Virus record (IMG/VR): IMGVR_UViG_3300008110_000026
Coordinates: 28,389-92,388 of that record
Length of the DNA stretch: 64,000 nucleotides
Direction: 5' to 3' (one strand)
DNA from: a virus
Shown here: positions 1 to 64,000 of the stretch, piece by piece
How positions within the stretch are numbered: position 1 is the first letter of the stretch
Layout: each line of letters opens with the position of its first letter
Notes under the pieces: model-generated
Seen by the model: the letters and a program-made list of their open reading frames with translations, nothing else
The model's database searches: none
What the model was told of the DNA's origin: nothing
Made by a program: the position numbers and the translations under genes

Positions 1-570
1 GTGTTATGGTATAACATTAACATGACTAACTTGCCCGATGAAGCACGCGAACTGTGGAGCGAATTTAAAGAAACTCGACTGTGTGCTAGCATAGATGATC
101 TAGATCTACGCAATCATTACATACGCTATCCTACATTTTGGAGTGATGTTAAGACTAATCTAAACACAGTATTAGAGTGGAGTCGAGCTTGTCCCAGTAT
201 AGTTGTGCGTATTACCACAACTGTTAGTGCATATAACTTCCCCTACTTGGATCTGTTTCTTAAATGGGCGCCCTGTCCAGTGGATCTAAACTATGTGTAT
301 GATCCTCATTACTTGAGTCCAATGGTACTGCATCCTGATATACGAGCTCGTATATTTGATCGCTATAGGACTACCATGGGCAATGATCCTCATCTAGGGT
401 CACTGTTAAGCATGTATAACAACTGTGATTGGAACCCGGAACATTGGGCTCAATACTGCCGTTACAATCATGTACTAGACGCTCAACGCGGTGCTGTTAC
501 TTGGGATCGCGTGTATCCTGACATGGCTGCGCTGTGTGATCAGATGAACATTAAGTGGGATTATAAATAA
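1..570 (+). CDS. C-terminal part of a probable twitch-type radical SAM protein (5' cut by window edge)
   Basis: The frame is open from the first base, so the true start probably lies outside the window. The visible 189 residues resemble the C-terminal part of the complete radical SAM protein at 11317-12645. Both have an RITTTVS/HSTITPVS strand, a loop of the form P-H-x-x-x-P-M, and a closing LD-x-x-R-x-x-x-W-x-x-x-YP motif. The Cys-rich cluster-binding N-terminus is not visible, so the family assignment rests on this C-terminal similarity alone. The next gene starts 4 bases after the stop, which suggests one operon. A TATAAATA octamer across the stop codon is probably created by the Tyr-Lys-stop codons. 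Confidence 0.5.
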   Translation: MLWYNINMTNLPDEARELWSEFKETRLCASIDDLDLRNHYIRYPTFWSDVKTNLNTVLEWSRACPSIVVRITTTVSAYNFPYLDLFLKWAPCPVDLNYVYDPHYLSPMVLHPDIRARIFDRYRTTMGNDPHLGSLLSMYNNCDWNPEHWAQYCRYNHVLDAQRGAVTWDRVYPDMAALCDQMNIKWDYK

Positions 571-574
571 GCAC

Positions 575-2128
575 ATGGACAGAATACAAACATTTTTAGA
601 CGTGTTGGCGCGGGAATACACCAACAATGGCTACGAGGGCCGCTACACACAGTTACTTAAATCAGCATTTGATCGTGGTTGGAACAGCTATAGCATGACC
701 GCACAGTACGAGCCCTTGCTTATAGCCATAGAAGACATGCGCTATAATCCCGATGGCAGTCAGCGTTTGGGCATACCCAACGGCTGGCCCAAGGGCAGAT
801 TAGAACTACAGCAGTTTCTAGATGAAAACTGGGCTGTGGGTAACCAGGGTCAAATTTGGGATTTGCAGATTGTGGATCAGGTAGAAGCACTGGTAGCATC
901 GGGTCGTATGCACATGAACAGTTGGTTTATCACACAGTGGGACATGGAGAATCGCGAGCCTTTGGGTCACGCAGGTCGATTGGCTGCGCTGGATACTATA
1001 CCCCAGGGTGAACGCTATGTGTTTCCAATCAGCATCAACGGGTCAGCACACTTTGTTTTAGCCAGCGTACTGGATCGTGGTGTGTGGATTCCACAGCGTG
1101 TGGTAGAGGATTGCAGACAGGGCCTGGCTCGCATACTGTTTCATGAAGTATATGAGGGTCACGGGTTCAACGACACACATGTTAAAACATTCCTAGAATC
1201 CCACAGTCGTGCCTACAACATTCCCATGAACACCATGGCATTTATGGATGCTAACTTTCTCACACCTGCGCTACAAGCAGAATATGGCAGCGTGGGCTTT
1301 TACTATCCCTATTGGGAGAATCATGTGGGCAGCGGACACGAATGGCATCATAACAATCGTGTTAAAGTAGACAGTCATATTAAACGATTGCGAGCAGGTG
1401 AATCTCGGCATCCCCACAACATCGTACATCTAAATCGTCGTCCTCGCTGGCATCGTAGTGTAAGCACAGCAGCCTGTTTCTATCGCATGAGTGATGCTAG
1501 TGTGCTGTGGACCTATACTGAACCTCCCAATGACTGGACTGCGGTAGGACCCTATGCGGGCAACAATCTCCGGGGCGATCCAGATTGGGATGCAGAGCGT
1601 TTTGTTAATGCCAGCCGCGGTGAGGGTGGTTATCCTCCCATTATTGATGATGACTATTTGAGCATAATACCCAAGCTATACGATGTGGACTGCTCTGTAA
1701 ACGACACATTCCTCAACTGTGATGTACAGTATCAGGGCGCTGTTAACTGGACCAACGAAACTATGTTTGTGGAACCTAACACAGTATTCTTCAGTGAAAA
1801 GACATTTAAGCCAATACTAGCAGCTCAGCCCTTTATACTAGCAGGTAATGCGGGCATGATGCGTCACTTACATGACTTGGGTTATAAGACTTTCCACCCC
1901 TATATTGATGAAAGCTACGACATGGAAACCAATCCCGCAAAGCGTATGAGCATGATATTAACAGAAGCAGAGCGTATAGCACGACTCAGCCCTGCCGAAA
2001 TGCGAGTGTTTTTGAAGCGTGTTGCGCCCACGGTCATACACAACTATGAACTAATACAACGTCGCATGTTGGAATGCACACCTAAAACCAAGATCATCAA
2101 CGACATTTATCAATGGGTACACAGTTAA
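575..2128 (+). CDS. Conserved unknown protein with SEKTFKP motif, possibly glycosyltransferase-like
   Basis: A soluble protein of 517 residues, rich in Trp, Tyr and His, with no signal peptide or membrane segment. The most recognisable part is near residues 405-450: an SEKTFKPI motif, then QPFILAG, and about 20 residues later LGYKTF and IDESYD. I know this arrangement from uncharacterised phage and bacterial proteins found near sugar-modifying genes, sometimes described as glycosyltransferase-like, but I cannot assign a reaction. It is packed between the radical SAM remnant and the SGNH genes (1 base to the next gene), so it probably acts with them. Isoleucine is often encoded by ATA, as in the following genes and unlike the minus-strand replication genes. 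Confidence 0.6.
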   Translation: MDRIQTFLDVLAREYTNNGYEGRYTQLLKSAFDRGWNSYSMTAQYEPLLIAIEDMRYNPDGSQRLGIPNGWPKGRLELQQFLDENWAVGNQGQIWDLQIVDQVEALVASGRMHMNSWFITQWDMENREPLGHAGRLAALDTIPQGERYVFPISINGSAHFVLASVLDRGVWIPQRVVEDCRQGLARILFHEVYEGHGFNDTHVKTFLESHSRAYNIPMNTMAFMDANFLTPALQAEYGSVGFYYPYWENHVGSGHEWHHNNRVKVDSHIKRLRAGESRHPHNIVHLNRRPRWHRSVSTAACFYRMSDASVLWTYTEPPNDWTAVGPYAGNNLRGDPDWDAERFVNASRGEGGYPPIIDDDYLSIIPKLYDVDCSVNDTFLNCDVQYQGAVNWTNETMFVEPNTVFFSEKTFKPILAAQPFILAGNAGMMRHLHDLGYKTFHPYIDESYDMETNPAKRMSMILTEAERIARLSPAEMRVFLKRVAPTVIHNYELIQRRMLECTPKTKIINDIYQWVHS

Positions 2129-2129
2129 T

Positions 2130-2963
2130 ATGTGGCAACATCTAGTAACCAGTGGATGCAGTTTCAGTGATAACCTGCGTCCCCCCAATGGCGATCTTAC
2201 TCGTTGGCCCATGTTTCTCGCAGACTATACAGGTATGAAGCTGTATAACCGAGGACAGGGCAGCGCGGGCAATGATTGGATTGCAGACAGCACTATATAT
2301 CAGCTTAGTGAACTGTTAAACCAAGGCTGCAAACCCCAGGAAATCATAGCCATAGTTATGTGGAGCGGTATTGATCGCAACAGTATCTTTATCAGCAGCG
2401 ATGGTACACCTAAATACGCGGATCTGCATGTGGAACAGTTTATGAGTAATCCCGCTAGTTTCACAGCTAATCCTGCTAATGAATACTATAATCCTCCCCG
2501 AGAAGGTTCAGGATGGCTGTTAGGGTCTGCACATTGCAGTTTCCCCAACGATAACATACAGCAGTACAAGCAGCTATTGGTAGCTCGCTACTTAAATGAC
2601 GAAGCATTAATGATTCGCAGCCTAGATAATTGGTTAAAGCTGCAATGGTTCTGTGCTGCACGGGGAGTTAAGTTAGTTAATTTAACTTATATGAATATAT
2701 GGCACTATCCAGGCTACGGTTATATCAGTGATAAAGATCAGACTTTAGAATCAATCCCCTATTTTTACGATCATTATGGTTCTAACATACAACACTTATA
2801 CAGGGAATTAGATCAAAGTCAATGGTTATTTTATGGTGATCGAGGTGGTATGTATGAATGGTGCAGAGCAGAAGGTCTGGGCTTTTACAGTGATCTCGTG
2901 CATCCCAGTATAGATAGTCATCGCAAGTTTGCAGAGGAGTGGCTATGGCCAAGAATATCATAA
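2130..2963 (+). CDS. SGNH/GDSL-hydrolase-like protein 1
   Basis: A 277-residue protein starting with a beta strand and the block I-like motif SGCSFSDN (Ser nucleophile near residue 10-12). Next come a block II-like Gly (NRGQGSAGND) and a C-terminal block V-like DLVHPS-x-x-SH that could supply the catalytic Asp and His. This matches the SGNH fold of esterases and acetylhydrolases that act on acetylated sugars. Substrate unknown. It is the first of four such genes in a row and overlaps the next by about 19 bases. No signal peptide is seen, so it probably acts in the cytoplasm or in the virion. Confidence 0.6.
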   Translation: MWQHLVTSGCSFSDNLRPPNGDLTRWPMFLADYTGMKLYNRGQGSAGNDWIADSTIYQLSELLNQGCKPQEIIAIVMWSGIDRNSIFISSDGTPKYADLHVEQFMSNPASFTANPANEYYNPPREGSGWLLGSAHCSFPNDNIQQYKQLLVARYLNDEALMIRSLDNWLKLQWFCAARGVKLVNLTYMNIWHYPGYGYISDKDQTLESIPYFYDHYGSNIQHLYRELDQSQWLFYGDRGGMYEWCRAEGLGFYSDLVHPSIDSHRKFAEEWLWPRIS

Positions 2964-3769
2964 AGCGTTTAGGCGTATGTGGGGACAGTTGGATGAGTGC
3001 TGTAAAGCCTCCCCGTGATGGTCACAGCAGACATTTCACACAGCAGATTGCTGAATATTTCGGTAGTGAATATGTAACATATGCTCGCGGCGCTTGTAGT
3101 AATCCCGTAATTAGACTGCAAATAGATGCGTGTATAGCTGCGGGCTGTGATTATGTTATAGTAAAAGATACTACACCAGATCGAGGTGAATTCCCCATTG
3201 GGGGCGGATATAGATTCAGAGATGGTATATTAAATGTATTATATCACGGTGATGATGTAAGCTGCGACAACAGTGACTTCAGCAGTATTGGTGTACAGCG
3301 TAATGCTAGTCTATTAAGCAATACATATAATAACATAGTTAAAGATGATGGTAGTGTGTTTAAAGACCCCAACGGACAGTTAATGGCCAGTGATTATCAC
3401 GGTTTTGATAGATTAAGTAACGGACAAGTGGGTAACCTACACAAGTATATACTATACTATCACGAGACTAATTGGCGACTGCATCAGGACGCTTGGATAT
3501 TGCGTGACGGACTGCGAGCATTAGATGATGCAGGTATAGCCTATAGCTACATCAGCAGCTATACTTACGGTGTGGGACTATTTGAACAAAGCGAAAAGAT
3601 TATATTACCCAATAGTCCGCTTAATCCCGCACACAGTGACTATGAATGTGCAGAAGGTGATCCACGCGGCTTGCCCAAAGCTCGTTATCATACGCATGTA
3701 GAGGAACAGGACGTGATAGCCAAAGCGTGGATAGATGTATTGCGAGGCAAGGGATATGGCAAAGTTTAA
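2945..3769 (+). CDS. SGNH/GDSL-hydrolase-like protein 2
   Basis: Starts with LGVCGDSWMS, a block I-like GDS motif with Ser followed by Trp, and has RGACSNP in the block II position. The C-terminus has an HTHVEEQDV segment that may hold the His of block V. A GTG at 2939 is in frame, but the ATG at 2945 is preferred because GAGGAG lies 5 bases upstream. It overlaps the previous gene and runs into the next, so the set looks translationally coupled. Sequence identity to the flanking SGNH genes is low by eye, so this is an old expansion rather than a recent duplication. Substrate unknown. Confidence 0.55.
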   Translation: MAKNIIKRLGVCGDSWMSAVKPPRDGHSRHFTQQIAEYFGSEYVTYARGACSNPVIRLQIDACIAAGCDYVIVKDTTPDRGEFPIGGGYRFRDGILNVLYHGDDVSCDNSDFSSIGVQRNASLLSNTYNNIVKDDGSVFKDPNGQLMASDYHGFDRLSNGQVGNLHKYILYYHETNWRLHQDAWILRDGLRALDDAGIAYSYISSYTYGVGLFEQSEKIILPNSPLNPAHSDYECAEGDPRGLPKARYHTHVEEQDVIAKAWIDVLRGKGYGKV

Positions 3770-4526
3770 AATACTAGTAGTAGGCGATAGTTTTGCACTA
3801 TTAGATAAAAAGCACAGTCACTGGGCTCGATTATGGGCTCACAAGCTAAATGGTGAAACTGAGCATGTAGCAATGAGCGGCGGAAGTCATGTAAGCATAG
3901 TTAATCACGCTATGGCAGTTAAACCCAATTTAAGTGAATATGCGGGCGTTATGTACTTTATTACGGATCTATTTAGACTAGAGGGTGTGGATCACAGTCA
4001 AAAGCCACCCGATGCGCCCTACAGTGATCACAACGCTATAGATGCACTACTACGCTTAAATGACTATAAAGATGAACGTCACGATCGTGATTGGAATAAT
4101 GCACTAGATTGGCAGCAGCGAGACCCACCTTTGGATTGGATACAGGCTTATAGCGGTTTTAGTGCTATGCCCACACTATACAGAGAACATCGTGTGCCCA
4201 CTGCGCTATACGATAATATCAGCTTGAGATGGCTAGCCACTGCTAATGCTACTGCACTACGCTACTACATACAGTTCTGTACTGCTCAGAATGTACCCTT
4301 TATCGGCATAAACAGCGCATGGGAGCAGGGTATTGATGTAATTAAGAGTACTACACCCTATAACAGTTGGTTAATGACCACTACGGGAGAGCATCGCAGT
4401 TTGATCGCTTATCATACCAGCAGCAGCAGTAATCACGTGGATATCGATACCGCAATGACTATGAGCAAGCGTTTCCATACTACTGCATACTCTGAGGGCT
4501 TGTTTCCCATTGCTATACAGAGTTAG
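3756..4526 (+). CDS. SGNH/GDSL-hydrolase-like protein 3
   Basis: The N-terminus FKILVVGDSFALLD is a clear block I motif (GDSF), followed by a Gly-rich MSGGSH block II-like segment. The ATG at 3756 is chosen over an upstream in-frame ATG at 3735 because it gives the usual short N-terminus before the first strand and follows a GAGG-containing stretch inside the previous gene. A block V Asp-x-x-His is not obvious; the C-terminal HVDIDTAMT segment may replace it. Without a clear Asp/His pair, hydrolase activity is uncertain. Last of the first SGNH run before a 290-base intergenic stretch. Confidence 0.5.
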   Translation: MAKFKILVVGDSFALLDKKHSHWARLWAHKLNGETEHVAMSGGSHVSIVNHAMAVKPNLSEYAGVMYFITDLFRLEGVDHSQKPPDAPYSDHNAIDALLRLNDYKDERHDRDWNNALDWQQRDPPLDWIQAYSGFSAMPTLYREHRVPTALYDNISLRWLATANATALRYYIQFCTAQNVPFIGINSAWEQGIDVIKSTTPYNSWLMTTTGEHRSLIAYHTSSSSNHVDIDTAMTMSKRFHTTAYSEGLFPIAIQS

Positions 4527-4815
4527 ATCACCAAGAACCGTCACGAATAGAAAGGCGGTAGGCTGTGGTGTTTTTACACCTGCGTGTTGAGCTGTATTTA
4601 CAGTCAATTATAGTGTAATAAGATTGGATTACGCTCTAATAACTCTTATTTACTATGTAATTAGCTGTGCATTACGGGAGTTTAACTCTCAATTACACAA
4701 GTTATTTTTGCATTTAAACGTGATAAAAATCAATTAAATGGGAAATAAATTGGTTTAATTTCAATATTAAATAATTAAGCTGAATAATTTCGCTAAGTAA
4801 TACAAGGAGCAGACT
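4527..4815 (+). other. Intergenic region, AT-rich, with short inverted repeats
   Basis: The longest gene-free stretch of the plus-strand block. It holds small perfect hairpins, GGTGT-TTTT-ACACC near 4567-4580 and CTGTA-TT-TACAG near 4595, then strongly AT-rich sequence up to the AAGGAG ribosome site at 4804-4809. I see no tRNA, no open frame with a ribosome site, and no convincing TTGACA or TATAAATA promoter. It probably separates two transcripts and may hold a weak promoter for the small gene at 4816. Confidence 0.4.
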
Positions 4816-4977
4816 ATGAGCGAACAGAATAAAAATGATTTACCGCAGAATTATGTGCCGCAGGATCAGGTGATTCCGCCCACACCCTTAGACAGTGATC
4901 TTACTCCTGAAGAGGAAGAAATCCTCAAGCGTAAGCTAGCAGAGCTACGTCGTCGAGACCCATTTATATACCGTTAA
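4816..4977 (+). CDS. Small conserved phage-type protein (53 aa)
   Basis: A 53-residue protein with an AAGGAG ribosome site 6 bases before its ATG, ending one base before the next ATG. The N-terminal half is disordered and Pro/Gln-rich. The C-terminal half is a charged helix beginning LTPEEEE and ending RRRDPFIY. Short proteins with this kind of ending occur in marine T4-like phages as unknowns. The ribosome site, tight coupling to the next gene and sensible composition make it a real gene. Function unknown. Confidence 0.6.
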   Translation: MSEQNKNDLPQNYVPQDQVIPPTPLDSDLTPEEEEILKRKLAELRRRDPFIYR

Positions 4978-4978
4978 T

Positions 4979-5680
4979 ATGCGATTAGTGTGCTTTGGAG
5001 ATAGTTTTACTGCTAGTGCAGGTATACCCGCTGAGGATATTCTCTCGGGTCGTCCACCCAGTTGGATTGACTTACTGGCAGAGCGTTGGGGCTGCGCGGG
5101 CATTACACGGGGTATCAATGGAACGGGGCCTTTAGAGCTATTACATCAACTACAGAATTTTGGTGAATTTCTTCCGGGGGATCGTGTATTTTGTGCATTT
5201 AGCAGCGTTAAGCGTTTTTGTCTAAGTCCTTATACACCCACTATACATCATTTAAGTGAATTAGCAGATCCGCATGAACATTATAATAATAAAAATTCTG
5301 CTATGGTCACGCAGCGGGAAATAGATATGGCTATACCTAACGTTAGTCGAGCAGATATGCAGCGTATTATTCAAGCACATGGTTGGTATGAATTATTTCT
5401 AAATACTGAATATCGTGAACGAAGTCTGCACTATGCAATATTCACGGCATTGGATGGTATAGCAGCAGCTAATCCACAAGCAGAGTTTTATGTGAAATAT
5501 TGTTTTATTCAGGATTATGCTTTACATCGCGAGATGAATTTGCAGAGTAAATTCTTTAAATTATTAGAAGGTGATATGTTCAGCATCTGCGGCGAGCAAG
5601 AGGGCATGGACATTACCAATCATTTTACTGTGGACAGCGTGGGGGATTTTGTGAATTATCTAGATGGAGCGATGCGATGA
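4979..5680 (+). CDS. SGNH/GDSL-hydrolase-like protein 4
   Basis: A 233-residue protein with an intact block I (VCFGDSFTASAG, Ser near residue 9) and NGTGPLE in the block II position, matching SGNH hydrolases. The C-terminal block V is not obvious: DITNHFT near residue 205 is the best candidate for the Asp/His pair. It starts one base after the small gene and overlaps the carbamoyltransferase start by four bases (ATGA), so the two are likely translationally coupled. Deacylation and carbamoylation of the same sugar or nucleotide would be a plausible pairing, but that is inference. Confidence 0.6.
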   Translation: MRLVCFGDSFTASAGIPAEDILSGRPPSWIDLLAERWGCAGITRGINGTGPLELLHQLQNFGEFLPGDRVFCAFSSVKRFCLSPYTPTIHHLSELADPHEHYNNKNSAMVTQREIDMAIPNVSRADMQRIIQAHGWYELFLNTEYRERSLHYAIFTALDGIAAANPQAEFYVKYCFIQDYALHREMNLQSKFFKLLEGDMFSICGEQEGMDITNHFTVDSVGDFVNYLDGAMR

Positions 5681-7191
5681 TAATTTGGGGTATCAGCAGC
5701 ATGTATCACGACGCTGCGCTGTCAGTATTGGATAATAATAAAATCCTATTTGCGGGTCACAGCGAGCGTTATAGTCGTGAGAAAAACGACGCATTTTTAA
5801 ATCGCAAATTAATTAATGCGGGCCTGGATGCAGGGTTTCCTGAGGTTATAGCACTACATGAAACTGCTTGGGCTAAACGATTGCGCTGTGCTTATAGCAG
5901 AGATTGGCAGGGTCTGCGTGAGCCCACACAAACTGATTGGATTCGTCGCTTTTATCCAGAACTGCGAGATGTGCCCATTGTAAACTATTGGCATCATCAA
6001 ACACATGCGGCTGCGGGCGTTTTAACGTCAAAGTTTGATGACTGTGCTGTTATGGTAATTGATGCTATAGGTGAATGGGATACTGCTAGTATTTGGCACT
6101 GGCGTGATGGTAAATTGCGTAAGCTGCACAGAGTTCGCTATCCTCATAGTCTAGGACTATTTTATAGTGCTGTTACACATCGCGTGGGACTCAAGCCCAA
6201 TGAAGATGAATATATTTTGATGGGTATGGCAGCATATGGTAATCCTGATCGTGCGCGACAACTGAGCAGCGAAATTGATCGCGATTATTTTAAGAGTAGT
6301 GCTGGTCCTATGGCAGGTGCTCGTGCTGTGCTGACTCGTAAGAATCTACACAGGGGTTTAAGTCCCAATAGTTTCCCTGGCGTGGATCACTTTGACCTAG
6401 CATGGGCTGCACAGGATCAAGTGGAACGACGAGTTATTGCATATGCAAATTATGCAAAACAATTAACAGGTTCAGACAATTTGGTATTCATGGGAGGGGT
6501 AGCCCTTAACTGTGTTGCCAACAGTAAATTGTTTGATGTATTCTCAAATGTTCACATCATGCCCAATCCGGGCGATGCGGGCAGCAGCTTGGGTGCAGCG
6601 GCTCTGCACTTATATAACACATCAGGTAAGCATGTGGATTGGCGTGGTCCTTATTTGGGTCATAACATTCCAGGTGCATATCCTGTGAGCAGAGCCCTGC
6701 AGAGTTTGTCCGCAGGTGAAATATTTGGGATAGCAAATGGGCGAGCTGAATTTGGTCCCAGAGCATTGGGTAACCGTAGTCTATTAGCAGATCCACGAGG
6801 AGGTGACATTAAAGAACGAATGAACGCTATCAAGCAGCGTCAGCAGTTTCGCCCATTTGCACCAGTTATATTAGAAGAGCAAGCAGACAAGTATTTTGAT
6901 ATGCCTCAAAAGAATTTGGCTAGTCCCTATATGCAGTTTGTGGCTCGTTGTAAATATCCGCAGGCCTTCCCTGCTATTATACATGCAGACGGAACCAGCA
7001 GAGTACAAACAGTTAATCAACGTCAACACCCAGGACTGTATATGCTGTTGCGTGAGTTTTTCAAACGCACAGGCTGTCCAATGTTGGTGAATACCAGCCT
7101 TAATATCAAAGGTCAACCCATAGTGAATACTATAGAAGATGCGGCAGCATTTGCCAAACACTACGGCGTAAATGTACACACCCATGAATAG
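5677..7191 (+). CDS. NodU/CmcH/TobZ-family carbamoyltransferase
   Basis: This family uses carbamoyl phosphate and ATP to carbamoylate hydroxyl groups of sugars, antibiotics or, in some phages, modified DNA bases. The 504 residues span the whole two-domain family: an N-terminal WGISSMYHDAA strand-loop, the metal-binding HH-x-x-H near residues 106-110, the long PHSLGLFYS...MGMAAYG block, GGVALN, GDAGSSLGAA, then the C-terminal domain with GRAEFGPRALGNRS, RPFAP and VNTSLN. No expected block is missing, so it should be active. The substrate cannot be read from the sequence. No hydroxymethylpyrimidine-forming gene is visible in the window, so carbamoylation of DNA stays a hypothesis; a surface sugar or tailoring target is the alternative. 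Confidence 0.9.
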   Translation: MIIWGISSMYHDAALSVLDNNKILFAGHSERYSREKNDAFLNRKLINAGLDAGFPEVIALHETAWAKRLRCAYSRDWQGLREPTQTDWIRRFYPELRDVPIVNYWHHQTHAAAGVLTSKFDDCAVMVIDAIGEWDTASIWHWRDGKLRKLHRVRYPHSLGLFYSAVTHRVGLKPNEDEYILMGMAAYGNPDRARQLSSEIDRDYFKSSAGPMAGARAVLTRKNLHRGLSPNSFPGVDHFDLAWAAQDQVERRVIAYANYAKQLTGSDNLVFMGGVALNCVANSKLFDVFSNVHIMPNPGDAGSSLGAAALHLYNTSGKHVDWRGPYLGHNIPGAYPVSRALQSLSAGEIFGIANGRAEFGPRALGNRSLLADPRGGDIKERMNAIKQRQQFRPFAPVILEEQADKYFDMPQKNLASPYMQFVARCKYPQAFPAIIHADGTSRVQTVNQRQHPGLYMLLREFFKRTGCPMLVNTSLNIKGQPIVNTIEDAAAFAKHYGVNVHTHE

Positions 7192-7360
7192 AACGCAAAA
7201 ATTAGTAGTTAAAGAACGCTGCCCTGTGTGTGCTGCTACTCAGGGCAAGCCACATGATCTTGGCTGCGTGTTTGGCAATGTTATTGCTGACTCACGATAT
7301 TTAGAATCACAATTAGACGAGCTGCTCAAGCAAGGCGGTCCCGTAGAATCTGATGTTTGA
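7184..7360 (+). CDS. Small Cys-containing protein, possible metal-binding knuckle
   Basis: About 58 residues from the ATG at 7184; an in-frame ATG at 7172 is also possible but lies deeper in the previous gene. It holds CPVC and, about ten residues later, H-x-x-x-C, a set of four ligands that could bind zinc. It overlaps the carbamoyltransferase end by 8 bases and the next gene start by 8 bases, so all three are probably co-translated. Function unknown. Confidence 0.5.
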   Translation: MNRTQKLVVKERCPVCAATQGKPHDLGCVFGNVIADSRYLESQLDELLKQGGPVESDV

Positions 7361-10300
7361 TGTTTATTATCTTGGCGAAAATCCTCAGTTAAAAGCCACG
7401 CTGCCTTTTGCGCGAGCTGTGAGCAAACTAACTGACATTCAGCCCGATACTAAAATGTATTGGCTCATTGAGCCCAGCATTGAAGTCATAGACTATAGTG
7501 TGTTTGAATATCGTCCGCCTGACTATGATCAAACCTATGAGCATGTTTGGAAATGGAACAGCAGTAACTACGGCGGCATTAAATTGTTGCCTAAAACCGA
7601 GCCTGCAGGAACTAAACAGATAAATCGTGTGGTATGTCGCAAAAGTTTTGACATATTATATACGCTCACACCAGAAGAGTATTTTGACGAACATCCGTAT
7701 GCTAGCCATGTGTGGTGCGTGGATCCTGAATATAAATTAAACAATAATATTGAATGGGCTCCGGATAACTTTGAACCTAAGTTCATACATAGTTTTCATT
7801 TACGAGGCCAATTGGAGCACAAGTACCCACAGGCCGAGGGCGGTATTAAATTATATCCGCGTAATTGGAGAACCTGTGCAGTTAAATATCATAGCTTTTT
7901 AGATGCAGGTGTTGAGTATCCTGTGTTGTATGTTAGTGATGTAGAAGATTATGCTCAGCGGGATAAGTTTGCTGATGAATATGTTTGGCTTATAGATCGC
8001 GATCACAGCATTAATCCTGCTACACTGGATTGGGTACCCAGCCCGTTTGAACACAACTATATTCATGTGTTTCGTATGCCCTATCAGCTTGGAGAAAAGT
8101 ATCCACAGGCTATGGGAGGAGTTAGACTTGTACCCCGCATTTGGCAAGACGCAGAAATAAAAATACATCCTGCATGTCCAGTAGCCGATGCAGAATATGA
8201 TGTATTTTATATTGATGAAGATCAGTTCAACAGCGATACCTACAGCGAATATGCTGCTAGAAGCAAAACAGATTGGTTCTGGATTGTGGATAGAGATCAT
8301 GACTTTAACGGAAAACTATTGTATGTTCCTGCACCGCACGAACAAGAATATATTCATGTGTTTAAGATACCAGATCACCTAGACGATAGATACCCTCAGA
8401 CTGTTACTGAGCCATGGGATAATCGATGCGGTGGTGTGCGTCTTGTGCATAAGAACTACGACATGACCAAGCACAAGTATCAAGCAGGTATTGTACCAGT
8501 TCGCTATGATATTTTTTATACCAACGACATTAATAACTATGAAGCTTATGCTCGCAAAAGCAGAACTAAGATGTTTTGGTTAGTGGATCAGGAGCATGAG
8601 CTTAACGACGTGTTTAACTATGTTCCTCATCGTTATGATCAAAAGTATATTCATATATTCAAAATACCAGGTCAACTACAGCACAAATATCCTTTGAGTA
8701 TTACTAATGTAAGCGACAACCGCACCGGTGGTGTTAAGTTAGTGCCTGTTAAGTACAACGAAACAGACGCAAAATACATATCAGGCTCTCCCACAGGCAA
8801 CAAACAATATCCAATTCTTTATGTAGCTGACCCCACTGATTATTCTATTGTTACACAGGACTGCTGGCTTATTGATAAAGAATATAAACTAGACAGTGAT
8901 GTATCATGGGTGCCACCAGACTTCCAGCGCAATATGATTCATACTTTTCATCTTGGTGGCCAGCTTAAACACAAATATCCAGAAGCAATGGGCGGCATCC
9001 GTTGGGTTCCAAAGTCATGGAGCAATGCAGAGCTGGTAATACACAGCATCAGTCCATTTAGGGATTTAGAGTTTGAACGGTTCAGCAGCGAAGAAGAAGG
9101 CCGTGTTAACAGTAAAAATAACTGGTTCTGGGTAATAGACCCAGATGTTGATGTATTAGATAATTTTAACTTTGACTTTATTCCTGAGACATGGGACGAA
9201 GGCAAAACACATATTTGGCAGAAGCTAAATCCAATCACAGGTAGACAATATGATTATGCCGGGGTCATGTTGTGTCCGAAAGTACCGCAGGCCAAAGGGC
9301 GTCCCAAATACATCCGCGAGCCTGCATGTACTCAAAAGCAATATCCGGTAATTTACTTAGATCCACAACTCAGTATCGTTGAACAACTTACACACACAAA
9401 CAGTACTGTAGCTAATTCCATGTATTGGGTTGTGGATCCTTTTACTAAAGTGCAGCCAGACTTTAAGTTTGACTACTATCCAACACAATGGGATCAACAA
9501 AATGTTCATGTATTTGCTGACGAGGACGGTAATTACAGAAACATTAGACTGTATCCTAGGGGAACTTTCAACAAAGATTATTCGTTAGCTGAGATTGAAA
9601 ACAACAGTTTTGAAAAGCTCAAGCAAATAAATACTATTGGTAGTCTGCGTCCCACATGGCCAGTTGTGCATCTACAAGATGTAACCAAAACCGAACTGAC
9701 CAATGCACTACAGGAAGCGATGAATCGGGGAGTACCGTTCCTGTGGACCATTGACCCCGATGTGCGTGTCGAACAATGCATTTTGGATGCAGGCTACCTT
9801 CCACAAATATCAAACATTGATAAGGTTCATGTGTGGCAGAGAATAAACCCGCACAACAGTAAAACTCATAGCTACGGTGGGCTACGATTGTGGCCAACTA
9901 ATATTAATGTTGATGCGTTGACCACTGATGCAATAAGATTAAACAAGATAAAGAACTTGCAATATGTGAAGCAAACAGGCAGCACTATTAAACCCTATGA
10001 CATTGTGTTCTTAAGTTACCACGAGCCTACTGCACAAAGCGCCTACGAGCGTCTTACAGCGCGATTCTCTGCAACCTGGATCAAAGATGTTCAGGGTATC
10101 TTTGATGCACATAAAGCTGCTGCTAGCAGCGTAAACAGTAAAATGTTTTGGGTTGTAGACGCTGATGCTGACATTGCTGATGACTTTGATTTTAGTTATA
10201 TTCCTGATGTTTACGATCAAGAAGTAGTGCATGTATGGGCAAGTAGGAATCCTATTACAGGATTGGAATATGGCTACGGCGGTGTTAAACTGTTTAATAC

Positions 10301-10655
10301 GGCGCAGGTGCGTACAGCAACTAGTTGGGGGTTAGACTTTACTACAGGTCTTAGCACTCGTTTTAAAGCAATGCCGCAGGTAAGTTGCGTTACGCGATTT
10401 AATACAGATTCCTATAGCACATGGCGTAGTGCTTTCCGTGAATGCGTTAAGTTAACACTAAAGGAAGATGCTGAAAGCAAGGATAGATTAGACGGCTGGT
10501 TACACCCTGTTCCCGATGCATTCTTTAGACATGATGCTAAACAGGGTGCAGAAGAAGGCCGTGCTTATGCATTAGCTAACAAAAACAATGTAGAAGCATT
10601 AGCAAAGATAAATGATTACGAATGGTTATATGAGCGATACAATCAAACTAGATAA
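7353..10655 (+). CDS. Giant protein of ten tandem glycosyltransferase-like modules
   Basis: An 1100-residue protein of ten tandem modules, each roughly 80-110 residues. Each has a W-x-(V/I)-D-x-(D/E) strand, an aromatic-rich x-x-P-x-x-(Y/W/F)-(D/E) loop, an (I/V)H-(V/I/T)-(F/W) strand and a closing GG-(V/I)-(K/R)-L-x-P. The last module (about 930-1100) is fullest: VVDADAD at 934-940 resembles the DxD metal/nucleotide-sugar site of GT-A enzymes, and it carries a 120-residue extension with TRFNTD and a C-terminal NDYEWLYE. Earlier copies have lost parts of the acidic site (IEPS, VDPE, VDQE, IDKE). I infer one possibly catalytic domain preceded by nine binding or scaffold copies. No secretion signal. 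Ends overlapping the methyltransferase start. Confidence 0.6.
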   Translation: MFDVYYLGENPQLKATLPFARAVSKLTDIQPDTKMYWLIEPSIEVIDYSVFEYRPPDYDQTYEHVWKWNSSNYGGIKLLPKTEPAGTKQINRVVCRKSFDILYTLTPEEYFDEHPYASHVWCVDPEYKLNNNIEWAPDNFEPKFIHSFHLRGQLEHKYPQAEGGIKLYPRNWRTCAVKYHSFLDAGVEYPVLYVSDVEDYAQRDKFADEYVWLIDRDHSINPATLDWVPSPFEHNYIHVFRMPYQLGEKYPQAMGGVRLVPRIWQDAEIKIHPACPVADAEYDVFYIDEDQFNSDTYSEYAARSKTDWFWIVDRDHDFNGKLLYVPAPHEQEYIHVFKIPDHLDDRYPQTVTEPWDNRCGGVRLVHKNYDMTKHKYQAGIVPVRYDIFYTNDINNYEAYARKSRTKMFWLVDQEHELNDVFNYVPHRYDQKYIHIFKIPGQLQHKYPLSITNVSDNRTGGVKLVPVKYNETDAKYISGSPTGNKQYPILYVADPTDYSIVTQDCWLIDKEYKLDSDVSWVPPDFQRNMIHTFHLGGQLKHKYPEAMGGIRWVPKSWSNAELVIHSISPFRDLEFERFSSEEEGRVNSKNNWFWVIDPDVDVLDNFNFDFIPETWDEGKTHIWQKLNPITGRQYDYAGVMLCPKVPQAKGRPKYIREPACTQKQYPVIYLDPQLSIVEQLTHTNSTVANSMYWVVDPFTKVQPDFKFDYYPTQWDQQNVHVFADEDGNYRNIRLYPRGTFNKDYSLAEIENNSFEKLKQINTIGSLRPTWPVVHLQDVTKTELTNALQEAMNRGVPFLWTIDPDVRVEQCILDAGYLPQISNIDKVHVWQRINPHNSKTHSYGGLRLWPTNINVDALTTDAIRLNKIKNLQYVKQTGSTIKPYDIVFLSYHEPTAQSAYERLTARFSATWIKDVQGIFDAHKAAASSVNSKMFWVVDADADIADDFDFSYIPDVYDQEVVHVWASRNPITGLEYGYGGVKLFNTAQVRTATSWGLDFTTGLSTRFKAMPQVSCVTRFNTDSYSTWRSAFRECVKLTLKEDAESKDRLDGWLHPVPDAFFRHDAKQGAEEGRAYALANKNNVEALAKINDYEWLYERYNQTR

Positions 10656-11307
10656 TTGGCAGGCTGTATCTGATTTTGTTGATGCACATATAAGTATCAA
10701 GCCCAGTTACTTCGAGCGAGCTGTGCAGGGTAACTATCCTAAAGACGCATTTAGCAAAGGGCAGTTAGCCAGCAAAGCATGGTTGTTATCTAAATTAGAT
10801 AGTAGCATAACAAATCATTTGCCATTTGATTCAGTTATCGCAGTTCTAGGCTGTTGGATTGGTACATTAGTTGAGCCTTTATTGGATGCAACAATGGTAT
10901 CTAGAGTGTACGGCATTGATCTAGATCCTAGAGCAATTGAATTGGCAGAGAAGTTTAATCAGCATCTAGTACAGGATGATTGGAGGTTCAAAGGTGTAGT
11001 AGCTGATGCTTCTACCTTAACAACATCCAATATGGAATTTGAAACTGCTGGCGAACTAATAAGGGTTACACCTAAAGTAGTAATTAATACCAGTTGCGAG
11101 CATATGGACACTCATTGGTTTGAAACAGCTAATTCAGATCAATTGATTATTATGCAAACCAATGACAGTGAAGGGTACGACGGTCATATCAACATTTGTA
11201 AGGACCTAGCTGACCTCAATGCTAAATATCCTATGTCCACCATACTTTATCAAGGACAACTAACTATCCCTGCATACACAAGATTTATGCAGATTGGATA
11301 CAAATAA
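10630..11307 (+). CDS. SAM-dependent methyltransferase (class I-like)
   Basis: A Rossmann-fold protein: AVLGCWIGTL is a motif I glycine loop, GIDLDPRAIELA is the acidic ribose-binding strand after it, and VVADAST follows as motif III-like. INTSCEHMD occupies the motif IV position; it lacks the NPPY of base-directed DNA methyltransferases, so the substrate is more likely a small molecule or protein. The ATG at 10630, overlapping the previous gene, is preferred over an upstream in-frame ATG at 10612. About 225 residues. It lies between the repeat protein and the radical SAM protein, probably in one transcript. Confidence 0.65.
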   Translation: MSDTIKLDNWQAVSDFVDAHISIKPSYFERAVQGNYPKDAFSKGQLASKAWLLSKLDSSITNHLPFDSVIAVLGCWIGTLVEPLLDATMVSRVYGIDLDPRAIELAEKFNQHLVQDDWRFKGVVADASTLTTSNMEFETAGELIRVTPKVVINTSCEHMDTHWFETANSDQLIIMQTNDSEGYDGHINICKDLADLNAKYPMSTILYQGQLTIPAYTRFMQIGYK

Positions 11308-11316
11308 GAGAACACA

Positions 11317-12645
11317 ATGACTTTTAAGCCACCACACAGTTTCCCAATTAACACAGCAACATCATGCCAATTCAAGTGGACATGGAGCACAGTATTTCTA
11401 TCAGTGGGCACAAGTTCCAGCTGTCATCGTTGTAAAGGTTGGGACGTGAGTGAGATTATGGACGACTTCCATAACCACCCTGGTAAGCTAGAAGATAGAA
11501 AGCAAATGCTCGACGGTAAGTGGCCTGGAAATGGTTGTGAGTATTGTCGTGATATTGAAGTAGCAGGCGGCACCAGCGAACGAACTGCATATATTAATGA
11601 TATGCAAGTAAGTCCACCAGAGCTTGACGTTGATCCTACTGCTGTAAAAGTCACACCAAGAATCTTAGAAGTTTATTTCAACAATGTCTGTAACCAAAAG
11701 TGCGTTTACTGTTCTCCTTTCTTTAGCAGTCTAATTCAAAAGGAAGTTGAGAAGTTTGGACCTTTAGAAAACGAATATGATCTAATGGGCTTTAAGGAAA
11801 AACCAGGCTACGAACAACGCAAAGATAAGTTTTGGATATGGATGGACAAGAATTCACATCACTTGTTACAGTTTCAGATCCTAGGTGGCGAACCTTTGTA
11901 TCAAGATGAGTTTGAAGAATGCTTAGAGTTCTTTGAACAGCGTAGTCATCCTAATTTAAATTGGAAGATCTTTAGTAACCTAAAACACCGGCATGATCTC
12001 TTTAAAAAGAAGATTGATCGTATTTCTGCTTTGATCAGAGAAGGCAAGCTCAAGAGCTTTGAAATTGTTTGCAGTATGGATTGCTGGGGACCACAAGCAG
12101 AATATAGCCGCTATGGTGTTAAGCTAGACGAGTGGGAGCAGAACTTCCAGTACCTAGTTGATAATCATCTAGTAGATATCAGCGTACACTCAACTATTAC
12201 CCCAGTGTCACTACCAACTATGGCAGAGTTCTATAGAAAGATTATGGCATGGAACACATATCGCATTGAGAAGCAGGGTGCTATGGGCTTAGTTGATACA
12301 CAGATTAAAGTTGTTAACTTTGGTTGGAATATTGTAGTAACACCAACGCATATGGATCCGTGTATGCTAGGCGAATATGCTGCACCATTCTTTGACGAAC
12401 TGCTATCAGTTATTCCCGACGACGATAACCGTAAGCTCTATCTAAAGGGCTTTAAGACCAAAGTAGTTAAGAGTCCTATTGATCCTATTCGTTTGCATCG
12501 TTTAGCAAACTATCTAGATAAGATTGACTTTAGAAGAAAAACAAATTGGCGTTCATTGTATCCTTGGCTTGAGGAAATTGTTAATTCATATATTCCAAAC
12601 GAGCCTGTTCCTGAAGTAAACGCTACACTAATCAAAAACATCTAA
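11317..12645 (+). CDS. Twitch-type radical SAM protein
   Basis: A 442-residue radical SAM enzyme with the CNQKCVYC cluster motif (CxxxCxxC) near residues 127-134, preceded by a family-typical LEVYFNN strand, and GGEP about 65 residues later for SAM binding. The N-terminal 95 residues carry two further Cys pairs, SCHRC and CEYC, suggesting an extra metal site as in twitch/SPASM relatives. It generates a 5'-deoxyadenosyl radical; the substrate is unknown. The C-terminus resembles the truncated protein at the left window edge, so the block appears to be bracketed by two paralogues. The gene ends just before a strong hairpin terminator. Confidence 0.8.
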   Translation: MTFKPPHSFPINTATSCQFKWTWSTVFLSVGTSSSCHRCKGWDVSEIMDDFHNHPGKLEDRKQMLDGKWPGNGCEYCRDIEVAGGTSERTAYINDMQVSPPELDVDPTAVKVTPRILEVYFNNVCNQKCVYCSPFFSSLIQKEVEKFGPLENEYDLMGFKEKPGYEQRKDKFWIWMDKNSHHLLQFQILGGEPLYQDEFEECLEFFEQRSHPNLNWKIFSNLKHRHDLFKKKIDRISALIREGKLKSFEIVCSMDCWGPQAEYSRYGVKLDEWEQNFQYLVDNHLVDISVHSTITPVSLPTMAEFYRKIMAWNTYRIEKQGAMGLVDTQIKVVNFGWNIVVTPTHMDPCMLGEYAAPFFDELLSVIPDDDNRKLYLKGFKTKVVKSPIDPIRLHRLANYLDKIDFRRKTNWRSLYPWLEEIVNSYIPNEPVPEVNATLIKNI

Positions 12646-12660
12646 TACACAGTCAAAAAG

Positions 12661-12682
12661 AAACCCTCGTTCAACGAGGGTT
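12661..12682. terminator. Bidirectional hairpin terminator at convergent gene ends
   Basis: AACCCTCGT and ACGAGGGTT form a perfect 9-bp stem with a 3-base loop. Read on the minus strand the stem is followed by TTTCTTTTTG, so it is a good terminator for the beta-barrel gene. On the plus strand the tail (CCTCTTGTTC) is weaker but would still serve the radical SAM operon. Confidence 0.85.
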
Positions 12683-12707
12683 CCTCTTGTTCTAATGTTA
12701 AAAAATA

Positions 12708-13286
12708 TTAGAAGCTGTGTGTAATACCAACACCTACTTCATCAGTACGAAGGCTACCTGTAGTGCGATAATATGTTGCACCAATAGCAGTCTTTTCAGT
12801 GATGTTCCATTCAACACCTGAATGTAAACGATCTTCTTTCATTCTGTTACCGTTGAAGCTTTCACGATGGCGGTAGCCAGCCTTTAGTGTAAGAGCATCA
12901 CCCAATGGATATGCAGCATTAACGCCTGCACCCCAAAACTCAAAGTTACCGCCAACTGTTGGTGATACCTTCTTGTTTAGTGACTGACCTACTTCAGCAA
13001 AAGCCGCAGAGCTTAAACCAAATACACCTGGAAGGGCTGTACCTAGCTTACCTGAAAGAAGTGTTCCAACAGGACCTTCATTTTCTGGTTGTACTGTCTG
13101 TAGCTCTAGACCATATTGAACTAGACCGTTGTATAGTGCATCGTTGTACTGAACACGATATTCGGTTGAGTTGGTCTGCTTGTTTGCAACACCACCAAAG
13201 CGCACTTCACCTTCAAGGGTTCCGGCACTTGCTGGTACTGCAATTGCTGCTGATACGACTGTTAAAGCCAATAATAATTTTTTCAT
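12708..13286 (-). CDS. Outer-membrane beta-barrel protein with signal peptide
   Basis: The first 21 residues are a Sec signal peptide (KK, hydrophobic core, ASA cleavage motif). The mature part is built of short amphipathic strands with aromatic girdles (for example TLKAGYRHR, TAIGATYYR) and ends in Phe (GVGITHSF), the C-terminal signature used for insertion by the BAM machinery. At 192 residues it would make a barrel of about eight strands. It resembles Lom/PagC-type small barrels only in architecture. Possible roles are masking or altering the receptor to block superinfection, or changing the host surface. A late-type promoter, structured leader and own terminator show it is expressed as a single gene. 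Confidence 0.75.
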   Translation of the reverse strand: MKKLLLALTVVSAAIAVPASAGTLEGEVRFGGVANKQTNSTEYRVQYNDALYNGLVQYGLELQTVQPENEGPVGTLLSGKLGTALPGVFGLSSAAFAEVGQSLNKKVSPTVGGNFEFWGAGVNAAYPLGDALTLKAGYRHRESFNGNRMKEDRLHSGVEWNITEKTAIGATYYRTTGSLRTDEVGVGITHSF

Positions 13287-13302
13287 TCAAATATCCTCTT
13301 TC

Positions 13303-13361
13303 ATAGTTTTTAAAACTATTAGTTAGTTAGCTGAAAGACAAGGTCTCCCAGTACTAATAGT
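13303..13361 (-). promoter_or_regulatory. Structured leader with two mutually exclusive hairpins
   Basis: In the transcript of the beta-barrel gene, ACTATTAGT (13353-13361) can pair with ACTAATAGT (13315-13323) across about 29 bases. The segment 13312-13319 can instead pair with 13303-13310, an 8-bp stem around a single base directly before the GAAAGAGG ribosome site. The two stems share bases 13315-13319, so they cannot form together. This is the layout of a switch controlling translation, but no known riboswitch motif is recognised. Confidence 0.4.
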
Positions 13362-13443
13362 TATCATGGAAATGTGTTTGGGAGTGTGAATCCTGATTAC
13401 AGGTTATTGCAAGTGTGCAACAATATGTGATTCTACTGTGTAT

Positions 13444-13451
13444 TATTTATA
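13444..13451 (-). promoter_or_regulatory. Late-type promoter octamer TATAAATA
   Basis: Exact T4 late consensus on the minus strand, about 150 bases upstream of the beta-barrel gene and overlapping the U-tract of the terminator that ends the upstream operon. Confidence 0.6.
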
Positions 13452-13480
13452 AAAAAATGCCCTGTTTTTACACAGGGCAT
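13451..13480 (-). terminator. Rho-independent terminator of the 13496-16659 operon
   Basis: ATGCCCTG and CAGGGCAT form a perfect 8-bp stem, followed on the minus strand by seven T residues. Confidence 0.85.
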
Positions 13481-13495
13481 TTATAGTCAGAGATG

Positions 13496-13834
13496 TTATT
13501 CCTTAAATATCTTTTTTAAGATACTATTAGTTTCTTTCTCCAGATGTAGCCTTACTTTGTCCAAGTCGATAACAATTTCAACTGATTCAATGTCATCTTT
13601 GATACCTAATTGTCTTATGTACTTGTCGATATTTGTATAGCTAATATTTTTTTGATTATCGTTTACGCTATACGAATCTCCACCAACGGTATTAACTACA
13701 ATTTTGTGTAAAAATTCTGTTGGTATGTCAGAAGGTTCAATTTTACTTAGAATACCCTTGACTATACCTGAATCATTTGATTTGGATTGCTTACCAAGTA
13801 GGACAATTCTAGGCGGACCTTTTGGTTTCGCCAC
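13496..13834 (-). CDS. Unknown phage protein (112 aa)
   Basis: A GTG start with GAGGA seven bases upstream. The N-terminus is basic (MAKPKGPPR) and the C-terminus is a charged helix. No motif is recognised. It is the last gene before a strong terminator in an operon headed by the VWA protein. Confidence 0.55.
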   Translation of the reverse strand: MAKPKGPPRIVLLGKQSKSNDSGIVKGILSKIEPSDIPTEFLHKIVVNTVGGDSYSVNDNQKNISYTNIDKYIRQLGIKDDIESVEIVIDLDKVRLHLEKETNSILKKIFKE

Positions 13835-13850
13835 AATATTGTCCTCTTAG

Positions 13851-14558
13851 TTATTCAGCTGCTCCGGCTTCTTCTGTTAGATCGACGGCAGTCTTCTTTG
13901 GCGGACGACCAGGACCACGACGTGGTTCTAGTTCAGGATTCAAACGATATGCCTCAGCCTTCTTAGCTTCAGCATCACGAATCAATGCTTGTGCATCCTG
14001 TTCTAATAGCTCTGCTTGAATTAGTAAGTTACGAGCAACATCATTAGTTGGTACTGGTGCGTCTCGTGTAATGTCAGCATCTGGGTTGCGATTAGCAAGT
14101 ACAGGATCAGTTTCGATTGGTCTTACCAAAGGATCTGGCTGCTGGTAGCTTTCCGTTGTTACCCTCTTCTGGCTAGCAGGATCAGTCTTAGGTGGGGTGT
14201 ATCCGCCTTCGAGTTTCTTAATCTCTCGATTAACATCAGCTAGGGGGAGGCTTTGATTGGGTAGCGGAGTCAGGCTTACATGACTTACTGGTACCTTCTG
14301 CAACTTCTTACTGTAGTGTAAGCCGGTTAGCATATTGCTGCCGTCAGTAAACTGACGACGGTGAAGCACCTGACTAATGTCATTGGATTCTTGTGCTTCG
14401 GCACTAACAACAACATTCATTAGATCGTCGTGCTGTCTGCTATCTAATGTATCGGTTTGAACAATGAGGCAGTAATCTGCTTCACCCGGCAATTCACGGA
14501 AAACAACCAAGCATGGCTTCTCTCCGTATTTGCCTACATGTTTAGTTAACTGTGGCAT
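13851..14558 (-). CDS. Conserved phage protein with C-terminal AT-hook-like motif
   Basis: A 235-residue protein. The first ~110 residues look folded (VGKYGEKPCLVVFRELPGE, then strands and a VPVSHVSLTPLP segment). The middle is Pro-rich and disordered, then comes a helical Ala/Glu/Gln-rich part with LLIQAELLEQDAQAL. Near the C-terminus RRGPGRPPKK matches the core of an AT-hook (GRP flanked by basic residues), so it may bind the minor groove of AT-rich DNA. Proteins with this N-terminal pattern are, from memory, widespread unknowns in marine T4-like phages. It starts 3 bases after the stop of the next small gene upstream. Confidence 0.6.
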   Translation of the reverse strand: MPQLTKHVGKYGEKPCLVVFRELPGEADYCLIVQTDTLDSRQHDDLMNVVVSAEAQESNDISQVLHRRQFTDGSNMLTGLHYSKKLQKVPVSHVSLTPLPNQSLPLADVNREIKKLEGGYTPPKTDPASQKRVTTESYQQPDPLVRPIETDPVLANRNPDADITRDAPVPTNDVARNLLIQAELLEQDAQALIRDAEAKKAEAYRLNPELEPRRGPGRPPKKTAVDLTEEAGAAE

Positions 14559-14561
14559 AAA

Positions 14562-14825
14562 TTATTCCTTGGTAGCTTCTTCTTCTGTTGCTTCATCGCG
14601 AGCCTTTTGCTGTTCAGCAATAAAGGTTAGGAAAGCATTTAGTTTGTCAAAGATTGCGCCAACCTGTGTGAGTTCTGCACCGCGGAAAGCACCGCGCTGA
14701 CTTGCTAGATCGACAATCTGTAATAGAACTTGAAGATCATTTAAGCTAATTGAATCAGGTACGGCCTTTTCTGTCTGCTCTAGTACAGGGGCATCTACTT
14801 CTTCAACTGTCTTGTTCTTTGCCAT
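14562..14825 (-). CDS. Small conserved phage protein (87 aa)
   Basis: A helical, acidic protein with a strong ribosome site (AAAGGAGATGTTAT before ATG). The central segment LQIVDLASQRGAFRGAEL followed by GAIFDKLNAFL is a pattern I associate with small unknown proteins of marine T4-like phages. The C-terminus is a Glu/Ala/Thr tail. Function unknown. Confidence 0.65.
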   Translation of the reverse strand: MAKNKTVEEVDAPVLEQTEKAVPDSISLNDLQVLLQIVDLASQRGAFRGAELTQVGAIFDKLNAFLTFIAEQQKARDEATEEEATKE

Positions 14826-14878
14826 ATAACATCTCCTTTTATGGTTTCGTAATTTTATTTAACAGATGCTATAACTAA

Positions 14879-15148
14879 TTACGGCATATTTTGGTTAAGA
14901 AATGAAAGAATATTTTCTTTATCTATAGGACTTTCAAAATAGATAATCACATGATGTTCGCCGTCCTTGCGTACATGAAATTGCTCGCTTGCGTGACAAT
15001 CTAAGTAGTCTAATATGCTATTGTACAGCTCATTGTCAATATCAATAAACTTAGCACGGTTGCGTATCATACGAACGGCACCCTCGGTGCCGCTCAACAT
15101 ATTAAACTCTAAACTGTCTAGTTTTTTTGTTTCAATTCTGTATGCCAT
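14879..15148 (-). CDS. Small phage protein of unknown function (89 aa)
   Basis: An 89-residue alpha/beta protein ending with a beta strand and helix, IIYFESPIDKENILSFL. It loosely resembles the endings of the small proteins at 15149, 20019 and 63664. Its start is directly adjacent to the stop of the upstream gene. Function unknown. Confidence 0.55.
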   Translation of the reverse strand: MAYRIETKKLDSLEFNMLSGTEGAVRMIRNRAKFIDIDNELYNSILDYLDCHASEQFHVRKDGEHHVIIYFESPIDKENILSFLNQNMP

Positions 15149-15352
15149 TTAACGGCCCTTCCATCTCATAGTAAACCATGCTGCATCCGCGCTGTTATCA
15201 AAAGTATATGTAGCAATCTCATCAGCAACATACACATCACTAGTATCTACGATAGTTACACCCCGATAACCCACACAGTTTGAAGCAGCCCAATCGGCTG
15301 CTTCTTTAAAACTTATACCGTCACCATCATCTAAATAAACTTCTATAGACAT
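15149..15352 (-). CDS. Small phage protein with DAAWF ending (67 aa)
   Basis: A 67-residue acidic protein ending YTFDNSADAAWFTMRW, a strand-turn-helix pattern shared with the small proteins at 20019-20414 and 63664-63999. The start codon overlaps the stop of the VWA gene by one base, so it is translationally coupled. Function unknown. Confidence 0.55.
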   Translation of the reverse strand: MSIEVYLDDGDGISFKEAADWAASNCVGYRGVTIVDTSDVYVADEIATYTFDNSADAAWFTMRWKGR

Positions 15353-16659
15353 TACTTTGACTTGCTAGTATACGGTACTGTGATACCAAACGGTGCTTCC
15401 GGAACCTTTTCATCGCGACCGCCGTGTACAATAAACAGCGTATCGCAATAAGTTTCGTCGCCCCATGAACCCCACGGATAACCGTCAGTGAACATGATGA
15501 ACTTCTTAGGCTCGATACCATTCTCCTTCATGTAAGCGAAGTTGATATCAAAGTCGGTACCACCACCACCTGCAAGCTCGTAGGTAAGGAAGTCATTTGA
15601 AGTATCAGCAGTAATAGTGATTGGGTTATAAATTTGCGTATCAAAGCACCACAAGTGAATCTTGTAATCAGTGTACTGATCCATAATGCCCTTCACTTCG
15701 CTAAGGAAGTCAGTGCCCATTTCATCAGTGATTGACCCTGACATATCAATACAAATTGCAACGTCAATGGTAGTTTCACGATCCATGCCAGGCAAGTAAA
15801 AGCCTGCATCAAGCCCCTTACGGCTTGGACGCAGGTAAGTGTAGTTGCTCTTAATAACACTTTGGATCTGCATAGCAAGCAACTCGCGCCAATCCAACTG
15901 CGGATTCAGCAAGTCTTTGAGCAAGCGGCGCACACCTGACGGAGTGTTACCTGCTCCTGCAACCTTAGCAGCCTGAATCACAGCATTACGAAACTCTTGC
16001 TTGATCTGATCCTTCTCTGCTTTGGTGTAGCGTACAGGACCCTTAGAGCCGTCATTGCCTTCACTGCCTTCACCACCCGCGCCCTCGTCGTCGCCGTCCT
16101 CATCGCGATACAGGTGATCATCAAAGGTGTCCATGTTAATAACACGACCTTCCTTTTCTGCCTGCTTAAAGAGATCATCGTAAATCTCTTCGGAGATCTT
16201 ACCGCGATATTTCCAATCGTAGCAGATTTCAACCAGCGTAATCTTCTCACCAATTTGCGCTTCAACTAGGTCGTTGTTAATAACATAGTCGTTAGCAATG
16301 TTCCAAAGTCGAGGGTCACGATTGCCCAAACGCTTCTTGTCCATGTGGTCGTAAACACAGTGGAGAACTTCGTGGCCCATACCAAACACTAGTTCTTCGT
16401 CGTTAAGTGCATCAACGAAGTGACGGTTATAATAAAAGTATCGCCCATCGGTAGCAATAGTGGGAAGCCAGTCTGTGGCATCCTTGAAGCGCAAACGAGT
16501 AGCAAGGTTACCAAAGAACGGCGCATTAATGAGCATCTTAATTCGCGCTTTAATCAGCGCATCTTCGATTAAAGCAGAGCTCTTAGTAGTGTCCTTAATT
16601 GGACGATTAGTCTTAACTGCCCGCTTTTTAACATCTGTATCTGAAGTCGTATTAGACAT
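15352..16659 (-). CDS. VWA-like putative metallopeptidase (MoxR partner)
   Basis: A 435-residue two-part protein. The N-terminal half has HEVLH at 96-100 followed by His105, a zinc-peptidase-like HExxHxxxxH. The middle is an acidic Gly/Asp/Glu linker. The C-terminal half is a von Willebrand A domain with the MIDAS triad: DMSGS at 305-309, Thr368-Asp369, and Asp392 in TDGYP. This is the layout of the VWA-like metallopeptidases that work with MoxR AAA+ ATPases, and a MoxR ATPase lies just upstream. The start at 16659 is chosen because it has an AAGGGTAAAG site and is the first downstream of the promoter at 16692-16719; 20 further residues upstream would overlap that promoter. Confidence 0.8.
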   Translation of the reverse strand: MSNTTSDTDVKKRAVKTNRPIKDTTKSSALIEDALIKARIKMLINAPFFGNLATRLRFKDATDWLPTIATDGRYFYYNRHFVDALNDEELVFGMGHEVLHCVYDHMDKKRLGNRDPRLWNIANDYVINNDLVEAQIGEKITLVEICYDWKYRGKISEEIYDDLFKQAEKEGRVINMDTFDDHLYRDEDGDDEGAGGEGSEGNDGSKGPVRYTKAEKDQIKQEFRNAVIQAAKVAGAGNTPSGVRRLLKDLLNPQLDWRELLAMQIQSVIKSNYTYLRPSRKGLDAGFYLPGMDRETTIDVAICIDMSGSITDEMGTDFLSEVKGIMDQYTDYKIHLWCFDTQIYNPITITADTSNDFLTYELAGGGGTDFDINFAYMKENGIEPKKFIMFTDGYPWGSWGDETYCDTLFIVHGGRDEKVPEAPFGITVPYTSKSK

Positions 16660-16691
16660 AACTTTACCCTTATTTCTTATCCTACTTATAT

Positions 16692-16719
16692 AGTATAACA
16701 TCTGTAGGGATAGTGTCAA
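16692..16719 (-). promoter_or_regulatory. Sigma70-like (early) promoter for the VWA operon
   Basis: On the minus strand TTGACA, 16 bases, TATACT. The -10 is about 33 bases from the start of the VWA gene. Confidence 0.75.
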
Positions 16720-16745
16720 CCACTATTTTACTTATCGGAAAAGGC

Positions 16746-16771
16746 GATGCCCCGCCTTTCGACGGGGCATC
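16746..16771 (-). terminator. Hairpin terminator after the MoxR gene
   Basis: GATGCCCCG and CGGGGCATC form a perfect 9-bp stem with an 8-base loop, followed on the minus strand by a short T-rich tail (GCCTTTTCC). Confidence 0.7.
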
Positions 16772-16831
16772 TTTGATGGGCTCGAGTGTAGGGAGTAACA
16801 AGGTAGGTAGGTTCTCAAGCCCTTCAACTGG

Positions 16832-17938
16832 TTAAACGATGTACTTGGTGTAACGCTCACTAAACACCTTGTACAGATCCTGATTAAGATCAGTACGGAT
16901 ATTAAACTTGATACCGTAGTCGGTCATAATGGTCTTAAAGAACAGCACAACCATTTCAGGTTCAAAATTCTCGTAGGAGAACTTAACAGCATTGTTGAAC
17001 ATGACCTTGAAATCATCCTTAGTACCATGTTCCTGGTAGTACTGATTGATTTCGTAAGTGAGTCCAACCACCAAACTGTACTTAGCGGAAATCTCTTGAC
17101 TCAACTTATTGTCGAGCTTAGTGACCTTACCTGAAAGCACATCTTCTGGCTTAGGCAAGTGGCTAGCAATACGACGGTGTTCAATAAACTTACCTGCCAT
17201 ACCCTCGCCAACAGCGCCAGCGACTTCTGCCTTCTGTTCGAAAATATCTGAAGTTTCAAATCCGTCCTGCGTGAGCATTTCGCTTACATATGACCACGAC
17301 CGCGGAGTAGCAAATGCCTGCGAACTTGTCTTAGGATCAAAGTCAAACAAGTCTGCCTTGGAGTACGAAAGGTAACCAAGCACATCTGGGTGAACCCCAT
17401 TCTTTAGAGCCCACTTCTGCCAGTCACCAAAGTCCACTGCCATGTTAATGTGACGGAAGCGGTTCGCCAACGGAGCAGGCATGCGGTAAGTAACGCCACG
17501 ATCAGTTTCGCGGTTACCTGCTGCAACAATTACAACATTCTTTGGAAGAACATACTGACCAATTCGACGGTTTAGTACAAGCTGATATGCTGCTGCCTGT
17601 ACACTAGGCGGAGCAGAGTTAAGTTCGTCTAGGAACAGAATTACTGTATCGTACTGCGCCGCAAACTCAACTGTAGGAAGGTCCGCCGGAGGCGCCCAAT
17701 CCATTGTATTCGTTTCTGGATTACGGAAGGGGTAGCCGCGCAAGTCAGTGGGTTCAAGTAGTGCAAGACGAAGGTCTAGTACACACGAGCGTCCCATTGC
17801 GCCGCTATCTGAAATGCCCTGAACTAGTTCGGACTTACCAATGCCCGGAGGTCCCCAAATAAACAGCGGACGACGAGCTTTCATTGCACGAAGTGCGATT
17901 GACTGCACTTGCGATGCCTTAACACTAAGAGTATCCAT
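16832..17938 (-). CDS. MoxR-type AAA+ ATPase
   Basis: A 368-residue AAA+ protein with Walker A GPPGIGKS (29-36), Walker B LFLDELNS (Asp104-Glu105), a sensor 1 region VIVAAGNRE and an arginine-finger region PLANRFRH. The arrangement matches MoxR ATPases, which remodel or activate partner proteins together with a VWA-domain partner; here that partner is the next gene. It has its own promoter and its own terminator, so the two genes are transcribed separately although adjacent. The role in a phage is unknown; assembly, metal loading and host takeover are all possible. Confidence 0.85.
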   Translation of the reverse strand: MDTLSVKASQVQSIALRAMKARRPLFIWGPPGIGKSELVQGISDSGAMGRSCVLDLRLALLEPTDLRGYPFRNPETNTMDWAPPADLPTVEFAAQYDTVILFLDELNSAPPSVQAAAYQLVLNRRIGQYVLPKNVVIVAAGNRETDRGVTYRMPAPLANRFRHINMAVDFGDWQKWALKNGVHPDVLGYLSYSKADLFDFDPKTSSQAFATPRSWSYVSEMLTQDGFETSDIFEQKAEVAGAVGEGMAGKFIEHRRIASHLPKPEDVLSGKVTKLDNKLSQEISAKYSLVVGLTYEINQYYQEHGTKDDFKVMFNNAVKFSYENFEPEMVVLFFKTIMTDYGIKFNIRTDLNQDLYKVFSERYTKYIV

Positions 17939-17972
17939 AACTAACCTACCTTTCTAACTAACCTATGTTCTT

Positions 17973-18000
17973 ATAATAGCACCTTGTGCTATTATGTCAA
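17973..18000 (-). promoter_or_regulatory. Sigma70-like promoter for the MoxR gene
   Basis: TTGACA, 16 bases, TATTAT on the minus strand, about 35 bases before the MoxR start. Confidence 0.75.
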
Positions 18001-18008
18001 CCGGTTTT

Positions 18009-18305
18009 TTACACCAGTTCCAACATATTTCCTGGAACCCGCCAGTTTGTGCCAAACATGCTATTACCATTGGGCTGTTCGCGCACGATGATAAACTTCC
18101 GGTTAATCTTCTGGACGTTACCAACAACAGTACGCCCACCACGCCCGGTAAACTTAACCTGACTGCCAACAGCGAGCTGGCGCTTGTTCTGGCTAAGGAT
18201 CTGGTTGCGTCGGTAAGTAATTGCTGAACTAATTGAGCGCAACTGTTCGTCGGTGAAGTCACCAAACATAATTGCGGTATTCACATCTTGAATTGACATA
18301 GTCAT
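18009..18305 (-). CDS. Small phage protein with KOW/SH3-like C-terminus (98 aa)
   Basis: The start at 18305 is preferred because AAGGAG lies 6 bases upstream; a longer reading would run back through the promoter. The N-terminus is helical (SIQDVNTAIMFGDF). The C-terminal half, from VGSQVKFTGRGGRTVVGNV to WRVPGNML, looks like a small beta barrel of KOW/SH3 type, as found in nucleic-acid-binding proteins. Such proteins are known as unknowns in T4-like phages. Possible RNA or RNA-polymerase contact is inference. Confidence 0.6.
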   Translation of the reverse strand: MTMSIQDVNTAIMFGDFTDEQLRSISSAITYRRNQILSQNKRQLAVGSQVKFTGRGGRTVVGNVQKINRKFIIVREQPNGNSMFGTNWRVPGNMLELV

Positions 18306-18337
18306 TTTCGACTCCTTATTTCTCAACCTACATTTAT

Positions 18338-18365
18338 ATAATAGCATCTTTAGGAATGCTGTCAA
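18338..18365 (-). promoter_or_regulatory. Sigma70-like promoter for the KOW-like gene
   Basis: TTGACA, 16 bases, TATTAT on the minus strand. The leader that follows is nearly identical to that of the next small gene upstream. Confidence 0.75.
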
Positions 18366-18374
18366 CCTTTTATT

Positions 18375-18512
18375 TTAATAAAATACAAAGTGAGTAGCAT
18401 CTGACTTCAAAGTGTCTGACGCACGACTGCGTCGAGGACCGCGAAAATAAACACGAACACCCCGGTTCATCTTGCGCCATTCTGCATACATACTAATCGG
18501 AAGCCTTATCAT
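18375..18512 (-). CDS. Tiny basic protein (45 aa)
   Basis: An open frame of 45 residues starting MIRLPISMYAEWRK and ending THFVFY, with AAGGAG 6 bases before its ATG. It contains the basic run RGPRRSRAS. It has its own strong promoter (18545-18572), and its leader differs by one base over about 31 from that of the following gene. Its small size, high charge and early-type promoter fit a host-takeover peptide, but nothing in the sequence identifies a target. Confidence 0.6.
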   Translation of the reverse strand: MIRLPISMYAEWRKMNRGVRVYFRGPRRSRASDTLKSDATHFVFY

Positions 18513-18544
18513 TTTCAACTCCTTATTTCTCAACCTACATTATT

Positions 18545-18572
18545 AGTATAGCAGATTTAGATATAAAGTCAA
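18545..18572 (-). promoter_or_regulatory. Sigma70-like promoter for the 45-aa gene
   Basis: TTGACT, 16 bases, TATACT on the minus strand. Confidence 0.7.
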
Positions 18573-18600
18573 CCTTTTTTACGCTAAAACAAGTCCTTAT

Positions 18601-18638
18601 AAATCAATAACTTAGCGACGTCTGTAAGTTATTGATTT
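18601..18638. promoter_or_regulatory. Perfect 14-bp inverted repeat
   Basis: AAATCAATAACTTA at 18601-18614 and its exact complement at 18625-18638 flank a 10-base spacer. It lies between the winged-helix gene's terminator and the promoter of the next tiny gene. It lacks a GC-rich stem, so it is more likely an operator or an RNA hairpin than a terminator. Confidence 0.5.
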
Positions 18639-18649
18639 TTAAAGACAAA

Positions 18650-18677
18650 AAAATAGGGGCATTTCTGCCCCTATTTT
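18650..18677 (-). terminator. Rho-independent terminator of the winged-helix gene
   Basis: AAAATAGGGGC and GCCCCTATTTT form a perfect 11-bp stem, followed on the minus strand by a T run (TTTGTCTTT). Confidence 0.85.
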
Positions 18678-18697
18678 CATAGCCGTTTAATGGAGAA

Positions 18698-18964
18698 TTA
18701 AACGAGGCCAGCTGCTAGAGCCTTGTAGCCAGCAGCAATAACAGCACGGCTAGGAGTACCAAGACGATAGAAAGTCTTAGTACGACCCTTTGTATCAGTG
18801 TGCTGGTTAGCATAGATTGGGAAGCCCTTCATACGAAGTGCTGAAACAGTTGAGCGAGCATTACCAACGCCAAACTGAGCCTCAATCTGAGCAGCGGTCA
18901 AACCACGATCGTTAGTGCGAAGCGCCTTAAGAACGCGATCTTCCTTTGTCATTACCTTAGTCAT
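18698..18964 (-). CDS. Winged-helix DNA-binding protein, likely regulator
   Basis: An 88-residue basic protein. Residues 8-55 read as a helix-turn-helix: EDRVLKALR, LTAAQIEAQFG, then the recognition helix NARSTVSALRMKG followed by FPIYAN, and a beta wing with basic KGRTKTFYRL. It is a single-gene unit with its own promoter and terminator, typical of an abundant small regulator. The 14-bp inverted repeat just downstream of the terminator is a candidate binding site, which is inference. Confidence 0.65.
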   Translation of the reverse strand: MTKVMTKEDRVLKALRTNDRGLTAAQIEAQFGVGNARSTVSALRMKGFPIYANQHTDTKGRTKTFYRLGTPSRAVIAAGYKALAAGLV

Positions 18965-19044
18965 ATTTCACCTTTTCTTTAGTTAACATATTGCTAGGAA
19001 GGATATTCTTTCTAGCCTGCTAGCATTTACGCTAACATAACACT

Positions 19045-19073
19045 ATATTAGCACCGTTATAGTAACTTGTCAA
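19045..19073 (-). promoter_or_regulatory. Sigma70-like promoter for the winged-helix gene
   Basis: TTGACA, 17 bases, TAATAT on the minus strand, with a leader of about 75 bases. Confidence 0.7.
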
Positions 19074-19082
19074 CTGGTTTTT

Positions 19083-19511
19083 TTAACTTTTTTTGTTTAA
19101 ATTTGAAATCTGGACAAGTTGTTCTAATAGAGCTTCCATATGACTAAAAAGAGTATCGTTATTATTTGAATAATGAACTGTAGCTCTTTTTTGAATATGG
19201 TTACACATGTCCATAAATTTAAAAAGTCTATCGCTGTCTGTTGCAATAGACATGCTGTTATAGTTTACACCAAGGTCACTTGGAAAGGTTTGGTTAAAGA
19301 ATGTTTCTTTTTTTAGGGTAAATGTGTCTGATTCTTTTTTATCAAACTGACTAAAAGTCACAGTAATGTTTGGATCAAACGAATAACTGAAGGAACCAAA
19401 CATACCAAAGGCAGGTTTGGTCTGCTCTTTGGCTCTTTGTTCAGTTTCTATTTTCTTGCGTCTTTCCTCAATAGGGAAAGAAACAATGTTATCATCATTA
19501 TCGTTGTTCAT
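19083..19511 (-). CDS. Unknown phage protein (142 aa)
   Basis: The start at 19511 overlaps the HNH stop as ATGA, so translation is coupled. The N-terminus is Asn/Asp-rich, followed by a charged helix (EERRKKIETEQ), a beta-rich middle (FGSFSYSFDPNITVTF) and a C-terminal helical part. No known motif is recognised. Confidence 0.5.
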   Translation of the reverse strand: MNNDNDDNIVSFPIEERRKKIETEQRAKEQTKPAFGMFGSFSYSFDPNITVTFSQFDKKESDTFTLKKETFFNQTFPSDLGVNYNSMSIATDSDRLFKFMDMCNHIQKRATVHYSNNNDTLFSHMEALLEQLVQISNLNKKS

Positions 19512-20014
19512 GCTAGATAATCCTTCCAACTTGGGTGCTTCATATCAAACGGTAGCTTTTTACGAATGTTAGCCAATTCGTAATAGCTAGGCTTATATGG
19601 CTCGCGCCGCGGCCTAATTAGGCTACTGCCCTTTTCAAGGTTACATGGAGGACAGGCTGCTACAATGTTTTCCCATGTTGTTTTACCTCCTAAGCTGATA
19701 GGTATAACATGGTCCATTGTAACTGTGCCAGAAGTTACCAAAACACCGCAGTATTGACACTCGAAATGATCACGCAGAGTAACATTGTACTTGCTGAAGC
19801 GTGGATACTTCTTTGCTTTCACATAGTCCTTCACCATCATTACAGCAGGCACACGAGTCTCCCAGCTCGGGCTTCGTACAACCCAATCATCATACCATTC
19901 GAGAACATGCACACGATCAAGCCAGATGTACTTGATGGCTTCCTGCCAGCCTACCGCACTCAGCGGGAGAATACTGATTGGTGATGCATCTTTATTTAAT
20001 AACAGCGTATCCAT
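19508..20014 (-). CDS. HNH endonuclease
   Basis: A 168-residue protein with a typical zinc-stabilised HNH module: CQYC, then the catalytic MDHVIP, the Asn of WENIVAACPPCN, and a closing KG. The first 80 residues (NKDASPIS..., then VRSPSWETRVP) match the N-terminal part common to phage and bacterial HNH proteins of this subfamily. It may be a free-standing homing-type nuclease or a genome-processing enzyme. It sits between unrelated small genes and is not inserted into another gene. Confidence 0.85.
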   Translation of the reverse strand: MDTLLLNKDASPISILPLSAVGWQEAIKYIWLDRVHVLEWYDDWVVRSPSWETRVPAVMMVKDYVKAKKYPRFSKYNVTLRDHFECQYCGVLVTSGTVTMDHVIPISLGGKTTWENIVAACPPCNLEKGSSLIRPRREPYKPSYYELANIRKKLPFDMKHPSWKDYLA

Positions 20015-20018
20015 AACT

Positions 20019-20414
20019 TTATAACATTTCTATATAACTATTAATATCGTTTCCGTTTAGTCTGAACCAAGCAGCATCATTTTCATTGTAAAATGTTACT
20101 ATACTCTTACCTAAATAATAAGGCCATTCCATGATTTTGTCAAGAGCTATGACAGCTTTATTATTAGGTAAATCAGAAACTTTGTATTTGTAATGATCGT
20201 ACTTTTTTGATAGTAGAGCATTACCAAAAGAGGTTAGCCTTATACCAACAGGCTCACCACCAATTAGGCGGTAGTTTGCAAAAATAAGTCGGTGAATTTC
20301 GTCTTTGGTGAACTTGGGCTCATGTCCCAATTTTTTAGACGTATATAAGATTATATCTTTTTCAAGTTCGCTAACTAGTTTAGCGTGAATACTTTCAATC
20401 GATATCTGCCTCAT
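20019..20414 (-). CDS. Unknown phage protein with DAAWF ending (131 aa)
   Basis: A 131-residue protein. The N-terminal half is helical and charged, and the C-terminal segment SIVTFYNENDAAWFRLNG has the strand-turn-helix signature seen in the small proteins at 15149 and 63664. Its start overlaps the end of the upstream gene. Function unknown. Confidence 0.5.
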   Translation of the reverse strand: MRQISIESIHAKLVSELEKDIILYTSKKLGHEPKFTKDEIHRLIFANYRLIGGEPVGIRLTSFGNALLSKKYDHYKYKVSDLPNNKAVIALDKIMEWPYYLGKSIVTFYNENDAAWFRLNGNDINSYIEML

Positions 20415-20694
20415 TTACAACCTCGCCTTGCGTGAGTTTTACTACCCTAAACCCATCGGTGGAGAAAATCTTATTCAGGCGTTCAGCAAGGTTAAATGCG
20501 TGACCGGGATTACTAAAGGAGACTTTCTTGTACTTTGGACCAGGATAGCTCACTAATGTATTTAGTGTGCGTAGATTTATAGGGGCATCCTTAAAGAATA
20601 CACTATAGATAGCGTCGGCACTTAGTACCTGCTCTGCATGGTATGTGTTCTTATTGATTGCTTCTAGCAAAATCTCTGGTTTTGGTCTACTCAT
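20395..20694 (-). CDS. Conserved small phage protein (99 aa)
   Basis: The start at 20694 (MSRPKPE) follows an AGGAG site and lies downstream of a GATAAATA octamer; a longer reading adds seven residues. Contains DAPINLRTLN and a LAERLNKIF helix. Such proteins beginning MSRPKP are known to me as unknowns in other phages. Confidence 0.55.
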   Translation of the reverse strand: MSRPKPEILLEAINKNTYHAEQVLSADAIYSVFFKDAPINLRTLNTLVSYPGPKYKKVSFSNPGHAFNLAERLNKIFSTDGFRVVKLTQGEVVNEADID

Positions 20695-20716
20695 ATGTGT
20701 GTCTCCTGTACACATA

Positions 20717-20724
20717 TATTTATC
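20717..20724 (-). promoter_or_regulatory. Late-type octamer GATAAATA
   Basis: Minus-strand octamer about 23 bases upstream of the 99-aa gene. Confidence 0.5.
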
Positions 20725-20747
20725 AAAACTAGCTATAAAAACACCTT

Positions 20748-21011
20748 TTAATTTTTAAGGTCTATGCTTAGTTTAGCGTTTACTAGATCGTCATAGTCCT
20801 GAAATGTAAGGTATAGTGTCTGATCTTCGTACCAATTTTGTCTTGTATAGTCCATGCAAGCATGTGGTATAAAATGATATCCCCAGTCTTTTGCACAAAG
20901 TTTGTCTAGTTTTTGCCAGACTATCTGGGGTAAAGCAAAAACAGAAGTACGCCACTGATAGCGATAGATTTTGTTATATCGTTCAGGTTTACTCTTTAAA
21001 TCCGCCACCAT
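20748..21011 (-). CDS. Unknown small phage protein (87 aa)
   Basis: An aromatic-rich protein (YRYQWRTSVF, WGYHFIPHA) ending in a strand-helix (LYLTFQDYDDLVNAKL). Its start overlaps the upstream gene by 23 bases, suggesting coupling. Function unknown. Confidence 0.5.
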   Translation of the reverse strand: MVADLKSKPERYNKIYRYQWRTSVFALPQIVWQKLDKLCAKDWGYHFIPHACMDYTRQNWYEDQTLYLTFQDYDDLVNAKLSIDLKN

Positions 21012-21177
21012 CTACATTTACCTGCTGTCTTACTGGCTCATTCTTAGTTACAGTTACTTTTTGCGAGGGTACTGTATACAAAATACCTAACAGATAATCA
21101 ATATCTAAAGTGATGCTTTTAGATCTTGATTTTTGTAGCTTCTCTAAGCGCCAAATTAATTTTTCAAGTTCTGTCAT
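20989..21177 (-). CDS. Unknown small phage protein (62 aa)
   Basis: An N-terminal amphipathic helix (LEKLIWRLEKLQK) precedes LDIDYLLGILYTVP and a polar tail. The start overlaps the upstream stop by 14 bases. Function unknown. Confidence 0.5.
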   Translation of the reverse strand: MTELEKLIWRLEKLQKSRSKSITLDIDYLLGILYTVPSQKVTVTKNEPVRQQVNVDGGGFKE

Positions 21178-21688
21178 TGTTACGCTTTTCTTTATTAAGC
21201 CTTTTTAGTTGCTGTCTCATTTCCAGCTCAGACTTATACGGGCCTTCATAGCCGTAGCGTAATAGTGTGGTTAGCTTTGGACCGTGTGACTGTTTCCAAC
21301 CTTTACCAAAGTTGATACAGTAATATCCTGCTGCGTAGTATACATCGCTGCCTTCAATTTTAGTATAAAGGGGAATGTCATCTCGATAATCCGGATGACT
21401 TTCATCTACTGCGAACGGTGTTTCGTAGTCAACTTCATAGCCCTTGATATAATATGAATCGGGCTTGATAGCAGCTGAAGTAATCTGCTTTTTAAAGAGA
21501 GTAGAATTACCAAAGTATTCCTCTACTTCGTGATCATCCTTAAAGTTTACAAGATCCTTACCGGTAATATATGTAAATCGCTCTTGTGCATTCTTATTTA
21601 GAATGCCAAGTTTTTGATTACCCTGATGCACTAGCCATGCAACATCTGAGATCTGCTGTAGCATTGTTTTTGATGTAATGTCGTTCAT
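21164..21688 (-). CDS. Unknown phage protein (174 aa)
   Basis: An N-terminal helical part, then a beta-rich, Tyr-rich centre (SYYIKGYEVDYETPF, DVYYAAGYYCINFGKGW) and a very basic C-terminal helix. A TATAAATA octamer lies about 22 bases before the start. No known domain is recognised. Confidence 0.5.
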   Translation of the reverse strand: MNDITSKTMLQQISDVAWLVHQGNQKLGILNKNAQERFTYITGKDLVNFKDDHEVEEYFGNSTLFKKQITSAAIKPDSYYIKGYEVDYETPFAVDESHPDYRDDIPLYTKIEGSDVYYAAGYYCINFGKGWKQSHGPKLTTLLRYGYEGPYKSELEMRQQLKRLNKEKRNNDRT

Positions 21689-21709
21689 AGTGTGTTTCCT
21701 TGTGTAATA

Positions 21710-21717
21710 TATTTATA
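21710..21717 (-). promoter_or_regulatory. Late-type octamer TATAAATA
   Basis: Exact T4 late consensus on the minus strand, just upstream of the 174-aa gene. Confidence 0.5.
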
Positions 21718-22074
21718 TCAGTCAAATTTGGGAGGCAATTCGTATCCCTCAACCCTATCAGACTGATCGTCGCCTATAGTAAAGCTAAAATTGAGTACAT
21801 TCTTGTAGATAAAACTGCGCCAGCCGTTTGCGTTTAAATCCCAAACACTTAAACTTTCTTCGCTGCGCTTTCTTGGCTCAGCACCTTCTGCTAAAGACTT
21901 TGGCAAGTGTTCAACCGGGATGAGCTTTTCATCTAGGGTACATAACATCTTTCTTTCTTCGCCGTTTTTCTTTAAGAAAGTAACGGTACCTGGACCTGCC
22001 CTCAGCATATCTTTAATCCAACCTCGAGCTTTTTCGCTATCAAATGGGTGTGCTTGAGTAGTTTCTGTGTTCAT
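21718..22074 (-). CDS. SH3-fold small phage protein (DUF2693-like)
   Basis: A 118-residue protein with the order VTFLKKNGEERKMLCTL, KLIP, VWDLNANGWRSF that I recognise from a widespread phage family described as an SH3-like beta-barrel fold (DUF2693). Its biochemical role is unknown. The start overlaps the upstream stop by four bases (ATGA). Confidence 0.6.
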   Translation of the reverse strand: MNTETTQAHPFDSEKARGWIKDMLRAGPGTVTFLKKNGEERKMLCTLDEKLIPVEHLPKSLAEGAEPRKRSEESLSVWDLNANGWRSFIYKNVLNFSFTIGDDQSDRVEGYELPPKFD

Positions 22075-22286
22075 TTTATTTCATCCAGTATAATTAAATC
22101 AGCTTGTTTACCAACAATTTTGTCAGTTACTTCTTCTCGTTCTGTATTGATCCACGGCGGTAGTTTTGAACCTGGTGCTGCAAAAGGTCTGCGATAAACT
22201 GTTTCACCGTTACGCTCAAATATCCAAGCAAAGTCGGGTTCGCCGTTAGCTAATATCCAAAATGCTTTTTCAGCCTCAGTAAACAT
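22071..22286 (-). CDS. Small unknown protein (71 aa)
   Basis: An N-terminal helix with FTEAEKAFWILANGE, then a WIFERNGE strand pair and a C-terminal hydrophobic strand (ADLIILDEI). It overlaps both neighbours, as expected in this dense operon. Function unknown. Confidence 0.5.
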   Translation of the reverse strand: MFTEAEKAFWILANGEPDFAWIFERNGETVYRRPFAAPGSKLPPWINTEREEVTDKIVGKQADLIILDEIK

Positions 22287-22812
22287 TATTCTCTTTTAGG
22301 ATAGAGATATAATAATCCTGTCCCTTATAAATGTTGTCTTGGAAATTATCTGCTGCATTGTCATCAGCTCGATCACTAACATATTTGTAGCAGATAAATT
22401 CTACATTCGCATCACGGCAGGCCTTAGCAATGGCATAGGCTTCCATATCAACTAGGTCTGCACCTTGAGCATCAGCAGGATCTGTAACAAAGTTATCACC
22501 AGTACTCACATGAAGACCATCTGTGCTAAATGTAATTGGAGCACAGGCATCAACAGCATCTTGACCCACAATACAACCGGACACCTTAAGGTCTCGCTGG
22601 CTAAACTTGGTACACTTGAAGATGCCACCATGGTCAACCGTGATACCGCCTGCGGTGCCAAAGTTAAATACACGCTTAGGCTTATAACGCTCGATTAGTG
22701 TAGCTGCAATAATAGCAGCATTGACTTTACCCACACCCGTGTAGAACACACCTGGTTTGTCAACAAGCTCAGGTGCTTCACCTTTGAGTGCAATTAGTAC
22801 TAGATCATTCAT
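22276..22812 (-). CDS. Nucleoside phosphorylase / MTA-SAH nucleosidase-like protein
   Basis: A 178-residue, compact member of the nucleoside phosphorylase superfamily: TGVGKVNAA near residue 26, the FGTAGG glycine loop, TGDNFV, and the ribose-binding DMEAYAIAKAC followed by VSDRAD, whose Asp corresponds to the catalytic acid of MTA/SAH nucleosidase. Bacterial enzymes of this type are about 230 residues, so the N-terminus is shortened. Cleaving 5'-methylthioadenosine, S-adenosylhomocysteine or 5'-deoxyadenosine would relieve inhibition of the SAM-using enzymes encoded nearby. Purine salvage is the alternative. Coupled by one base to the FEN nuclease gene. Confidence 0.75.
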   Translation of the reverse strand: MNDLVLIALKGEAPELVDKPGVFYTGVGKVNAAIIAATLIERYKPKRVFNFGTAGGITVDHGGIFKCTKFSQRDLKVSGCIVGQDAVDACAPITFSTDGLHVSTGDNFVTDPADAQGADLVDMEAYAIAKACRDANVEFICYKYVSDRADDNAADNFQDNIYKGQDYYISILKENNVY

Positions 22813-23822
22813 TATGCGTCAACCATAGTTACATTTTTAATTCCGGCGTTTAGAATATCACCAAAATCATTTGCGCTGTCACTAAGACGCTGTAGGTCCC
22901 ACTTAGCGCAAAACTTCATAAAGTAAATGCCAACATTGCTGACCTGCGGTTTATTAACTGCGTCTCGCACAATAGTTCTACATGCATCCTTAATATCGTC
23001 GGGCTGTGCAGTAAGATCAATTAGTGTGCGATTGCGCTCATAGTCATCGCGAACACGGTGCTCTACTTCTTCGTGATCAGTCCAACGCTGTAACATGAAG
23101 TTATTGTAGTTAAATCCGCCACGCTCTCGATCCTCAAATGCTTCTGTAATGCCAGTCTTGTTCTTACTGCCCTTTAGTCGGGCACCAGGAAAGGCACTGA
23201 ACACATTGTCAGTAGGGTCGCCTCGAACACACTTCTCAAACAGCACAAATTCAGGATCGCCTACATCCTTAGGCTTACCTGTTTTCTTGTCTATAACAGT
23301 CTTACCAGTCTTAGCGTTAATAACGCCATCAATTGATACGATTTCTTCTGTTGTGCCGTTGTATTGCTTTACATTGTCTGCCAGCAACTGATAAAAGTCG
23401 CTGTCTGTGCTAACAATAATATGCTCATCATTGGGATGAGTTTGTATCCAAGTAGCAATAAGGTCATCGGCTTCTGCTGTAGGGCAACGAATAACACTAC
23501 AGTTTGTGCGTTCATCAAAGAACTTAATCATATTATCGTATGCTTCAAAGAAGAGTTCATCGTCTTCAATCTCACGCGGTGTACGCTTGTTAGCAGTAAC
23601 TTTGCGATTAGCCTTGTAGGGTGGATAAAAATCTTTGCGCCAACTACGACCTTCTAAACAGAATACAACATGACTACCATTAAAGTCTCGCCATGCTTTC
23701 TTAACGCTGTTAAACATGATATGCATCGCCATGCCTACTCGCATGTCAATGTCTTTGCCGCCGCCAACATGCTTGGCCCGCATAAACATATTTAAACTGT
23801 CTACTAGAATGTAAGTTGCCAT
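22812..23822 (-). CDS. 5'-3' exonuclease / RNase H of FEN family (T4 Rnh-like)
   Basis: A 336-residue PIN-like nuclease: ILVDSLNMFMRA (first metal-binding Asp), CPTAEADDLIATW, VSTDSDFYQLL and CVRGDPTDNVF are the acidic motifs of the FEN1/T4 RNase H family. It removes RNA primers and 5' flaps during lagging-strand synthesis. It has its own TTGACA-type promoter 28 bases upstream, as expected for an early replication gene. The central KNKTGITEAFEDRE corresponds to the helix-hairpin-helix region. Confidence 0.85.
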   Translation of the reverse strand: MATYILVDSLNMFMRAKHVGGGKDIDMRVGMAMHIMFNSVKKAWRDFNGSHVVFCLEGRSWRKDFYPPYKANRKVTANKRTPREIEDDELFFEAYDNMIKFFDERTNCSVIRCPTAEADDLIATWIQTHPNDEHIIVSTDSDFYQLLADNVKQYNGTTEEIVSIDGVINAKTGKTVIDKKTGKPKDVGDPEFVLFEKCVRGDPTDNVFSAFPGARLKGSKNKTGITEAFEDRERGGFNYNNFMLQRWTDHEEVEHRVRDDYERNRTLIDLTAQPDDIKDACRTIVRDAVNKPQVSNVGIYFMKFCAKWDLQRLSDSANDFGDILNAGIKNVTMVDA

Positions 23823-23849
23823 ATATAGTCCTTTAGCAATTGTATACTA

Positions 23850-23878
23850 AGTATAGCTGAATAATCGCTTTTTGTCAA
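23850..23878 (-). promoter_or_regulatory. Sigma70-like promoter for the FEN nuclease operon
   Basis: TTGACA, 17 bases, TATACT on the minus strand. Confidence 0.75.
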
Positions 23879-23879
23879 G

Positions 23880-25142
23880 TTAATTTACAAATATCCAAAG
23901 ATCTTCAAAGTTTCCATCGCGCTGTTTGTGTGCCTGTCTACCGCTGGATAAACCGCTCCACCTAACCTTAAGGTGCTTTTCAAATGAGAGGTGTTTTTCT
24001 ACAACAGATTTCATATCTTGGCTTATATTGTTATCTACTTTGGCGAAGTTTCTGTAATTACTGATAATAAAACCAAACTTTGCCCCAGGTTTCATAACTG
24101 CCGCACACAATTTAACAGTTTCTTCCCAATATCCTGTAAGCCAATCTGCGTAGTTTGGGAAACTTATTGTACTTTGTTCCTCACCTGGATATATTTCTAA
24201 ATCAAAATAAGGAGGACAAAATAATACAGCATCTACTCGATTAGAATATTTTTCTATAAAGTTGTGCCTTGCATCTAATTGCTCACTGGGACAAAGATAA
24301 AAATCAACACTTTTGTTGCTACCAAAGAACTGACTAAATGTATCCGTTTCTTTCCACCTAGTGTATGCGCTATGCAGATGATTGGCATTATCAACCACGT
24401 TAGGTATAACATCGGTAGCCACCATATGATTAAAATTACTATTATAGAAACCAAATTGGTATGCATTCCAGCCCATGCACGGACTGAATAAAACGTCACC
24501 GGTGAATTGTGTATCTAATATACTTTTAAATGTATATGGGTTAAAGATACTCGCTTTATTAGCACCGATCCAAAAGTCTAACCAAAACTGTCCATAGTCA
24601 TCTTCTGTGTTTATGATATGATCAAAGAATGCCGGAGCACATAGACTATTTCTAATATGAAAGTTTTCATACATAACTTTGATCAAGCCAAACACATACT
24701 GACTATCGTTAGTATATAACTTTTTAGTGTTGTAAAAATCATCAAAATTTATGTTTTTACATACTCTACCATACTTGCTGTTAGTCATGCCCATAAATGT
24801 ATCATCTTGTAAGCAATTTCCTTCTGGCAAGTCAAAATAAAATTCTAATGGATTAAGTAACTCACCATACCTTCTATAGAACTCATATAAACTAGTTTTA
24901 GCATCAGTAACCAATATTTGATACATTTTTTTGCAATAAAGTTCCAACAGTTCTTTTCTGTTATCAGAATCTTTTTTAGTTACTCTAGCAATAAAAGTGT
25001 CAATATCACTACGCACACCAAATGTGCCGGTGGTGTCACTAATATTAAGGACACTCAATTGCTGCCTAAAGGTAGCATAGTCCACTGACTGTAGTTGGAC
25101 AGTAGACAATAAATCATCAAAGGTGTGAGTAAGTTTTTTCAT
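23880..25142 (-). CDS. DNA methyltransferase-like protein
   Basis: A 420-residue protein. The C-terminal 250 residues have SAM-methyltransferase features: LFSPCMGWNAYQFG is a motif I variant (compare DPCMGWG of phage amino-methyltransferases), followed by ATDV, and FCPPYFDLEIY is a motif IV of the (D/N/S)PP(Y/F) type with Cys at the first position. This points to N6-adenine or N4-cytosine methylation of DNA. The N-terminal 170 residues are helical and may carry target recognition. It follows a possible restriction-type nuclease by 8 bases under the same promoter, so it could protect phage DNA from its neighbour. Confidence 0.7.
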   Translation of the reverse strand: MKKLTHTFDDLLSTVQLQSVDYATFRQQLSVLNISDTTGTFGVRSDIDTFIARVTKKDSDNRKELLELYCKKMYQILVTDAKTSLYEFYRRYGELLNPLEFYFDLPEGNCLQDDTFMGMTNSKYGRVCKNINFDDFYNTKKLYTNDSQYVFGLIKVMYENFHIRNSLCAPAFFDHIINTEDDYGQFWLDFWIGANKASIFNPYTFKSILDTQFTGDVLFSPCMGWNAYQFGFYNSNFNHMVATDVIPNVVDNANHLHSAYTRWKETDTFSQFFGSNKSVDFYLCPSEQLDARHNFIEKYSNRVDAVLFCPPYFDLEIYPGEEQSTISFPNYADWLTGYWEETVKLCAAVMKPGAKFGFIISNYRNFAKVDNNISQDMKSVVEKHLSFEKHLKVRWSGLSSGRQAHKQRDGNFEDLWIFVN

Positions 25143-25150
25143 ACACGTAT

Positions 25151-25891
25151 TTATTCAGTTTCGTAAACAATAAACTCTTTAGGCCACTTTTTATAAATGT
25201 GAAACTGTGGACTATGATAAAGCTCACCTTCACCGGCACCCTTCATTTGTAGGCTAAAAATCTTTTCTTCATTTGGTCCCACACACCAAATGTTATAGTT
25301 ATGGCCTCGTTTACTTTTGCTCATTGTCCAAACACAGTGATCAGTGATCCATTTAATATATTTGTAAATATCAACGATGATTATCTTATCTGTTTTTTTG
25401 TTTCGCCAAATTAAAAAATCTACTACATAATCATTATTTAGAGTTTGTAATAGTAGCTTAGGTAGAATTCCCTCTTTATTCTTTTTATTGAGCCAAGCGA
25501 GTACTTCTTCCCAGCCTGTAATATTATGAGATCCTAGTCGCTGCCGCCGGAGTTCTAGATTTTCATTTAGGGTTAAACCACTTTTCCAATCATTAAACTT
25601 TTGTATATCACAGGTACCAAACCATTTTTCAAATTTTTGAAAAATGATTTCAGGGGCATTTAAATAATTACAAAATGCTTTGAGCGTTGTTGCATGTACT
25701 TGTGTATTGCTGCCACTGCCATTTTTAATACTAAAATAGATAGGATTTTCTGCAATACCAACAAGATCCACTTTGGTTCCGGTACCTCCCAAAGTTTCAA
25801 ACTGTTTAATAAAAAAGATTCCTTTGAGCAACTTTTGTAGGTTATCGCTACTTTCGTAATCTCTTCCTTCATAATATTCTTTACTAGCCAT
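25151..25891 (-). CDS. Possible PD-(D/E)xK restriction-type endonuclease
   Basis: About 246 residues from the start at 25891, chosen because AGGA lies 6 bases upstream and the longer reading overlaps the promoter -10. Near residues 40-60, TKVDLVGIAENPIYFSIKNGS gives an Asp in one strand and S-x-K in the next, a PD-(D/E)xK-like core with Ser replacing the usual Glu. A later DFLIWRNKKTDKIIIVDIYKY could be a second sheet. The adjacent methyltransferase, in the same transcript, supports a restriction-modification role. The motif is degenerate, so this is tentative; otherwise it is unknown. Confidence 0.4.
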   Translation of the reverse strand: MASKEYYEGRDYESSDNLQKLLKGIFFIKQFETLGGTGTKVDLVGIAENPIYFSIKNGSGSNTQVHATTLKAFCNYLNAPEIIFQKFEKWFGTCDIQKFNDWKSGLTLNENLELRRQRLGSHNITGWEEVLAWLNKKNKEGILPKLLLQTLNNDYVVDFLIWRNKKTDKIIIVDIYKYIKWITDHCVWTMSKSKRGHNYNIWCVGPNEEKIFSLQMKGAGEGELYHSPQFHIYKKWPKEFIVYETE

Positions 25892-25918
25892 AGAGATCCT
25901 ACTGTTAATTCTATACAC

Positions 25919-25946
25919 AGTATAGCAAAAATACTAGAAATGTCAA
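25919..25946 (-). promoter_or_regulatory. Sigma70-like promoter for the nuclease-methyltransferase pair
   Basis: TTGACA, 16 bases, TATACT on the minus strand. Confidence 0.75.
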
Positions 25947-25962
25947 CCAAAAATGGAGACAG

Positions 25963-26196
25963 CTAAGTTGATGAAAAGTCTTTGAGAATATCTTCTAATC
26001 CGCTGCCGATAGGTGCAGATGCCTTTGCTTGTTCAAAGTCTCGCTCTAGATCTATCTTCAAAAACTTGCGATAGTTCTTTAGAATGAAGTCAACTTCACT
26101 AGGCTGCATCTCTGCAATCTTAGAATCAATGACAGGCTGTACAGCCTGCATTAACTGTATCAATTTACTTTTGGCTGTTATTTCGACGTTCGACAT
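25963..26196 (-). CDS. Small helical phage protein (77 aa)
   Basis: The start at 26196 (MSNVEITAK) overlaps the upstream gene; a longer frame from 26253 is less likely because the upstream gene covers it. The protein is a string of amphipathic helices with VDFILKNYRKFLKIDLE. Function unknown. Confidence 0.5.
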   Translation of the reverse strand: MSNVEITAKSKLIQLMQAVQPVIDSKIAEMQPSEVDFILKNYRKFLKIDLERDFEQAKASAPIGSGLEDILKDFSST

Positions 26197-26680
26197 CGGG
26201 TCTTGCACTTGCTGATCTATCTGATTGCTCCAAACCATAGTCTTGGTCCGCAACTTCGTTTGCTAAAATAGTCCTACAAACACCGTTGAACCATTTGTTA
26301 ACAATATCTTCATCACTGCGACCTTCGTATCCATTTTCCTGTAGCATCTTAACAAACTCATCGTTCCAATCAAGTTCGATATAGCCTGCCTGTGCGTTAA
26401 CAGGATTGATGCCCATCTTTAGGACATTAATATATGGTTCTTTTCTAATGTCAGCAATTTTCTTATCATATGCTGTTTGACTTATTTCTTCACGCTTTAA
26501 TTTCAAATCAAGTTTTGCAATATCTGCGTCTTCGTTTGTTTCAGCATTGATTTCAGCAAGTTTATCTTCTAAGTCGTTGCCGTCATAGTAGTACTCGGCT
26601 TCAGCAATAGCTCGTGTCTTTCCTGCAAGTCCCCAACTGGCTGGTAGCCAACTAAACGGGATTAATTTTTTCTTTTTCAT
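26165..26680 (-). CDS. Conserved phage protein with PFSWLPASWGL motif (171 aa)
   Basis: The N-terminus KKLIPFSWLPASWGLAGKTR followed by an AEAEYY helix is a pattern I know from unknown proteins of T4-like phages. The middle is a charged coiled-coil-like helix. The C-terminal half contains WFNGVCRTILANE and a basic tail. No enzymatic motif. It lies just downstream of the oxygenase gene. Confidence 0.6.
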   Translation of the reverse strand: MKKKKLIPFSWLPASWGLAGKTRAIAEAEYYYDGNDLEDKLAEINAETNEDADIAKLDLKLKREEISQTAYDKKIADIRKEPYINVLKMGINPVNAQAGYIELDWNDEFVKMLQENGYEGRSDEDIVNKWFNGVCRTILANEVADQDYGLEQSDRSASARPDVERRNNSQK

Positions 26681-26690
26681 AATATCTCTC

Positions 26691-27203
26691 TTACTTCAAA
26701 AACATCTGTAGTGTATATCTAGTATTTGTTCCTGTAACAGGATTTGTTTTGTGGGCAGCACCTTCAACTATTGAATCAAAATATGCATAAACACCGCAAT
26801 TAACTTTTTGTACAACTGCTACTTCGGCATCGTTGTCTAACCAAACAAATTCCCCACCCTCGGCATCATCGCTTAAAAAAACAGTCAGCGAAGCCTTGCA
26901 TGTATCTGTATGTAACGGAATACTGCAATCAGCAGGCATTTTTTGTACTGCAAACTGAGCAAACTTTAACCGCTCGTCTCGACAGAATGGGAGATTTTGA
27001 TTTGATGCTAGTGCTAATATTAATGCCATTCTGTCTCCGTCGGTAACAGTTTCAGAAAATGCTTCTGGTAGGGTGCAATTAGCTGTTGAAATTTCCGGCC
27101 ACACTTCATAACTACTATTGTCGGTATTCTTTATCTGACAAAACCTGCTTTGAAGCATGTGCAAAATTCTATCATTGAAAACATTTTCTGTGTAGGTAAA
27201 CAT
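26691..27203 (-). CDS. 2OG-Fe(II) oxygenase (prolyl-4-hydroxylase-like)
   Basis: A 170-residue double-stranded beta-helix dioxygenase. IPLHTDTCKASLTVFL supplies the iron-binding H-x-D, GGEFVW follows, AHKTNPVTGTNTRYTLQMF supplies the distal His and the 2-oxoglutarate-binding Arg. It should hydroxylate a substrate using O2, Fe(II) and 2-oxoglutarate. Target unknown; protein prolyl or nucleobase targets are both possible. It shares one base with the QueE start. Confidence 0.8.
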   Translation of the reverse strand: MFTYTENVFNDRILHMLQSRFCQIKNTDNSSYEVWPEISTANCTLPEAFSETVTDGDRMALILALASNQNLPFCRDERLKFAQFAVQKMPADCSIPLHTDTCKASLTVFLSDDAEGGEFVWLDNDAEVAVVQKVNCGVYAYFDSIVEGAAHKTNPVTGTNTRYTLQMFLK

Positions 27204-28126
27204 TATTTTCCTATAGCATTTCCGTAAATGTGTACATGCACTCGACTTGTGTAGTTATACCCACGCTGTATTGCTTCGTCTGCAATCATTGCTTCTGTTA
27301 CTTTGAGGCCTTCCAAAGTGCCACCGACACCCATAATATAAACAGGAAAATTACAACCAGCTTGCCTAAAGCGATCAACATTTTCTTCTACTTCCTTCCA
27401 ACTGGCTTCGCTGCCATTAACAACGAATTTTAGTTGTCCTCTGCTTGATAGTTTAGCATAGCTACCTACTACATCGGGGCAAATTGCTCTCTTAGCTCTT
27501 TCTCCGGCTGTACTCCATAGCTTAGGACTGATACTCCAAAACCATTCTGTTGTACCATTTCCGTCAGGTACAATGCCACCAAACTCGCTGCTAAACAAGA
27601 ACTTTTCAGTAAGCCATTTTTCAAATTCTGCTGTTAGTGGTTGTGTACCATTAGTTTCAACTGTGACATTGCGCGGCGCATTGCCCCTCTTAGCAAATTC
27701 GTTGATGATGGAGATCATGCCTTCCTGCGACTTTTTAAGCATAGGCTCACCACCAGTGAACACCATGTGTGTCCATTGCTTGCTTTTAGGATGTTGAAAA
27801 CTACCACCCGGCAATAGTGCAGTTAAATTATCAACGGCTTCTTCAACTGTTTTGTCAGTCATTAAGTGTCTGAAACGCTTGCTCCATGTATAGCTACTGT
27901 CGCAACCCTTTTCAAACACAGGTAGATCTTCAACACGATGAATACCGCTGATATCAACTGTTTCGTAAGGCAGTTCGTAGGTCTTTGGATCGGTTGGATC
28001 CTTTTGTCCAAATCCATTACATTGGAGATTGCACATAAAGAATCGCATCCAAAGACTGGGAATACCTACATAAGCACCTTCGCCCTGTGCGCTATAGAAT
28101 ATTTCACTGTACTTGAGGTTTGACAT
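27203..28126 (-). CDS. queE: QueE-type 7-carboxy-7-deazaguanine synthase, variant cluster motif
   Basis: A radical SAM enzyme forming 7-carboxy-7-deazaguanine (CDG) from 6-carboxytetrahydropterin. It starts with the QueE-typical YSEIFYSAQGEGAYVGIPS. The first two cluster cysteines are Cys32 and Cys36 (MCNLQC). The third is displaced: Cys75 lies in CDSSYTW, the family CD-x-x-YxW box, so the motif is C-X3-C-X38-C instead of C-X3-C-X2-C. FTGGEP follows near 130, and VTVETNGT near 178. At 307 residues it is longer than many QueE proteins (about 210-250), partly because of the insert. Together with FolE, QueD-like and DpdA in the same strand it supports a DNA-modifying role. Confidence 0.8.
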   Translation of the reverse strand: MSNLKYSEIFYSAQGEGAYVGIPSLWMRFFMCNLQCNGFGQKDPTDPKTYELPYETVDISGIHRVEDLPVFEKGCDSSYTWSKRFRHLMTDKTVEEAVDNLTALLPGGSFQHPKSKQWTHMVFTGGEPMLKKSQEGMISIINEFAKRGNAPRNVTVETNGTQPLTAEFEKWLTEKFLFSSEFGGIVPDGNGTTEWFWSISPKLWSTAGERAKRAICPDVVGSYAKLSSRGQLKFVVNGSEASWKEVEENVDRFRQAGCNFPVYIMGVGGTLEGLKVTEAMIADEAIQRGYNYTSRVHVHIYGNAIGK

Positions 28127-28658
28127 ATTTCAATAACCTTTCGAGATCAAGGCTCATTTTAAAGTTTGTATAATCAATTTCTCTACCATGTTTCTTGTGC
28201 ATCTTAGTAAGGGCATTAAACACAATGGAGTGTACCTCTGAGTTTTCAAAGCCCCTCTCGCCCTTTTCTACATCTTCGAGACAATCCACAATGATCAGTT
28301 CTAAACCATATCTAAACAAGTCGTCAATGGTTTCGCAATCATGGAGAATTGATTTAGCATAAGATATAATTAGAAAATAGATTCTATCGGTGATAGCAGT
28401 TGCTTGAACATCTAAATCAACATCAGTTGAATTAGGGTCATCAGCAAAGTCTAATTCTAGTTTATCTTTCTTACTAGGCTTTGCCAAGTCAATAAAAGCA
28501 TCTATGCACTCAAAAATTTCATCTACTGTTATAGGATATCGTTGGGTTACCCATGTAATATCCTTGTACTCAGCAATAGCATCACAAACATCGATGATTT
28601 GTACACCCGTTCTGTCTAATACTAAAATGTTTCGAGGTCCTCGGTTTGAAATGGTCAT
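28104..28658 (-). CDS. Unknown phage protein (184 aa)
   Basis: It overlaps the QueE start by 23 bases and the upstream small gene by four. An N-terminal alpha/beta part (NILVLDRTGVQIIDVCDAI) is followed by helical repeats. No recognised motif. The tight packing inside the FolE-QueE operon suggests expression with the deazaguanine genes but does not prove a shared role. Confidence 0.5.
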   Translation of the reverse strand: MTISNRGPRNILVLDRTGVQIIDVCDAIAEYKDITWVTQRYPITVDEIFECIDAFIDLAKPSKKDKLELDFADDPNSTDVDLDVQATAITDRIYFLIISYAKSILHDCETIDDLFRYGLELIIVDCLEDVEKGERGFENSEVHSIVFNALTKMHKKHGREIDYTNFKMSLDLERLLKYVKPQVQ

Positions 28659-28879
28659 CGATATTTTCCTAGAAGCTTTGGCCCTGTGCTTTGAAATTCT
28701 AACCCGCTCATTGAGCCAATATAGATTTTGTATCGTTCGTTAAATTGCAGATTAACTCGTACTGTGTTCAATGCCACAGTTAGATACTTTCCTTCTACAA
28801 AAGTAATTACATCTGCCTCAACGGTATTACCATTGTCGATGCACTCAACAACCGCTGTGCGATCAAATGAGCTGTACAT
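28655..28879 (-). CDS. Small beta-rich phage protein (74 aa)
   Basis: A small all-beta protein: TAVVECIDNGNTVEADVITF, KYLTVALN, VRVNLQFNERYKIYIGSMSGLEFQS. The ending resembles small barrel proteins of phages. It lies directly between the FolE gene and the 184-aa gene with no spacing. Function unknown. Confidence 0.55.
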   Translation of the reverse strand: MYSSFDRTAVVECIDNGNTVEADVITFVEGKYLTVALNTVRVNLQFNERYKIYIGSMSGLEFQSTGPKLLGKYR

Positions 28880-29560
28880 TTACTTACAGCCTTTGTTTAC
28901 AATGTTCATAAACTCTGCACGAACCGCAGGGTCGCTCTTAAAGCAACCGCCCAGCTTGCTGGTAACTGTGCTAGAGCCAACATCTTCAACTCCTCTACTT
29001 TTTACGCAATAGTGTTGTGCGTCAATAACCACTGCTACATTTTCTGTTTCTAGAATGTAGCTTAGTGCATGATAAACCTGTTCAGTTAGGCGCTCTTGAA
29101 TCTGGGGACGCTTGCTGAAGTATTCAACGATACGATTGATCTTTGAAAGACCTAGTACCTTCTGTTTGGGGATATAACCTACTGTTGCAAGTCCATCGAT
29201 AATAACAAAATGATGTTCGCAGTTGCTCTGTACATTAACATTGCGCTCTACAACCATCTCATCGTATTTCATTTTATTGTCAACGGTGGTACACTTGGGG
29301 AAAGCATCGTAGTCTAGCCCCCAAAAGATTTCGTTGACATACATCTTAGCAACACGCTTTGGTGTGTCCATGAGACTGTCGTCTGATAGATCGAGACCCA
29401 TGGTCTTCATAATTTCGGTAAAGTGACGCTCGATAATTTCAATCTTATCTTTGCGGTCAACACCGTTATCTACTGTAGGGGTTTCAACACCCATCTGTAC
29501 TAGGTGTTCGTGAACGCGACTGCCTAAATCAGGGTCGCACTTAGTTTTATTGAATGACAT
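28880..29560 (-). CDS. folE: GTP cyclohydrolase I
   Basis: Converts GTP to 7,8-dihydroneopterin triphosphate, the first step toward 7-deazaguanines. The 226-residue length fits the family. Zinc ligands are Cys114 and His117 in CEHHF, and Cys185 in HYCVKSRGV. The pterin-binding TPKRVAKMY and the [21 protein letters not shown] block are intact. It heads an operon that leads to QueE. Confidence 0.92.
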
Positions 29561-29618
29561 ATACTTCTCCTTCCTTACACGGATATAATTTAAGTTTGCT
29601 ACCTTTGTGTAGCATAAT

Positions 29619-29626
29619 TATTTATC
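29619..29626 (-). promoter_or_regulatory. Late-type octamer GATAAATA upstream of folE
   Basis: Minus-strand octamer about 59 bases before the folE start, in a 99-base gap. Late expression would fit modification of newly made DNA. Confidence 0.45.
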
Positions 29627-29659
29627 GAACTGCTTTTACAAGCTCTAGATTTCTTGTTT

Positions 29660-30127
29660 TTATCTTCGTTTCCACCAGTCTTCCCAGGGGAACACAAACC
29701 ATTGGTCTTCTATGCTTCTAGATATTTCTCTGCCAGCATAGTCTATCTTAACCTTTGATTCAATATTCTCAATCGCCACAGCAACATAAAAGTCAACAAA
29801 CTCTTGTGCTCGTATGACTTCAATCATCTCTGAAAGAGTTTTGCCCGAGTCGCAAATATCATCAACTAGGAACACAACATGCCCCCAGTATTTGTCTAAG
29901 ATAGCTGTTAAAGATTGAATGTCCTTGTCCTCACCATCTCTGGTTTGCCATACTACAGGCACAAACGGAACATCAAAATAGTTACTTAGTTTAATGCCAA
30001 AGTCAGCACCTCCTCGCATAGGCGCGATGATTACTTCGGGTACTACTCCGTCTTTGGCAACTTGACGAATAACTTCACTATAGTAGTCATTCATTTCTTG
30101 GTGTGTTATATATTCGTATTTGGGCAT
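29660..30127 (-). CDS. Phosphoribosyltransferase (Hpt/Gpt-like)
   Basis: A 155-residue type I phosphoribosyltransferase. VVFLVDDICDSGKTL is the PRPP-binding signature, and an upstream IIAPMRGGADFGIKLS is the base-side loop. The C-terminal DQWFVFPWED, with an aromatic before the PWE, is typical of hypoxanthine/xanthine/guanine enzymes. It would salvage purine bases to nucleotides. It has its own promoter and faces away from the GalE operon. Confidence 0.8.
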   Translation of the reverse strand: MPKYEYITHQEMNDYYSEVIRQVAKDGVVPEVIIAPMRGGADFGIKLSNYFDVPFVPVVWQTRDGEDKDIQSLTAILDKYWGHVVFLVDDICDSGKTLSEMIEVIRAQEFVDFYVAVAIENIESKVKIDYAGREISRSIEDQWFVFPWEDWWKRR

Positions 30128-30133
30128 AATTTA

Positions 30134-30162
30134 ATAATAGCTTATCTTTGGTCTAAAGTCAA
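30134..30162 (-). promoter_or_regulatory. Sigma70-like promoter for the phosphoribosyltransferase gene
   Basis: TTGACT, 17 bases, TATTAT on the minus strand. The -10 is only about 7 bases from the ATG, so the transcript may be nearly leaderless. Confidence 0.55.
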
Positions 30163-31143
30163 TTACTTTTTGCGTTTCTTTTCCCATGCTACTGCATGAG
30201 CAACAATATCTTCTAAACCGTAAACTGGTTCCCAACCAAGCACTTCCTTGGCTTTTGAAATGTCAGCCCACGTCTTTGCGGGATCACCCTGTCTTGCATT
30301 TTCTAAAAACATGCTAATAGTTTTACCGGTTTCTTTTTCTACTGCGTTGATAACTTCCTTAACTGAATAGGGCTTACCAGCGCCCAAGTTAAATGCAGCA
30401 CTTTCGTTACCATCATCTAGATAGTTCATTGCATTAATATGTGCTCTAGCAATATCGTAAACATGCGTATAATCGCGTTCTGCTGTACCATCCTTAGTTG
30501 GATAGTCGGTGCCAAATACAGGCACAGTTTCATCTGCTAACGCTCGCTGCACTACAATAGGAACTAGGTGCCCCGGAGGATCCTGTGTGTATCCGCACTG
30601 ACTGTCTGGATCTGCACCTGCTGCATTAAAATATCTCAATGATACAAACTTCATATTACTGTATGCTTGCTCGTAGTCCTTGAGGATCATTTCAATCATT
30701 GTCTTACTGCGAGCATATGGGCTAATAGGCAGCATCGGATCTGTTTCTTTATTTGGATTGCCGCTAGTGCCACCATAGATTGAGCTTGAACTGCTGAAGA
30801 TAAAGTTCTTTACACCTGCTGCTACAGCATGATTAAGCAGATTAATAGTATTAGCAACATTATTAGTGTAGTATCCTGCAGGGTCAATAAAACTTTCAGT
30901 TACCTGATGAGTTGCAGCAAGATGAATAATAGTGTCGGGTTTAGTTAGTTGTAGAATGCCCTTGAGTTGATGATTGTCAATATCAAATGGATACTGATGT
31001 ACCCCGGGTATTTCGCATTTCTTTCTATCAACATTAATAACATTATGCCCTGCTTGAACTAGCAGCCTACAAGTAAGGTTACCGATAAAGCCACTGCCTC
31101 CGGTTACTAATACTGTCTTTGGTTCTCGTTCAATGTTTTTCAT
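30163..31143 (-). CDS. galE: UDP-glucose 4-epimerase (GalE-type SDR)
   Basis: A 326-residue extended SDR: TGGSGFIG NAD-binding loop (14-21), SSSSIYGG active-site strand, YARSK catalytic YxxxK, and the GalE-typical RYFNAAGAD, HLVPI and RDYTHVYDIA. It interconverts UDP-glucose and UDP-galactose (or the N-acetyl forms). It follows a glycosyltransferase gene (ATGA overlap), so the pair probably supplies and transfers a sugar, to phage DNA, virion or host surface. Confidence 0.9.
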   Translation of the reverse strand: MKNIEREPKTVLVTGGSGFIGNLTCRLLVQAGHNVINVDRKKCEIPGVHQYPFDIDNHQLKGILQLTKPDTIIHLAATHQVTESFIDPAGYYTNNVANTINLLNHAVAAGVKNFIFSSSSSIYGGTSGNPNKETDPMLPISPYARSKTMIEMILKDYEQAYSNMKFVSLRYFNAAGADPDSQCGYTQDPPGHLVPIVVQRALADETVPVFGTDYPTKDGTAERDYTHVYDIARAHINAMNYLDDGNESAAFNLGAGKPYSVKEVINAVEKETGKTISMFLENARQGDPAKTWADISKAKEVLGWEPVYGLEDIVAHAVAWEKKRKK

Positions 31144-32225
31144 GATATGTGTTTCCTAATTGTTTCGTATAAAATCTTGCCGCTGAAGAAATCTTGTTGT
31201 AATATGTTTACTTGTGCTTCTATTTGTTCCAGTCTAGCATCATAAGAATCTATGTGTTGCGCGATCAGCTGACACAATTGCTGGCGATTCGCCTCATATG
31301 CAGCATATGATTCAGTCCATTCACTGGGATATTTAAATGTGTCAAGCGCCATTTCACTGTAGCTAAGACGATCTGGTACAAGTGGTATCGCACCAACTGC
31401 TGCACCTTCATACCAACTGATACCTAATGTTTCTTGTAGATTAGCACTGAATACCATCTTAGCCTCTCCCAAAAGATCATGATATTCTTGCTTGGTTAGA
31501 TTTCGCTCTTGGCAAACAACAAAATCGTATTGCGGTAGATGCTTGGCTAAGTCTTTAAAAATATCTAGTTGTTTTTCAGGAGCGATGCGATGCGGGAACA
31601 ATATCAAATTACGCTTGCTTTTATTTTTGTGACCATACATCATATGCTCTAGGTATTCCATGGGCCATCCACATCGAACAATCTTACCCTCTTGACCATA
31701 TCTTTGGCGAACAGTTTCTGGATCTATCCCTAGTAGGTTTAAGCTAAACAAATCAATATGAAAATCAGTGGCAAAGTAGTTATGATCGATTGCATAAAAA
31801 AGCGCCTTTTCAGTATGCCTTACCCACGGAGCATTGCCTATAAGCCGACCCAAGAAGTCTGCAGGGTCGTAACTGCCAGCATGCCACATACCACCAATTA
31901 TAATCTTAATACCTAGCAATTCTGCCATGTACTTTAGTTGTAGGATTGTTGGGTTCCATGCATCAGTATAAAGGAAATAGTCACCGTCTTTGATTTTACC
32001 AGCAGCAAACATTTGCGAAATAGTTTTTAGTTGTTCGCTTTTCCAATAGTTAGTACCACTAAAGTTTAGAAATGCTCCCGGGGTTGTATCCTGCGGAGCA
32101 TCACTTGGACCTTCAATTACTTCAACAGGAAGTCCTGCCATCAGCATCTGTGACGGCAGGAACTGCTTCCATTGTTTAGTATATCTAGTCTCTACCGGTT
32201 CTAGTTCAACGATATAAACTGTCAT
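31140..32225 (-). CDS. GT-B-type glycosyltransferase
   Basis: A 361-residue protein. The N-terminal half lacks standard motifs. The C-terminal half has a group 1/GT-B layout: ILFPHRIAPEKQLDIFKDL as the start of the second Rossmann domain, FVVCQE, and a donor-site region ANLQETLGISWYEGAAVGAIPLVPDRLSY that matches the E-x(7)-E region of GT4-like enzymes. Acceptor unknown. Coupled to galE by four bases. Confidence 0.75.
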   Translation of the reverse strand: MTVYIVELEPVETRYTKQWKQFLPSQMLMAGLPVEVIEGPSDAPQDTTPGAFLNFSGTNYWKSEQLKTISQMFAAGKIKDGDYFLYTDAWNPTILQLKYMAELLGIKIIIGGMWHAGSYDPADFLGRLIGNAPWVRHTEKALFYAIDHNYFATDFHIDLFSLNLLGIDPETVRQRYGQEGKIVRCGWPMEYLEHMMYGHKNKSKRNLILFPHRIAPEKQLDIFKDLAKHLPQYDFVVCQERNLTKQEYHDLLGEAKMVFSANLQETLGISWYEGAAVGAIPLVPDRLSYSEMALDTFKYPSEWTESYAAYEANRQQLCQLIAQHIDSYDARLEQIEAQVNILQQDFFSGKILYETIRKHIS

Positions 32226-32228
32226 GTG

Positions 32229-32903
32229 TTATTTTCTATTACCAAAAAGTTGTAGCAAGTTTAAGAACAGGTTAATAAAGTCTAGATAAAGAGTTAATGC
32301 ACCTGTAACTTCTGCATTACCTCTGTTATCAAACATAATCATTTCTCTGATCTTTTGTGTATCATAGGCTGTCAAACCTAAGAAAATAATTACAGCAAGA
32401 GCACTGATTACCATTTGCATCAGTGTACTACCAATAAAGATATTGATAATACTTGCAATAATAATACCGATTAGACCTACAAACATAAATGACCCAACAC
32501 TGGTTAGATCCTTTTTAGTTGTATAGCCGTATAGTGTCATTGCTAGGAACAAACATGCTGCTCCTAAAAATGCCTGTACAATACTTAGTGCAGTATATAC
32601 AGCAAAGATAGTAGCAAAGCTCAGACCCATTAGTGCAGCAAAACCGTGCAGCATTAGTTGTGCAGTCTGTTTCGATGCTGTGGGCATCTTAAATGAAATA
32701 AAGAATACTGCGGCCAGCGGCGCAAAGATCACAATCCACTTGGTAATACCTGTAAAGAAGAAATTGAGTAATTCAGGACTATTACCAACAAAATAGCTTA
32801 CTAGCATTGAATTAACTACAGCTAGAAACATATTTTGATAAACACGAGTCATTGCTGCGTTTACTTTAACTGCATCAGCTCTTACTGATTCTCTATAAAA
32901 CAT
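32229..32903 (-). CDS. Bax inhibitor-1 / YccA-like membrane protein
   Basis: A 224-residue integral membrane protein with about seven hydrophobic segments and the C-terminal TAYDTQKIREM typical of the BI-1/TMBIM family (YccA and YbhL in E. coli). The N-terminal RADAVKVNAAMTRVYQNMF also fits. YccA is known to inhibit the FtsH protease, so a phage copy might protect early phage proteins, or it may alter membrane ion leakage. It sits in the sugar cassette, 3 bases from the glycosyltransferase gene. Confidence 0.85.
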   Translation of the reverse strand: MFYRESVRADAVKVNAAMTRVYQNMFLAVVNSMLVSYFVGNSPELLNFFFTGITKWIVIFAPLAAVFFISFKMPTASKQTAQLMLHGFAALMGLSFATIFAVYTALSIVQAFLGAACLFLAMTLYGYTTKKDLTSVGSFMFVGLIGIIIASIINIFIGSTLMQMVISALAVIIFLGLTAYDTQKIREMIMFDNRGNAEVTGALTLYLDFINLFLNLLQLFGNRK

Positions 32904-32912
32904 TTTAATCTC

Positions 32913-34034
32913 CTATTCCCAACTAAATGGGCCTTTCTTTTTTACACCAAAGTTCTTATAAGTTAAAATCTTTTCTAAATCATTTCTATCCTTTAGTGAT
33001 AAAAATTCATTTGCAAAGTGCAGTTCGACTTCGTTCTGTAGTGCTAAATTTAGTATCTTATTAGCAATTATAGCATCGTCCGGTAAGGAATGCAAGCTAA
33101 AAAGTACAATAGCGTCAGGCTTTTGAAAAATATAATCTTGTAAAATGGGTAACCATGGTAAGAATTCATTTTCAAATTGTACACCAGTGTGATTAATTTT
33201 GTGTTTAGCACAGTACGAATCAATAGTACCTCGCTGTATATACATAGGTATGTTAGAATCAAATTCTGTATTGTTGCTGGTATATGCAACTACAACCTTA
33301 CCTGTATAATCTAGCGGTGTATCCTGTGCGTAATCCCCGGGTAGTCTAAAGAAACCGCCCGGCTGTCTTCGCCAATATTCTTCACCTTCGATTAGTATAT
33401 GCCAGTCAATACTCATTCTCGTATAGCCTGTTTCATTATTAACATTGCCATGAATGTGTTCTTGATGAAACAGATGTGCTTGCCCGGGTATTATTTCTAC
33501 CGGCTTAGAATATTTTACGCATTCTTCTTCAAATTTAGAAAGAGGCCATTGTTCAGCTATAACAGTTTTCGTAATGCGTTGACTATTATCAGTATCCATA
33601 ATCCACATACTGTTAGTACCTTCGCACTTGGTGAGAGCCATCCAGATGGTCCGCTGGCCTCTTCCATTTGAATAGAAGATTCCCTGATGAAAGGGTAATC
33701 TTCTAGCTTTTTTTGCTTGATTAGGAAGTACTACATTTAGTGTAGCATTTCTTTTTATTAGATACTTCTTGTTACTGATTAGATTTTTTGCATATTCTTC
33801 AGCGAAAGAATCAAACCTCTGCATGAATTCTTTTCGGCCAAATGCTGCCTGAACATATGCTTGTATTTTCACAAGCTCAGGAACATCAACGACCTCATGA
33901 ATTGTTTCCAAACTTTTTACATCTGGGCGGATCTCATTAATGATATCTAGCACCCATTTGTTCCATGGATACTTCTCTAGATTGTAATCTAGGGTTTTAT
34001 TTTCCCATGCAGAGGTTGTATCTAAATCAAACAT
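32913..34034 (-). CDS. Fusion of a 2OG-oxygenase-like and a sporadic carbohydrate cluster domain
   Basis: A 373-residue two-part protein. Residues about 1-230 look like a 2OG-Fe(II) oxygenase-like beta-helix (FHQGIFYSNGRGQRTIWMAL, then HLFHQEHIHGNV and TRMSIDWHI). Residues about 245-360, from GKVVVAYTSNN, contain PMYIQRGTIDSYC, IVLFSLHSLPDD and ELHFANEFLS, which I recognise as the LIC12192-type sporadic carbohydrate cluster protein. In bacteria such proteins are encoded separately in sporadic sugar biosynthesis clusters; here they appear fused. The reaction is unknown. It lies next to the GT/GalE genes. Confidence 0.55.
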   Translation of the reverse strand: MFDLDTTSAWENKTLDYNLEKYPWNKWVLDIINEIRPDVKSLETIHEVVDVPELVKIQAYVQAAFGRKEFMQRFDSFAEEYAKNLISNKKYLIKRNATLNVVLPNQAKKARRLPFHQGIFYSNGRGQRTIWMALTKCEGTNSMWIMDTDNSQRITKTVIAEQWPLSKFEEECVKYSKPVEIIPGQAHLFHQEHIHGNVNNETGYTRMSIDWHILIEGEEYWRRQPGGFFRLPGDYAQDTPLDYTGKVVVAYTSNNTEFDSNIPMYIQRGTIDSYCAKHKINHTGVQFENEFLPWLPILQDYIFQKPDAIVLFSLHSLPDDAIIANKILNLALQNEVELHFANEFLSLKDRNDLEKILTYKNFGVKKKGPFSWE

Positions 34035-34036
34035 GA

Positions 34037-34216
34037 TTATAGCGAGTTCTTCTTGTCCTGAATCTCAGCACGACGAACCTTAGTTAACTTACCTAGTTCG
34101 CCTAGCGCCTTACGAGCACGAGCAGCCGCGGCCTTTACGCCCTTAACTTCAAACGCTTCTGATTCCTTTAGGTATTCATCGAATACTGCCTTAATCTTTA
34201 GATGTGTCTCGGTCAT
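34037..34216 (-). CDS. Histone H1-like small basic protein (59 aa)
   Basis: A 59-residue helical, Lys/Arg/Ala-rich protein with the H1-like run VKAAAARARKALGELGKL and a strong AGGAG ribosome site. It could bind and compact DNA; proteins of this kind are common in large marine phages. It lies between the carbohydrate fusion protein and the QueD-like gene. Confidence 0.7.
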   Translation of the reverse strand: MTETHLKIKAVFDEYLKESEAFEVKGVKAAAARARKALGELGKLTKVRRAEIQDKKNSL

Positions 34217-34228
34217 ATGTTTCTCCTG

Positions 34229-34639
34229 TTATCTAAAATATGTTGGACCGTCTACTTGCCAATCATCTGATGGCTTTGGAAAGTCAATTTCGCAACCGTT
34301 TTCATTATCTTCGGCTACGCTGATTTTTAGCCAACGATCAGGGAATCTACCCCTAATTGTTTTAGCTAAATCTTCTGCGATCATTTCGCAGCTCTTGTGA
34401 TTCAGTTCTAGTACACCCTGACTGTACTGACGTTCCATCCAACGCTTGAACTGAATAAATTCAATGTCTCGATCATCGTGAAATACTTCGATCCAGACTT
34501 TGAAATGGAAAATGTGCCTGTGCGGCACACCTAGAAAACTTACATCGTCCCAGCCGCCTGTGGCTAACTTAGGATCAGTATCGGCACCCGGATACATATG
34601 GATGCCTTCTTTTTGAAATGTGACCCAAATAGTTTTCAT
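34229..34639 (-). CDS. QueD-like 6-carboxytetrahydropterin synthase
   Basis: A 136-residue T-fold-like protein. His14 and the pair His40/His42 (GVPHRHIFHFKVWIE) could be the zinc ligands of the PTPS/QueD family. LELNHKSCEMIAEDL corresponds to the family helix before the last strands, and ISVAEDNENG to the E-containing strand that binds the pterin. Similarity to standard QueD is weak, so the call rests partly on context (FolE, QueE and DpdA on the same strand). It would make 6-carboxytetrahydropterin from the FolE product. Confidence 0.6.
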   Translation of the reverse strand: MKTIWVTFQKEGIHMYPGADTDPKLATGGWDDVSFLGVPHRHIFHFKVWIEVFHDDRDIEFIQFKRWMERQYSQGVLELNHKSCEMIAEDLAKTIRGRFPDRWLKISVAEDNENGCEIDFPKPSDDWQVDGPTYFR

Positions 34640-34839
34640 TCTTTGTCCTTAGTCTCTTTTTCTCTTGCACGCCTTAACAGTTCTTCGTGGATTTCGTAAT
34701 CGTAGTATTTGCCTGTTTCTTTTCTTAGACGATTGCGTTCAGAAATGTATTTGTTTGATTCAATGATAAACCAAGTTAGAATAGAAAAGAAAATAAATGC
34801 GGCTGTGCCTACCATTATATTAATAATAAGTTCAATCAT
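34636..34839 (-). CDS. Small single-pass membrane protein (67 aa)
   Basis: One transmembrane helix at about residues 4-26 (IINIMVGTAAFIFFSILTWF), then a strongly charged cytoplasmic helix. Coupled by four bases to the QueD-like gene and overlapping its own upstream gene by four. Function unknown. Confidence 0.6.
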   Translation of the reverse strand: MIELIINIMVGTAAFIFFSILTWFIIESNKYISERNRLRKETGKYYDYEIHEELLRRAREKETKDKE

Positions 34840-35018
34840 TTCTTATACTCCTTTTCTATCTGTTCTAATTCTTCTGGAAACTTAGCGCCGCACTTTCTAA
34901 CAAATTTGATAAATTTGAGAAATACTTCTTGCAGATCCTGCTCAGTTTCTAGACTTTCAACCTCTATAGTTGTACTAACAATAACTCCATCATCATCACA
35001 TTCTAATTTTATATTCAT
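34836..35018 (-). CDS. Small acidic protein (60 aa)
   Basis: A short alpha/beta protein (IKLECDDDGVIVSTTIEV, then an acidic helix with FIKFVRKC). It begins only about 8 bases from the -10 of a promoter, so its message may have almost no leader; alternatively transcription starts further upstream. Function unknown. Confidence 0.5.
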   Translation of the reverse strand: MNIKLECDDDGVIVSTTIEVESLETEQDLQEVFLKFIKFVRKCGAKFPEELEQIEKEYKK

Positions 35019-35025
35019 ATATTTT

Positions 35026-35053
35026 ATAGTATTGCACTTTGGATAAAGGTCAA
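35026..35053 (-). promoter_or_regulatory. Sigma70-like promoter before the QueD-like operon
   Basis: TTGACC, 16 bases, TACTAT on the minus strand, overlapping the stop of the upstream gene. Confidence 0.5.
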
Positions 35054-35568
35054 GTAATTACTTCATCCTTAGTGTATTTAGACCAATCCGTAAATTGTTC
35101 TCTGTTTTGTAGGCTGTGTAAGCTGTGACACCAAACACCCGGATTAGATTCTTTAAATCCTTTGTCGTCAATCTTAACTGTAGCATTATAATTGTATAAT
35201 CTAATATAGGGTAGCTTAACACTAATCATGGGGATAAAGTTATCATATTCATTCCAACCATTATCGTGGAACCACGGATGATTAGCATATTTGCTGTCAA
35301 AATCTAATGTAACCCAAATACCATCTTTTAGTAATCCGGTAACTAACTTATCCCAATTCTCCCATTCTTTCTCATTGGGCGCAAAACTTTGATTAGCACC
35401 TAGATAGATATGTGGACATTTATTGTTTAATGCACGAGCTAAAATTTCTTCCTTGGGCTGTAGTCCTACAACAAACAGAGTTCTCTGTCCATATGCAGGT
35501 GTATGCTCTACTTCAGTTCCAATAAAGAACTTTGTGCTATCGTCATGACCGTCTCTATTCTTCACCAA
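35050..35568 (-). CDS. Conserved phage protein next to DpdA (172 aa)
   Basis: A 172-residue alpha/beta protein with well-ordered motifs but no known catalytic site: GTEVEHTPAYG, PHIYLGANQSF, WVTLDFD, ISVKLPYIRLYNYNATVKIDD, and NPGVWCHSLH. The order of acidic and His residues in strands would suit an enzyme. It is the second gene after DpdA in one operon, so a part in base modification is possible but unproven. Confidence 0.5.
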   Translation of the reverse strand: MVKNRDGHDDSTKFFIGTEVEHTPAYGQRTLFVVGLQPKEEILARALNNKCPHIYLGANQSFAPNEKEWENWDKLVTGLLKDGIWVTLDFDSKYANHPWFHDNGWNEYDNFIPMISVKLPYIRLYNYNATVKIDDKGFKESNPGVWCHSLHSLQNREQFTDWSKYTKDEVIT

Positions 35569-35764
35569 AGCCTCCCATCATTGCAGGATCAAGCATTTCT
35601 TCTTCTCTGCTAACAGTCTCGTCGTGTACTGCGGTTGACGCTTCTTCAAAGAAACTTGTATCGAGATGTGTTTCAGTAGCATAGCTACCAAAGCTAATTT
35701 CTTCTAGGAACTTGCTGTACTTGTCAATAAGTTCGTATGGGTTAGGACATGCTGGATCTAGCAC
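35555..35764 (-). CDS. Small acidic protein (69 aa)
   Basis: An acidic, Glu/Met-rich protein (LDKYSKFLEEISF..., ending MLDPAMMGGFGEE) located directly at the DpdA stop and overlapping the next gene by 14 bases. The sequence MLDPA appears at both its ends. Function unknown. Confidence 0.5.
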   Translation of the reverse strand: MLDPACPNPYELIDKYSKFLEEISFGSYATETHLDTSFFEEASTAVHDETVSREEEMLDPAMMGGFGEE

Positions 35765-37111
35765 TTATTGTACGAAACTATCAAAGTATACCACACTATA
35801 TGGAATATATGGGCTAAACTCGTTTGTTCCTTTATTGGTCTTGTCATTGATCCAATCACTGTAATGTACATTAGCGCGATACTTTTCCATATCAGCTAAA
35901 CGATTAGCTTCCTGAACCGCAGTGATATGATTGTACACGCTATGCGCCATATAGTAAAGGTAGCTCTGTGTATCCCAGCTTGTGCTTTCTTTAGTTTTTG
36001 CTTTATCGTTACGATCTAAATCACCCTCTTCCATGCAGCAGATATCACCTGCAACAAGGCGTTCCATAATCGGACCATTGAACGGCATAGGCAATGTGCT
36101 GCCCTTGAGCTTCTGATTATCAAATGCTCGGTTCATAAAGTAACCAAAACGCTTGGGCGAGAAGTAGTTGTAGCTGTAGCACTGACCGTATGCAGTATTC
36201 ACAAACGGACTAGCTGCGTCAAAACTAATTGTAATATTAGGACTATCATGCTTACGAAGCATACGCTGAATGCTGGTAAGGTAGCAAGCCCAATTCAATT
36301 TACCTGTACCAAGGAAGTGAATCCAACCCTTACCTTCTAAGAGACCATCTTCTCGTAACTTAAGAATACGCTTAAGGGCAATGGGCATATTACGCATGTT
36401 AATACCTGCGAAAGCATAGCCTTCTAGTGTGCGATCAGCATCACCATAATTGGCAGCAACAAACTTTGGATCACTAAAATGTTTTACACTTTCATACCAA
36501 TCATCTGCACTTTTTTGATCGGTACCTGAAAGAACATTAAGAAACTTAGTTTTTCCTGGTACACGATTGCGTACAAAATAATCTAAATTCAACATACTAA
36601 TATCAATGGTATCTTGAATCTTTGTAAGACCGGTTTTCTTATTGTATGGTGGAACGGCAGCAAAGCCTGGAATATCCAATGTCATTGCCCAGTCTGCTGT
36701 GTGTTCAAGCCAGCGTAGAATCTTTTCGCAAAGTTCTAAGCGACTTGGATCATTAGGATCTTTAGCGTTAGACCAATCAAGTTTTAGCACACCACTAGCA
36801 ACCTGAAATCCACCGGAGTCGCCTAAGATAGTTGTTACATTTCGATCGCGCAATTGAACCATTGGCTCTTCGGTATCGCTGCGAGCAGGATCTAAGTGTG
36901 CGTGACCTGCCGAGTATAGTCCGTATGGATAATGGTAATAGGACTGATCCTTTTTAAGGAAATCAAGTCCTGCATTACCTAATTCAAACCCAGCTGGTGT
37001 ACGCCAGTCACTAGGATTAGCTAGTGTCTTTTGTAGTTGCTTGGTATAGAAACTGCTGATAGCAGGCAAATATACCGCATAATCACTCTGACGCTTACCT
37101 AAATCTTTCAT
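35765..37111 (-). CDS. dpdA: DpdA-type DNA (TGT-like) transglycosylase
   Basis: A 448-residue TIM-barrel protein of the tRNA-guanine transglycosylase superfamily. GDSGGFQ at 97-103 is the substrate-binding signature of TGT. HFLGTGKL at about 265-272 parallels the TGT LMGVG, and ISFDAASP with Asp298 sits where TGT has its nucleophile Asp (FDxxxP). The long inserts and lack of a tRNA-binding C-terminus fit the phage DpdA type, which exchanges guanine in DNA for a 7-deazaguanine. With FolE, QueE and QueD-like genes present, this phage probably carries 7-deazaguanine DNA. It lies directly downstream of the clamp gene. Confidence 0.75.
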   Translation of the reverse strand: MKDLGKRQSDYAVYLPAISSFYTKQLQKTLANPSDWRTPAGFELGNAGLDFLKKDQSYYHYPYGLYSAGHAHLDPARSDTEEPMVQLRDRNVTTILGDSGGFQVASGVLKLDWSNAKDPNDPSRLELCEKILRWLEHTADWAMTLDIPGFAAVPPYNKKTGLTKIQDTIDISMLNLDYFVRNRVPGKTKFLNVLSGTDQKSADDWYESVKHFSDPKFVAANYGDADRTLEGYAFAGINMRNMPIALKRILKLREDGLLEGKGWIHFLGTGKLNWACYLTSIQRMLRKHDSPNITISFDAASPFVNTAYGQCYSYNYFSPKRFGYFMNRAFDNQKLKGSTLPMPFNGPIMERLVAGDICCMEEGDLDRNDKAKTKESTSWDTQSYLYYMAHSVYNHITAVQEANRLADMEKYRANVHYSDWINDKTNKGTNEFSPYIPYSVVYFDSFVQ

Positions 37112-37112
37112 A

Positions 37113-37871
37113 TTAACCCTTTGCTGGTAGTAGGTATGTATACTCGCCTAGTCCGCTCAATACCTTAATCTGTAGCAAACCTTTGTTGTTGATGCTTAGT
37201 ACGATGTTTGCACTATCACCCAGGCGCAGGATCTTTAGCACGATGTCTAAAGGCCAGCGAAACTCGTGTGTGATATCGCCATCAACACCCTCTGCAATAA
37301 GAATCTTTGTACGGTCACTTACACCATCACCAATGTGAAAGTACAGTTTGCCATCCTTGGTCTTTGGAGCAAAGTTAGCCTCATATGCACCAAGTACGCT
37401 GTTGAAGTAACCGAGATCCTTTAGGTTCTTTGCTGTTGGAATGATGTTAACATCAAACTCTGCACCCTTAAACTTGATTTCCTTTAACTGCTGATTAACA
37501 ACATCAGCGAGCATAAAGCGATAGTGTGCGTCAGTGCCGTCAGCAGCAACAAACTCAACTTCAACTGGAACATCTTCACCGTTACGATTCTGCGTTGTTA
37601 CCTGAACAGTTGCACCTTCATCGTCAAACCCAGGATATTGCAAGTAGCCCTGCAACACGCCCATACGGCTTAGGCCGATAGTAGCGTCAACAAAGTCTGG
37701 TACAGGGTTTACAGTCTTACCCTTAAAGATAACAGTCTTATCTCCGTCAACAGTTTCAACAGACGTTTCTTCCATTGTACCTGAGATTTTTACCATTTCA
37801 AAAATACCCAAACTATGGGTATGCTTTAGCACATCCTTAAGGGTGTCTTTAATATAATTATTCTTAGCCAT
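37113..37871 (-). CDS. Sliding clamp (T4 gp45-like)
   Basis: A 252-residue DNA polymerase processivity factor. The N-terminus is gp45-like, and the rest consists of two beta-alpha-beta domains with typical features such as GLSRMGVLQGYL and a C-terminal SGLGEYTYLLPAK. The order of clamp and DNA polymerase in one direction, separated by a small gene, fits a T4-type replication cluster. Confidence 0.85.
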   Translation of the reverse strand: MAKNNYIKDTLKDVLKHTHSLGIFEMVKISGTMEETSVETVDGDKTVIFKGKTVNPVPDFVDATIGLSRMGVLQGYLQYPGFDDEGATVQVTTQNRNGEDVPVEVEFVAADGTDAHYRFMLADVVNQQLKEIKFKGAEFDVNIIPTAKNLKDLGYFNSVLGAYEANFAPKTKDGKLYFHIGDGVSDRTKILIAEGVDGDITHEFRWPLDIVLKILRLGDSANIVLSINNKGLLQIKVLSGLGEYTYLLPAKG

Positions 37872-37873
37872 GT

Positions 37874-38074
37874 TTATTCGCGCTCCATTGCTGCTGCTTC
37901 TTTGATTAGTTCTACAAGTTCTTCAATTGAATTACAGGTAATTTTTGCTGTAGCCCAATCATCCTTTTTATTCTGTCCGCCAATTTCAAGCATGAAGCCA
38001 TTGTCGTACATGTTAACACTAAAGTTGTCATTTACTTTTGCAAGTTTGTCTGCAATCTTAGTTACTTTTGCCAT
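37874..38074 (-). CDS. Small phage protein (66 aa)
   Basis: A 66-residue protein (MAKVTKIADKLAKV, then a NFSVNMYDNGFMLEIGG strand pair and an acidic C-terminal helix). First gene after a strong promoter and directly before the clamp gene, so probably expressed early with it. Function unknown. Confidence 0.6.
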   Translation of the reverse strand: MAKVTKIADKLAKVNDNFSVNMYDNGFMLEIGGQNKKDDWATAKITCNSIEELVELIKEAAAMERE

Positions 38075-38097
38075 AATGATTCTCCTAGATTTTGTTT

Positions 38098-38125
38098 AGT
38101 ATACATTAATATTTAGATCTGTCAA
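38098..38125 (-). promoter_or_regulatory. Sigma70-like promoter for the clamp operon
   Basis: TTGACA, 16 bases, TATACT on the minus strand, 24 bases before the 66-aa gene. Confidence 0.75.
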
Positions 38126-38149
38126 GTGAAATCATACACTTTTCTTTGA

Positions 38150-40837
38150 CTAAAATTCAAAAAACTCACCAAATGCCTCACTCTCTTTGGTTCTATCCAA
38201 ATCCCATCCCATTTGTCCTAGCACATTTTGTATCTTTTTGTCTAGTACAGCGGTCTCCATTTCTACTTCATCAAACGGTAGTTCTTTAAACCATTGAGGA
38301 AGATTGGTCTCATCAGTGGGATATGCAATACTCTTATATCCCATTGGATTGCTTTTTAGTCTGCAAACAATTACTTTAGCACCATCCATAATAGTTGTAC
38401 TGTATGCGTCACTGTGTGCTTGTTTTAGCTGATTCCAATTGATACTTGCTCTAACATGACCTGGTATAGTACCATCTTCAATTTCTTCTGCAATTTCTCT
38501 TAGCCGCTGTAGACGAATGTTCTTTTCGTTTGCTTGTTTCTTTTCAATCTTCTTAGTATACTGCGTGAGGTTATTCACACGCTTGGGCATACCCTTCTTC
38601 CAAGGCTCAATACTTTGGAAATCCTTTTTGAACTGTTTGATATATTCAATAACTTCTTTTTCGCCCTTGCCACTAAGGGCATCAAACAATATCTTTTCTA
38701 GAAAGTCCTGTACAAATTCAGGTGTATCACTGCGCTTGATTTCCATGCCCATAACCTTGAGCTTGCCACCATCAGGTTGATAACCTTCAATGTCCCAACA
38801 GTTGATTGCATAACGCTTTTTAGTAATGAACAATCCGGCTCGCCCAACTACTTCTCGGCCAGCTTTTAATACTTCGCCGGCTATCAACGGAACATTAAAA
38901 TCTTGTTTTAGAAATTCTGGAAATGTGTCGCTTACTGTGTCGCTAACATGGTCATATAGTTTTACTGCACTTTCTAGATCTAATTCTGTATCTTTTGGTA
39001 GTGCAGGAGTAGCGGTAAAGTATACCGAGTCAGTGTCACCATAAATAATGCATGGCCCTAAGTGATCGTACTCGCCTGTGAGCAGCTCGTTGGTTTTAGC
39101 AGCCATGTGTCGCGTAATACGTCGACCAGTTAGTGTCGTACTTTGACCAATACGCTTGTCAAAGAAGCGGCATCCTGGATTCAAAATAGCGCCATACAAG
39201 CTGTTCAAGTTAATCTTTTTAACTAGCTGACGCTTATCCCAGTAAGCCTTTTCCTCTGATGTAGTTGCTTCTTTCTTTTTCTTTTGTAGATCTTTACGCT
39301 CACTGTACCAACGCTCTAGTAATCCGGGAACAATACCCTGTACATCTGTTTTAAAGATAGTGCCGTTGGCACTGATGTTCCATGGCTGGCCACTTTTAAA
39401 TACTAGATTGTAGATATCTGCACCGGTACATTCCAGTCGCTCACCACCCTCAAGTTCTAGTACTAGCGGATGATTGATGTCTTTGTCAATTACATATTCA
39501 AATTCATTTGTACCAAATTTACCTGACCATGCATCAGCAAAACTCATCTTTTGCAAACGCATTTTACTTTGGATTTCTTCATCAGTGTATACGGGTTTAA
39601 TTTGTCCTACAATAGTTTCAGGCGCCATGTTCAGCGCACGGAATACTGATGGATACAGTGAATTGATATCCATACTGCCTACCCACTCGTGATATCCTTT
39701 CTTTGGAAAGGCTACATATGCACCTGCTGCTTGTGTGTCAGCATTATCACTGCTACGAATTCTATCAGGTACGACGAAGCCTCGTCGATGTGCTTCGTTA
39801 ATGATGGCTTGTTCTGTGGTTGCTACGGCACCCATTGTTGTGGGCAGCAACACAGTATTATCGTGTGCAATTGTGTTTGCTAAGTCAATGAACTGTAGCT
39901 TCTTATCTAACTTATTAAGTAGCATAGTATCTTGAATGTTATAATCTAAAAACTTTTTAAAGTCGTGATTATATAAGCGATCTAAGCTGCCTTCATATGC
40001 AACCTTGCGTTCACCAATCTCCATCTCACCGATGTAGTCTAGTCGATAACTGTGCCGCTCTTCGTAATTGTATTTGCGATATAGTTGCATATAGTCTAAA
40101 TGCACACGACCAATTAGATCATAGGTTTGGCGTTCACTACCAAACGCTTCATACATTCTTTCTTTTGGCAATTGGTCCCAAAGACATAAGCGCCTTGTAT
40201 CGTTTCGACTCAATACCTTAACAATTCTATTAGTTGTGTAAGGAATATCGTAGCCTTCACTGTTCCAACCGCTTAGGATGTCTGCATCTTCAATCAACGA
40301 TAAAAATACTTCGAGCATTTCTTTTTCTGTTTGAAAAAGCATTACCTCAGGTATATCTTTAGCAATATTCTGTGCCTGATCCCAACTAAGTGTTTTAGGA
40401 GGAACTGCTAAACAGATCATTGCGTTGAGCCATTGTAGGTACACACCAATAGCAGTAATTGGCATGAATGCGTCATCAGGGCTTGCATAACCCCTCAGAG
40501 GATCAAAGTCTACCTCAATGTCGAAAAATGCTGTTTGAAGTTTAGGCGGTTCAACACCATTGTAGTGTTTTGCGATTGTCTTATTAAGAGGTTTGATGTC
40601 GCTTTCAAATGTTCTGTTTGAACTATTGATTGCAACATTCTTACGAAAGTCCTTAAATGACTTGCACCTTAGTTCGGTAACGGGCTCGCCGTAAATACTA
40701 CGGCGACTGCCTTTTGGATCTGCAACATAAAAATTATATTCGGGACGGTGTTCTACTAGAATTCGTTTACCGTTAACACGTTCTGCAACATGCACTGAAT
40801 CTTTATTCTTATCGTAGAAGGCGTCTACGTAACTCAT
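38150..40837 (-). CDS. Family B DNA polymerase (T4 gp43-like)
   Basis: 895 residues, nearly the size of T4 gp43 (898). The exonuclease domain has FFDIEVD (Asp106, Glu108), LSGWNSEGYDIPY and YNIQDTML. The polymerase domain has the motif A MDINSLYPS, the motif B NLNSLYGA and the motif C YGDTDSVYF. All catalytic acids are present. It replicates phage DNA with proofreading and carries an isolated TTGACA/TATAAT promoter. Not split by an intron or intein. Confidence 0.95.
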   Translation of the reverse strand: MSYVDAFYDKNKDSVHVAERVNGKRILVEHRPEYNFYVADPKGSRRSIYGEPVTELRCKSFKDFRKNVAINSSNRTFESDIKPLNKTIAKHYNGVEPPKLQTAFFDIEVDFDPLRGYASPDDAFMPITAIGVYLQWLNAMICLAVPPKTLSWDQAQNIAKDIPEVMLFQTEKEMLEVFLSLIEDADILSGWNSEGYDIPYTTNRIVKVLSRNDTRRLCLWDQLPKERMYEAFGSERQTYDLIGRVHLDYMQLYRKYNYEERHSYRLDYIGEMEIGERKVAYEGSLDRLYNHDFKKFLDYNIQDTMLLNKLDKKLQFIDLANTIAHDNTVLLPTTMGAVATTEQAIINEAHRRGFVVPDRIRSSDNADTQAAGAYVAFPKKGYHEWVGSMDINSLYPSVFRALNMAPETIVGQIKPVYTDEEIQSKMRLQKMSFADAWSGKFGTNEFEYVIDKDINHPLVLELEGGERLECTGADIYNLVFKSGQPWNISANGTIFKTDVQGIVPGLLERWYSERKDLQKKKKEATTSEEKAYWDKRQLVKKINLNSLYGAILNPGCRFFDKRIGQSTTLTGRRITRHMAAKTNELLTGEYDHLGPCIIYGDTDSVYFTATPALPKDTELDLESAVKLYDHVSDTVSDTFPEFLKQDFNVPLIAGEVLKAGREVVGRAGLFITKKRYAINCWDIEGYQPDGGKLKVMGMEIKRSDTPEFVQDFLEKILFDALSGKGEKEVIEYIKQFKKDFQSIEPWKKGMPKRVNNLTQYTKKIEKKQANEKNIRLQRLREIAEEIEDGTIPGHVRASINWNQLKQAHSDAYSTTIMDGAKVIVCRLKSNPMGYKSIAYPTDETNLPQWFKELPFDEVEMETAVLDKKIQNVLGQMGWDLDRTKESEAFGEFFEF

Positions 40838-40863
40838 GTATGAATCCTATCTAATGATTTTAC

Positions 40864-40892
40864 ATTATACATAAGAATGCCAGTATTGTCAA
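40864..40892 (-). promoter_or_regulatory. Sigma70-like consensus promoter for the DNA polymerase gene
   Basis: TTGACA, 17 bases, TATAAT on the minus strand, a full match to both sigma70 hexamers. Confidence 0.85.
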
Positions 40893-40900
40893 CTGAATCT

Positions 40901-41578
40901 TTATGTTATTTCTTTATCTATGTAGCTGATGGCCCGCTCGGCCCAACTAACGCTTTGACTAATAGTTAGATGACAACTTCTATCTGCAACAGGAATCTGT
41001 CGTTCTATTATACCATCGTGGAGCGCATCAAATTTTGATTTAGGAAGGAAATCTTTTTCCTCCATTGCTGATGCTGGCCCATCAACAATATACTTTAACC
41101 TATGAACATAATTGGTATTACGCCAAATTGGAAATATATTATTGAATATAATAAAAGGCTTGTTTACTGACTTGCATAGATTAATAATGTGTTCTATATA
41201 TACTTCATTCTTTTTTAAATTAATAGGTATGCTACTTAAAAAAGGTAACATATCATTGGTGATGTACTTTTTTCTATATAACGCTGTAAGAGTATTACTT
41301 TCTATGCTTTCACGCATTAGATTATATGTAGCAGGCACTAACTCACTATTATCTCTATGATCTATTTCTAAGCGGTCTATAGTAGTTAAACATACAACTA
41401 GTAATTTGTAATCCAACTGACTAACAGCATGTTCAACTTGACACATAATATCAAAATTACTTACTGCGTCTTTGCCTAAACTAACATAAGAATCCTTGTA
41501 TTTTTTTGAAACTTGATGCATCCAGTTCCAAGGATAATCGTCAGGTTGGCAGAAACTATCTCCACAAAAAACAATCAT
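40901..41578 (-). CDS. SGNH-hydrolase-like protein 5
   Basis: A 225-residue protein starting IVFCGDSFCQPDDYPW, a block I motif like those of the plus-strand SGNH genes, followed by YVSLGKDAVSNFD (block II Gly) and VVCLTTIDR in the block III position. The C-terminal SCHLTISQSVSWAE may supply the His, although a clear Asp-x-x-His is missing. It overlaps the neighbouring oxygenase start by four bases. Related to the plus-strand set but far from it. Confidence 0.55.
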   Translation of the reverse strand: MIVFCGDSFCQPDDYPWNWMHQVSKKYKDSYVSLGKDAVSNFDIMCQVEHAVSQLDYKLLVVCLTTIDRLEIDHRDNSELVPATYNLMRESIESNTLTALYRKKYITNDMLPFLSSIPINLKKNEVYIEHIINLCKSVNKPFIIFNNIFPIWRNTNYVHRLKYIVDGPASAMEEKDFLPKSKFDALHDGIIERQIPVADRSCHLTISQSVSWAERAISYIDKEIT

Positions 41579-42129
41579 TGGTATGCCGGACCAAGAATCA
41601 GAGTAACTAAACTTTCGCGCTGACCAGCTGTGATGTTTGTTACTTCGTGGTGTACAATACTTGGAAAAATTATAACGTCACCTAAATTTAATTTAAATGC
41701 TTCTCTTGGTGTTATTGAATCTAAGTTCAACTGGTTAACATCATTGGTATAATGAAAAACAATATCTCCACCCTGATAAGAGTTTGAGTCATTAAGGCCT
41801 ACCACAACTGTTAATTTTCTAGCAGGACTTTTAAACAAATTAGTTGTGCAAACGTCGTTATGTAAAACTGCACCATGGCCGCTATGATAAATCCCATAGG
41901 TAAACGACTCAAACACTATCGGGTCAAAGATTTCTAAATTAAAATGATTTTTTGATTCTTTTATAATTTTAGATAATTTTTTAATAATGAACCCTGGTAT
42001 AGTGCTAACATTAGCATGTTTACGAACAAAAGTATCGTCATGCTGATCAACAGCAGAACCAACACTCTTTTTAACTAGCAGTATCTCATCAGCTGAAAAT
42101 ACCGAATCAAATTTCGCTACCAGGGACAT
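41575..42129 (-). CDS. 2OG-Fe(II) oxygenase (PKHD-type)
   Basis: A 184-residue dioxygenase: HNDV (iron-binding H-x-D) after GHGAVL, RKLTVVVGLN and GGDIVF as core strands, then PSIVHHEVTNITAGQRESL with the distal His and the 2-oxoglutarate Arg. It probably hydroxylates a protein or sugar. It lies between the DsbA-like gene and the SGNH gene. Confidence 0.75.
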   Translation of the reverse strand: MSLVAKFDSVFSADEILLVKKSVGSAVDQHDDTFVRKHANVSTIPGFIIKKLSKIIKESKNHFNLEIFDPIVFESFTYGIYHSGHGAVLHNDVCTTNLFKSPARKLTVVVGLNDSNSYQGGDIVFHYTNDVNQLNLDSITPREAFKLNLGDVIIFPSIVHHEVTNITAGQRESLVTLILGPAYQ

Positions 42130-42137
42130 TTTTAATC

Positions 42138-42401
42138 TTAGAGTGTCTTACCAACAGCTTCTAGGATAGTTTCAAGTTCATCAAACTTGTCACGCTCATC
42201 ACCTAGTGATGCTTTGTGTGCTACCTTAATTGCCTTAGTTAGTGTAGCAGGCTTAAGATCCATTTCTTCTGCGATTGCTTTGACTGTGTCGCGAAGACCA
42301 TCTTTTAGTGTTTCAATTTCGTAAGTAACCTGCATACCTTCTTCAATTAGTCTCTTAAGGCGTGCCTTTTCTTCTTCATTGAAAGTTCTGTTAAAAGCCA
42401 T
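42138..42401 (-). CDS. DsbA-like late-transcription / dsDNA-binding protein
   Basis: An 87-residue helical protein. The pattern ARLKRLIEEGMQVTYEIE, then LRDTVKAIAEEM and an ending helix LETILEAVGKT resembles the T4-like phage DsbA family of small dsDNA-binding proteins that assist late transcription. If correct, it supports a T4-style late programme with the GATAAATA promoters seen here. Confidence 0.6.
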   Translation of the reverse strand: MAFNRTFNEEEKARLKRLIEEGMQVTYEIETLKDGLRDTVKAIAEEMDLKPATLTKAIKVAHKASLGDERDKFDELETILEAVGKTL

Positions 42402-42404
42402 TTG

Positions 42405-43106
42405 TTACCTCTTCTGTGTTGTAGTGTTAGTATATATTTCTAGCTGATCATTCCCGCTAGGAATAGTGGCGTTGCTAAAATTAACCATTTCTTGATAATC
42501 TTTGAATTTGGTATATCCAAAGCAATTAAAATCTTCACCTGCAATCTCGTTTACAAAATTTATTATTGTGTCATCGTAGTATTTCAAAACTGACTTAATT
42601 GTCTCTTGTTCTGATACTACAGATGTGTATCTAGTACCTAGACCAGTTCTATCTATTCTAGAAAAACTTTTCAAGTCAACTCTGTAAACTGCTTTAACGT
42701 CTTCGACTAAATTTTCAAATTTAATTATGTGAAGTCCCCCAGTGATGCCATCAATCCAATTTGTGCATGGAGAGGTTATCCATGTTGGTCGAAGTTGAAT
42801 GTTTAACATGAATTTTTTAAATTGTGGAATTGTAAATGCTTCAGGACTTTTATTTTCTTGGGCAGAACAAAATTGATAAAACAGTGACACATATCGTGTG
42901 TACGGACATCTCACACTTACCGCACACTCAGTATCCATCGGAAGATTATGAGATTCAAATGTTTGATGTAATTTTGTAATATCTAATAAAAGATCTTCAA
43001 GTTTTAAATCTTTTAATGTAATGATTTTACTTAGTACCAGCGCATTAAAAATAGACGATCCGCCAGTTTTAGGTGGATGTAGAAAAAGGGGTCCGTTAAA
43101 ATGCAT
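42405..43106 (-). CDS. Sulfotransferase-family protein
   Basis: A 233-residue protein with the 5'-phosphosulfate-binding loop FLHPPKTGGSS (Lys13) and the 3'-phosphate-binding CPYTRYVSLFYQF, then HIIKFENL. This matches PAPS-dependent sulfotransferases, which move sulfate from PAPS to sugars or proteins. The C-terminal 22 residues share the pattern QL-x-IYTN-x-TTQK with the 69-aa protein two genes away. Target unknown. Confidence 0.75.
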   Translation of the reverse strand: MHFNGPLFLHPPKTGGSSIFNALVLSKIITLKDLKLEDLLLDITKLHQTFESHNLPMDTECAVSVRCPYTRYVSLFYQFCSAQENKSPEAFTIPQFKKFMLNIQLRPTWITSPCTNWIDGITGGLHIIKFENLVEDVKAVYRVDLKSFSRIDRTGLGTRYTSVVSEQETIKSVLKYYDDTIINFVNEIAGEDFNCFGYTKFKDYQEMVNFSNATIPSGNDQLEIYTNTTTQKR

Positions 43107-43131
43107 TCTTATCCAATGAGACAGTAATATC

Positions 43132-43692
43132 TCAATATGCCCAGCTTACTAAACTATGACGCACACCTCGAGTAACCACCCCAACTTTATGGCGATAGGT
43201 ACTTGGAAAAATAATACAAGTACCGGGACTAGGTCTATCAAACACTTTGTTTTCAAAACATAGTTGGCCGCCTTCGTAGTTGTTATCTAACAGTATAGAC
43301 ATGGATAATTGACGAACATAGTCGATGCTGCTATAGCTGACAGCATCGATGTGCCAATCGAAGTGTCCTAAATCCTGTTCTGTATAACGCATGATACTAA
43401 CAGTGGTTCTATCCCTAGAGTATTCTTTATTGAATAACTGTTTAGCCTCATCGAATAATGTATGAACTTGTTCAAACACATCTGAATGCTCATTCACAGA
43501 CAGCCGCGCTTCTCGACATCTACGGGTGTTTGATATCGTAACAGTACCCTTGTCGTCAACTACAACTTCAGCTTTTTTAAAATGTATGTCGCTATTAAGG
43601 AGAAGTTCGATCATAGAAGAATCGAGAGCATTCTCTTTAACAAAGACATGCATGCCTTGCGGTAGACATGCTTTTTCTTCATTGACAATCAT
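43132..43692 (-). CDS. 2OG-Fe(II) oxygenase (PiuC/PKHD-like)
   Basis: A 186-residue dioxygenase. FDWHIDAV gives the H-x-D; LSMSILL and YEGGQLCF are core strands; PSTYRHKVGVVTRGVRHSLVSW supplies the distal His and the Arg for 2-oxoglutarate. Probably iron-dependent hydroxylation of an unknown target. The third oxygenase on this strand. Confidence 0.8.
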   Translation of the reverse strand: MIVNEEKACLPQGMHVFVKENALDSSMIELLLNSDIHFKKAEVVVDDKGTVTISNTRRCREARLSVNEHSDVFEQVHTLFDEAKQLFNKEYSRDRTTVSIMRYTEQDLGHFDWHIDAVSYSSIDYVRQLSMSILLDNNYEGGQLCFENKVFDRPSPGTCIIFPSTYRHKVGVVTRGVRHSLVSWAY

Positions 43693-43695
43693 TTC

Positions 43696-43905
43696 TTACT
43701 TCTTCTGTGTAGTAATGTTAGTATATATGTTGAGCTGCTCAGGTTCTTCGGGAATATTGGCGTTCACATCTAAATAATAAGAAGTTTTGAAACCTGGAAA
43801 TGGGTGAAAAGAAATTTGTTCTAAAATTGATCTATTAGTAATTCGTTGTCCATCGGGACCAAACGCAATAAAACTGTCGCCGGTAAAATGAACTTCAACT
43901 CTCAT
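43696..43905 (-). CDS. Small phage protein with IYTNITTQKK C-terminus (69 aa)
   Basis: A 69-residue protein (VEVHFTGDSFIAFGPDGQRI, then a Phe-rich middle) directly at the start of the oxygenase gene and at the stop of a virion protein gene. Its last 22 residues are nearly the same as those of the sulfotransferase. A virion role is suggested by position only. Confidence 0.55.
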   Translation of the reverse strand: MRVEVHFTGDSFIAFGPDGQRITNRSILEQISFHPFPGFKTSYYLDVNANIPEEPEQLNIYTNITTQKK

Positions 43906-45513
43906 TTAGTAAATTTCACGCCACTGGACTGTTGCGCCCACTTGCGTACTTTGGCTATTACTTAAATTTGTAATTACAACGGCATAGATTTCACTGTCGG
44001 TGCTGTCGTAGTTTTGTACAATATAATTCTTCTTGGCATTGCTGGGCGTATCAATCGGAGTAGTGCTACCACTACCATTGGATGTGCCGGCAGGTGCATA
44101 ACCAGATATTAAAATGTCGCCCCCAGAAAATGCTGTTGCTGTGGCATTGTACTGCACACCACTATCGGTGTCAAGGTCTACCCAAGTATTACCTGTTAAT
44201 GCTGCCTGATTTGGTAGCTTAACAACTTTGAAATAAATGTTTTCAGATGTGGTAAACACACTTAGATTTTGTAATCTTGCAATGATTCGGTTATGGTCAT
44301 AACCTCTAAAAGTATTCTTGAGTCTTATAGCGAACACAGGGACAGTAGCATTAGAGGCTATAGTTCTTAGTGTACCATTGTTACCCATGGCCCAATCGAT
44401 ACCGGATTCATTATAACCACCTTCTGACATCACAGTTGTACAGATTTGGTCAAAGTAGCTACCTGTGGTTGTGCCAACGTTCTGTATTTCACATCGTACT
44501 GGAAGATTTGGATTGCTCATGTAAACAGTTGCTAAGTTATCGCTGTGGCGGAAAGTATGACATAAGATATATTCACTATCGTGGACGAAACCACAACGAA
44601 CTTGACCTACTCCCAACCATTGGAAGTCACACCACCAAAGTTGTGTTTTGGTAATGTCTAAATCCCATCCGCTTGGACCACTACCATCAACTGGATCACC
44701 ATTCCAACCAGTATCGCCTGGACCATACACACCACCTTCTTGGCTGATGCGTACATCAACAGGACTGCCAGTTACATAACTACGCACCACCAAAGCCAGT
44801 GTACCATCGCCTGCTTGTTCGAGGAAAATACCATTACGGTCATCAAAATAACCTGTGCGTTTGGTAACATTGGATACAGCATTATAAAAATTAAATGATG
44901 CTAGTATCATCTGACTCTTACCGGGCATATAGTGATGATAGAATTTGGTTTGGTGTACTGCTCTACTTGAACTATTAGAAGTAGTGGATAGTCTTGCACA
45001 AGCCTGATTGTTTTGGAATGCAATATTGCCACCATTGACCATATAGTCAATGAAGTTAGGATCTAGGCCGTATAAGTGTTTATAGTCACCCAGTGTATAA
45101 GGTTCGCTAACACGCAATCTACCAAATGCATCATTGCCACCAAGTAGAGGTTGTGTTACAACATTTCCTGATACCACCCACGGACTTGTTGTTTGGCTAA
45201 CATTAATGTTACCACCAGTAACAGTTGCGTTTACATTACCAGTAACGCCAACATTACCGTCTACTGTAATACTATTGCCGCCATCTGTTATAATAACAGT
45301 ACCGGTAACATTTGCATTAATACTACCGCTGTTAACTGTTACATTTACGGGATTGGTAGTTGGGTTATCAACGGTAACATTACTAACAATAACATCGCCT
45401 TCTAAGCTGATGCCGTCAACGTGAGTGCGTATAACGGGCTCACCGCTAGCATTGTATTTCATTGAGTTGTGTAAATCACGCAACTCTTTATCTAATGGAT
45501 GGTTATAAGACAT
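43906..45513 (-). CDS. Virion structural protein, tail-associated
   Basis: A 535-residue Gly/Asn/Ser/Thr-rich protein. The N-terminal 130 residues are a repeating beta structure of the form GNVGVTGNVNATVTGGN. The rest looks globular and lectin-like (LGDYKHLYGLDPNFIDYMVNGGNIAF, then many aromatic strands). This pattern fits a phage baseplate or fibre protein. It has a late-type octamer upstream. Confidence 0.7.
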   Translation of the reverse strand: MSYNHPLDKELRDLHNSMKYNASGEPVIRTHVDGISLEGDVIVSNVTVDNPTTNPVNVTVNSGSINANVTGTVIITDGGNSITVDGNVGVTGNVNATVTGGNINVSQTTSPWVVSGNVVTQPLLGGNDAFGRLRVSEPYTLGDYKHLYGLDPNFIDYMVNGGNIAFQNNQACARLSTTSNSSSRAVHQTKFYHHYMPGKSQMILASFNFYNAVSNVTKRTGYFDDRNGIFLEQAGDGTLALVVRSYVTGSPVDVRISQEGGVYGPGDTGWNGDPVDGSGPSGWDLDITKTQLWWCDFQWLGVGQVRCGFVHDSEYILCHTFRHSDNLATVYMSNPNLPVRCEIQNVGTTTGSYFDQICTTVMSEGGYNESGIDWAMGNNGTLRTIASNATVPVFAIRLKNTFRGYDHNRIIARLQNLSVFTTSENIYFKVVKLPNQAALTGNTWVDLDTDSGVQYNATATAFSGGDILISGYAPAGTSNGSGSTTPIDTPSNAKKNYIVQNYDSTDSEIYAVVITNLSNSQSTQVGATVQWREIY

Positions 45514-45541
45514 AATAGTAGTACCTCTCCCTGGGTACTAC

Positions 45542-45549
45542 TATTTATC
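45542..45549 (-). promoter_or_regulatory. Late-type octamer GATAAATA
   Basis: Minus strand, 29 bases before the structural gene at 43906-45513. Confidence 0.6.
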
Positions 45550-45565
45550 TAAATTTAGAACTAAT

Positions 45566-46234
45566 TTAAGTGGCAATTTTTACGCGGTTAACCATTGTTT
45601 CCTTACCACCACTGTACTTACTAATTCCTTGGCTTTTTACATAGGCAGTAATATTAAGCTCGTCACCTATCTCTGCAATCCTTGTAGTGTTAAAGAATTT
45701 AACAATATTCTTGTTTGATTCAGAACAGGTATACATGAAACTCATTGTGGATGGAATTTCTCGCACATGCTCAATCTTCAGATTAAACTCGCTGCGCTTG
45801 TTTAGTGTACCTACATAATCGCTGTTTTCAGACAGGGCTGCTTCTCGTTCAGTCCATTTATCTGCTTCTAGTTTACGACTATAGACATTTGGCAAACTAG
45901 CAGCAATACCTAACTTATCTTTGCCCACACGCTCAGCACCCACAAACTTTAGAACATTGGCTTCAAAGTCTGTCAACGCTCGTTCAAACGCTTTAAAGCT
46001 CAGCCCCCGCAGATAATCAATGATAGTTTCTGCAAGAACATAGTCCTTTTCATTTAGCTCAACCTTTTCATCGTTGAGAAAGTGATTGTACAAAATAGAG
46101 CTGTTAGGCGACTTAGGCTTTTCACCTTCAGCTAAGTTTTGATAAGAATCTCGTTTGATAAAGCCCTGTGCATCAAAAATTGCACAAGCAACGGCAACTA
46201 CTTCCTTAGTAGGAAAATCAATTTCTGCACTCAT
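45566..46234 (-). CDS. Unknown phage protein (222 aa)
   Basis: A 222-residue alpha/beta protein without known motif: a helical N-terminal two-thirds and a beta-rich end (ELNITAYVKSQGIS, TMVNRVKIAT). It is 12 bases from the phosphatase gene, probably in one operon. Confidence 0.5.
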   Translation of the reverse strand: MSAEIDFPTKEVVAVACAIFDAQGFIKRDSYQNLAEGEKPKSPNSSILYNHFLNDEKVELNEKDYVLAETIIDYLRGLSFKAFERALTDFEANVLKFVGAERVGKDKLGIAASLPNVYSRKLEADKWTEREAALSENSDYVGTLNKRSEFNLKIEHVREIPSTMSFMYTCSESNKNIVKFFNTTRIAEIGDELNITAYVKSQGISKYSGGKETMVNRVKIAT

Positions 46235-46246
46235 ATTAGTTCTCTC

Positions 46247-46840
46247 TTACTTAGTGATGATGTTATAAATTTCTTCCCAAGTCTTTACTACAGTAGCAGG
46301 ACCCTTATAATCTAAATTATGTCCATGCTCAACCAGTAAAGTCTTGAAGCCACACCGGATACCGGCATCAGCATTTTCGGGCTTGTCTTCGATCCAATAG
46401 TTACCCTTGTATACACGACCCAGCCGATCTAGTTCTTCGTCCTTGTCTGCACCTGTATCTAAACAAATCACATCAATAAAGATGTCACCAAACAGCTTCT
46501 TGAGATTTCGTATACGCAATTCTCGTGCGTACACATCCTTGCTCAAAGAAGTAACTGCTAGGAATTTGTATTTGTGTTTTTCTGCTAGTAGCCTTACATA
46601 CTGTTGTGCATCTCGTACCGGAGGAAGGAAACCAATAGCAGCACTTTCGTTGAATAGTCGTACTAACTTATGTCCTTCATCCTTAGTAATACCATAACGG
46701 TCACCGATGCTGTACAGCAGCTTATAACCATCAACAGGCTTATATCCGTGATGCTCCATCCACACCGAGAAGCCCTCTTCCCAGTCCAGCATAACTCCGT
46801 CAATGTCTGTAAGGATAACCTTTTTCTTAAAGAATAACAA
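46247..46840 (-). CDS. HAD-superfamily hydrolase (5'-nucleotidase-like)
   Basis: A 197-residue HAD protein: LTDIDGVMLDW holds the nucleophile pair Asp12/Asp14, then a cap with LVRLFNESAAIGF, VTSLSKD as motif II, and IEDKPENADAG near the end as motif IV. The order and size match phage and host 5'(3')-deoxyribonucleotidases or NUDIX-like nucleotide phosphatases. With the deaminase next to it, a role in nucleotide pool control is likely. Confidence 0.65.
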   Translation of the reverse strand: MLFFKKKVILTDIDGVMLDWEEGFSVWMEHHGYKPVDGYKLLYSIGDRYGITKDEGHKLVRLFNESAAIGFLPPVRDAQQYVRLLAEKHKYKFLAVTSLSKDVYARELRIRNLKKLFGDIFIDVICLDTGADKDEELDRLGRVYKGNYWIEDKPENADAGIRCGFKTLLVEHGHNLDYKGPATVVKTWEEIYNIITK

Positions 46841-46865
46841 ACCAAACTCCCTAACTTATATTAGT

Positions 46866-46893
46866 ATTTTAGCATCATTAGCTACAATGTCAA
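46866..46893 (-). promoter_or_regulatory. Sigma70-like promoter for the HAD operon
   Basis: TTGACA, 16 bases, TAAAAT on the minus strand. Confidence 0.65.
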
Positions 46894-46899
46894 GTATAT

Positions 46900-47211
46900 T
46901 CAGGTATGTTCTATAATTTCAATGCCAGCAGATTCGATGGCACTCATACATACTGGACAGGGTTTGGCCAATGCAGGCCGACCTTTTTTGTCCCACCTAG
47001 ATACAAAGATTTTATGCGCTCTGCTAAGATCCTTGCATTTTACAATAGCATGAATCTCAGCATGAAGAAACTGTTTGTCAGGCATACCTGCTTTTGCAGC
47101 ATGTAGTGCCTGTAACGGGTGCGTCTTAATATAACTGTTTTGTCCAACAGATATAACTTTACCACGCTTGTCATATATGACGGCAGTAAGAGCCTGTTTA
47201 GTAGTGGACAT
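46900..47211 (-). CDS. Cytidine/deoxycytidylate deaminase-like protein
   Basis: A 103-residue protein with the zinc-deaminase motifs HAE (His50, Glu52) and PCPVC (Cys85, Cys88). Shorter than T4 dCMP deaminase (193 residues), it is closer to the small cytidine deaminase core. It would supply deoxyuridine or uridine from cytosine nucleotides for thymidylate synthesis. Confidence 0.75.
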   Translation of the reverse strand: MSTTKQALTAVIYDKRGKVISVGQNSYIKTHPLQALHAAKAGMPDKQFLHAEIHAIVKCKDLSRAHKIFVSRWDKKGRPALAKPCPVCMSAIESAGIEIIEHT

Positions 47212-47244
47212 CAGATATGTTCTTCCCTAACACCTACTAGTATA

Positions 47245-47272
47245 TAATAACATCTTTAGGACGTTTGTCAAC
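47245..47272 (-). promoter_or_regulatory. Sigma70-like promoter for the deaminase gene
   Basis: TTGACA, 16 bases, TATTAT on the minus strand; the spacer and flanks share CCTAAAGATG and TATTATATA with the promoter at 18338. Confidence 0.75.
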
Positions 47273-47320
47273 CATTCCGTGAACTTTAGAAAAGTACTAG
47301 AAAAAGGGTTAAATAACTGT

Positions 47321-47908
47321 ATGAAAATGACCTCTAGTCTTCTTAGTTATCCCGTTTTTCCTGATTGGGTATTTGAGGGGGAATTACAAATAGATGATAA
47401 TGTAGCTGATGCAATATTAAAAGAAGTTCAAGCCAGCAGAACATCACAGTATTTTCACAACGCAAACTTTGGTTGGATCACTAATAAAAATATTACCTTA
47501 GGAAAAAACATCGCCAAGTTAAATTCTCTAATTGGTAATATGTTTGTGGAAAATGCTGCTTCTCATTTTAGAATTAAAAAAGAAGATTGGACAGATATTG
47601 AAATTTGCGAGACTTGGACCATGGGTATTAAACCAGGACATAATTTCCCGCAATCAGTACATAGACATCGCTGGTACCATTCTGTGCTTTTTCTAAAAGC
47701 AGAAGAAAACAGTACTAGTTTGTATCTCGATCAATACGGGCCTAAACTATATGCTTGCCCGCCCCGAATTCAAAGCAGTGAACATTTTGTTGCAGCAAAG
47801 ACAAATAAGATTGTTTATTTTCCTGCCCACATACCTTGGGGTATAACATCAAACTCATCCGACCAAGACTGCATTATTTGTTGCAATAGTTTTGTGATAA
47901 AACAATAA
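47321..47908 (+). CDS. Isolated plus-strand gene, possible 2OG-oxygenase-like beta-helix protein
   Basis: About 195 residues from the ATG at 47321; an in-frame GTG at 47279 would add 14 residues. The N-terminal half is helical. The C-terminal half contains VHRHRWYHSVLFLKAEEN, LYLDQYGP and KIVYFPAHIPWGIT, which resembles the beta-helix of 2OG-Fe(II) oxygenase-like proteins, but the iron ligands are not clear. The only plus-strand gene right of 12645, it is divergent from the deaminase gene and ends 2 bases before a shared terminator, as expected of a separately acquired gene. Confidence 0.5.
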   Translation: MKMTSSLLSYPVFPDWVFEGELQIDDNVADAILKEVQASRTSQYFHNANFGWITNKNITLGKNIAKLNSLIGNMFVENAASHFRIKKEDWTDIEICETWTMGIKPGHNFPQSVHRHRWYHSVLFLKAEENSTSLYLDQYGPKLYACPPRIQSSEHFVAAKTNKIVYFPAHIPWGITSNSSDQDCIICCNSFVIKQ

Positions 47909-47910
47909 AA

Positions 47911-47936
47911 AGAAAGGGGCCTTTTGACCCCTTTCT
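47911..47936. terminator. Shared hairpin terminator between convergent genes
   Basis: AGAAAGGGG and CCCCTTTCT form a perfect 9-bp stem with an 8-base loop. On the minus strand it is followed by TTCTTTTTATTG, a good terminator for the long fibre gene; on the plus strand it ends the isolated gene. Confidence 0.8.
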
Positions 47937-47958
47937 AAACTCCCCATCCCGAGAAGTG

Positions 47959-50900
47959 TTATACTACGTACTTGTAGTGTACAGTTGCTACTAAGCTACC
48001 GCCTGTTACAACAGAAGCTGTTGTACCATCGCTTTGCTTGAACTGTACTACAACACCTGCATTCTTTGTAAGTGTTGTATCACCATCTAGTTCAATAATA
48101 TATGTACCTGCTGTACCTGCATCAGCATCGTCAGCTGCAACTAGTGTTGTACCGCTACCACCATTTTCCTTAACTAGGATATGGTTGAAGCTACCACCAC
48201 TGAATGCTGTACCTACCTTGATTACAACCTTGTCAACATAGTATGTACGGTTGCTTACATTTGGTACTGTACCAACTGTGAAGCTGCTTGCGCTGCTGTT
48301 AGCAGTGAATGTACCACGAAGTAGTAAACCATCACCGCCGTTGTTAGTAACATAATCAACTACCGCTGCTGAAGTTGGAATTGTTGTATCATTGTCGTTG
48401 TTAGCAATGCCATCAGCTTCGTTAACAAACTTGGTAATTGAAATGCTGTTGCCAGTATCTGTTAGTGTACCAAATGCAACATCACCTGTTACAGCAAGGT
48501 TACCGCTGATTGAACCACTGGCTGCTGTTAGATCACCTAGTGTTAAGTCTTCTGTACCCAGGCTCCATGTATTAGAAGGTGTATAAACAATCTGCTTCAT
48601 GCTGCCACCAACGTTGGCTTCAAAGCCTACGTTAGCACCAGTTGTACCGTTGCTGTTTACACGGAAGATTGCATCAGCAGTCTGAACAGTTGTTGAATCA
48701 ACAATTGTTTGTGTACCTTGAACGGTTAAGTTACCAGTAATAATTGCATCACCATTAACATTAACTGTAGCGGCTGTAATATCATTTGACAGCAATGAGC
48801 CTGTGATAGCTAAGTTGTTTGTAACAGTTAGGTTGTTACCAATTGTAACGTTAGCTGGTAAGCCAACGGTTATTGTTTGACCACTTACGCTGGTTTCAAC
48901 TTCATTAGCTGTACCAGCAACGGTTAATGTTTGACTGTCTAGGTCAACACTAGCTGTACCGGTGTCACCAGCAATGTCTAAGTTAGTTGCGCCTAGTTGT
49001 GCATCAACATAACTCTTAACTGCGGCTGTTGTTGCGACTGAGGTGTTGTTTGGTGTAGCAAATGCACCGTCTGTTGACCAATCTGTGATTGTTACAGCAC
49101 CGTCGTTTAAGCCACCAAATGCAACGTTACCGCTGAAGTTACCATTAACTGCGCCAGTTAGCGACCCACCTGATAATGTAGCTGTGCCATCTTTTAGCGC
49201 ACCTGCTTGTACATTACCACTGAATGTGCCATGAACTGCACTTGTGATATTGCCATCAGTAATTGTTAGTACACCGTCAGTGAATGAATCAGCTGTCATT
49301 GAACCGTTGATTGAAACATTAGGTGTTAGCGCAAATGTAACGCTGTTGTTTGCAATGGTTGTTTGAATTTGGTTTGTAGTACCAGCAAAGTCTAGTACCT
49401 CGCCTACATTAACTGTATCGTTAGCACCAACGTCACCACTGATATCAAAGCTGGTTGAAATTGTTACATTACTTGCGGCTGTTAGTCGACCTTGTGCATC
49501 AACAGTAATTTGTGGAATTTGTGTTGCACTACCAAATACACCGGCAGTTACCGTTGTGTTATCTAGATCAACTGTTACGCTGTTATTAGCAATGGTTGTT
49601 GTTAAACCAACACCACCAGCAACAGTTAGTGTTTCACCACCGTTAACGGTATCTGTACCACCAACATCGCCCGCAATATTGAAGTTTGTTGCTACAGCAA
49701 TGTTACTAGCAGCAGTAATACGACCCTGTGCATCTACAGTAAACTGTGGAATATCTGTTGAACTACCATATACACCTGCTGTTACAGCGGTATTATCTAA
49801 GTTAACTGTTACAGTATTAGCTGTTACTGCTGATGTTAGACCAACACCACCTGCAACAGTTAGTGTTTCAGTTAGCAAGTTAATGCCATCTGTACCACTA
49901 TCACCTGCAATGTTTAATGTTGTTGCAATATTAGCATTACTTGCGGCAGTTAAACGACCTTGTGCATCAACTGTGATGATTGGAATCTGTGATGTACTAC
50001 CGTAAACACCTGCTGTTACCGCAGTATTGTCTAGATCAACTGTTACTGCATTGGCTGTAATTGTTGATGTTAAACCAACACCACCTAGTACGCTTAATGT
50101 TTCACCACCATCAATTCTTGTTGCACTACCTGTATCACCTGCTAGATCAAAGAATGTTGAAATTGCAATGTTGCTGGCTGCTGTAACACGGCCTTTTGAG
50201 TCAACTGTGAATTGTGGAATATGAGTTGCATCACCATATACACCAGCAGTTACCGCAGTATTAGCTAGTGTTAGGGATAGGTCAACGTTGGCGTTACCTT
50301 GGTAAGCTACTGCACTAGCAGTTGCATCGCCTGATGCGCTAAAATAAGTTGTTGTGCTTAGGAATGCAGCACCACCTGAGACATTACCAAAGATTGTATC
50401 TACTTCAACGTTAGCTAGAGTAAATGTAGCATTGGCTGTATCAATGTATACACATGCATCTGGTTCTGGAACATACTTGTGGAAGAACTTAAAGCGGCCG
50501 TCACTTGCATCGCGGAACAAACCAGCGTGAGCATATGTGCCATCATTATAGTTACCAACAAAGCCTAGATCTGGGTTAGCAACATTACTGTTAGCATTCA
50601 AGTAGATCATGTTATCATCTACTTCAAGTGTTGTTACATTAAGTGTTACAACATTACCGCCAACGGTTAAGTTACCATCAATTTGTAAATCACCATCAGC
50701 AGTGATACTACCATTAGCATGTAGGTTACCGCTGATGATCGGATTGTTTACTAGGCCAACTGTAACTGTATTATTTGTTACAGCGGTTTCAATTTCGTTT
50801 GCTGTACCGCTAACAGTTAATGTTTCACCAACATTAAATGTGTCTGTACCGGTATCACCTGCAATATCAAAGCTAGTTGAAATGCTTACATTGCTTGCGC

Positions 50901-52080
50901 TTGTAACACGACCTTGTGCATCAACAGTAATTTGTGGAATCTGTGAAGTGCTACCATATACACCTGCTGTTACAGCGGTATTATCTAAGTCAACTGTGAT
51001 ACTGTTGTTAGCAATGGTTGTTGTTAAACCAACACCACCGGAAACGGTAAGTGTTTCACCGCCATTAACTGTATCGTTAGTACCAACATCACCTGCAATA
51101 CCAAAACTTGTTGAAATAGTAATGTTACTTGCTGCTGTAATACGACCTTGTGCATCAACAGTAAATTGTGGAATTTCTGATGTACTGCCATATACGCCTG
51201 CTGTTACCGCAGTATTGTCTAGGTTAACAGTTACAGTATTAGCTGTTACTGCTGATGTTAAACCTACACCACCAAGTACATTTAATGTATCAGTTAGTAG
51301 ATCAATTCCATCTGTACCACTGTCACCTGCAACATTTAATGTTGTTGCAATTGAAATGTTACTTGCTGCTGTAATGCGACCCTTTGAGTCAACTGTAAAC
51401 TGTGGAATATTTGTTGCGCTGCCATATGTACCTGCTGTAACTGCTGTATTAGCTAGTGTTAGCGATAGGTCAACGTTGGCATTGCCTTGATATGCAACTG
51501 CTGATGCACTAGCATCGCCTGAAGCACTGAAATAAGTTGTTGTGGTTAGGAATGCAGCACCACCGGTGATGTTACCAATAAATCCTGAAGTTGCTTCAAT
51601 CCAAGTACCTGTAACATTAGCTGCGCTAGATGCGCCAATAACTGTACCGTTAATTGCGCCGCCTGTGATTGCAACATTGTTGGCTGCTTGAGTAGCAAGG
51701 TTACCAAGTCCTAGGTTAATTCGTGCATTAGCTGCATCGCCTGCACCAGTACCACCGTTAGTAAGTGGGAGAATACCACTAACGAAACTGGTATTAGCTA
51801 GGTCAATATTGCCAACGGATGCAACGCCACCGGTCCATTTTTGGACGCCTGTTGAGCTGCTAAAGTCCTGTCCAGTACCACCATAAGCAGCACCAATAAC
51901 ACTACCGTTCCAAGTACCAGAAGTAAGAGTACCAACTCTTAAATCTTCTAGTGTTGTACCGTCGGATTGTGTTAGATCAAACCTACCGTTCGCGCTGTCG
52001 TATTTTAAGCGTCCACCGCTCTTGCCCATTTGGACATCTGCTGCCAAACCCTTGATACCAAAATTCTTAATATCAGCCAT
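47959..52080 (-). CDS. Long repeat-containing fibre protein (1373 aa)
   Basis: An adhesin-like fibre. It starts with an attachment-like N-terminus (MADIKNFGIKGLAADVQMGK). It then carries seven copies of a repeat of about 78 residues whose core is NTAVTAGVYGS-x-x-x-IPQ(F/I)TVDAQGRITAASN followed by IAGD, GETLTV, GGVGLT and N-x-V-TVD. The repeats form two larger blocks, three copies and four copies, each preceded by a GGAAFL-TTTYFSASGDA segment, so one large duplication has occurred. The C-terminal ~150 residues are a distinct beta domain likely to contact the host. No chaperone or peptidase motif is seen. Confidence 0.85.
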   Translation of the reverse strand: MADIKNFGIKGLAADVQMGKSGGRLKYDSANGRFDLTQSDGTTLEDLRVGTLTSGTWNGSVIGAAYGGTGQDFSSSTGVQKWTGGVASVGNIDLANTSFVSGILPLTNGGTGAGDAANARINLGLGNLATQAANNVAITGGAINGTVIGASSAANVTGTWIEATSGFIGNITGGAAFLTTTTYFSASGDASASAVAYQGNANVDLSLTLANTAVTAGTYGSATNIPQFTVDSKGRITAASNISIATTLNVAGDSGTDGIDLLTDTLNVLGGVGLTSAVTANTVTVNLDNTAVTAGVYGSTSEIPQFTVDAQGRITAASNITISTSFGIAGDVGTNDTVNGGETLTVSGGVGLTTTIANNSITVDLDNTAVTAGVYGSTSQIPQITVDAQGRVTSASNVSISTSFDIAGDTGTDTFNVGETLTVSGTANEIETAVTNNTVTVGLVNNPIISGNLHANGSITADGDLQIDGNLTVGGNVVTLNVTTLEVDDNMIYLNANSNVANPDLGFVGNYNDGTYAHAGLFRDASDGRFKFFHKYVPEPDACVYIDTANATFTLANVEVDTIFGNVSGGAAFLSTTTYFSASGDATASAVAYQGNANVDLSLTLANTAVTAGVYGDATHIPQFTVDSKGRVTAASNIAISTFFDLAGDTGSATRIDGGETLSVLGGVGLTSTITANAVTVDLDNTAVTAGVYGSTSQIPIITVDAQGRLTAASNANIATTLNIAGDSGTDGINLLTETLTVAGGVGLTSAVTANTVTVNLDNTAVTAGVYGSSTDIPQFTVDAQGRITAASNIAVATNFNIAGDVGGTDTVNGGETLTVAGGVGLTTTIANNSVTVDLDNTTVTAGVFGSATQIPQITVDAQGRLTAASNVTISTSFDISGDVGANDTVNVGEVLDFAGTTNQIQTTIANNSVTFALTPNVSINGSMTADSFTDGVLTITDGNITSAVHGTFSGNVQAGALKDGTATLSGGSLTGAVNGNFSGNVAFGGLNDGAVTITDWSTDGAFATPNNTSVATTAAVKSYVDAQLGATNLDIAGDTGTASVDLDSQTLTVAGTANEVETSVSGQTITVGLPANVTIGNNLTVTNNLAITGSLLSNDITAATVNVNGDAIITGNLTVQGTQTIVDSTTVQTADAIFRVNSNGTTGANVGFEANVGGSMKQIVYTPSNTWSLGTEDLTLGDLTAASGSISGNLAVTGDVAFGTLTDTGNSISITKFVNEADGIANNDNDTTIPTSAAVVDYVTNNGGDGLLLRGTFTANSSASSFTVGTVPNVSNRTYYVDKVVIKVGTAFSGGSFNHILVKENGGSGTTLVAADDADAGTAGTYIIELDGDTTLTKNAGVVVQFKQSDGTTASVVTGGSLVATVHYKYVV

Positions 52081-52125
52081 TTTCAGACTCTCCCAGACTT
52101 GTTATTGAATAGCTATTGCTTTGTT

Positions 52126-52133
52126 TATTTATC
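52126..52133 (-). promoter_or_regulatory. Late-type octamer GATAAATA for the long fibre gene
   Basis: Minus strand, about 46 bases before the start of the 1373-residue fibre gene. Confidence 0.6.
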
Positions 52134-52138
52134 AATCT

Positions 52139-53791
52139 TTAGACATAGGTTAGCTTTACGGTCACGTTGCCTGCTGATGCTTGATAGTGATTGCAACGCA
52201 CTCTAATTTGTAAATCTTGGCTGTTTGAAGCGGGGTAAACATATTCTGGATTTGAATAAAATTCGGTAGTTTCTGTCAAATCGTTTGCGTCTGAAGCTAC
52301 AAATAGCGCAGGTTGACCTAGTACGCCAACTTCGATGTTAGGTATAATGTTGCCTGAATAACCGCTAAATGCTGTATGAACTTCGAAACTTACGCTGGTA
52401 ATTTTACGTCCTGGACTAATATTACCCAATGTATTTGTAGTACTATTACCAAAACCCACTGCTGGCATAGTAAATGTTGTGGTCATTGTTTTAGCATCAG
52501 TGGTAGCACTATCTGCGTTAGCTACCTGTACCCAAGCACTACCGTTATAAACATATAAGCCCCATTCACCTGTGCCTGCATTTAGAACATATGCTTGATC
52601 ACCTGTTTGTGGGGTCAACGCATCTCTAGCAGCAATATTTGCTACCACAGTAGTTCCGGCACTTCTTAGGCCACGCTCAATGTTCATAGCCAACGGATAC
52701 ATTCCGTTGTGACCACTGGCTACACCTGTGCCTACACGGAAAAATTCTGTGCCTTCGTAGATTAAAATTTCGCCGCCATCGGATCTAGCCAGCACTAATT
52801 TTCTTGCACCTGTTGCGCTAGTTGAAGCAGGTAGTCCTGAAACATTACCAGCACCAACAAAACCATAGCCGTTAGTATCTGCATTACCGTTAGTGATAGT
52901 AATCGCATTACCGTTTGCTTCAGACAATGTTAAAATTGTTGATGTTGATGTAGCGGTCAAATTTGCTATATTGGCTGCATTAATATCAGCGGCCATATCA
53001 ACTGGAACGCCCACTGACAATCCATAAGCAGCTTGGCCTCCTGTATCAGTGGTAAAGTTAATTAGAGTATTTCCGCTACCACTGCTTATGTACGCACTAA
53101 AGGGAACAAATCCACCAACTAGGCCATAGATTGTATTGCCCGCATCACTGGAAATAACAGTTGGTGTTGGTACACTGGAAGCAGTTACATAATGATTACT
53201 GGTGTTTGAGTTTATGGTTGATACCATTTGATTAAGATTAGCATTAGCACCGCCGGTGCCTGCAAATGTAACAATGGTTCCGTTCAATGCAATTTGATGA
53301 CCATCAGGGACTGTTGGATTATTAACTGTGCCTACTATTTCTGTAGCAATAGCATCTTGTATCTTTAAGAAAACAATTTTACCTGTAGTGTCACTGGCAG
53401 TTAGATCACCATCGGTATCTAAATAAATGTAATCACCTTGCGTACCTGGAATGCTAGGCTCAAAGTCAATGATACGATTGTTAGGCGATATCATAAAGAA
53501 GTTTGGTCCTGGACCTGTTTCAATAACAGTACCAATCATCTTATCCATAGTAATAGTATTAGCTACAGAAAAACCATTTGCTGTTACAGCAATAACATCA
53601 CCTTTGCTGAACCCGTGACTGTCTTGTTCAAGTACATAGTTTAGCAGAGGATTTAAATATTGAAACCTACTCATTACAGTAGGATAAAAGTCTGTACTTA
53701 CTGTACCTGGTAATGGATCAAGTAATGGCAATCCATTTTCATTTAGACTAAAAACCAGGTAATGGGTCAAGTAATGGCAATCCGTTTTCAT
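52139..53791 (-). CDS. Structural/fibre protein, C-terminal part of a probably frameshifted gene
   Basis: The frame opens at 53791 but the ATG there has no ribosome site. It reads FSLNENGLPLLDPLPG and then TVSTDFYPTVMSRFQYLNPLL, so it looks like the continuation of the gene at 53748-54218. An internal start at 53674 (MSRF) is possible if the two parts are separate. The rest is a Gly/Ala/Thr-rich beta protein with GDVIAVTANGF, Ig-like or carbohydrate-binding-like strands, and an ending typical of virion proteins (HYQASAGNVTVKLTYV). It precedes the long fibre gene and has no own promoter. Confidence 0.6.
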   Translation of the reverse strand: MKTDCHYLTHYLVFSLNENGLPLLDPLPGTVSTDFYPTVMSRFQYLNPLLNYVLEQDSHGFSKGDVIAVTANGFSVANTITMDKMIGTVIETGPGPNFFMISPNNRIIDFEPSIPGTQGDYIYLDTDGDLTASDTTGKIVFLKIQDAIATEIVGTVNNPTVPDGHQIALNGTIVTFAGTGGANANLNQMVSTINSNTSNHYVTASSVPTPTVISSDAGNTIYGLVGGFVPFSAYISSGSGNTLINFTTDTGGQAAYGLSVGVPVDMAADINAANIANLTATSTSTILTLSEANGNAITITNGNADTNGYGFVGAGNVSGLPASTSATGARKLVLARSDGGEILIYEGTEFFRVGTGVASGHNGMYPLAMNIERGLRSAGTTVVANIAARDALTPQTGDQAYVLNAGTGEWGLYVYNGSAWVQVANADSATTDAKTMTTTFTMPAVGFGNSTTNTLGNISPGRKITSVSFEVHTAFSGYSGNIIPNIEVGVLGQPALFVASDANDLTETTEFYSNPEYVYPASNSQDLQIRVRCNHYQASAGNVTVKLTYV

Positions 53792-53801
53792 TTAAACTGA
53801 A
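53705..53801 (-). repeat. Tandem near-identical 48-base repeat, period 49
   Basis: Two copies (53705-53752 and 53754-53801) differ at about five or six positions, all synonymous when each is read as FSLNENGLPLLDPLPG. The period of 49, not 48, places the second copy one frame away from the first. Confidence 0.75.
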
Positions 53802-54218
53802 TATAACTGCTGCACCAGTATTAAAAATACCGTTACCAGTAGCACTCTTAAAAGTATTATAGCGTAACCAATCTTCAACAACACAAGTAACTGTGTTTGC
53901 AGTCTTTGATGTAATGCTTACAATTTTAAGACACTGGCCGCTGGTTGCGCCTGCGATCCAGTCACCTACAACAATATCTAAACCATTGTAAGTAAAATCA
54001 TCTCGAGTTAAGTGGCTACCATGTGTTTGTGCTGTTACGCTAAAAGTAACAGTCCATCGGTAATATTTTTTTGTACCTACGCCCGAATACCATAGGTCGC
54101 CTGCGCCATTTGCATAATCCCAATAGCTTTCGCCTGCAAGACTGGATACAGAGACAGGCAGAACTTTGTTAGGAATGTTTAATCTAATCTGGCTAGATTT
54201 GTAATTAATTAACGCCAT
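53748..54218 (-). CDS. Structural protein, N-terminal part of a probably frameshifted gene
   Basis: A 156-residue protein: MALINYKSSQIRLNIPNKVLPVSVSSLAGESYWDYA start, a beta-rich middle (YNGLDIVVGDWIAGATSGQCLKIVSIT) and the ending AAVIFSLNENGLPLLDPLPGF at a TAG stop. The stop is created by an A5 run (53750-53754, T5 in the gene). With one T fewer, the frame continues straight into the downstream reading frame and gives a single protein of about 690 residues with a perfect 16-residue tandem peptide repeat. Lies 8 bases after the stop of the 1037-residue gene. Confidence 0.6.
   Translation of the reverse strand: MALINYKSSQIRLNIPNKVLPVSVSSLAGESYWDYANGAGDLWYSGVGTKKYYRWTVTFSVTAQTHGSHLTRDDFTYNGLDIVVGDWIAGATSGQCLKIVSITSKTANTVTCVVEDWLRYNTFKSATGNGIFNTGAAVIFSLNENGLPLLDPLPGF
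53750..53754 (-). other. Candidate single-base frameshift site in a homopolymer
   Basis: The T5 run in GGTTTTTAGTCTAAAT, gene sense, places TAG in frame. Removing one T restores GGT TTT AGT CTA AAT and an open frame across both reading frames. It may be an assembly error, a true mutation, or a +1 slip site (TTT followed by a stop). Confidence 0.6.
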
Positions 54219-54226
54219 GTTAATCC

Positions 54227-57200
54227 TTAATCATACATCACAAACTGGATCCATGCATGAGTAGTAGTACCAAATGCACGACTGGCTCCTGTTTCAGCTT
54301 CTCTAAGTTTTAGTTTTACAACGGTATTGCTGGTCGCACCATCAAACGCTGTGGGAGATCCTGCCGAACCACCACCTGGAATTTCTCTTTGACCCATTGT
54401 AGTTTCTAAATGCGATATTAGATATTTGTTATTGGTTCTGTCGTAACCATAAAGCATAATTGAACCGGGTGGGTAATAGTAGCCTGTGAAGTTAATAGTA
54501 CATTCACCACCGCTGGCGCTGTCAATTGTAACGGAACTTATACCAGATGATAAGTTGTCAGTATTAGCTAGTGTACCAGTTGTGCTATAATTTAACTTAA
54601 ATCGTTGGATGGTAGCACCACCCCCGCCGCCGCCACCGCTTACCGAAACGTTGCTGACACTGGTTACACGACCATATGTGTCAACGGTAATTTGAGGAAT
54701 TAATGTTGCACTACCATAAGTCTTAGCGCCGGTGCTAACAACACCGCTGGTTAACGCTATGTTATCTGCGTTTACAGTAATACCTGCACCCGCACCAACA
54801 TTGAGTGTAACTGTACCGCTAGCACCGCCATCAATTAAACCGTTGCCTGCTGTTACGCCTTCAATATCTCCGGCACCACCTGCGCTAATTGTAATATTGC
54901 TTACGCCGGTGATTCTACCATAAGTGTCAACAGTAAACTGTGGCATTGTGGTAGCATTACCATAAGTGCCTGCTGTTACACCACTTGTACCTAAACTTAA
55001 TGTGACAGCACCGCTGGCACCACCGCCGCTCAATCCTGTGCCTGCTGTAACACCAGTAATATCACCGGTACCATCAGCACCACGAACATTACCTGCATCA
55101 ATTGTTGCAGCATTGCTTAGTGTAATTATTAAATTACCGCTACCGTTAACTGTGGCAGTTGAAATATCCACACCGTTAATACCAGCATTACCCTGCGGAC
55201 CTCGAATGTTACCAACGTCTTGGGTTGATGTATTACTGTAGTTAAGAACTAGGTTACTGCTTACTAGACTTACACTGGTAATGCCTACTCCGGCGTTACC
55301 TTGATCACCTTGCGGACCTTTAACATTACCAGCATTAATATATGTGCCGTTTACAAGTCCAATAATTAGATTGTTATTGCCTGCTACAGTAGCATTAGCA
55401 ATACCAGCATTACCGTCACCTGCTAGACCTTGTATACCTTGTGGACCACGAACATTACCAGCATCAATAGTTGATGTGTTACTTAGAGTAATGATTAAAT
55501 TATTTGTTGAGATAGATGCATTGCTTACAAACACACCATCAGTGCCACGAACATTGCCTACATCAACTGTTGCGGCATTGCTTAGAGTTAGAATTAAATT
55601 ACCGTTAGCAACTACAGAACCTGATGATACACTTACGCCAGTATTACCTTGAATACCTTGTTGACCGATTACATTTGATAAGTTAACATTTGAACCGTCA
55701 TATAACAAGTATGTATTTGAAGCCAGGCTCATTGACGGTCTATTCGCTAGACTTGAGTGGTTACCTGTAAATGCCACAGTGGCCAATGTTGAGTTGCTGT
55801 TGTTTAGAGCGTTAGCAATTTCAGCTAATGTATCAAGTGCTGATGGTGCACCAGCAGTAAGGTTATTAATTTGTGTGGTTACATATGATTGTGTTGCATA
55901 GTTATTAACAGTTAGATACGACGCAACATTTGAGTTACCATAGTTACCTGCTGCATTTGCTAGACCTGCATCAACATAAGCCTTCATGTTTGTGTTGGCC
56001 GTGTTGACATAGGTCTGGGTGGCGTAACTGTTTGCTGTTAGATATGCTGCAACATTTGAGTCGCTGTAATTGCCAGCAACATTACCTAATGCAGATGTTA
56101 GGTTAACTGAACTGTTACTGCCACTAATTGTGATAATATTGCCGTTTAGACTCAATGTTTGAGCATCGGTATCTGAATCTTTTAGTACGCTTAGGTTAAC
56201 TGAATTGCCGCTGCTGATTGAAAGCACATAGGTTGAAGCATTCCAACTTAGGCTTTGTGTAACTGCTGAAATGTTAGCAGGTGTGAATGAAAACACACCA
56301 GTTGTATTGTTATATGTTAGAGCACCGTTACCACTTGGTGCAGCAGTAGACACGCTGAAGTCAGTTAAACTTAGGTTACTGTTACCTGCACCACCTCCAG
56401 CGGCCATGTTACCTGCTTCAAACTTGCTGGTACTGCTGTTCCAAATTAGTACTTGACCGTTTGTGATACCTGAGGCATCAACATCGTTTAGATCAGCTAG
56501 ATTAATAGTTCCTGTGTCTGAAGAGAAAGTAATAGTATCAGCATTTGCTGTTGTAGTAATTGTAATACCAGAACCAGCAACAAGAGTCAGTGTGTCTTCG
56601 GCACGGTCAGCACTAACTGTGGTTTGGCCAGCTACAAGGATGTTTGCAAAACCTAGGGATGATCCATTGCCTCCTGCGCCTGCACCAGATACTGCCACAG
56701 TATCGACGTTTTGAATTCTACCATAAGTGTCAACTGTAATTCTTGGAATAAGTGTAGCATTACCGTATGTGCCTGATGTTACACCAGTAGCAACAAGATT
56801 TAGTGTTGCATTTGAGTTATTGCCTGTGCCACCTGTAACACTAATTTGACCTGCTGTGCCGTTAACATTACCAACAAATGAATTGGTAATTGTTGTAGCT
56901 TGGGTTGCTGTTACTAGTGTTGGTGTTACACTTGTGATTTGGCCTTTGCTGTTTACAGTGATGACAGGAATATAACTGGTATTGCCCCATGTACCCGATA
57001 CATTGGCGATATCAGTAATGTATACACCGTTTGTGTTTGATGTTAAGCCGCCACTTGCACCAGCAACTACATTAAGTGTTAGCGCACTTTTGCTAATACC
57101 ATTGCCTGCGCTGTAAACGTCAACTGTACCCGGGCGCCATTTACCTGCTGCTGAACTATAAATTAATGCTTGTCCACCACTGGGCAAGTAAGCACCACTG

Positions 57201-57340
57201 GTTTGAACATCATTTAAATCATCAAGTTCTGCTGAAGCAAAGGAAATTCCAGTTTCGTTAGCATTAACGCGAAGAAATGTTAACGCCTTGCCGGAATAAT
57301 CAGAGGGGGTATCGTTTAACTCAATTAATGTATTAGCCAT
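54227..57340 (-). CDS. Long fibre protein with GPQG and TYG repeats (1037 aa)
   Basis: An attachment-type N-terminus (MANTLIELNDTPSDYSGKALTFLRVN) is followed by beta repeats. Four copies of a fibre module of the form GTYGNAT-x-IPQ-x-TVD-x-GRI occur, the same unit that fills the 1373-residue fibre. The middle has five copies of a unit containing LIITLSN, (T/A)-x-(D/N)-x-GN(V/I)(R/K)G, each followed by a short collagen-like G-x-x run (GPQGIQG, GPQGDQGNAG, GPQGNAG). The C-terminal ~120 residues are a separate beta domain. It should be a trimeric fibre. It has a late-type octamer and is first in its operon. Confidence 0.85.
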   Translation of the reverse strand: MANTLIELNDTPSDYSGKALTFLRVNANETGISFASAELDDLNDVQTSGAYLPSGGQALIYSSAAGKWRPGTVDVYSAGNGISKSALTLNVVAGASGGLTSNTNGVYITDIANVSGTWGNTSYIPVITVNSKGQITSVTPTLVTATQATTITNSFVGNVNGTAGQISVTGGTGNNSNATLNLVATGVTSGTYGNATLIPRITVDTYGRIQNVDTVAVSGAGAGGNGSSLGFANILVAGQTTVSADRAEDTLTLVAGSGITITTTANADTITFSSDTGTINLADLNDVDASGITNGQVLIWNSSTSKFEAGNMAAGGGAGNSNLSLTDFSVSTAAPSGNGALTYNNTTGVFSFTPANISAVTQSLSWNASTYVLSISSGNSVNLSVLKDSDTDAQTLSLNGNIITISGSNSSVNLTSALGNVAGNYSDSNVAAYLTANSYATQTYVNTANTNMKAYVDAGLANAAGNYGNSNVASYLTVNNYATQSYVTTQINNLTAGAPSALDTLAEIANALNNSNSTLATVAFTGNHSSLANRPSMSLASNTYLLYDGSNVNLSNVIGQQGIQGNTGVSVSSGSVVANGNLILTLSNAATVDVGNVRGTDGVFVSNASISTNNLIITLSNTSTIDAGNVRGPQGIQGLAGDGNAGIANATVAGNNNLIIGLVNGTYINAGNVKGPQGDQGNAGVGITSVSLVSSNLVLNYSNTSTQDVGNIRGPQGNAGINGVDISTATVNGSGNLIITLSNAATIDAGNVRGADGTGDITGVTAGTGLSGGGASGAVTLSLGTSGVTAGTYGNATTMPQFTVDTYGRITGVSNITISAGGAGDIEGVTAGNGLIDGGASGTVTLNVGAGAGITVNADNIALTSGVVSTGAKTYGSATLIPQITVDTYGRVTSVSNVSVSGGGGGGGATIQRFKLNYSTTGTLANTDNLSSGISSVTIDSASGGECTINFTGYYYPPGSIMLYGYDRTNNKYLISHLETTMGQREIPGGGSAGSPTAFDGATSNTVVKLKLREAETGASRAFGTTTHAWIQFVMYD

Positions 57341-57383
57341 CGTTGTTCCTACCAGCAGTGATATCTAAGCTGTTATTAACAAC

Positions 57384-57391
57384 TATTTATC
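57384..57391 (-). promoter_or_regulatory. Late-type octamer GATAAATA for the 1037-aa fibre gene
   Basis: Minus strand, about 44 bases before the fibre gene start; overlaps the end of the gap after the 137-aa gene. Confidence 0.6.
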
Positions 57392-57394
57392 ACT

Positions 57395-57808
57395 TTAGCT
57401 TGATAGGATAACTCTGCTAATTTGTCCGTAGGAAGGATCGTATGTGGTGCCGTCACCCACATGTTCACGGTCCATATACACTCTAATAAATGTAAAGTTT
57501 CCGCTAAAACTATAGGCTTCACTGCCTGCTGCGGGATCGTTTGCGTTGAACTGAACGAATCCGGCTTCATTAAAAGAAGTGCCTAGTGTGTTCGATGGTA
57601 CAACATCAAACCAATCACTTGCTGTTGGATCCAGCGACAGGGTAGCCTGAAGTCTTAAACGGCCTACAAATTGATTGTAGATAACTTGAATAGTATGAAA
57701 ACCATCGGTATAGCCGTAATAACTATCACCTTTTACTACGGTGGAGTATTTGTTCATTTCGGTGCCTGTGGCACTCAAAATAGTTACACTTCGACGGTTG
57801 ATGCTCAT
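57395..57808 (-). CDS. Small virion protein (137 aa)
   Basis: A 137-residue all-beta protein (SINRRSVTILSATGTEMNKYSTVVKGDSYYGYTDGF, then ASDWFDVVPSNTLGTSF and FTFIRVYMDREH). It has the look of small structural or baseplate proteins of T4-like marine phages and is preceded by its own late-type octamer. Confidence 0.65.
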   Translation of the reverse strand: MSINRRSVTILSATGTEMNKYSTVVKGDSYYGYTDGFHTIQVIYNQFVGRLRLQATLSLDPTASDWFDVVPSNTLGTSFNEAGFVQFNANDPAAGSEAYSFSGNFTFIRVYMDREHVGDGTTYDPSYGQISRVILSS

Positions 57809-57832
57809 TTAAAATCCCCTAGTCCTTTTAAG

Positions 57833-57840
57833 TATTTATC
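57833..57840 (-). promoter_or_regulatory. Late-type octamer GATAAATA for the 137-aa virion gene
   Basis: Minus strand, 25 bases before the start. Confidence 0.6.
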
Positions 57841-58528
57841 ATTTTTGATAAAGTATACATTTGGTGATACGAAAGGTCCAGTTGTTGTGCATCATTTTTA
57901 GAAATGGATAGTATTGATTAAATTCATCCAATTTAGTATAAAACTCTACGCTGCTAGATCCTGTGGGAAATTGGTTGTAAATTTTTAATGCGTGTTCCGG
58001 GATACTATCGCCCAGTGCTGTTAATAGTTCTGTATGTAATACGATACGCTCGTCTTTTCTTAAATTTTGTGTAGCCCTATAGGGCATAAATGCATAAACT
58101 TTTGCATCGTATTTGTTATACCAATAAGATGATCTCGGCTCAACATGGTATTCCCTAGCCCGCAACAGTTTATGGTGCTCGTCGTTTATGGGCCCAGTTA
58201 CATGTTTTACAAATTGAGGAAACTTACTCAATAGTAGTTTGTAATCTTCATATGATACCAAATAACAAAGGATTTCCAGTATGTTATTCTTTGCTGATCT
58301 AAATGAACACTTTGATTCTAAATCTGTTTTGACAACACCATACAGCTCATCTAATAGCTTGAAATAAGCATCTAGATCAGATCTATTTTCTTTGTACGGA
58401 CTAGCATCAAAAACAATTTTATATGTATAGGTATTATAATATATTGTTTGGCTAGGTATTATTTTGAAAGGCTTAGACTCATCGCCTAAGACTTCAATAT
58501 TAGGATGTAAATTTAAATTCCGAATCAT
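57839..58528 (-). CDS. Unknown phage protein (229 aa)
   Basis: The start at 58528 ([10 protein letters not shown]) overlaps the end of the ClpA-like gene by 29 bases; the frame could extend 12 residues further upstream. It is an alpha/beta protein with many Tyr and Lys residues (QTIYYNTYTYKIVF, HVEPRSSYWYNKYDAKVYAF). The segment resembles virion-associated unknown proteins of T4-like phages. Function unknown. Confidence 0.55.
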   Translation of the reverse strand: MIRNLNLHPNIEVLGDESKPFKIIPSQTIYYNTYTYKIVFDASPYKENRSDLDAYFKLLDELYGVVKTDLESKCSFRSAKNNILEILCYLVSYEDYKLLLSKFPQFVKHVTGPINDEHHKLLRAREYHVEPRSSYWYNKYDAKVYAFMPYRATQNLRKDERIVLHTELLTALGDSIPEHALKIYNQFPTGSSSVEFYTKLDEFNQYYPFLKMMHNNWTFRITKCILYQK

Positions 58529-60692
58529 AGTCAACTGTAACCGTGCCCTTGTCGATATTGTCAAACAACACCTTTTTACTCAGCGGCTTTTTAATCTTTT
58601 CTTCAAATACTCGCTTCAGCGGTCTTGCACCCATACTAGGCTCGTACCCTTCTTCGGCTAGCTGTTTAATTGCTGCTTCTGTTAGTTCAATTTTAATGTC
58701 GCGCTCATTGGATGCAAGTAGTTGATTGGTTTCTTTTATCAGACGCTCAACAATCTTGATCATTAGAGTCTTTTCAAGTTTATTAAACTGCACCACACCA
58801 TCTAAACGATTGCGGAATTCAGGAGTAAAGAACTTTTCAACAGCCTTACCAATTTCACCTGTTTTCTTCTGATCGCCAAAACCAATCTTTAGTGTTTCAG
58901 CAGCAGAAGCACCTAGGTTGCTAGTCATAATTAGCACAACATTAGTAAAGTCTACAGTTTTACCGGTACTGCCTGTTAGTCGACCGTCATCCATGACCTG
59001 TAGCAGAACCTGTAGTACTTCTGGTGCAGCCTTTTCAACTTCGTCAAGTAGTAGTACACAGTTAGGGCTATCCTCAACTGCGGCTAGCAATTGTCCTTGT
59101 CCCATCTTGCCTTCAGCATGACCAACATAGCCTGGAGGAGCACCGATTAGTTTAGCAACGCTGTGTCGTTCTTGATATTCACTCATGTCAAACTTAACCA
59201 GCTTTGCTTGTAATTCTGCTGCTAGGGCTCGTGCAGTTTCAGTCTTACCTGTACCGGTTGGGCCTACAAACAAGAAACTACCAATGGGCTTGTTTGGCTC
59301 TCGGAGTCCACTCTTGCTAACAAGGATTGATTCAACAATCTTATCAACTGCGTCGTTCTGTCCGTATACTTTATTTTTGATACGAACATCCAAATCTCTA
59401 TAACCAGTTGTGCTTTCCGTGTCAACTACATCAACACCAATCTTACTAATTTTAGCAATTACGCTAACAATATCCTTCATGGTTACATCTGTATCTCCGC
59501 GTAGTTTTACGGTAGCGCCAGCAGCGTCAACAATGTCTAGTGCCTTGTCTGGGAAGAAACGAGTCTTTACATACCGATCAGTGAGTTCAACACTCTTGTC
59601 TAACAGGGTGTCGTCATACTTCACATTGTGGAAATCTTCGTAGTATTCCTTTAGTCCTTTCACAATAAGTTTTGTATCTGCAACATTAGTTTCTTGAATG
59701 TCCAGTTTTGCAAATCGACGCATCAATGCGCGATCTTTTTCAAAACTTTCTGCAAATTCATCTGGTGTGGTTGCACCAATGGTTAGCAAACGGCCTTTGC
59801 CTAGTACAGGCTTAATCAAGTTAGCAACGTCAACGCTGCTGCCGCCTGCGCTGCCTGCACCCATGATCATATGGATTTCGTCAATGAACAAAATAGTGTT
59901 AGGATTAGCTTCAAGCGTTTGCAATACGCCCTTAATGCGTTCTTCAAAGTCACCGCGATAGCGTGTACCCGCTAGTAGCTTACCAATATCTAGACTGTAA
60001 ACAATCTTGTTCTTGAGAATCTCCGGCACTTCGCCGTCTACGATCTTCTTAGCGAGTCCTTCTGCAATTGCAGTCTTACCTGTTCCGGGTTCGCCCACTA
60101 GTACACAGTTATTCTTTTTGCGGCGAGCAAGAACGTGTATTAGATCGTTAACTTCTTCATGGCGACCAATCAACGGATCAATTTTACTGTTTTCAGCTTC
60201 CTTGTTTAGATTTACAGTATATTCTTTAAGCTGTTCTTCGTTCTCAACGCTGCGATTAATAGTATCAATATGCTCTAAGATTCTAACTCGTGACAGCCCG
60301 TTGATCTCGCAGAAGTACTTAGCGTGACAACTTTCTTCTGCTAGAATGCTCAACAACAAATCTAACGGAATAACTTCGTTTCTACTGTTAAAGAGAACCT
60401 GTGCTAAACTGCGCTGTAAAACTCTATCTACGGTGTGGGTTTTCTTCGGCGGCCCTTTTTGCCCGTTGGGTGTTGCAAGTCCGTTGAGACCGGTATCGTT
60501 AAGATAATTAGTGATGTCTGATTTAATTTGGTCAATGTCAACCTCTAAATCAGTAGCTAGGTTTATAATATCTTTGTACTCCAGCAGACACAGCATAATA
60601 TGTTCTAGGCAGACATACTCGTGACCTAGATTATTAGCATTATTAGCTGCTGCAACAAAAATTTTCTCTACTGCTTGATTCTTCTTACTCAT
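58500..60692 (-). CDS. ClpA-like AAA+ unfoldase with ClpP-docking loop
   Basis: A 730-residue Hsp100 protein: an N-domain of two short repeats (residues 1-150), a first AAA+ with GEPGTGKT and Walker [10 protein letters not shown], and a second AAA+ with [19 protein letters not shown] and EFRNRLD. It lacks the ClpB middle coiled coil. At 603-605 it has the tripeptide IGF in LKIGFGDQ, located as in ClpA and ClpX, where it docks into ClpP. It is therefore probably able to direct host ClpP to chosen proteins. It starts 8 bases inside the DnaJ gene end. Confidence 0.85.
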
Positions 60693-61509
60693 TAGTACTG
60701 TTACCTGTCTCTTCTTTAATAATATTTAACCATTGAATGTGTTGCGGATCTGTTAGTTTGGTAATTGAAATGCTAACTAAAACATATAAGTCGCCGTACC
60801 TTTTTGTTTGCGGGTTAGGCATACCCCAGCCCTGAATTCTCAATCTAGCACCAGGTTGTACACCAGCTGGTATTTTTACTTTTATTTGTCTTTCTGAAAT
60901 ATGTGTGTAGTCAATTTCTGTACCCTGCATGGCATCCATGGCATCCACATTGACTCGTATAAACAAATCATCATTTTCTCTACCTAGATTGTTTGGATAA
61001 GTGATGTTGAGTCTTACAATTAGATCACCTGGAGGAAGGTCCTTAAATCTACTGGGACCTTTACCGTGCATTCTAAATTTAGTGCCATCTCTTACACCTG
61101 CAGGTATAGATAGCGTGTCTTTTACATATCCTAAATCTAGAGTAACCTCGGCACCGGTATAAGCCTGTGCTACACTTATAGTAATATCAGTTACACCGTC
61201 GGGGTTTCGTTTAACCTGCTGCCGCCGTCCAAAAATATCCCCAAACATTTCATTGAATGGGCTACCCTGCCCAAACGGGTCATGCCCGGCCCATTCTGGC
61301 GGAGTCCAATTTTCATACTGTGATGGATTATCGTACTGCGATTTCTTGTTGCTGTCACTGAGGGTGTCGTATGCCTGACTAATCTCTTGGAACTTTTTAA
61401 TATCACCACCTCGGTCAGGGTGGTGTTCCATTGCAAGCCGTCGATAAGCCTTTTTGATTTCTTCTGGCGAAGCGTTTCTATTAACGCCTAGAACTTCATA
61501 ATAATCCAT
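60685..61509 (-). CDS. DnaJ-family co-chaperone (CbpA-like)
   Basis: A 274-residue Hsp40: a J domain at residues 1-65 with the HPD motif (HHPDRGG), a Gly/Phe-poor linker, and two beta-sandwich substrate-binding domains ([24 protein letters not shown], then the second with [13 protein letters not shown]). No Cys-rich zinc finger, so it is type II. It would recruit host DnaK. It lies directly before the ClpA-like gene in one transcript. Confidence 0.9.
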
Positions 61510-61516
61510 ATTTTAA

Positions 61517-61544
61517 GTTTAACTTCTAACCAAGTAAAAGTCAA
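61517..61544 (-). promoter_or_regulatory. Possible promoter for the chaperone operon
   Basis: TTGACT, 16 bases, TTAAAC on the minus strand. The -10 is weak and lies very close to the DnaJ start, so this is tentative. Confidence 0.35.
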
Positions 61545-61545
61545 C

Positions 61546-61746
61546 TTATTTCTGTGGATCTGGGGTAGATGTAGCCTCTACTGCTGTAACAGGTTCTTCT
61601 TTCTTGATAGTATTTAAATCTTTTGGCTTACGCATTAGGATTTCTGGGGGATCTGGCATGTATGCCTGCGGTACTAGTTTGGTCTTTGTAAACATGGCAC
61701 AACCACCTAGTGCTAATACCAAAGGAATAATCAATAACTTTTTCAC
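61546..61746 (-). CDS. Outer-membrane spanin subunit (Rz1-like lipoprotein)
   Basis: A 66-residue lipoprotein: signal peptide with lipobox LGGC (Cys16), then a Pro-rich, charged periplasmic part (PDPPEILMRKP). It overlaps the upstream i-spanin gene by four bases. It links the outer membrane to the inner-membrane partner during lysis. Confidence 0.75.
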   Translation of the reverse strand: MKKLLIIPLVLALGGCAMFTKTKLVPQAYMPDPPEILMRKPKDLNTIKKEEPVTAVEATSTPDPQK

Positions 61747-62258
61747 TTACCTTCTCCATTTTTGGCATTAGCAGCATCAACGGCTGCTTTGTTATCTCTG
61801 ATCCATTTTTGTAGGGATTCTAGTTGTTCTGCATTTTGTTTACAGACAGCATAATTGCCCATTACCACAGCTAGTGCGCTGTTATCCATAACGCCTGATG
61901 GCGATTTATCAGATGCTAGGGCCATATCGGGATTAGCCAGCTTGGCTGCTGCATCGTGTAAATGAATCCAACCATTTGATAACTGAACGCTTGAACCAAG
62001 TGAAGCAGTTGCGTCTCTGTAGATAATTTCTTTCTCTCGGATAGTATTAGTTCTATCCACAAACTGAGTTGTTACATTATCTGAAATCTTAGAATTTTCA
62101 GTTTTTAGATCTGAAATTTGTTTTTCGGCGCTGGCTTGATAGTTAGCAAGAGCAATTTCTGCTTGGGCAGAGCCCTTCATATAGCCCCAACCCGCAGCGC
62201 CTAGTACTAGAAATATCAATGCAAAAATTTTAACCGGTAACGGGATGAGTCCGAACAT
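61743..62258 (-). CDS. Inner-membrane spanin subunit (Rz-like)
   Basis: A 171-residue type II membrane protein: one N-terminal transmembrane helix (residues 8-28), then a periplasmic coiled coil with heptad-like Lys/Glu/Asn pattern (DLKTENSKISDNVTTQFVDRT), and a YRDATASLGSSVQLSNGWIHLHDAAA segment that recurs in phage i-spanins. With the following lipoprotein it forms the spanin complex that fuses the two membranes at lysis. No endolysin or holin was found in the window. Confidence 0.75.
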   Translation of the reverse strand: MFGLIPLPVKIFALIFLVLGAAGWGYMKGSAQAEIALANYQASAEKQISDLKTENSKISDNVTTQFVDRTNTIREKEIIYRDATASLGSSVQLSNGWIHLHDAAAKLANPDMALASDKSPSGVMDNSALAVVMGNYAVCKQNAEQLESLQKWIRDNKAAVDAANAKNGEGK

Positions 62259-62269
62259 GTGTGTTCCTT

Positions 62270-63076
62270 TTATGTTATTTTTGTTAGCAGTACCTGGTCC
62301 TGATCAGTTGGATTATAAATCACAATGTATTGGTCAATTGGTAATGCTTTCATTTCTCCCAACATACCTTTTAGTTTGTCAAATAGTGTACGATCAAAAT
62401 CAGACTTGATAGCACTTTCTGCTATGCCGTGATTTTGTAGTATTTCCTTACCGATGCCAAAATCAACTATTTCTAAACTTAGAGTATTTCGAGCGTCCTG
62501 TATATGTAATTTACCATCATTAATACCGGCACGCAAAAGATTTGTGGGTCGCAGGAATTCTAAAATTGACTGGCTGTTACTTTCACCTAATTGTGCTTCG
62601 GCTGTAATACGCTCTTCCTCAACTCGCTGTGCTTCTTCAGCAGCACGACTCGCTTCAAACTCTTCACGGGTAACATATTTGCTAGGATCAGTAATGATAT
62701 ATTGATATACTTCTTCTTCAGCAAGGGGTAAGTAATCATCGTTTAGATAAGTTCTTGCTTTCCAATTTAGCTTGCCTGCTACTCGCTCGGTTTCACTGAT
62801 AAAAAACTTTATTGATTCGACAGCCTTTTCGTTACGGTCCATCTCAACGAACAGCATATAGTAACCATCTTCATTTGGATTGGGTGAAACTTCTAGGTCT
62901 CGAACTTCTTGAATGGAACCGCTGAGAAACTTATAAAGGTCGTGACCAACTGAATCTTCAGTTACATAAAAGCCCATTACTAGAACGTCTTTGGCATCAC
63001 CAGTTTTAGGTTCAAACTCGTCAATACTGATTTTGCTTAGTACAGTATCTTTAAGATCATTTTCATGTAGGCTCAT
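62270..63076 (-). CDS. Conserved phage protein (268 aa)
   Basis: A 268-residue alpha/beta protein with N-terminal MSLHENDLKDTVLSKISIDEF, an EVSPNPNEDGYYMLFVEMDR segment, an acidic coiled-coil middle (residues 145-170) and a C-terminal domain (NTLSLEIVDFGIG, PIDQYIVIYNP). I know proteins with this start from T4-like marine phages as unknowns. The next gene overlaps by one base. Confidence 0.6.
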   Translation of the reverse strand: MSLHENDLKDTVLSKISIDEFEPKTGDAKDVLVMGFYVTEDSVGHDLYKFLSGSIQEVRDLEVSPNPNEDGYYMLFVEMDRNEKAVESIKFFISETERVAGKLNWKARTYLNDDYLPLAEEEVYQYIITDPSKYVTREEFEASRAAEEAQRVEEERITAEAQLGESNSQSILEFLRPTNLLRAGINDGKLHIQDARNTLSLEIVDFGIGKEILQNHGIAESAIKSDFDRTLFDKLKGMLGEMKALPIDQYIVIYNPTDQDQVLLTKIT

Positions 63077-63633
63077 TAGATGCTACCTCCTGCGGGTAGT
63101 GCAGGTGTCACTGGTGCCATTGGTGCTTGCTGTGCCTGAATCTCGTTTTCGCTGTTTAGTGATTCTAAATCAACATACGCATCTTCGTCCGCTTGGACGA
63201 CGTCTGTTGAAAATTCATCAACATATTTTCTTGGTAGCTTGATTTCAACTACCCAAATAGGATGGCTATCAGTTCTTGCTTTGTAGCGGTTACGACCGTC
63301 GGGTGTTACTTCAACTGTAATGTCGTCAAATGTGCGTACTTTGCGAGGAGTAAGCAGGGTTTCTTTAACATACTTTACAAAACCACCTCGAGCAAGAATT
63401 CTTTTGGCACCATCTGGATCGGGCATGTCCTTGCTGCGGTACATTAGTTTTACACTGACCCAGTGACGGTCTAGTGTAGGGCCTTCTAGTATTTCACCCT
63501 TAATCCAATTCTTGTAAGCATAAAGCTCTAGGTTATCTAGTACATGCTCAAACTCTAACAGCATATCAAGCAGCGTATTTGTTTCGCTGATCTTCTTAAT
63601 ACTGTCGTTTAGCATTTTAACTGATATAGTCAT
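63076..63633 (-). CDS. Conserved phage protein (185 aa)
   Basis: A 185-residue protein: a helical N-terminus (LNDSIKKISETNTLLDMLLEFEHVLDNLELYAYKNW), then a beta-rich centre with RTFDDITVEV and WVVEIKLPRKYV, and a Pro/Ala-rich disordered tail. Its start follows a late-type octamer and an AGGAG ribosome site. A virion or assembly role is plausible. Function unknown. Confidence 0.6.
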   Translation of the reverse strand: MTISVKMLNDSIKKISETNTLLDMLLEFEHVLDNLELYAYKNWIKGEILEGPTLDRHWVSVKLMYRSKDMPDPDGAKRILARGGFVKYVKETLLTPRKVRTFDDITVEVTPDGRNRYKARTDSHPIWVVEIKLPRKYVDEFSTDVVQADEDAYVDLESLNSENEIQAQQAPMAPVTPALPAGGSI

Positions 63634-63652
63634 AACTTACTCCTGTTATAAC

Positions 63653-63660
63653 TATTTATC
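63653..63660 (-). promoter_or_regulatory. Late-type octamer GATAAATA
   Basis: Minus strand, 20 bases before the start of the 185-aa gene. Confidence 0.55.
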
Positions 63661-63663
63661 AGT

Positions 63664-63999
63664 TTAACGCTTGCTAGTTACGGGCCAATTGAGCTTGAAA
63701 AATGATAGAGCTGCTTCGTCAGCAAAATATAGGAAAGTTCTATAGCCGTCGTGTACATTAACATACCAGGCCCACTTATCGTTGGCTAAATGTGCTTGTT
63801 CTGTGATTTTTAGCTGTTCCCAATAGTAGGTTTCTACACTGGGTCCAAATTGGTCCCAGCACCATTGCCGTAACTGCATAAAGTTAGCAGTACGGTCAAA
63901 CAGTTGACGATCGTTATAGTGGCGTGCAACTTCTACACGATGTGTAAAATGCTGGTACCAAGTATTACGCCTGTTGAGTTTAGTTACTTTATAATGCAT
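63664..63999 (-). CDS. Small phage protein of the AAxxFF/W family (111 aa)
   Basis: A 111-residue, Trp-rich protein starting at the window edge. It ends YRTFLYFADEAALSFFKLNW, the strand-turn-helix pattern shared with the small proteins at 15149 and 20019. It probably has its ribosome site beyond the window. Function unknown. Confidence 0.55.
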   Translation of the reverse strand: MHYKVTKLNRRNTWYQHFTHRVEVARHYNDRQLFDRTANFMQLRQWCWDQFGPSVETYYWEQLKITEQAHLANDKWAWYVNVHDGYRTFLYFADEAALSFFKLNWPVTSKR

Positions 64000-64000
64000 T

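What the first reader, a model, noticed from the sequence alone, without database searches (positions are those of the whole stretch)
1..12645. Plus-strand accessory block bracketed by radical SAM proteins: a candidate unknown tailoring system
The block combines radical SAM enzyme (partial, left edge), SEKTFKP protein, four SGNH proteins, carbamoyltransferase, small Cys protein, repeat GT-like protein, methyltransferase and a second radical SAM enzyme, nearly all with overlapping or adjacent ends. No member is a replication or virion gene. Together they look like a pathway that builds, transfers, acylates, carbamoylates and methylates one product. I know of no described phage system with this set.
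Basis: inference. Interest (0 to 1): 0.7.

Follow-up and report, generated by a model that had tools for sequence, protein, structure and literature searches.

The report
Phage sugar-decorating island with hidden microprotein
A virus of bacteria carries a 30-kb block of genes that look made to build and decorate a sugar coat, and inside it lies an unannotated tiny protein that, in many phages and some bacteria, sits next to one kind of sugar-decorating enzyme.

Summary
The block is real but cut by the window edge. It runs from about 17 kb left of the window to 12645 (29.8 kb, plus strand), behind virion and tail-fibre genes. It holds five N_Twi radical SAM enzymes (NF033640), a NodU-type O-carbamoyltransferase, a many-repeat GT-A protein, NeuB-like, nucleotide-sugar dehydrogenase, methyltransferase-like and SGNH-like genes. 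Best reading: a cytosolic glycan assembly and tailoring island, probably for virion sugar. Relatives keep a core (microprotein, NodU, repeat GT) while radical SAM, SGNH and SEK genes come and go. Radical SAM counts over cut-off run from 0 to 14 per contig, GT repeats from 2 to 17.

Window 4816-4977 encodes a 53-aa protein of a family (154 distinct members read) ending like ELRKRDPFIY(K/R)-stop. It has ribosome-binding sites, varied codons, and a usual place before short-type NodU in phages, Streptomyces, Mesorhizobium and Nonomuraea. Two DUF5989 proteins beside long-type NodU end in PFIYTLF. I propose it is NodU's small partner. An AlphaFold docking attempt was inconclusive, and 28 of 80 viral NodU loci lack it nearby. 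It is unlikely to be a radical SAM peptide substrate, since it also occurs where no such enzyme was found.

The parts
1..570 (+). C-terminal part of N_Twi radical SAM protein 4 (whole gene L003:9702-10958, 418 aa)
   Evidence: NF033640 335.7 bits against cut-off 170; N-terminal SPASM match PF13186 3.2e-6; ORF
575..2128 (+). SEK protein, 517 aa, family with a T/SEKTFKP...PFI..G...LGF.TF..DESYD motif; possibly a glycosyltransferase (inference)
   Evidence: 20-member alignment, invariant E395 E408 D449 R457; no Pfam or PDB match
2130..2963 (+). SGNH-like protein, DUF6071
   Evidence: PF19547 28.5 bits, cut-off 27; DUF6071 genes also lie beside NodU in Streptomyces and Mesorhizobium plasmids
2945..3769 (+). 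SGNH-like by N-terminal GDS motif only
   Evidence: no Pfam match; motif
3735..4526 (+). SGNH-like by N-terminal GDS motif only
   Evidence: no Pfam match; motif
4527..4815 (.). 289-base AT-rich gap without a called gene before the microprotein; possible promoter region (inference)
   Evidence: sequence; over window 1-13600 promoter-like sites are no more frequent than in shuffles
4816..4977 (+). 53-aa microprotein ending ELRRRDPFIYR-stop; proposed small partner of NodU
   Evidence: AAGGAG six bases before the ATG; family of 154 distinct peptides; codon and ribosome-site evidence; no Pfam, PHROG or NCBIfam match
4979..5680 (+). SGNH/GDSL-like protein
   Evidence: PF13472 E 2e-4, below cut-off
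5677..7191 (+). short-type NodU O-carbamoyltransferase, 504 aa
   Evidence: PF16861 1.4e-55, PF02543 4.3e-41; PHROG 1601; profile matches to NovN-type enzyme, GdmN, TobZ
7172..7360 (+). 62-aa protein with CPVC, matched only in the closest contig
   Evidence: no family match
7353..10655 (+). repeat glycosyltransferase-like protein, 1100 aa: 10 repeats of about 95 aa, the last one inside a GT-A domain with DADAD
   Evidence: repeat search; AlphaFold2 mean pLDDT 79.4; GT-A matches over 880-1017, Z up to 10.9
10612..11307 (+). methyltransferase-like protein (weak)
   Evidence: PF13649 4.8e-4, below cut-off; recurs behind the repeat GT in window-like loci
11317..12645 (+). N_Twi radical SAM protein 5
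   Evidence: NF033640 209.5 bits; CX3CX2C and four N-terminal Cys columns invariant in all five

Best explanation
The window block is the right-hand part of a 29.8-kb cytosolic glycan assembly and tailoring island that sits behind virion and tail-fibre genes. GT-A-like proteins, with the multi-repeat protein as a core member, would extend or bind a sugar chain made from phage-supplied nucleotide sugars. SGNH-like enzymes, a methyltransferase, the NodU carbamoyltransferase and N_Twi radical SAM enzymes would then decorate it. The most likely acceptor is a virion protein, perhaps a tail fibre (inference). The microprotein at 4816-4977 would be a small partner of short-type NodU, contacting it through its C-terminal PFIY motif, much as DUF5989 (SxtK) may do for long-type NodU. 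Shown here: the gene set, the conserved core, the repeats and GT-A fold of the C-terminal domain, and the reality and NodU association of the microprotein. Inferred: the product, its acceptor, and physical contact between microprotein and NodU.
For: The block extends left to G000 11243 and holds five NF033640 proteins, a NeuB family protein, UDPG/GDP-Man dehydrogenase and class II aldolase. Left of it lie a virion structural protein (PHROG 10938, 3.6e-72) and a protein with a tail fibre match (PHROG 19602, 1.4e-11). The slot between u06 and w13 is 30.6 kb here and 4.9 kb in L019. Of 29 proteins of the block scanned for hydropathy (u07-u24, w01-w11; four called ORFs of 51-66 aa were not scanned), only u23 (2.52, 95 aa) and w10 (1.68) exceed 1.6, so no flippase or polymerase is apparent. 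Microprotein: present in 18 of 18 GT- or radical-SAM-derived loci that cover the spot (about 14 distinct phages); 69 of 80 motif loci carry NodU in the DNA held; in a NodU-led sample, the best 80 of 596, 47 have it within 2.5 kb on the same strand, 30 of them ending at the NodU match start, 45 of 47 with DPFIY although others were allowed; 5 more have a divergent peptide there, four ending YIY and one FTY. Ribosome-site-like sequence before 112 of 144 starts against 11 at a control spot; third codon positions vary. Reversed-pattern control 0 in 34 contigs. Bacteria: 5 of 9 short-type loci (3 of them at the NodU start) and two plasmids, with some change in the tail (DPFMYK, DPYLYK); 0 of 71 long-type loci carry it upstream within 3 kb, while 6 of 71 have a downstream ORF ending PFIY, PFLY or PFVY plus three residues.
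Against: No acceptor, product or expression evidence. AlphaFold2 on a microprotein-linker-NodU read-through of L290 folded the helix (pLDDT 82-88) but not the motif (block 21-30 at 69, block 31-40 at 38), so docking is not supported. 28 of 80 NodU-led viral loci have neither the motif peptide within 2.5 kb nor a divergent one; on whole contigs 6 of the 33 loci without a nearby motif hit have the pattern elsewhere. 4 of 9 short-type bacterial loci lack it in the DNA held. So it is not strictly required. In the window an SGNH-like gene lies between microprotein and NodU. DUF5989 does not match any of eight microproteins tested. The methyltransferase and three of four SGNH assignments in the window are weak, and the upstream genes I call GT-like (u07, u09), SGNH-like (u12, u14) and sulfotransferase-like (u16) have no Pfam match.
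Confidence: 0.5

Rival explanations
1. The island remodels the host surface (LPS or capsule) during infection, for example to block re-infection, rather than the virion.
For: P-SSM2 carries NodU together with heptose kinase and phosphoheptose isomerase genes, 4.8 kb behind a tail fibre gene. NeuB-like and nucleotide-sugar dehydrogenase genes are typical of surface glycans (family knowledge). A porin-like gene with a signal-like N-terminus follows the block.
Against: No protein of flippase, polymerase or lipid-carrier transferase type seen in the block by family scans and a simple hydropathy scan of 29 proteins. In L018 and L019, where the left side is seen, the slot also follows relatives of the tail-side genes u04 and u06.
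Confidence: 0.3
2. The tiny protein is a peptide substrate (RiPP-like precursor) of the neighbouring radical SAM enzymes.
For: Small ORF with a nearly constant C-terminus beside radical SAM genes with SPASM-like Cys sets; the motif is doubled in one ORF of L008.
Against: 14 of 16 contigs with the microprotein have no N_Twi radical SAM over cut-off; I chose the 16, most because none was seen nearby, two of them (L043, L082) carried such a label, and all are fragments. The Nonomuraea, Geodermatophilus and Collimonas genomes with it have none over cut-off, the two marine bins have many. The tail hardly varies, unlike most peptide cores (family knowledge).
Confidence: 0.05
3. The genes make a diffusible small metabolite rather than a macromolecular glycan.
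For: NodU relatives with solved structures act on antibiotics: decarbamoylnovobiocin carbamoyltransferase, GdmN, TobZ; Streptomyces and Mesorhizobium plasmids carry short-type NodU with DUF6071.
Against: A many-repeat GT, and no peptide synthetase or polyketide synthase match in the family scans made of the block.
Confidence: 0.1

Closest known systems
Prochlorococcus phage P-SSM2 sugar gene cluster (NC_006883, NodU at 236,397-238,199)
   Same: A NodU carbamoyltransferase among sugar genes, 4.8 kb behind a tail fibre gene
   Different: NodU only 28.6% identical; no N_Twi radical SAM match; no PFIY microprotein found beside NodU in the stretch read
SxtI-SxtJ-SxtK type carbamoyltransferase sets (NodU + SxtJ family + DUF5989), as in Aquisphaera and Planctomyces plasmids
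   Same: NodU with a tiny protein nearby whose C-terminus holds PFIY; [quoted passage not shown]
   Different: DUF5989 has a hydrophobic, membrane-like helix (my reading), ends PFIYTLF and lies downstream with SxtJ; long-type NodU; the phage peptides have no Pfam match
Glycosyltransferases of large aquatic phages ('moraphages')
   Same: Core glycosyltransferases and mention of virion glycosylation (PMC12619734, passages seen)
   Different: No occurrence of 'carbamoyltransferase' or 'radical SAM' in the text searched
GT-A glycosyltransferases such as B4GALNT1, LH3, mimivirus R699
   Same: C-terminal domain of the repeat protein aligns over 880-1017, Z up to 10.9; Foldseek LH3 and R699 E below 1e-3, with low whole-chain TM-scores
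   Different: Nine extra half-domain-like repeats; 2 to 17 repeats in relatives

Membership tests
NodU/TobZ O-carbamoyltransferase | Carbam_trans_N and Carbam_trans_C domains | tested here: met
   PF02543 4.3e-41, PF16861 1.4e-55
NodU/TobZ O-carbamoyltransferase | Carbamoyl transfer to a hydroxyl group | not testable with these tools
   needs enzyme assay; H106, H107 and H110 invariant in 15 members, their catalytic role is recalled from TobZ
N_Twi radical SAM (NF033640) | curated score cut-off 170 bits | tested here: met
   five proteins, 209.5 to 335.7 bits
N_Twi radical SAM (NF033640) | CX3CX2C and N-terminal auxiliary Cys set | tested here: met
   C125 C129 C132 and C17 C36 C74 C77 invariant in five
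GT-A glycosyltransferase (window 7353-10655) | GT-A fold with DxD in the C-terminal domain | tested here: met
   Z up to 10.9 over 880-1017; DADAD in the sequence
GT-A glycosyltransferase (window 7353-10655) | the nine upstream repeats are working GT domains | tested here: inconclusive
   about 95 aa each, DxD mostly degenerate by eye; barely covered in the structure search
DUF5989 / SxtK | match to PF19451 | tested here: not met
   0 of 8 microproteins at E up to 10; 0 in own record (where no control rang)
DUF5989 / SxtK | tiny protein beside NodU with C-terminal PFIY | tested here: met
DUF5989 / SxtK | hydrophobic membrane-like helix (my reading of two members) | tested here: not met
   window peptide maximum 19-residue hydropathy -0.26
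RiPP precursor with radical SAM maturase | peptide accompanied by its maturase | tested here: not met
   14 of 16 chosen contigs and 3 of 5 bacterial genomes without N_Twi radical SAM over cut-off; other radical SAM families were not searched
SGNH/DUF6071 (window 2130-2963) | Pfam cut-off | tested here: met
   28.5 bits against 27
SGNH (window 2945-3769 and 3735-4526) | Pfam match and C-terminal DxxH | tested here: inconclusive
   no Pfam match; no C-terminal [DE]xxH found

The most novel reading that the evidence does not exclude
The proteins of mostly 33-55 aa ending ELRKRDPFIY(K/R) are an unnoticed family of small subunits for a whole branch of carbamoyltransferases in phages and bacteria. 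They and DUF5989/SxtK use one PFIY tail rule to switch on or anchor NodU enzymes. In the phages this module drives carbamoylation of a virion glycan that is further edited by radical SAM sets of up to 14 enzymes per contig.
Probability: 0.35. Interest if true: 0.78.

Novelty: new variant of a known kind. Interest (0 to 1): 0.62.

Why it matters
Proteins of this size are easily missed by gene callers: the gene table held for the Streptomyces and Mesorhizobium plasmids, which is incomplete, lists no gene at the two copies. If the family is a carbamoyltransferase subunit, it explains why such enzymes come with tiny neighbours, gives a simple two-gene test, and offers a DNA marker for phage glycan islands. 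The radical SAM arrays, 10 to 14 over cut-off on each of six viral contigs, point to chemistry in uncultured phages; the two radical SAM proteins that I searched with found no close relative among 50,697 phage records.

Tried and rejected
Peptide substrate of radical SAM enzymes: set aside because the microprotein and NodU occur without N_Twi enzymes. Membership of DUF5989: rejected by Pfam. Docking of the PFIY tail on NodU by AlphaFold2 on an in-frame read-through: inconclusive. PDB profile searches with the repeat protein and the SEK family gave nothing; the radical SAM 4 sequence gave only two matches, E 0.5 and 0.58. Pfam on 20 SEK members gave nothing. DNA-level relatives in the phage collection: none. 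Promoter and terminator scans were not above shuffles. Literature: the searches listed no paper that I recognised as being on this module; none held DUF5989 by name or printed DPFIYK, DPFIYR or RDPFIY; the library lacks most subscription papers and all preprints. A link between the number of radical SAM genes and of GT repeats: looked at by eye, none clear. The NodU-led viral loci without any such peptide remain unexplained. In the NodU tree the label needs 11 changes, so gain or loss was repeated; FastTree and long branches limit it. Much of the 154-peptide set comes from the pattern scan, which fixes the last residues, so the unbiased figure is that (45 of 47 DPFIY; -5 is E in 37, -4 is L in 36, -2 is K in 42).
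Full report
What the window shows. The window is the last 64,000 bases of a 92,388-base virus record. I read the rest of the record in stretches. On the left lie a virion structural protein and a protein with a tail fibre match (PHROGs 10938 and 19602), ending at base 10,513 of the record with an unmatched gene. Then come two genes that I call GT-like by reading (no Pfam match), a class II aldolase between them, a relative of the repeat GT, two SGNH-like genes by motif, three radical SAM genes, a sulfotransferase-like protein by my reading (no Pfam match), a NeuB family protein, a methyltransferase, a UDP-glucose/GDP-mannose dehydrogenase, a second SEK protein, some small ORFs, and the fourth radical SAM gene whose tail opens the window. 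From the first GT-like gene to the last radical SAM gene the block spans 29.8 kb.

Families. All five radical SAM proteins pass the NCBIfam cut-off for N_Twi_rSAM, NF033640, and share CX3CX2C and four N-terminal cysteine columns. The carbamoyltransferase is clear. SGNH calls are mixed, the methyltransferase at 10612-11307 is weak, and the SEK family has no Pfam or PDB relative but keeps four invariant residues in 20 members.

The repeat protein. The 1100-aa protein has ten repeats of about 95 residues; among its relatives counted, the number runs from 2 to 17 (the repeat model was refined on these same proteins). The AlphaFold2 model has mean pLDDT 79.4 and pTM 0.45. Its C-terminal domain, residues 880-1017, matches GT-A enzymes with Z up to 10.9, and Foldseek's best PDB matches are LH3 and mimivirus R699, at low TM-score. 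Two uncharacterised proteins of uncultured phages are strong matches, E 2.8e-40 and 1.5e-37. The first nine repeats look like half domains with mostly decayed DxD.

Neighbourhoods. A search with the repeat protein gave 17 viral loci and one with the last radical SAM gave 8, one contig being in both. Microprotein, NodU and repeat GT recur in those that cover them, with the methyltransferase-like gene behind the GT in the window-like phages. Radical SAM, SGNH and SEK genes vary. L009 and L012 carry the left half inverted, facing the right half. In L019 the slot between u06 and the w13/w14 side is 4.9 kb, with five plus-strand genes (GT-like or unlabelled) and one minus-strand ORF, against 30.6 kb here (the 106-aa ORF taken as w13 in L019 is matched by place, w14 by sequence). 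This reads as an island that grows in one slot.

Radical SAM arrays. In 23 records searched, 15 have at least one N_Twi radical SAM over the cut-off; six viral contigs of 116 to 352 kb have 10 to 14 each by my count of the listed rows; the own record has 5; P-SSM2, HTVC008M and C48C1 have none over it; none of 14 control genomes does. The 23 were chosen by me from the loci at hand, not sampled at random.

The microprotein. The 53-aa ORF at 4816-4977 follows AAGGAG, six bases off, and ends ELRRRDPFIYR-stop. The same kind of tail closes an ORF in 18 of 18 loci covering the spot, including a 34-aa form in L023-L029 and, in L007, an ORF of 355 aa as called (about 14 distinct phages, as L005/L022 share a contig and L006/L010, L014/L015 and L024/L025 look alike). 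That scan fixes the motif. Five more have a divergent peptide there. 28 have neither nearby; among the 33 without a motif hit nearby, 6 contigs have the pattern elsewhere. Third codon positions vary and ribosome-site-like sequence precedes 112 of 144 starts against 11 at a control spot, so it is very likely a translated gene under protein-level selection.

Beyond phages. Of 80 bacterial NodU loci, the best of 576 in a capped scan, nine form the short type at 46-51% identity and 71 the long type at 32-36%. Five of nine short-type loci have the peptide: three at the NodU start, one 0.6 kb before, one 5.6 kb after. Two of these five, L161 and L162, lie in genome bins with 10 and 14 N_Twi matches over cut-off by my count and may be phage contigs; the other three genomes have none over it. 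Streptomyces sp. Mg1 and Mesorhizobium huakuii plasmids have a peptide before NodU (tails DPFMYK and DPFIYE) with no gene listed there. None of 71 long-type loci has it upstream within 3 kb; six have a downstream ORF ending PFIY, PFLY or PFVY plus three residues. Two proteins of that kind in planctomycete plasmids are DUF5989 by Pfam. In a tree, 89 short-type NodU proteins are one side of a branch (SH-like 94), with 11 changes of the peptide label (FastTree, long branches).

Mechanism. NodU enzymes make carbamoyl-adenylate and pass the carbamoyl group to a hydroxyl (family knowledge). A tiny protein with a nearly fixed C-terminal tail beside the enzyme suggests a subunit. The part before the tail is basic in most members and net negative in 13 of 154, so the tail is the shared part. 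That DUF5989, a different sequence beside a different NodU type, also carries PFIY at its end is the best hint that the tail meets NodU. A paper on cyanobacterial clusters proposes joint action of the corresponding trio (PMC2679770, passages seen). AlphaFold2 on a read-through chain did not place the tail, so contact remains inferred.

What it makes. The absence of evident transporters or polymerases (29 proteins scanned) and the place behind virion genes favour a sugar made in the cytosol and put on a virion protein. Host surface change is the main rival. None of this is shown by experiment.

Novelty. The repeat GT and last radical SAM protein have no match in 50,697 phage records; radical SAM 4 has three weak ones; NodU has 140, the best-ranked 43% identical, in an unannotated single-cell marine virus that also carries a peptide of this kind (tail DPYIYEE) before NodU. 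Sugar islands in phages and tiny NodU neighbours are known kinds; this combination and this microprotein family were not found in the literature searches named under Tried and rejected.

Noticed in passing
window 12708-13286 (-): Porin-like beta-barrel protein with a signal-like N-terminus right behind the block (Porin_4 4.3e-5, below cut-off); a 338-aa ORF takes the place in L005.
   Followed up: partly
window 27203-28126 and 28880-29560 (-): A QueE-like radical SAM gene (name by my reading; Radical_SAM 1.6e-4, below cut-off) and GTP cyclohydrolase I (1.8e-62): a possible 7-deazaguanine pathway.
   Followed up: partly
window 40901-43692 (-): A second small tailoring-like group: SGNH-like ORF by reading, 2OG-Fe(II) oxygenase (1.6e-8), weak sulfotransferase match, another oxygenase-like ORF by reading.
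   Followed up: no
L008:8068-8304 (+): One ORF holds the ELRRRDPFIYR motif twice, once inside and once at the C-terminus.
   Followed up: no
L150 (before 11892) and L151 (before 10001): Microprotein ORFs, with no gene listed, directly before NodU in Streptomyces sp. Mg1 and Mesorhizobium huakuii plasmids, both with a DUF6071 gene beside NodU.
   Followed up: yes
L161 and L162 and their genome bins: Marine bacterial genome bins with phage-like arrays of N_Twi radical SAM genes; the contigs may be phage DNA binned with bacteria.
   Followed up: partly
L244, L247, L262, L308, L312 before NodU: Divergent 27-53-aa peptides ending YIY or FTY at the NodU start, possibly far members of the same family.
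   Followed up: no
L032, L038, L051, L053, L057 and similar loci: A separate phage group with a constant gene order around microprotein and NodU and no radical SAM gene labelled in the DNA held; L038, L051 and L053 have none over cut-off on their contigs either.
   Followed up: partly
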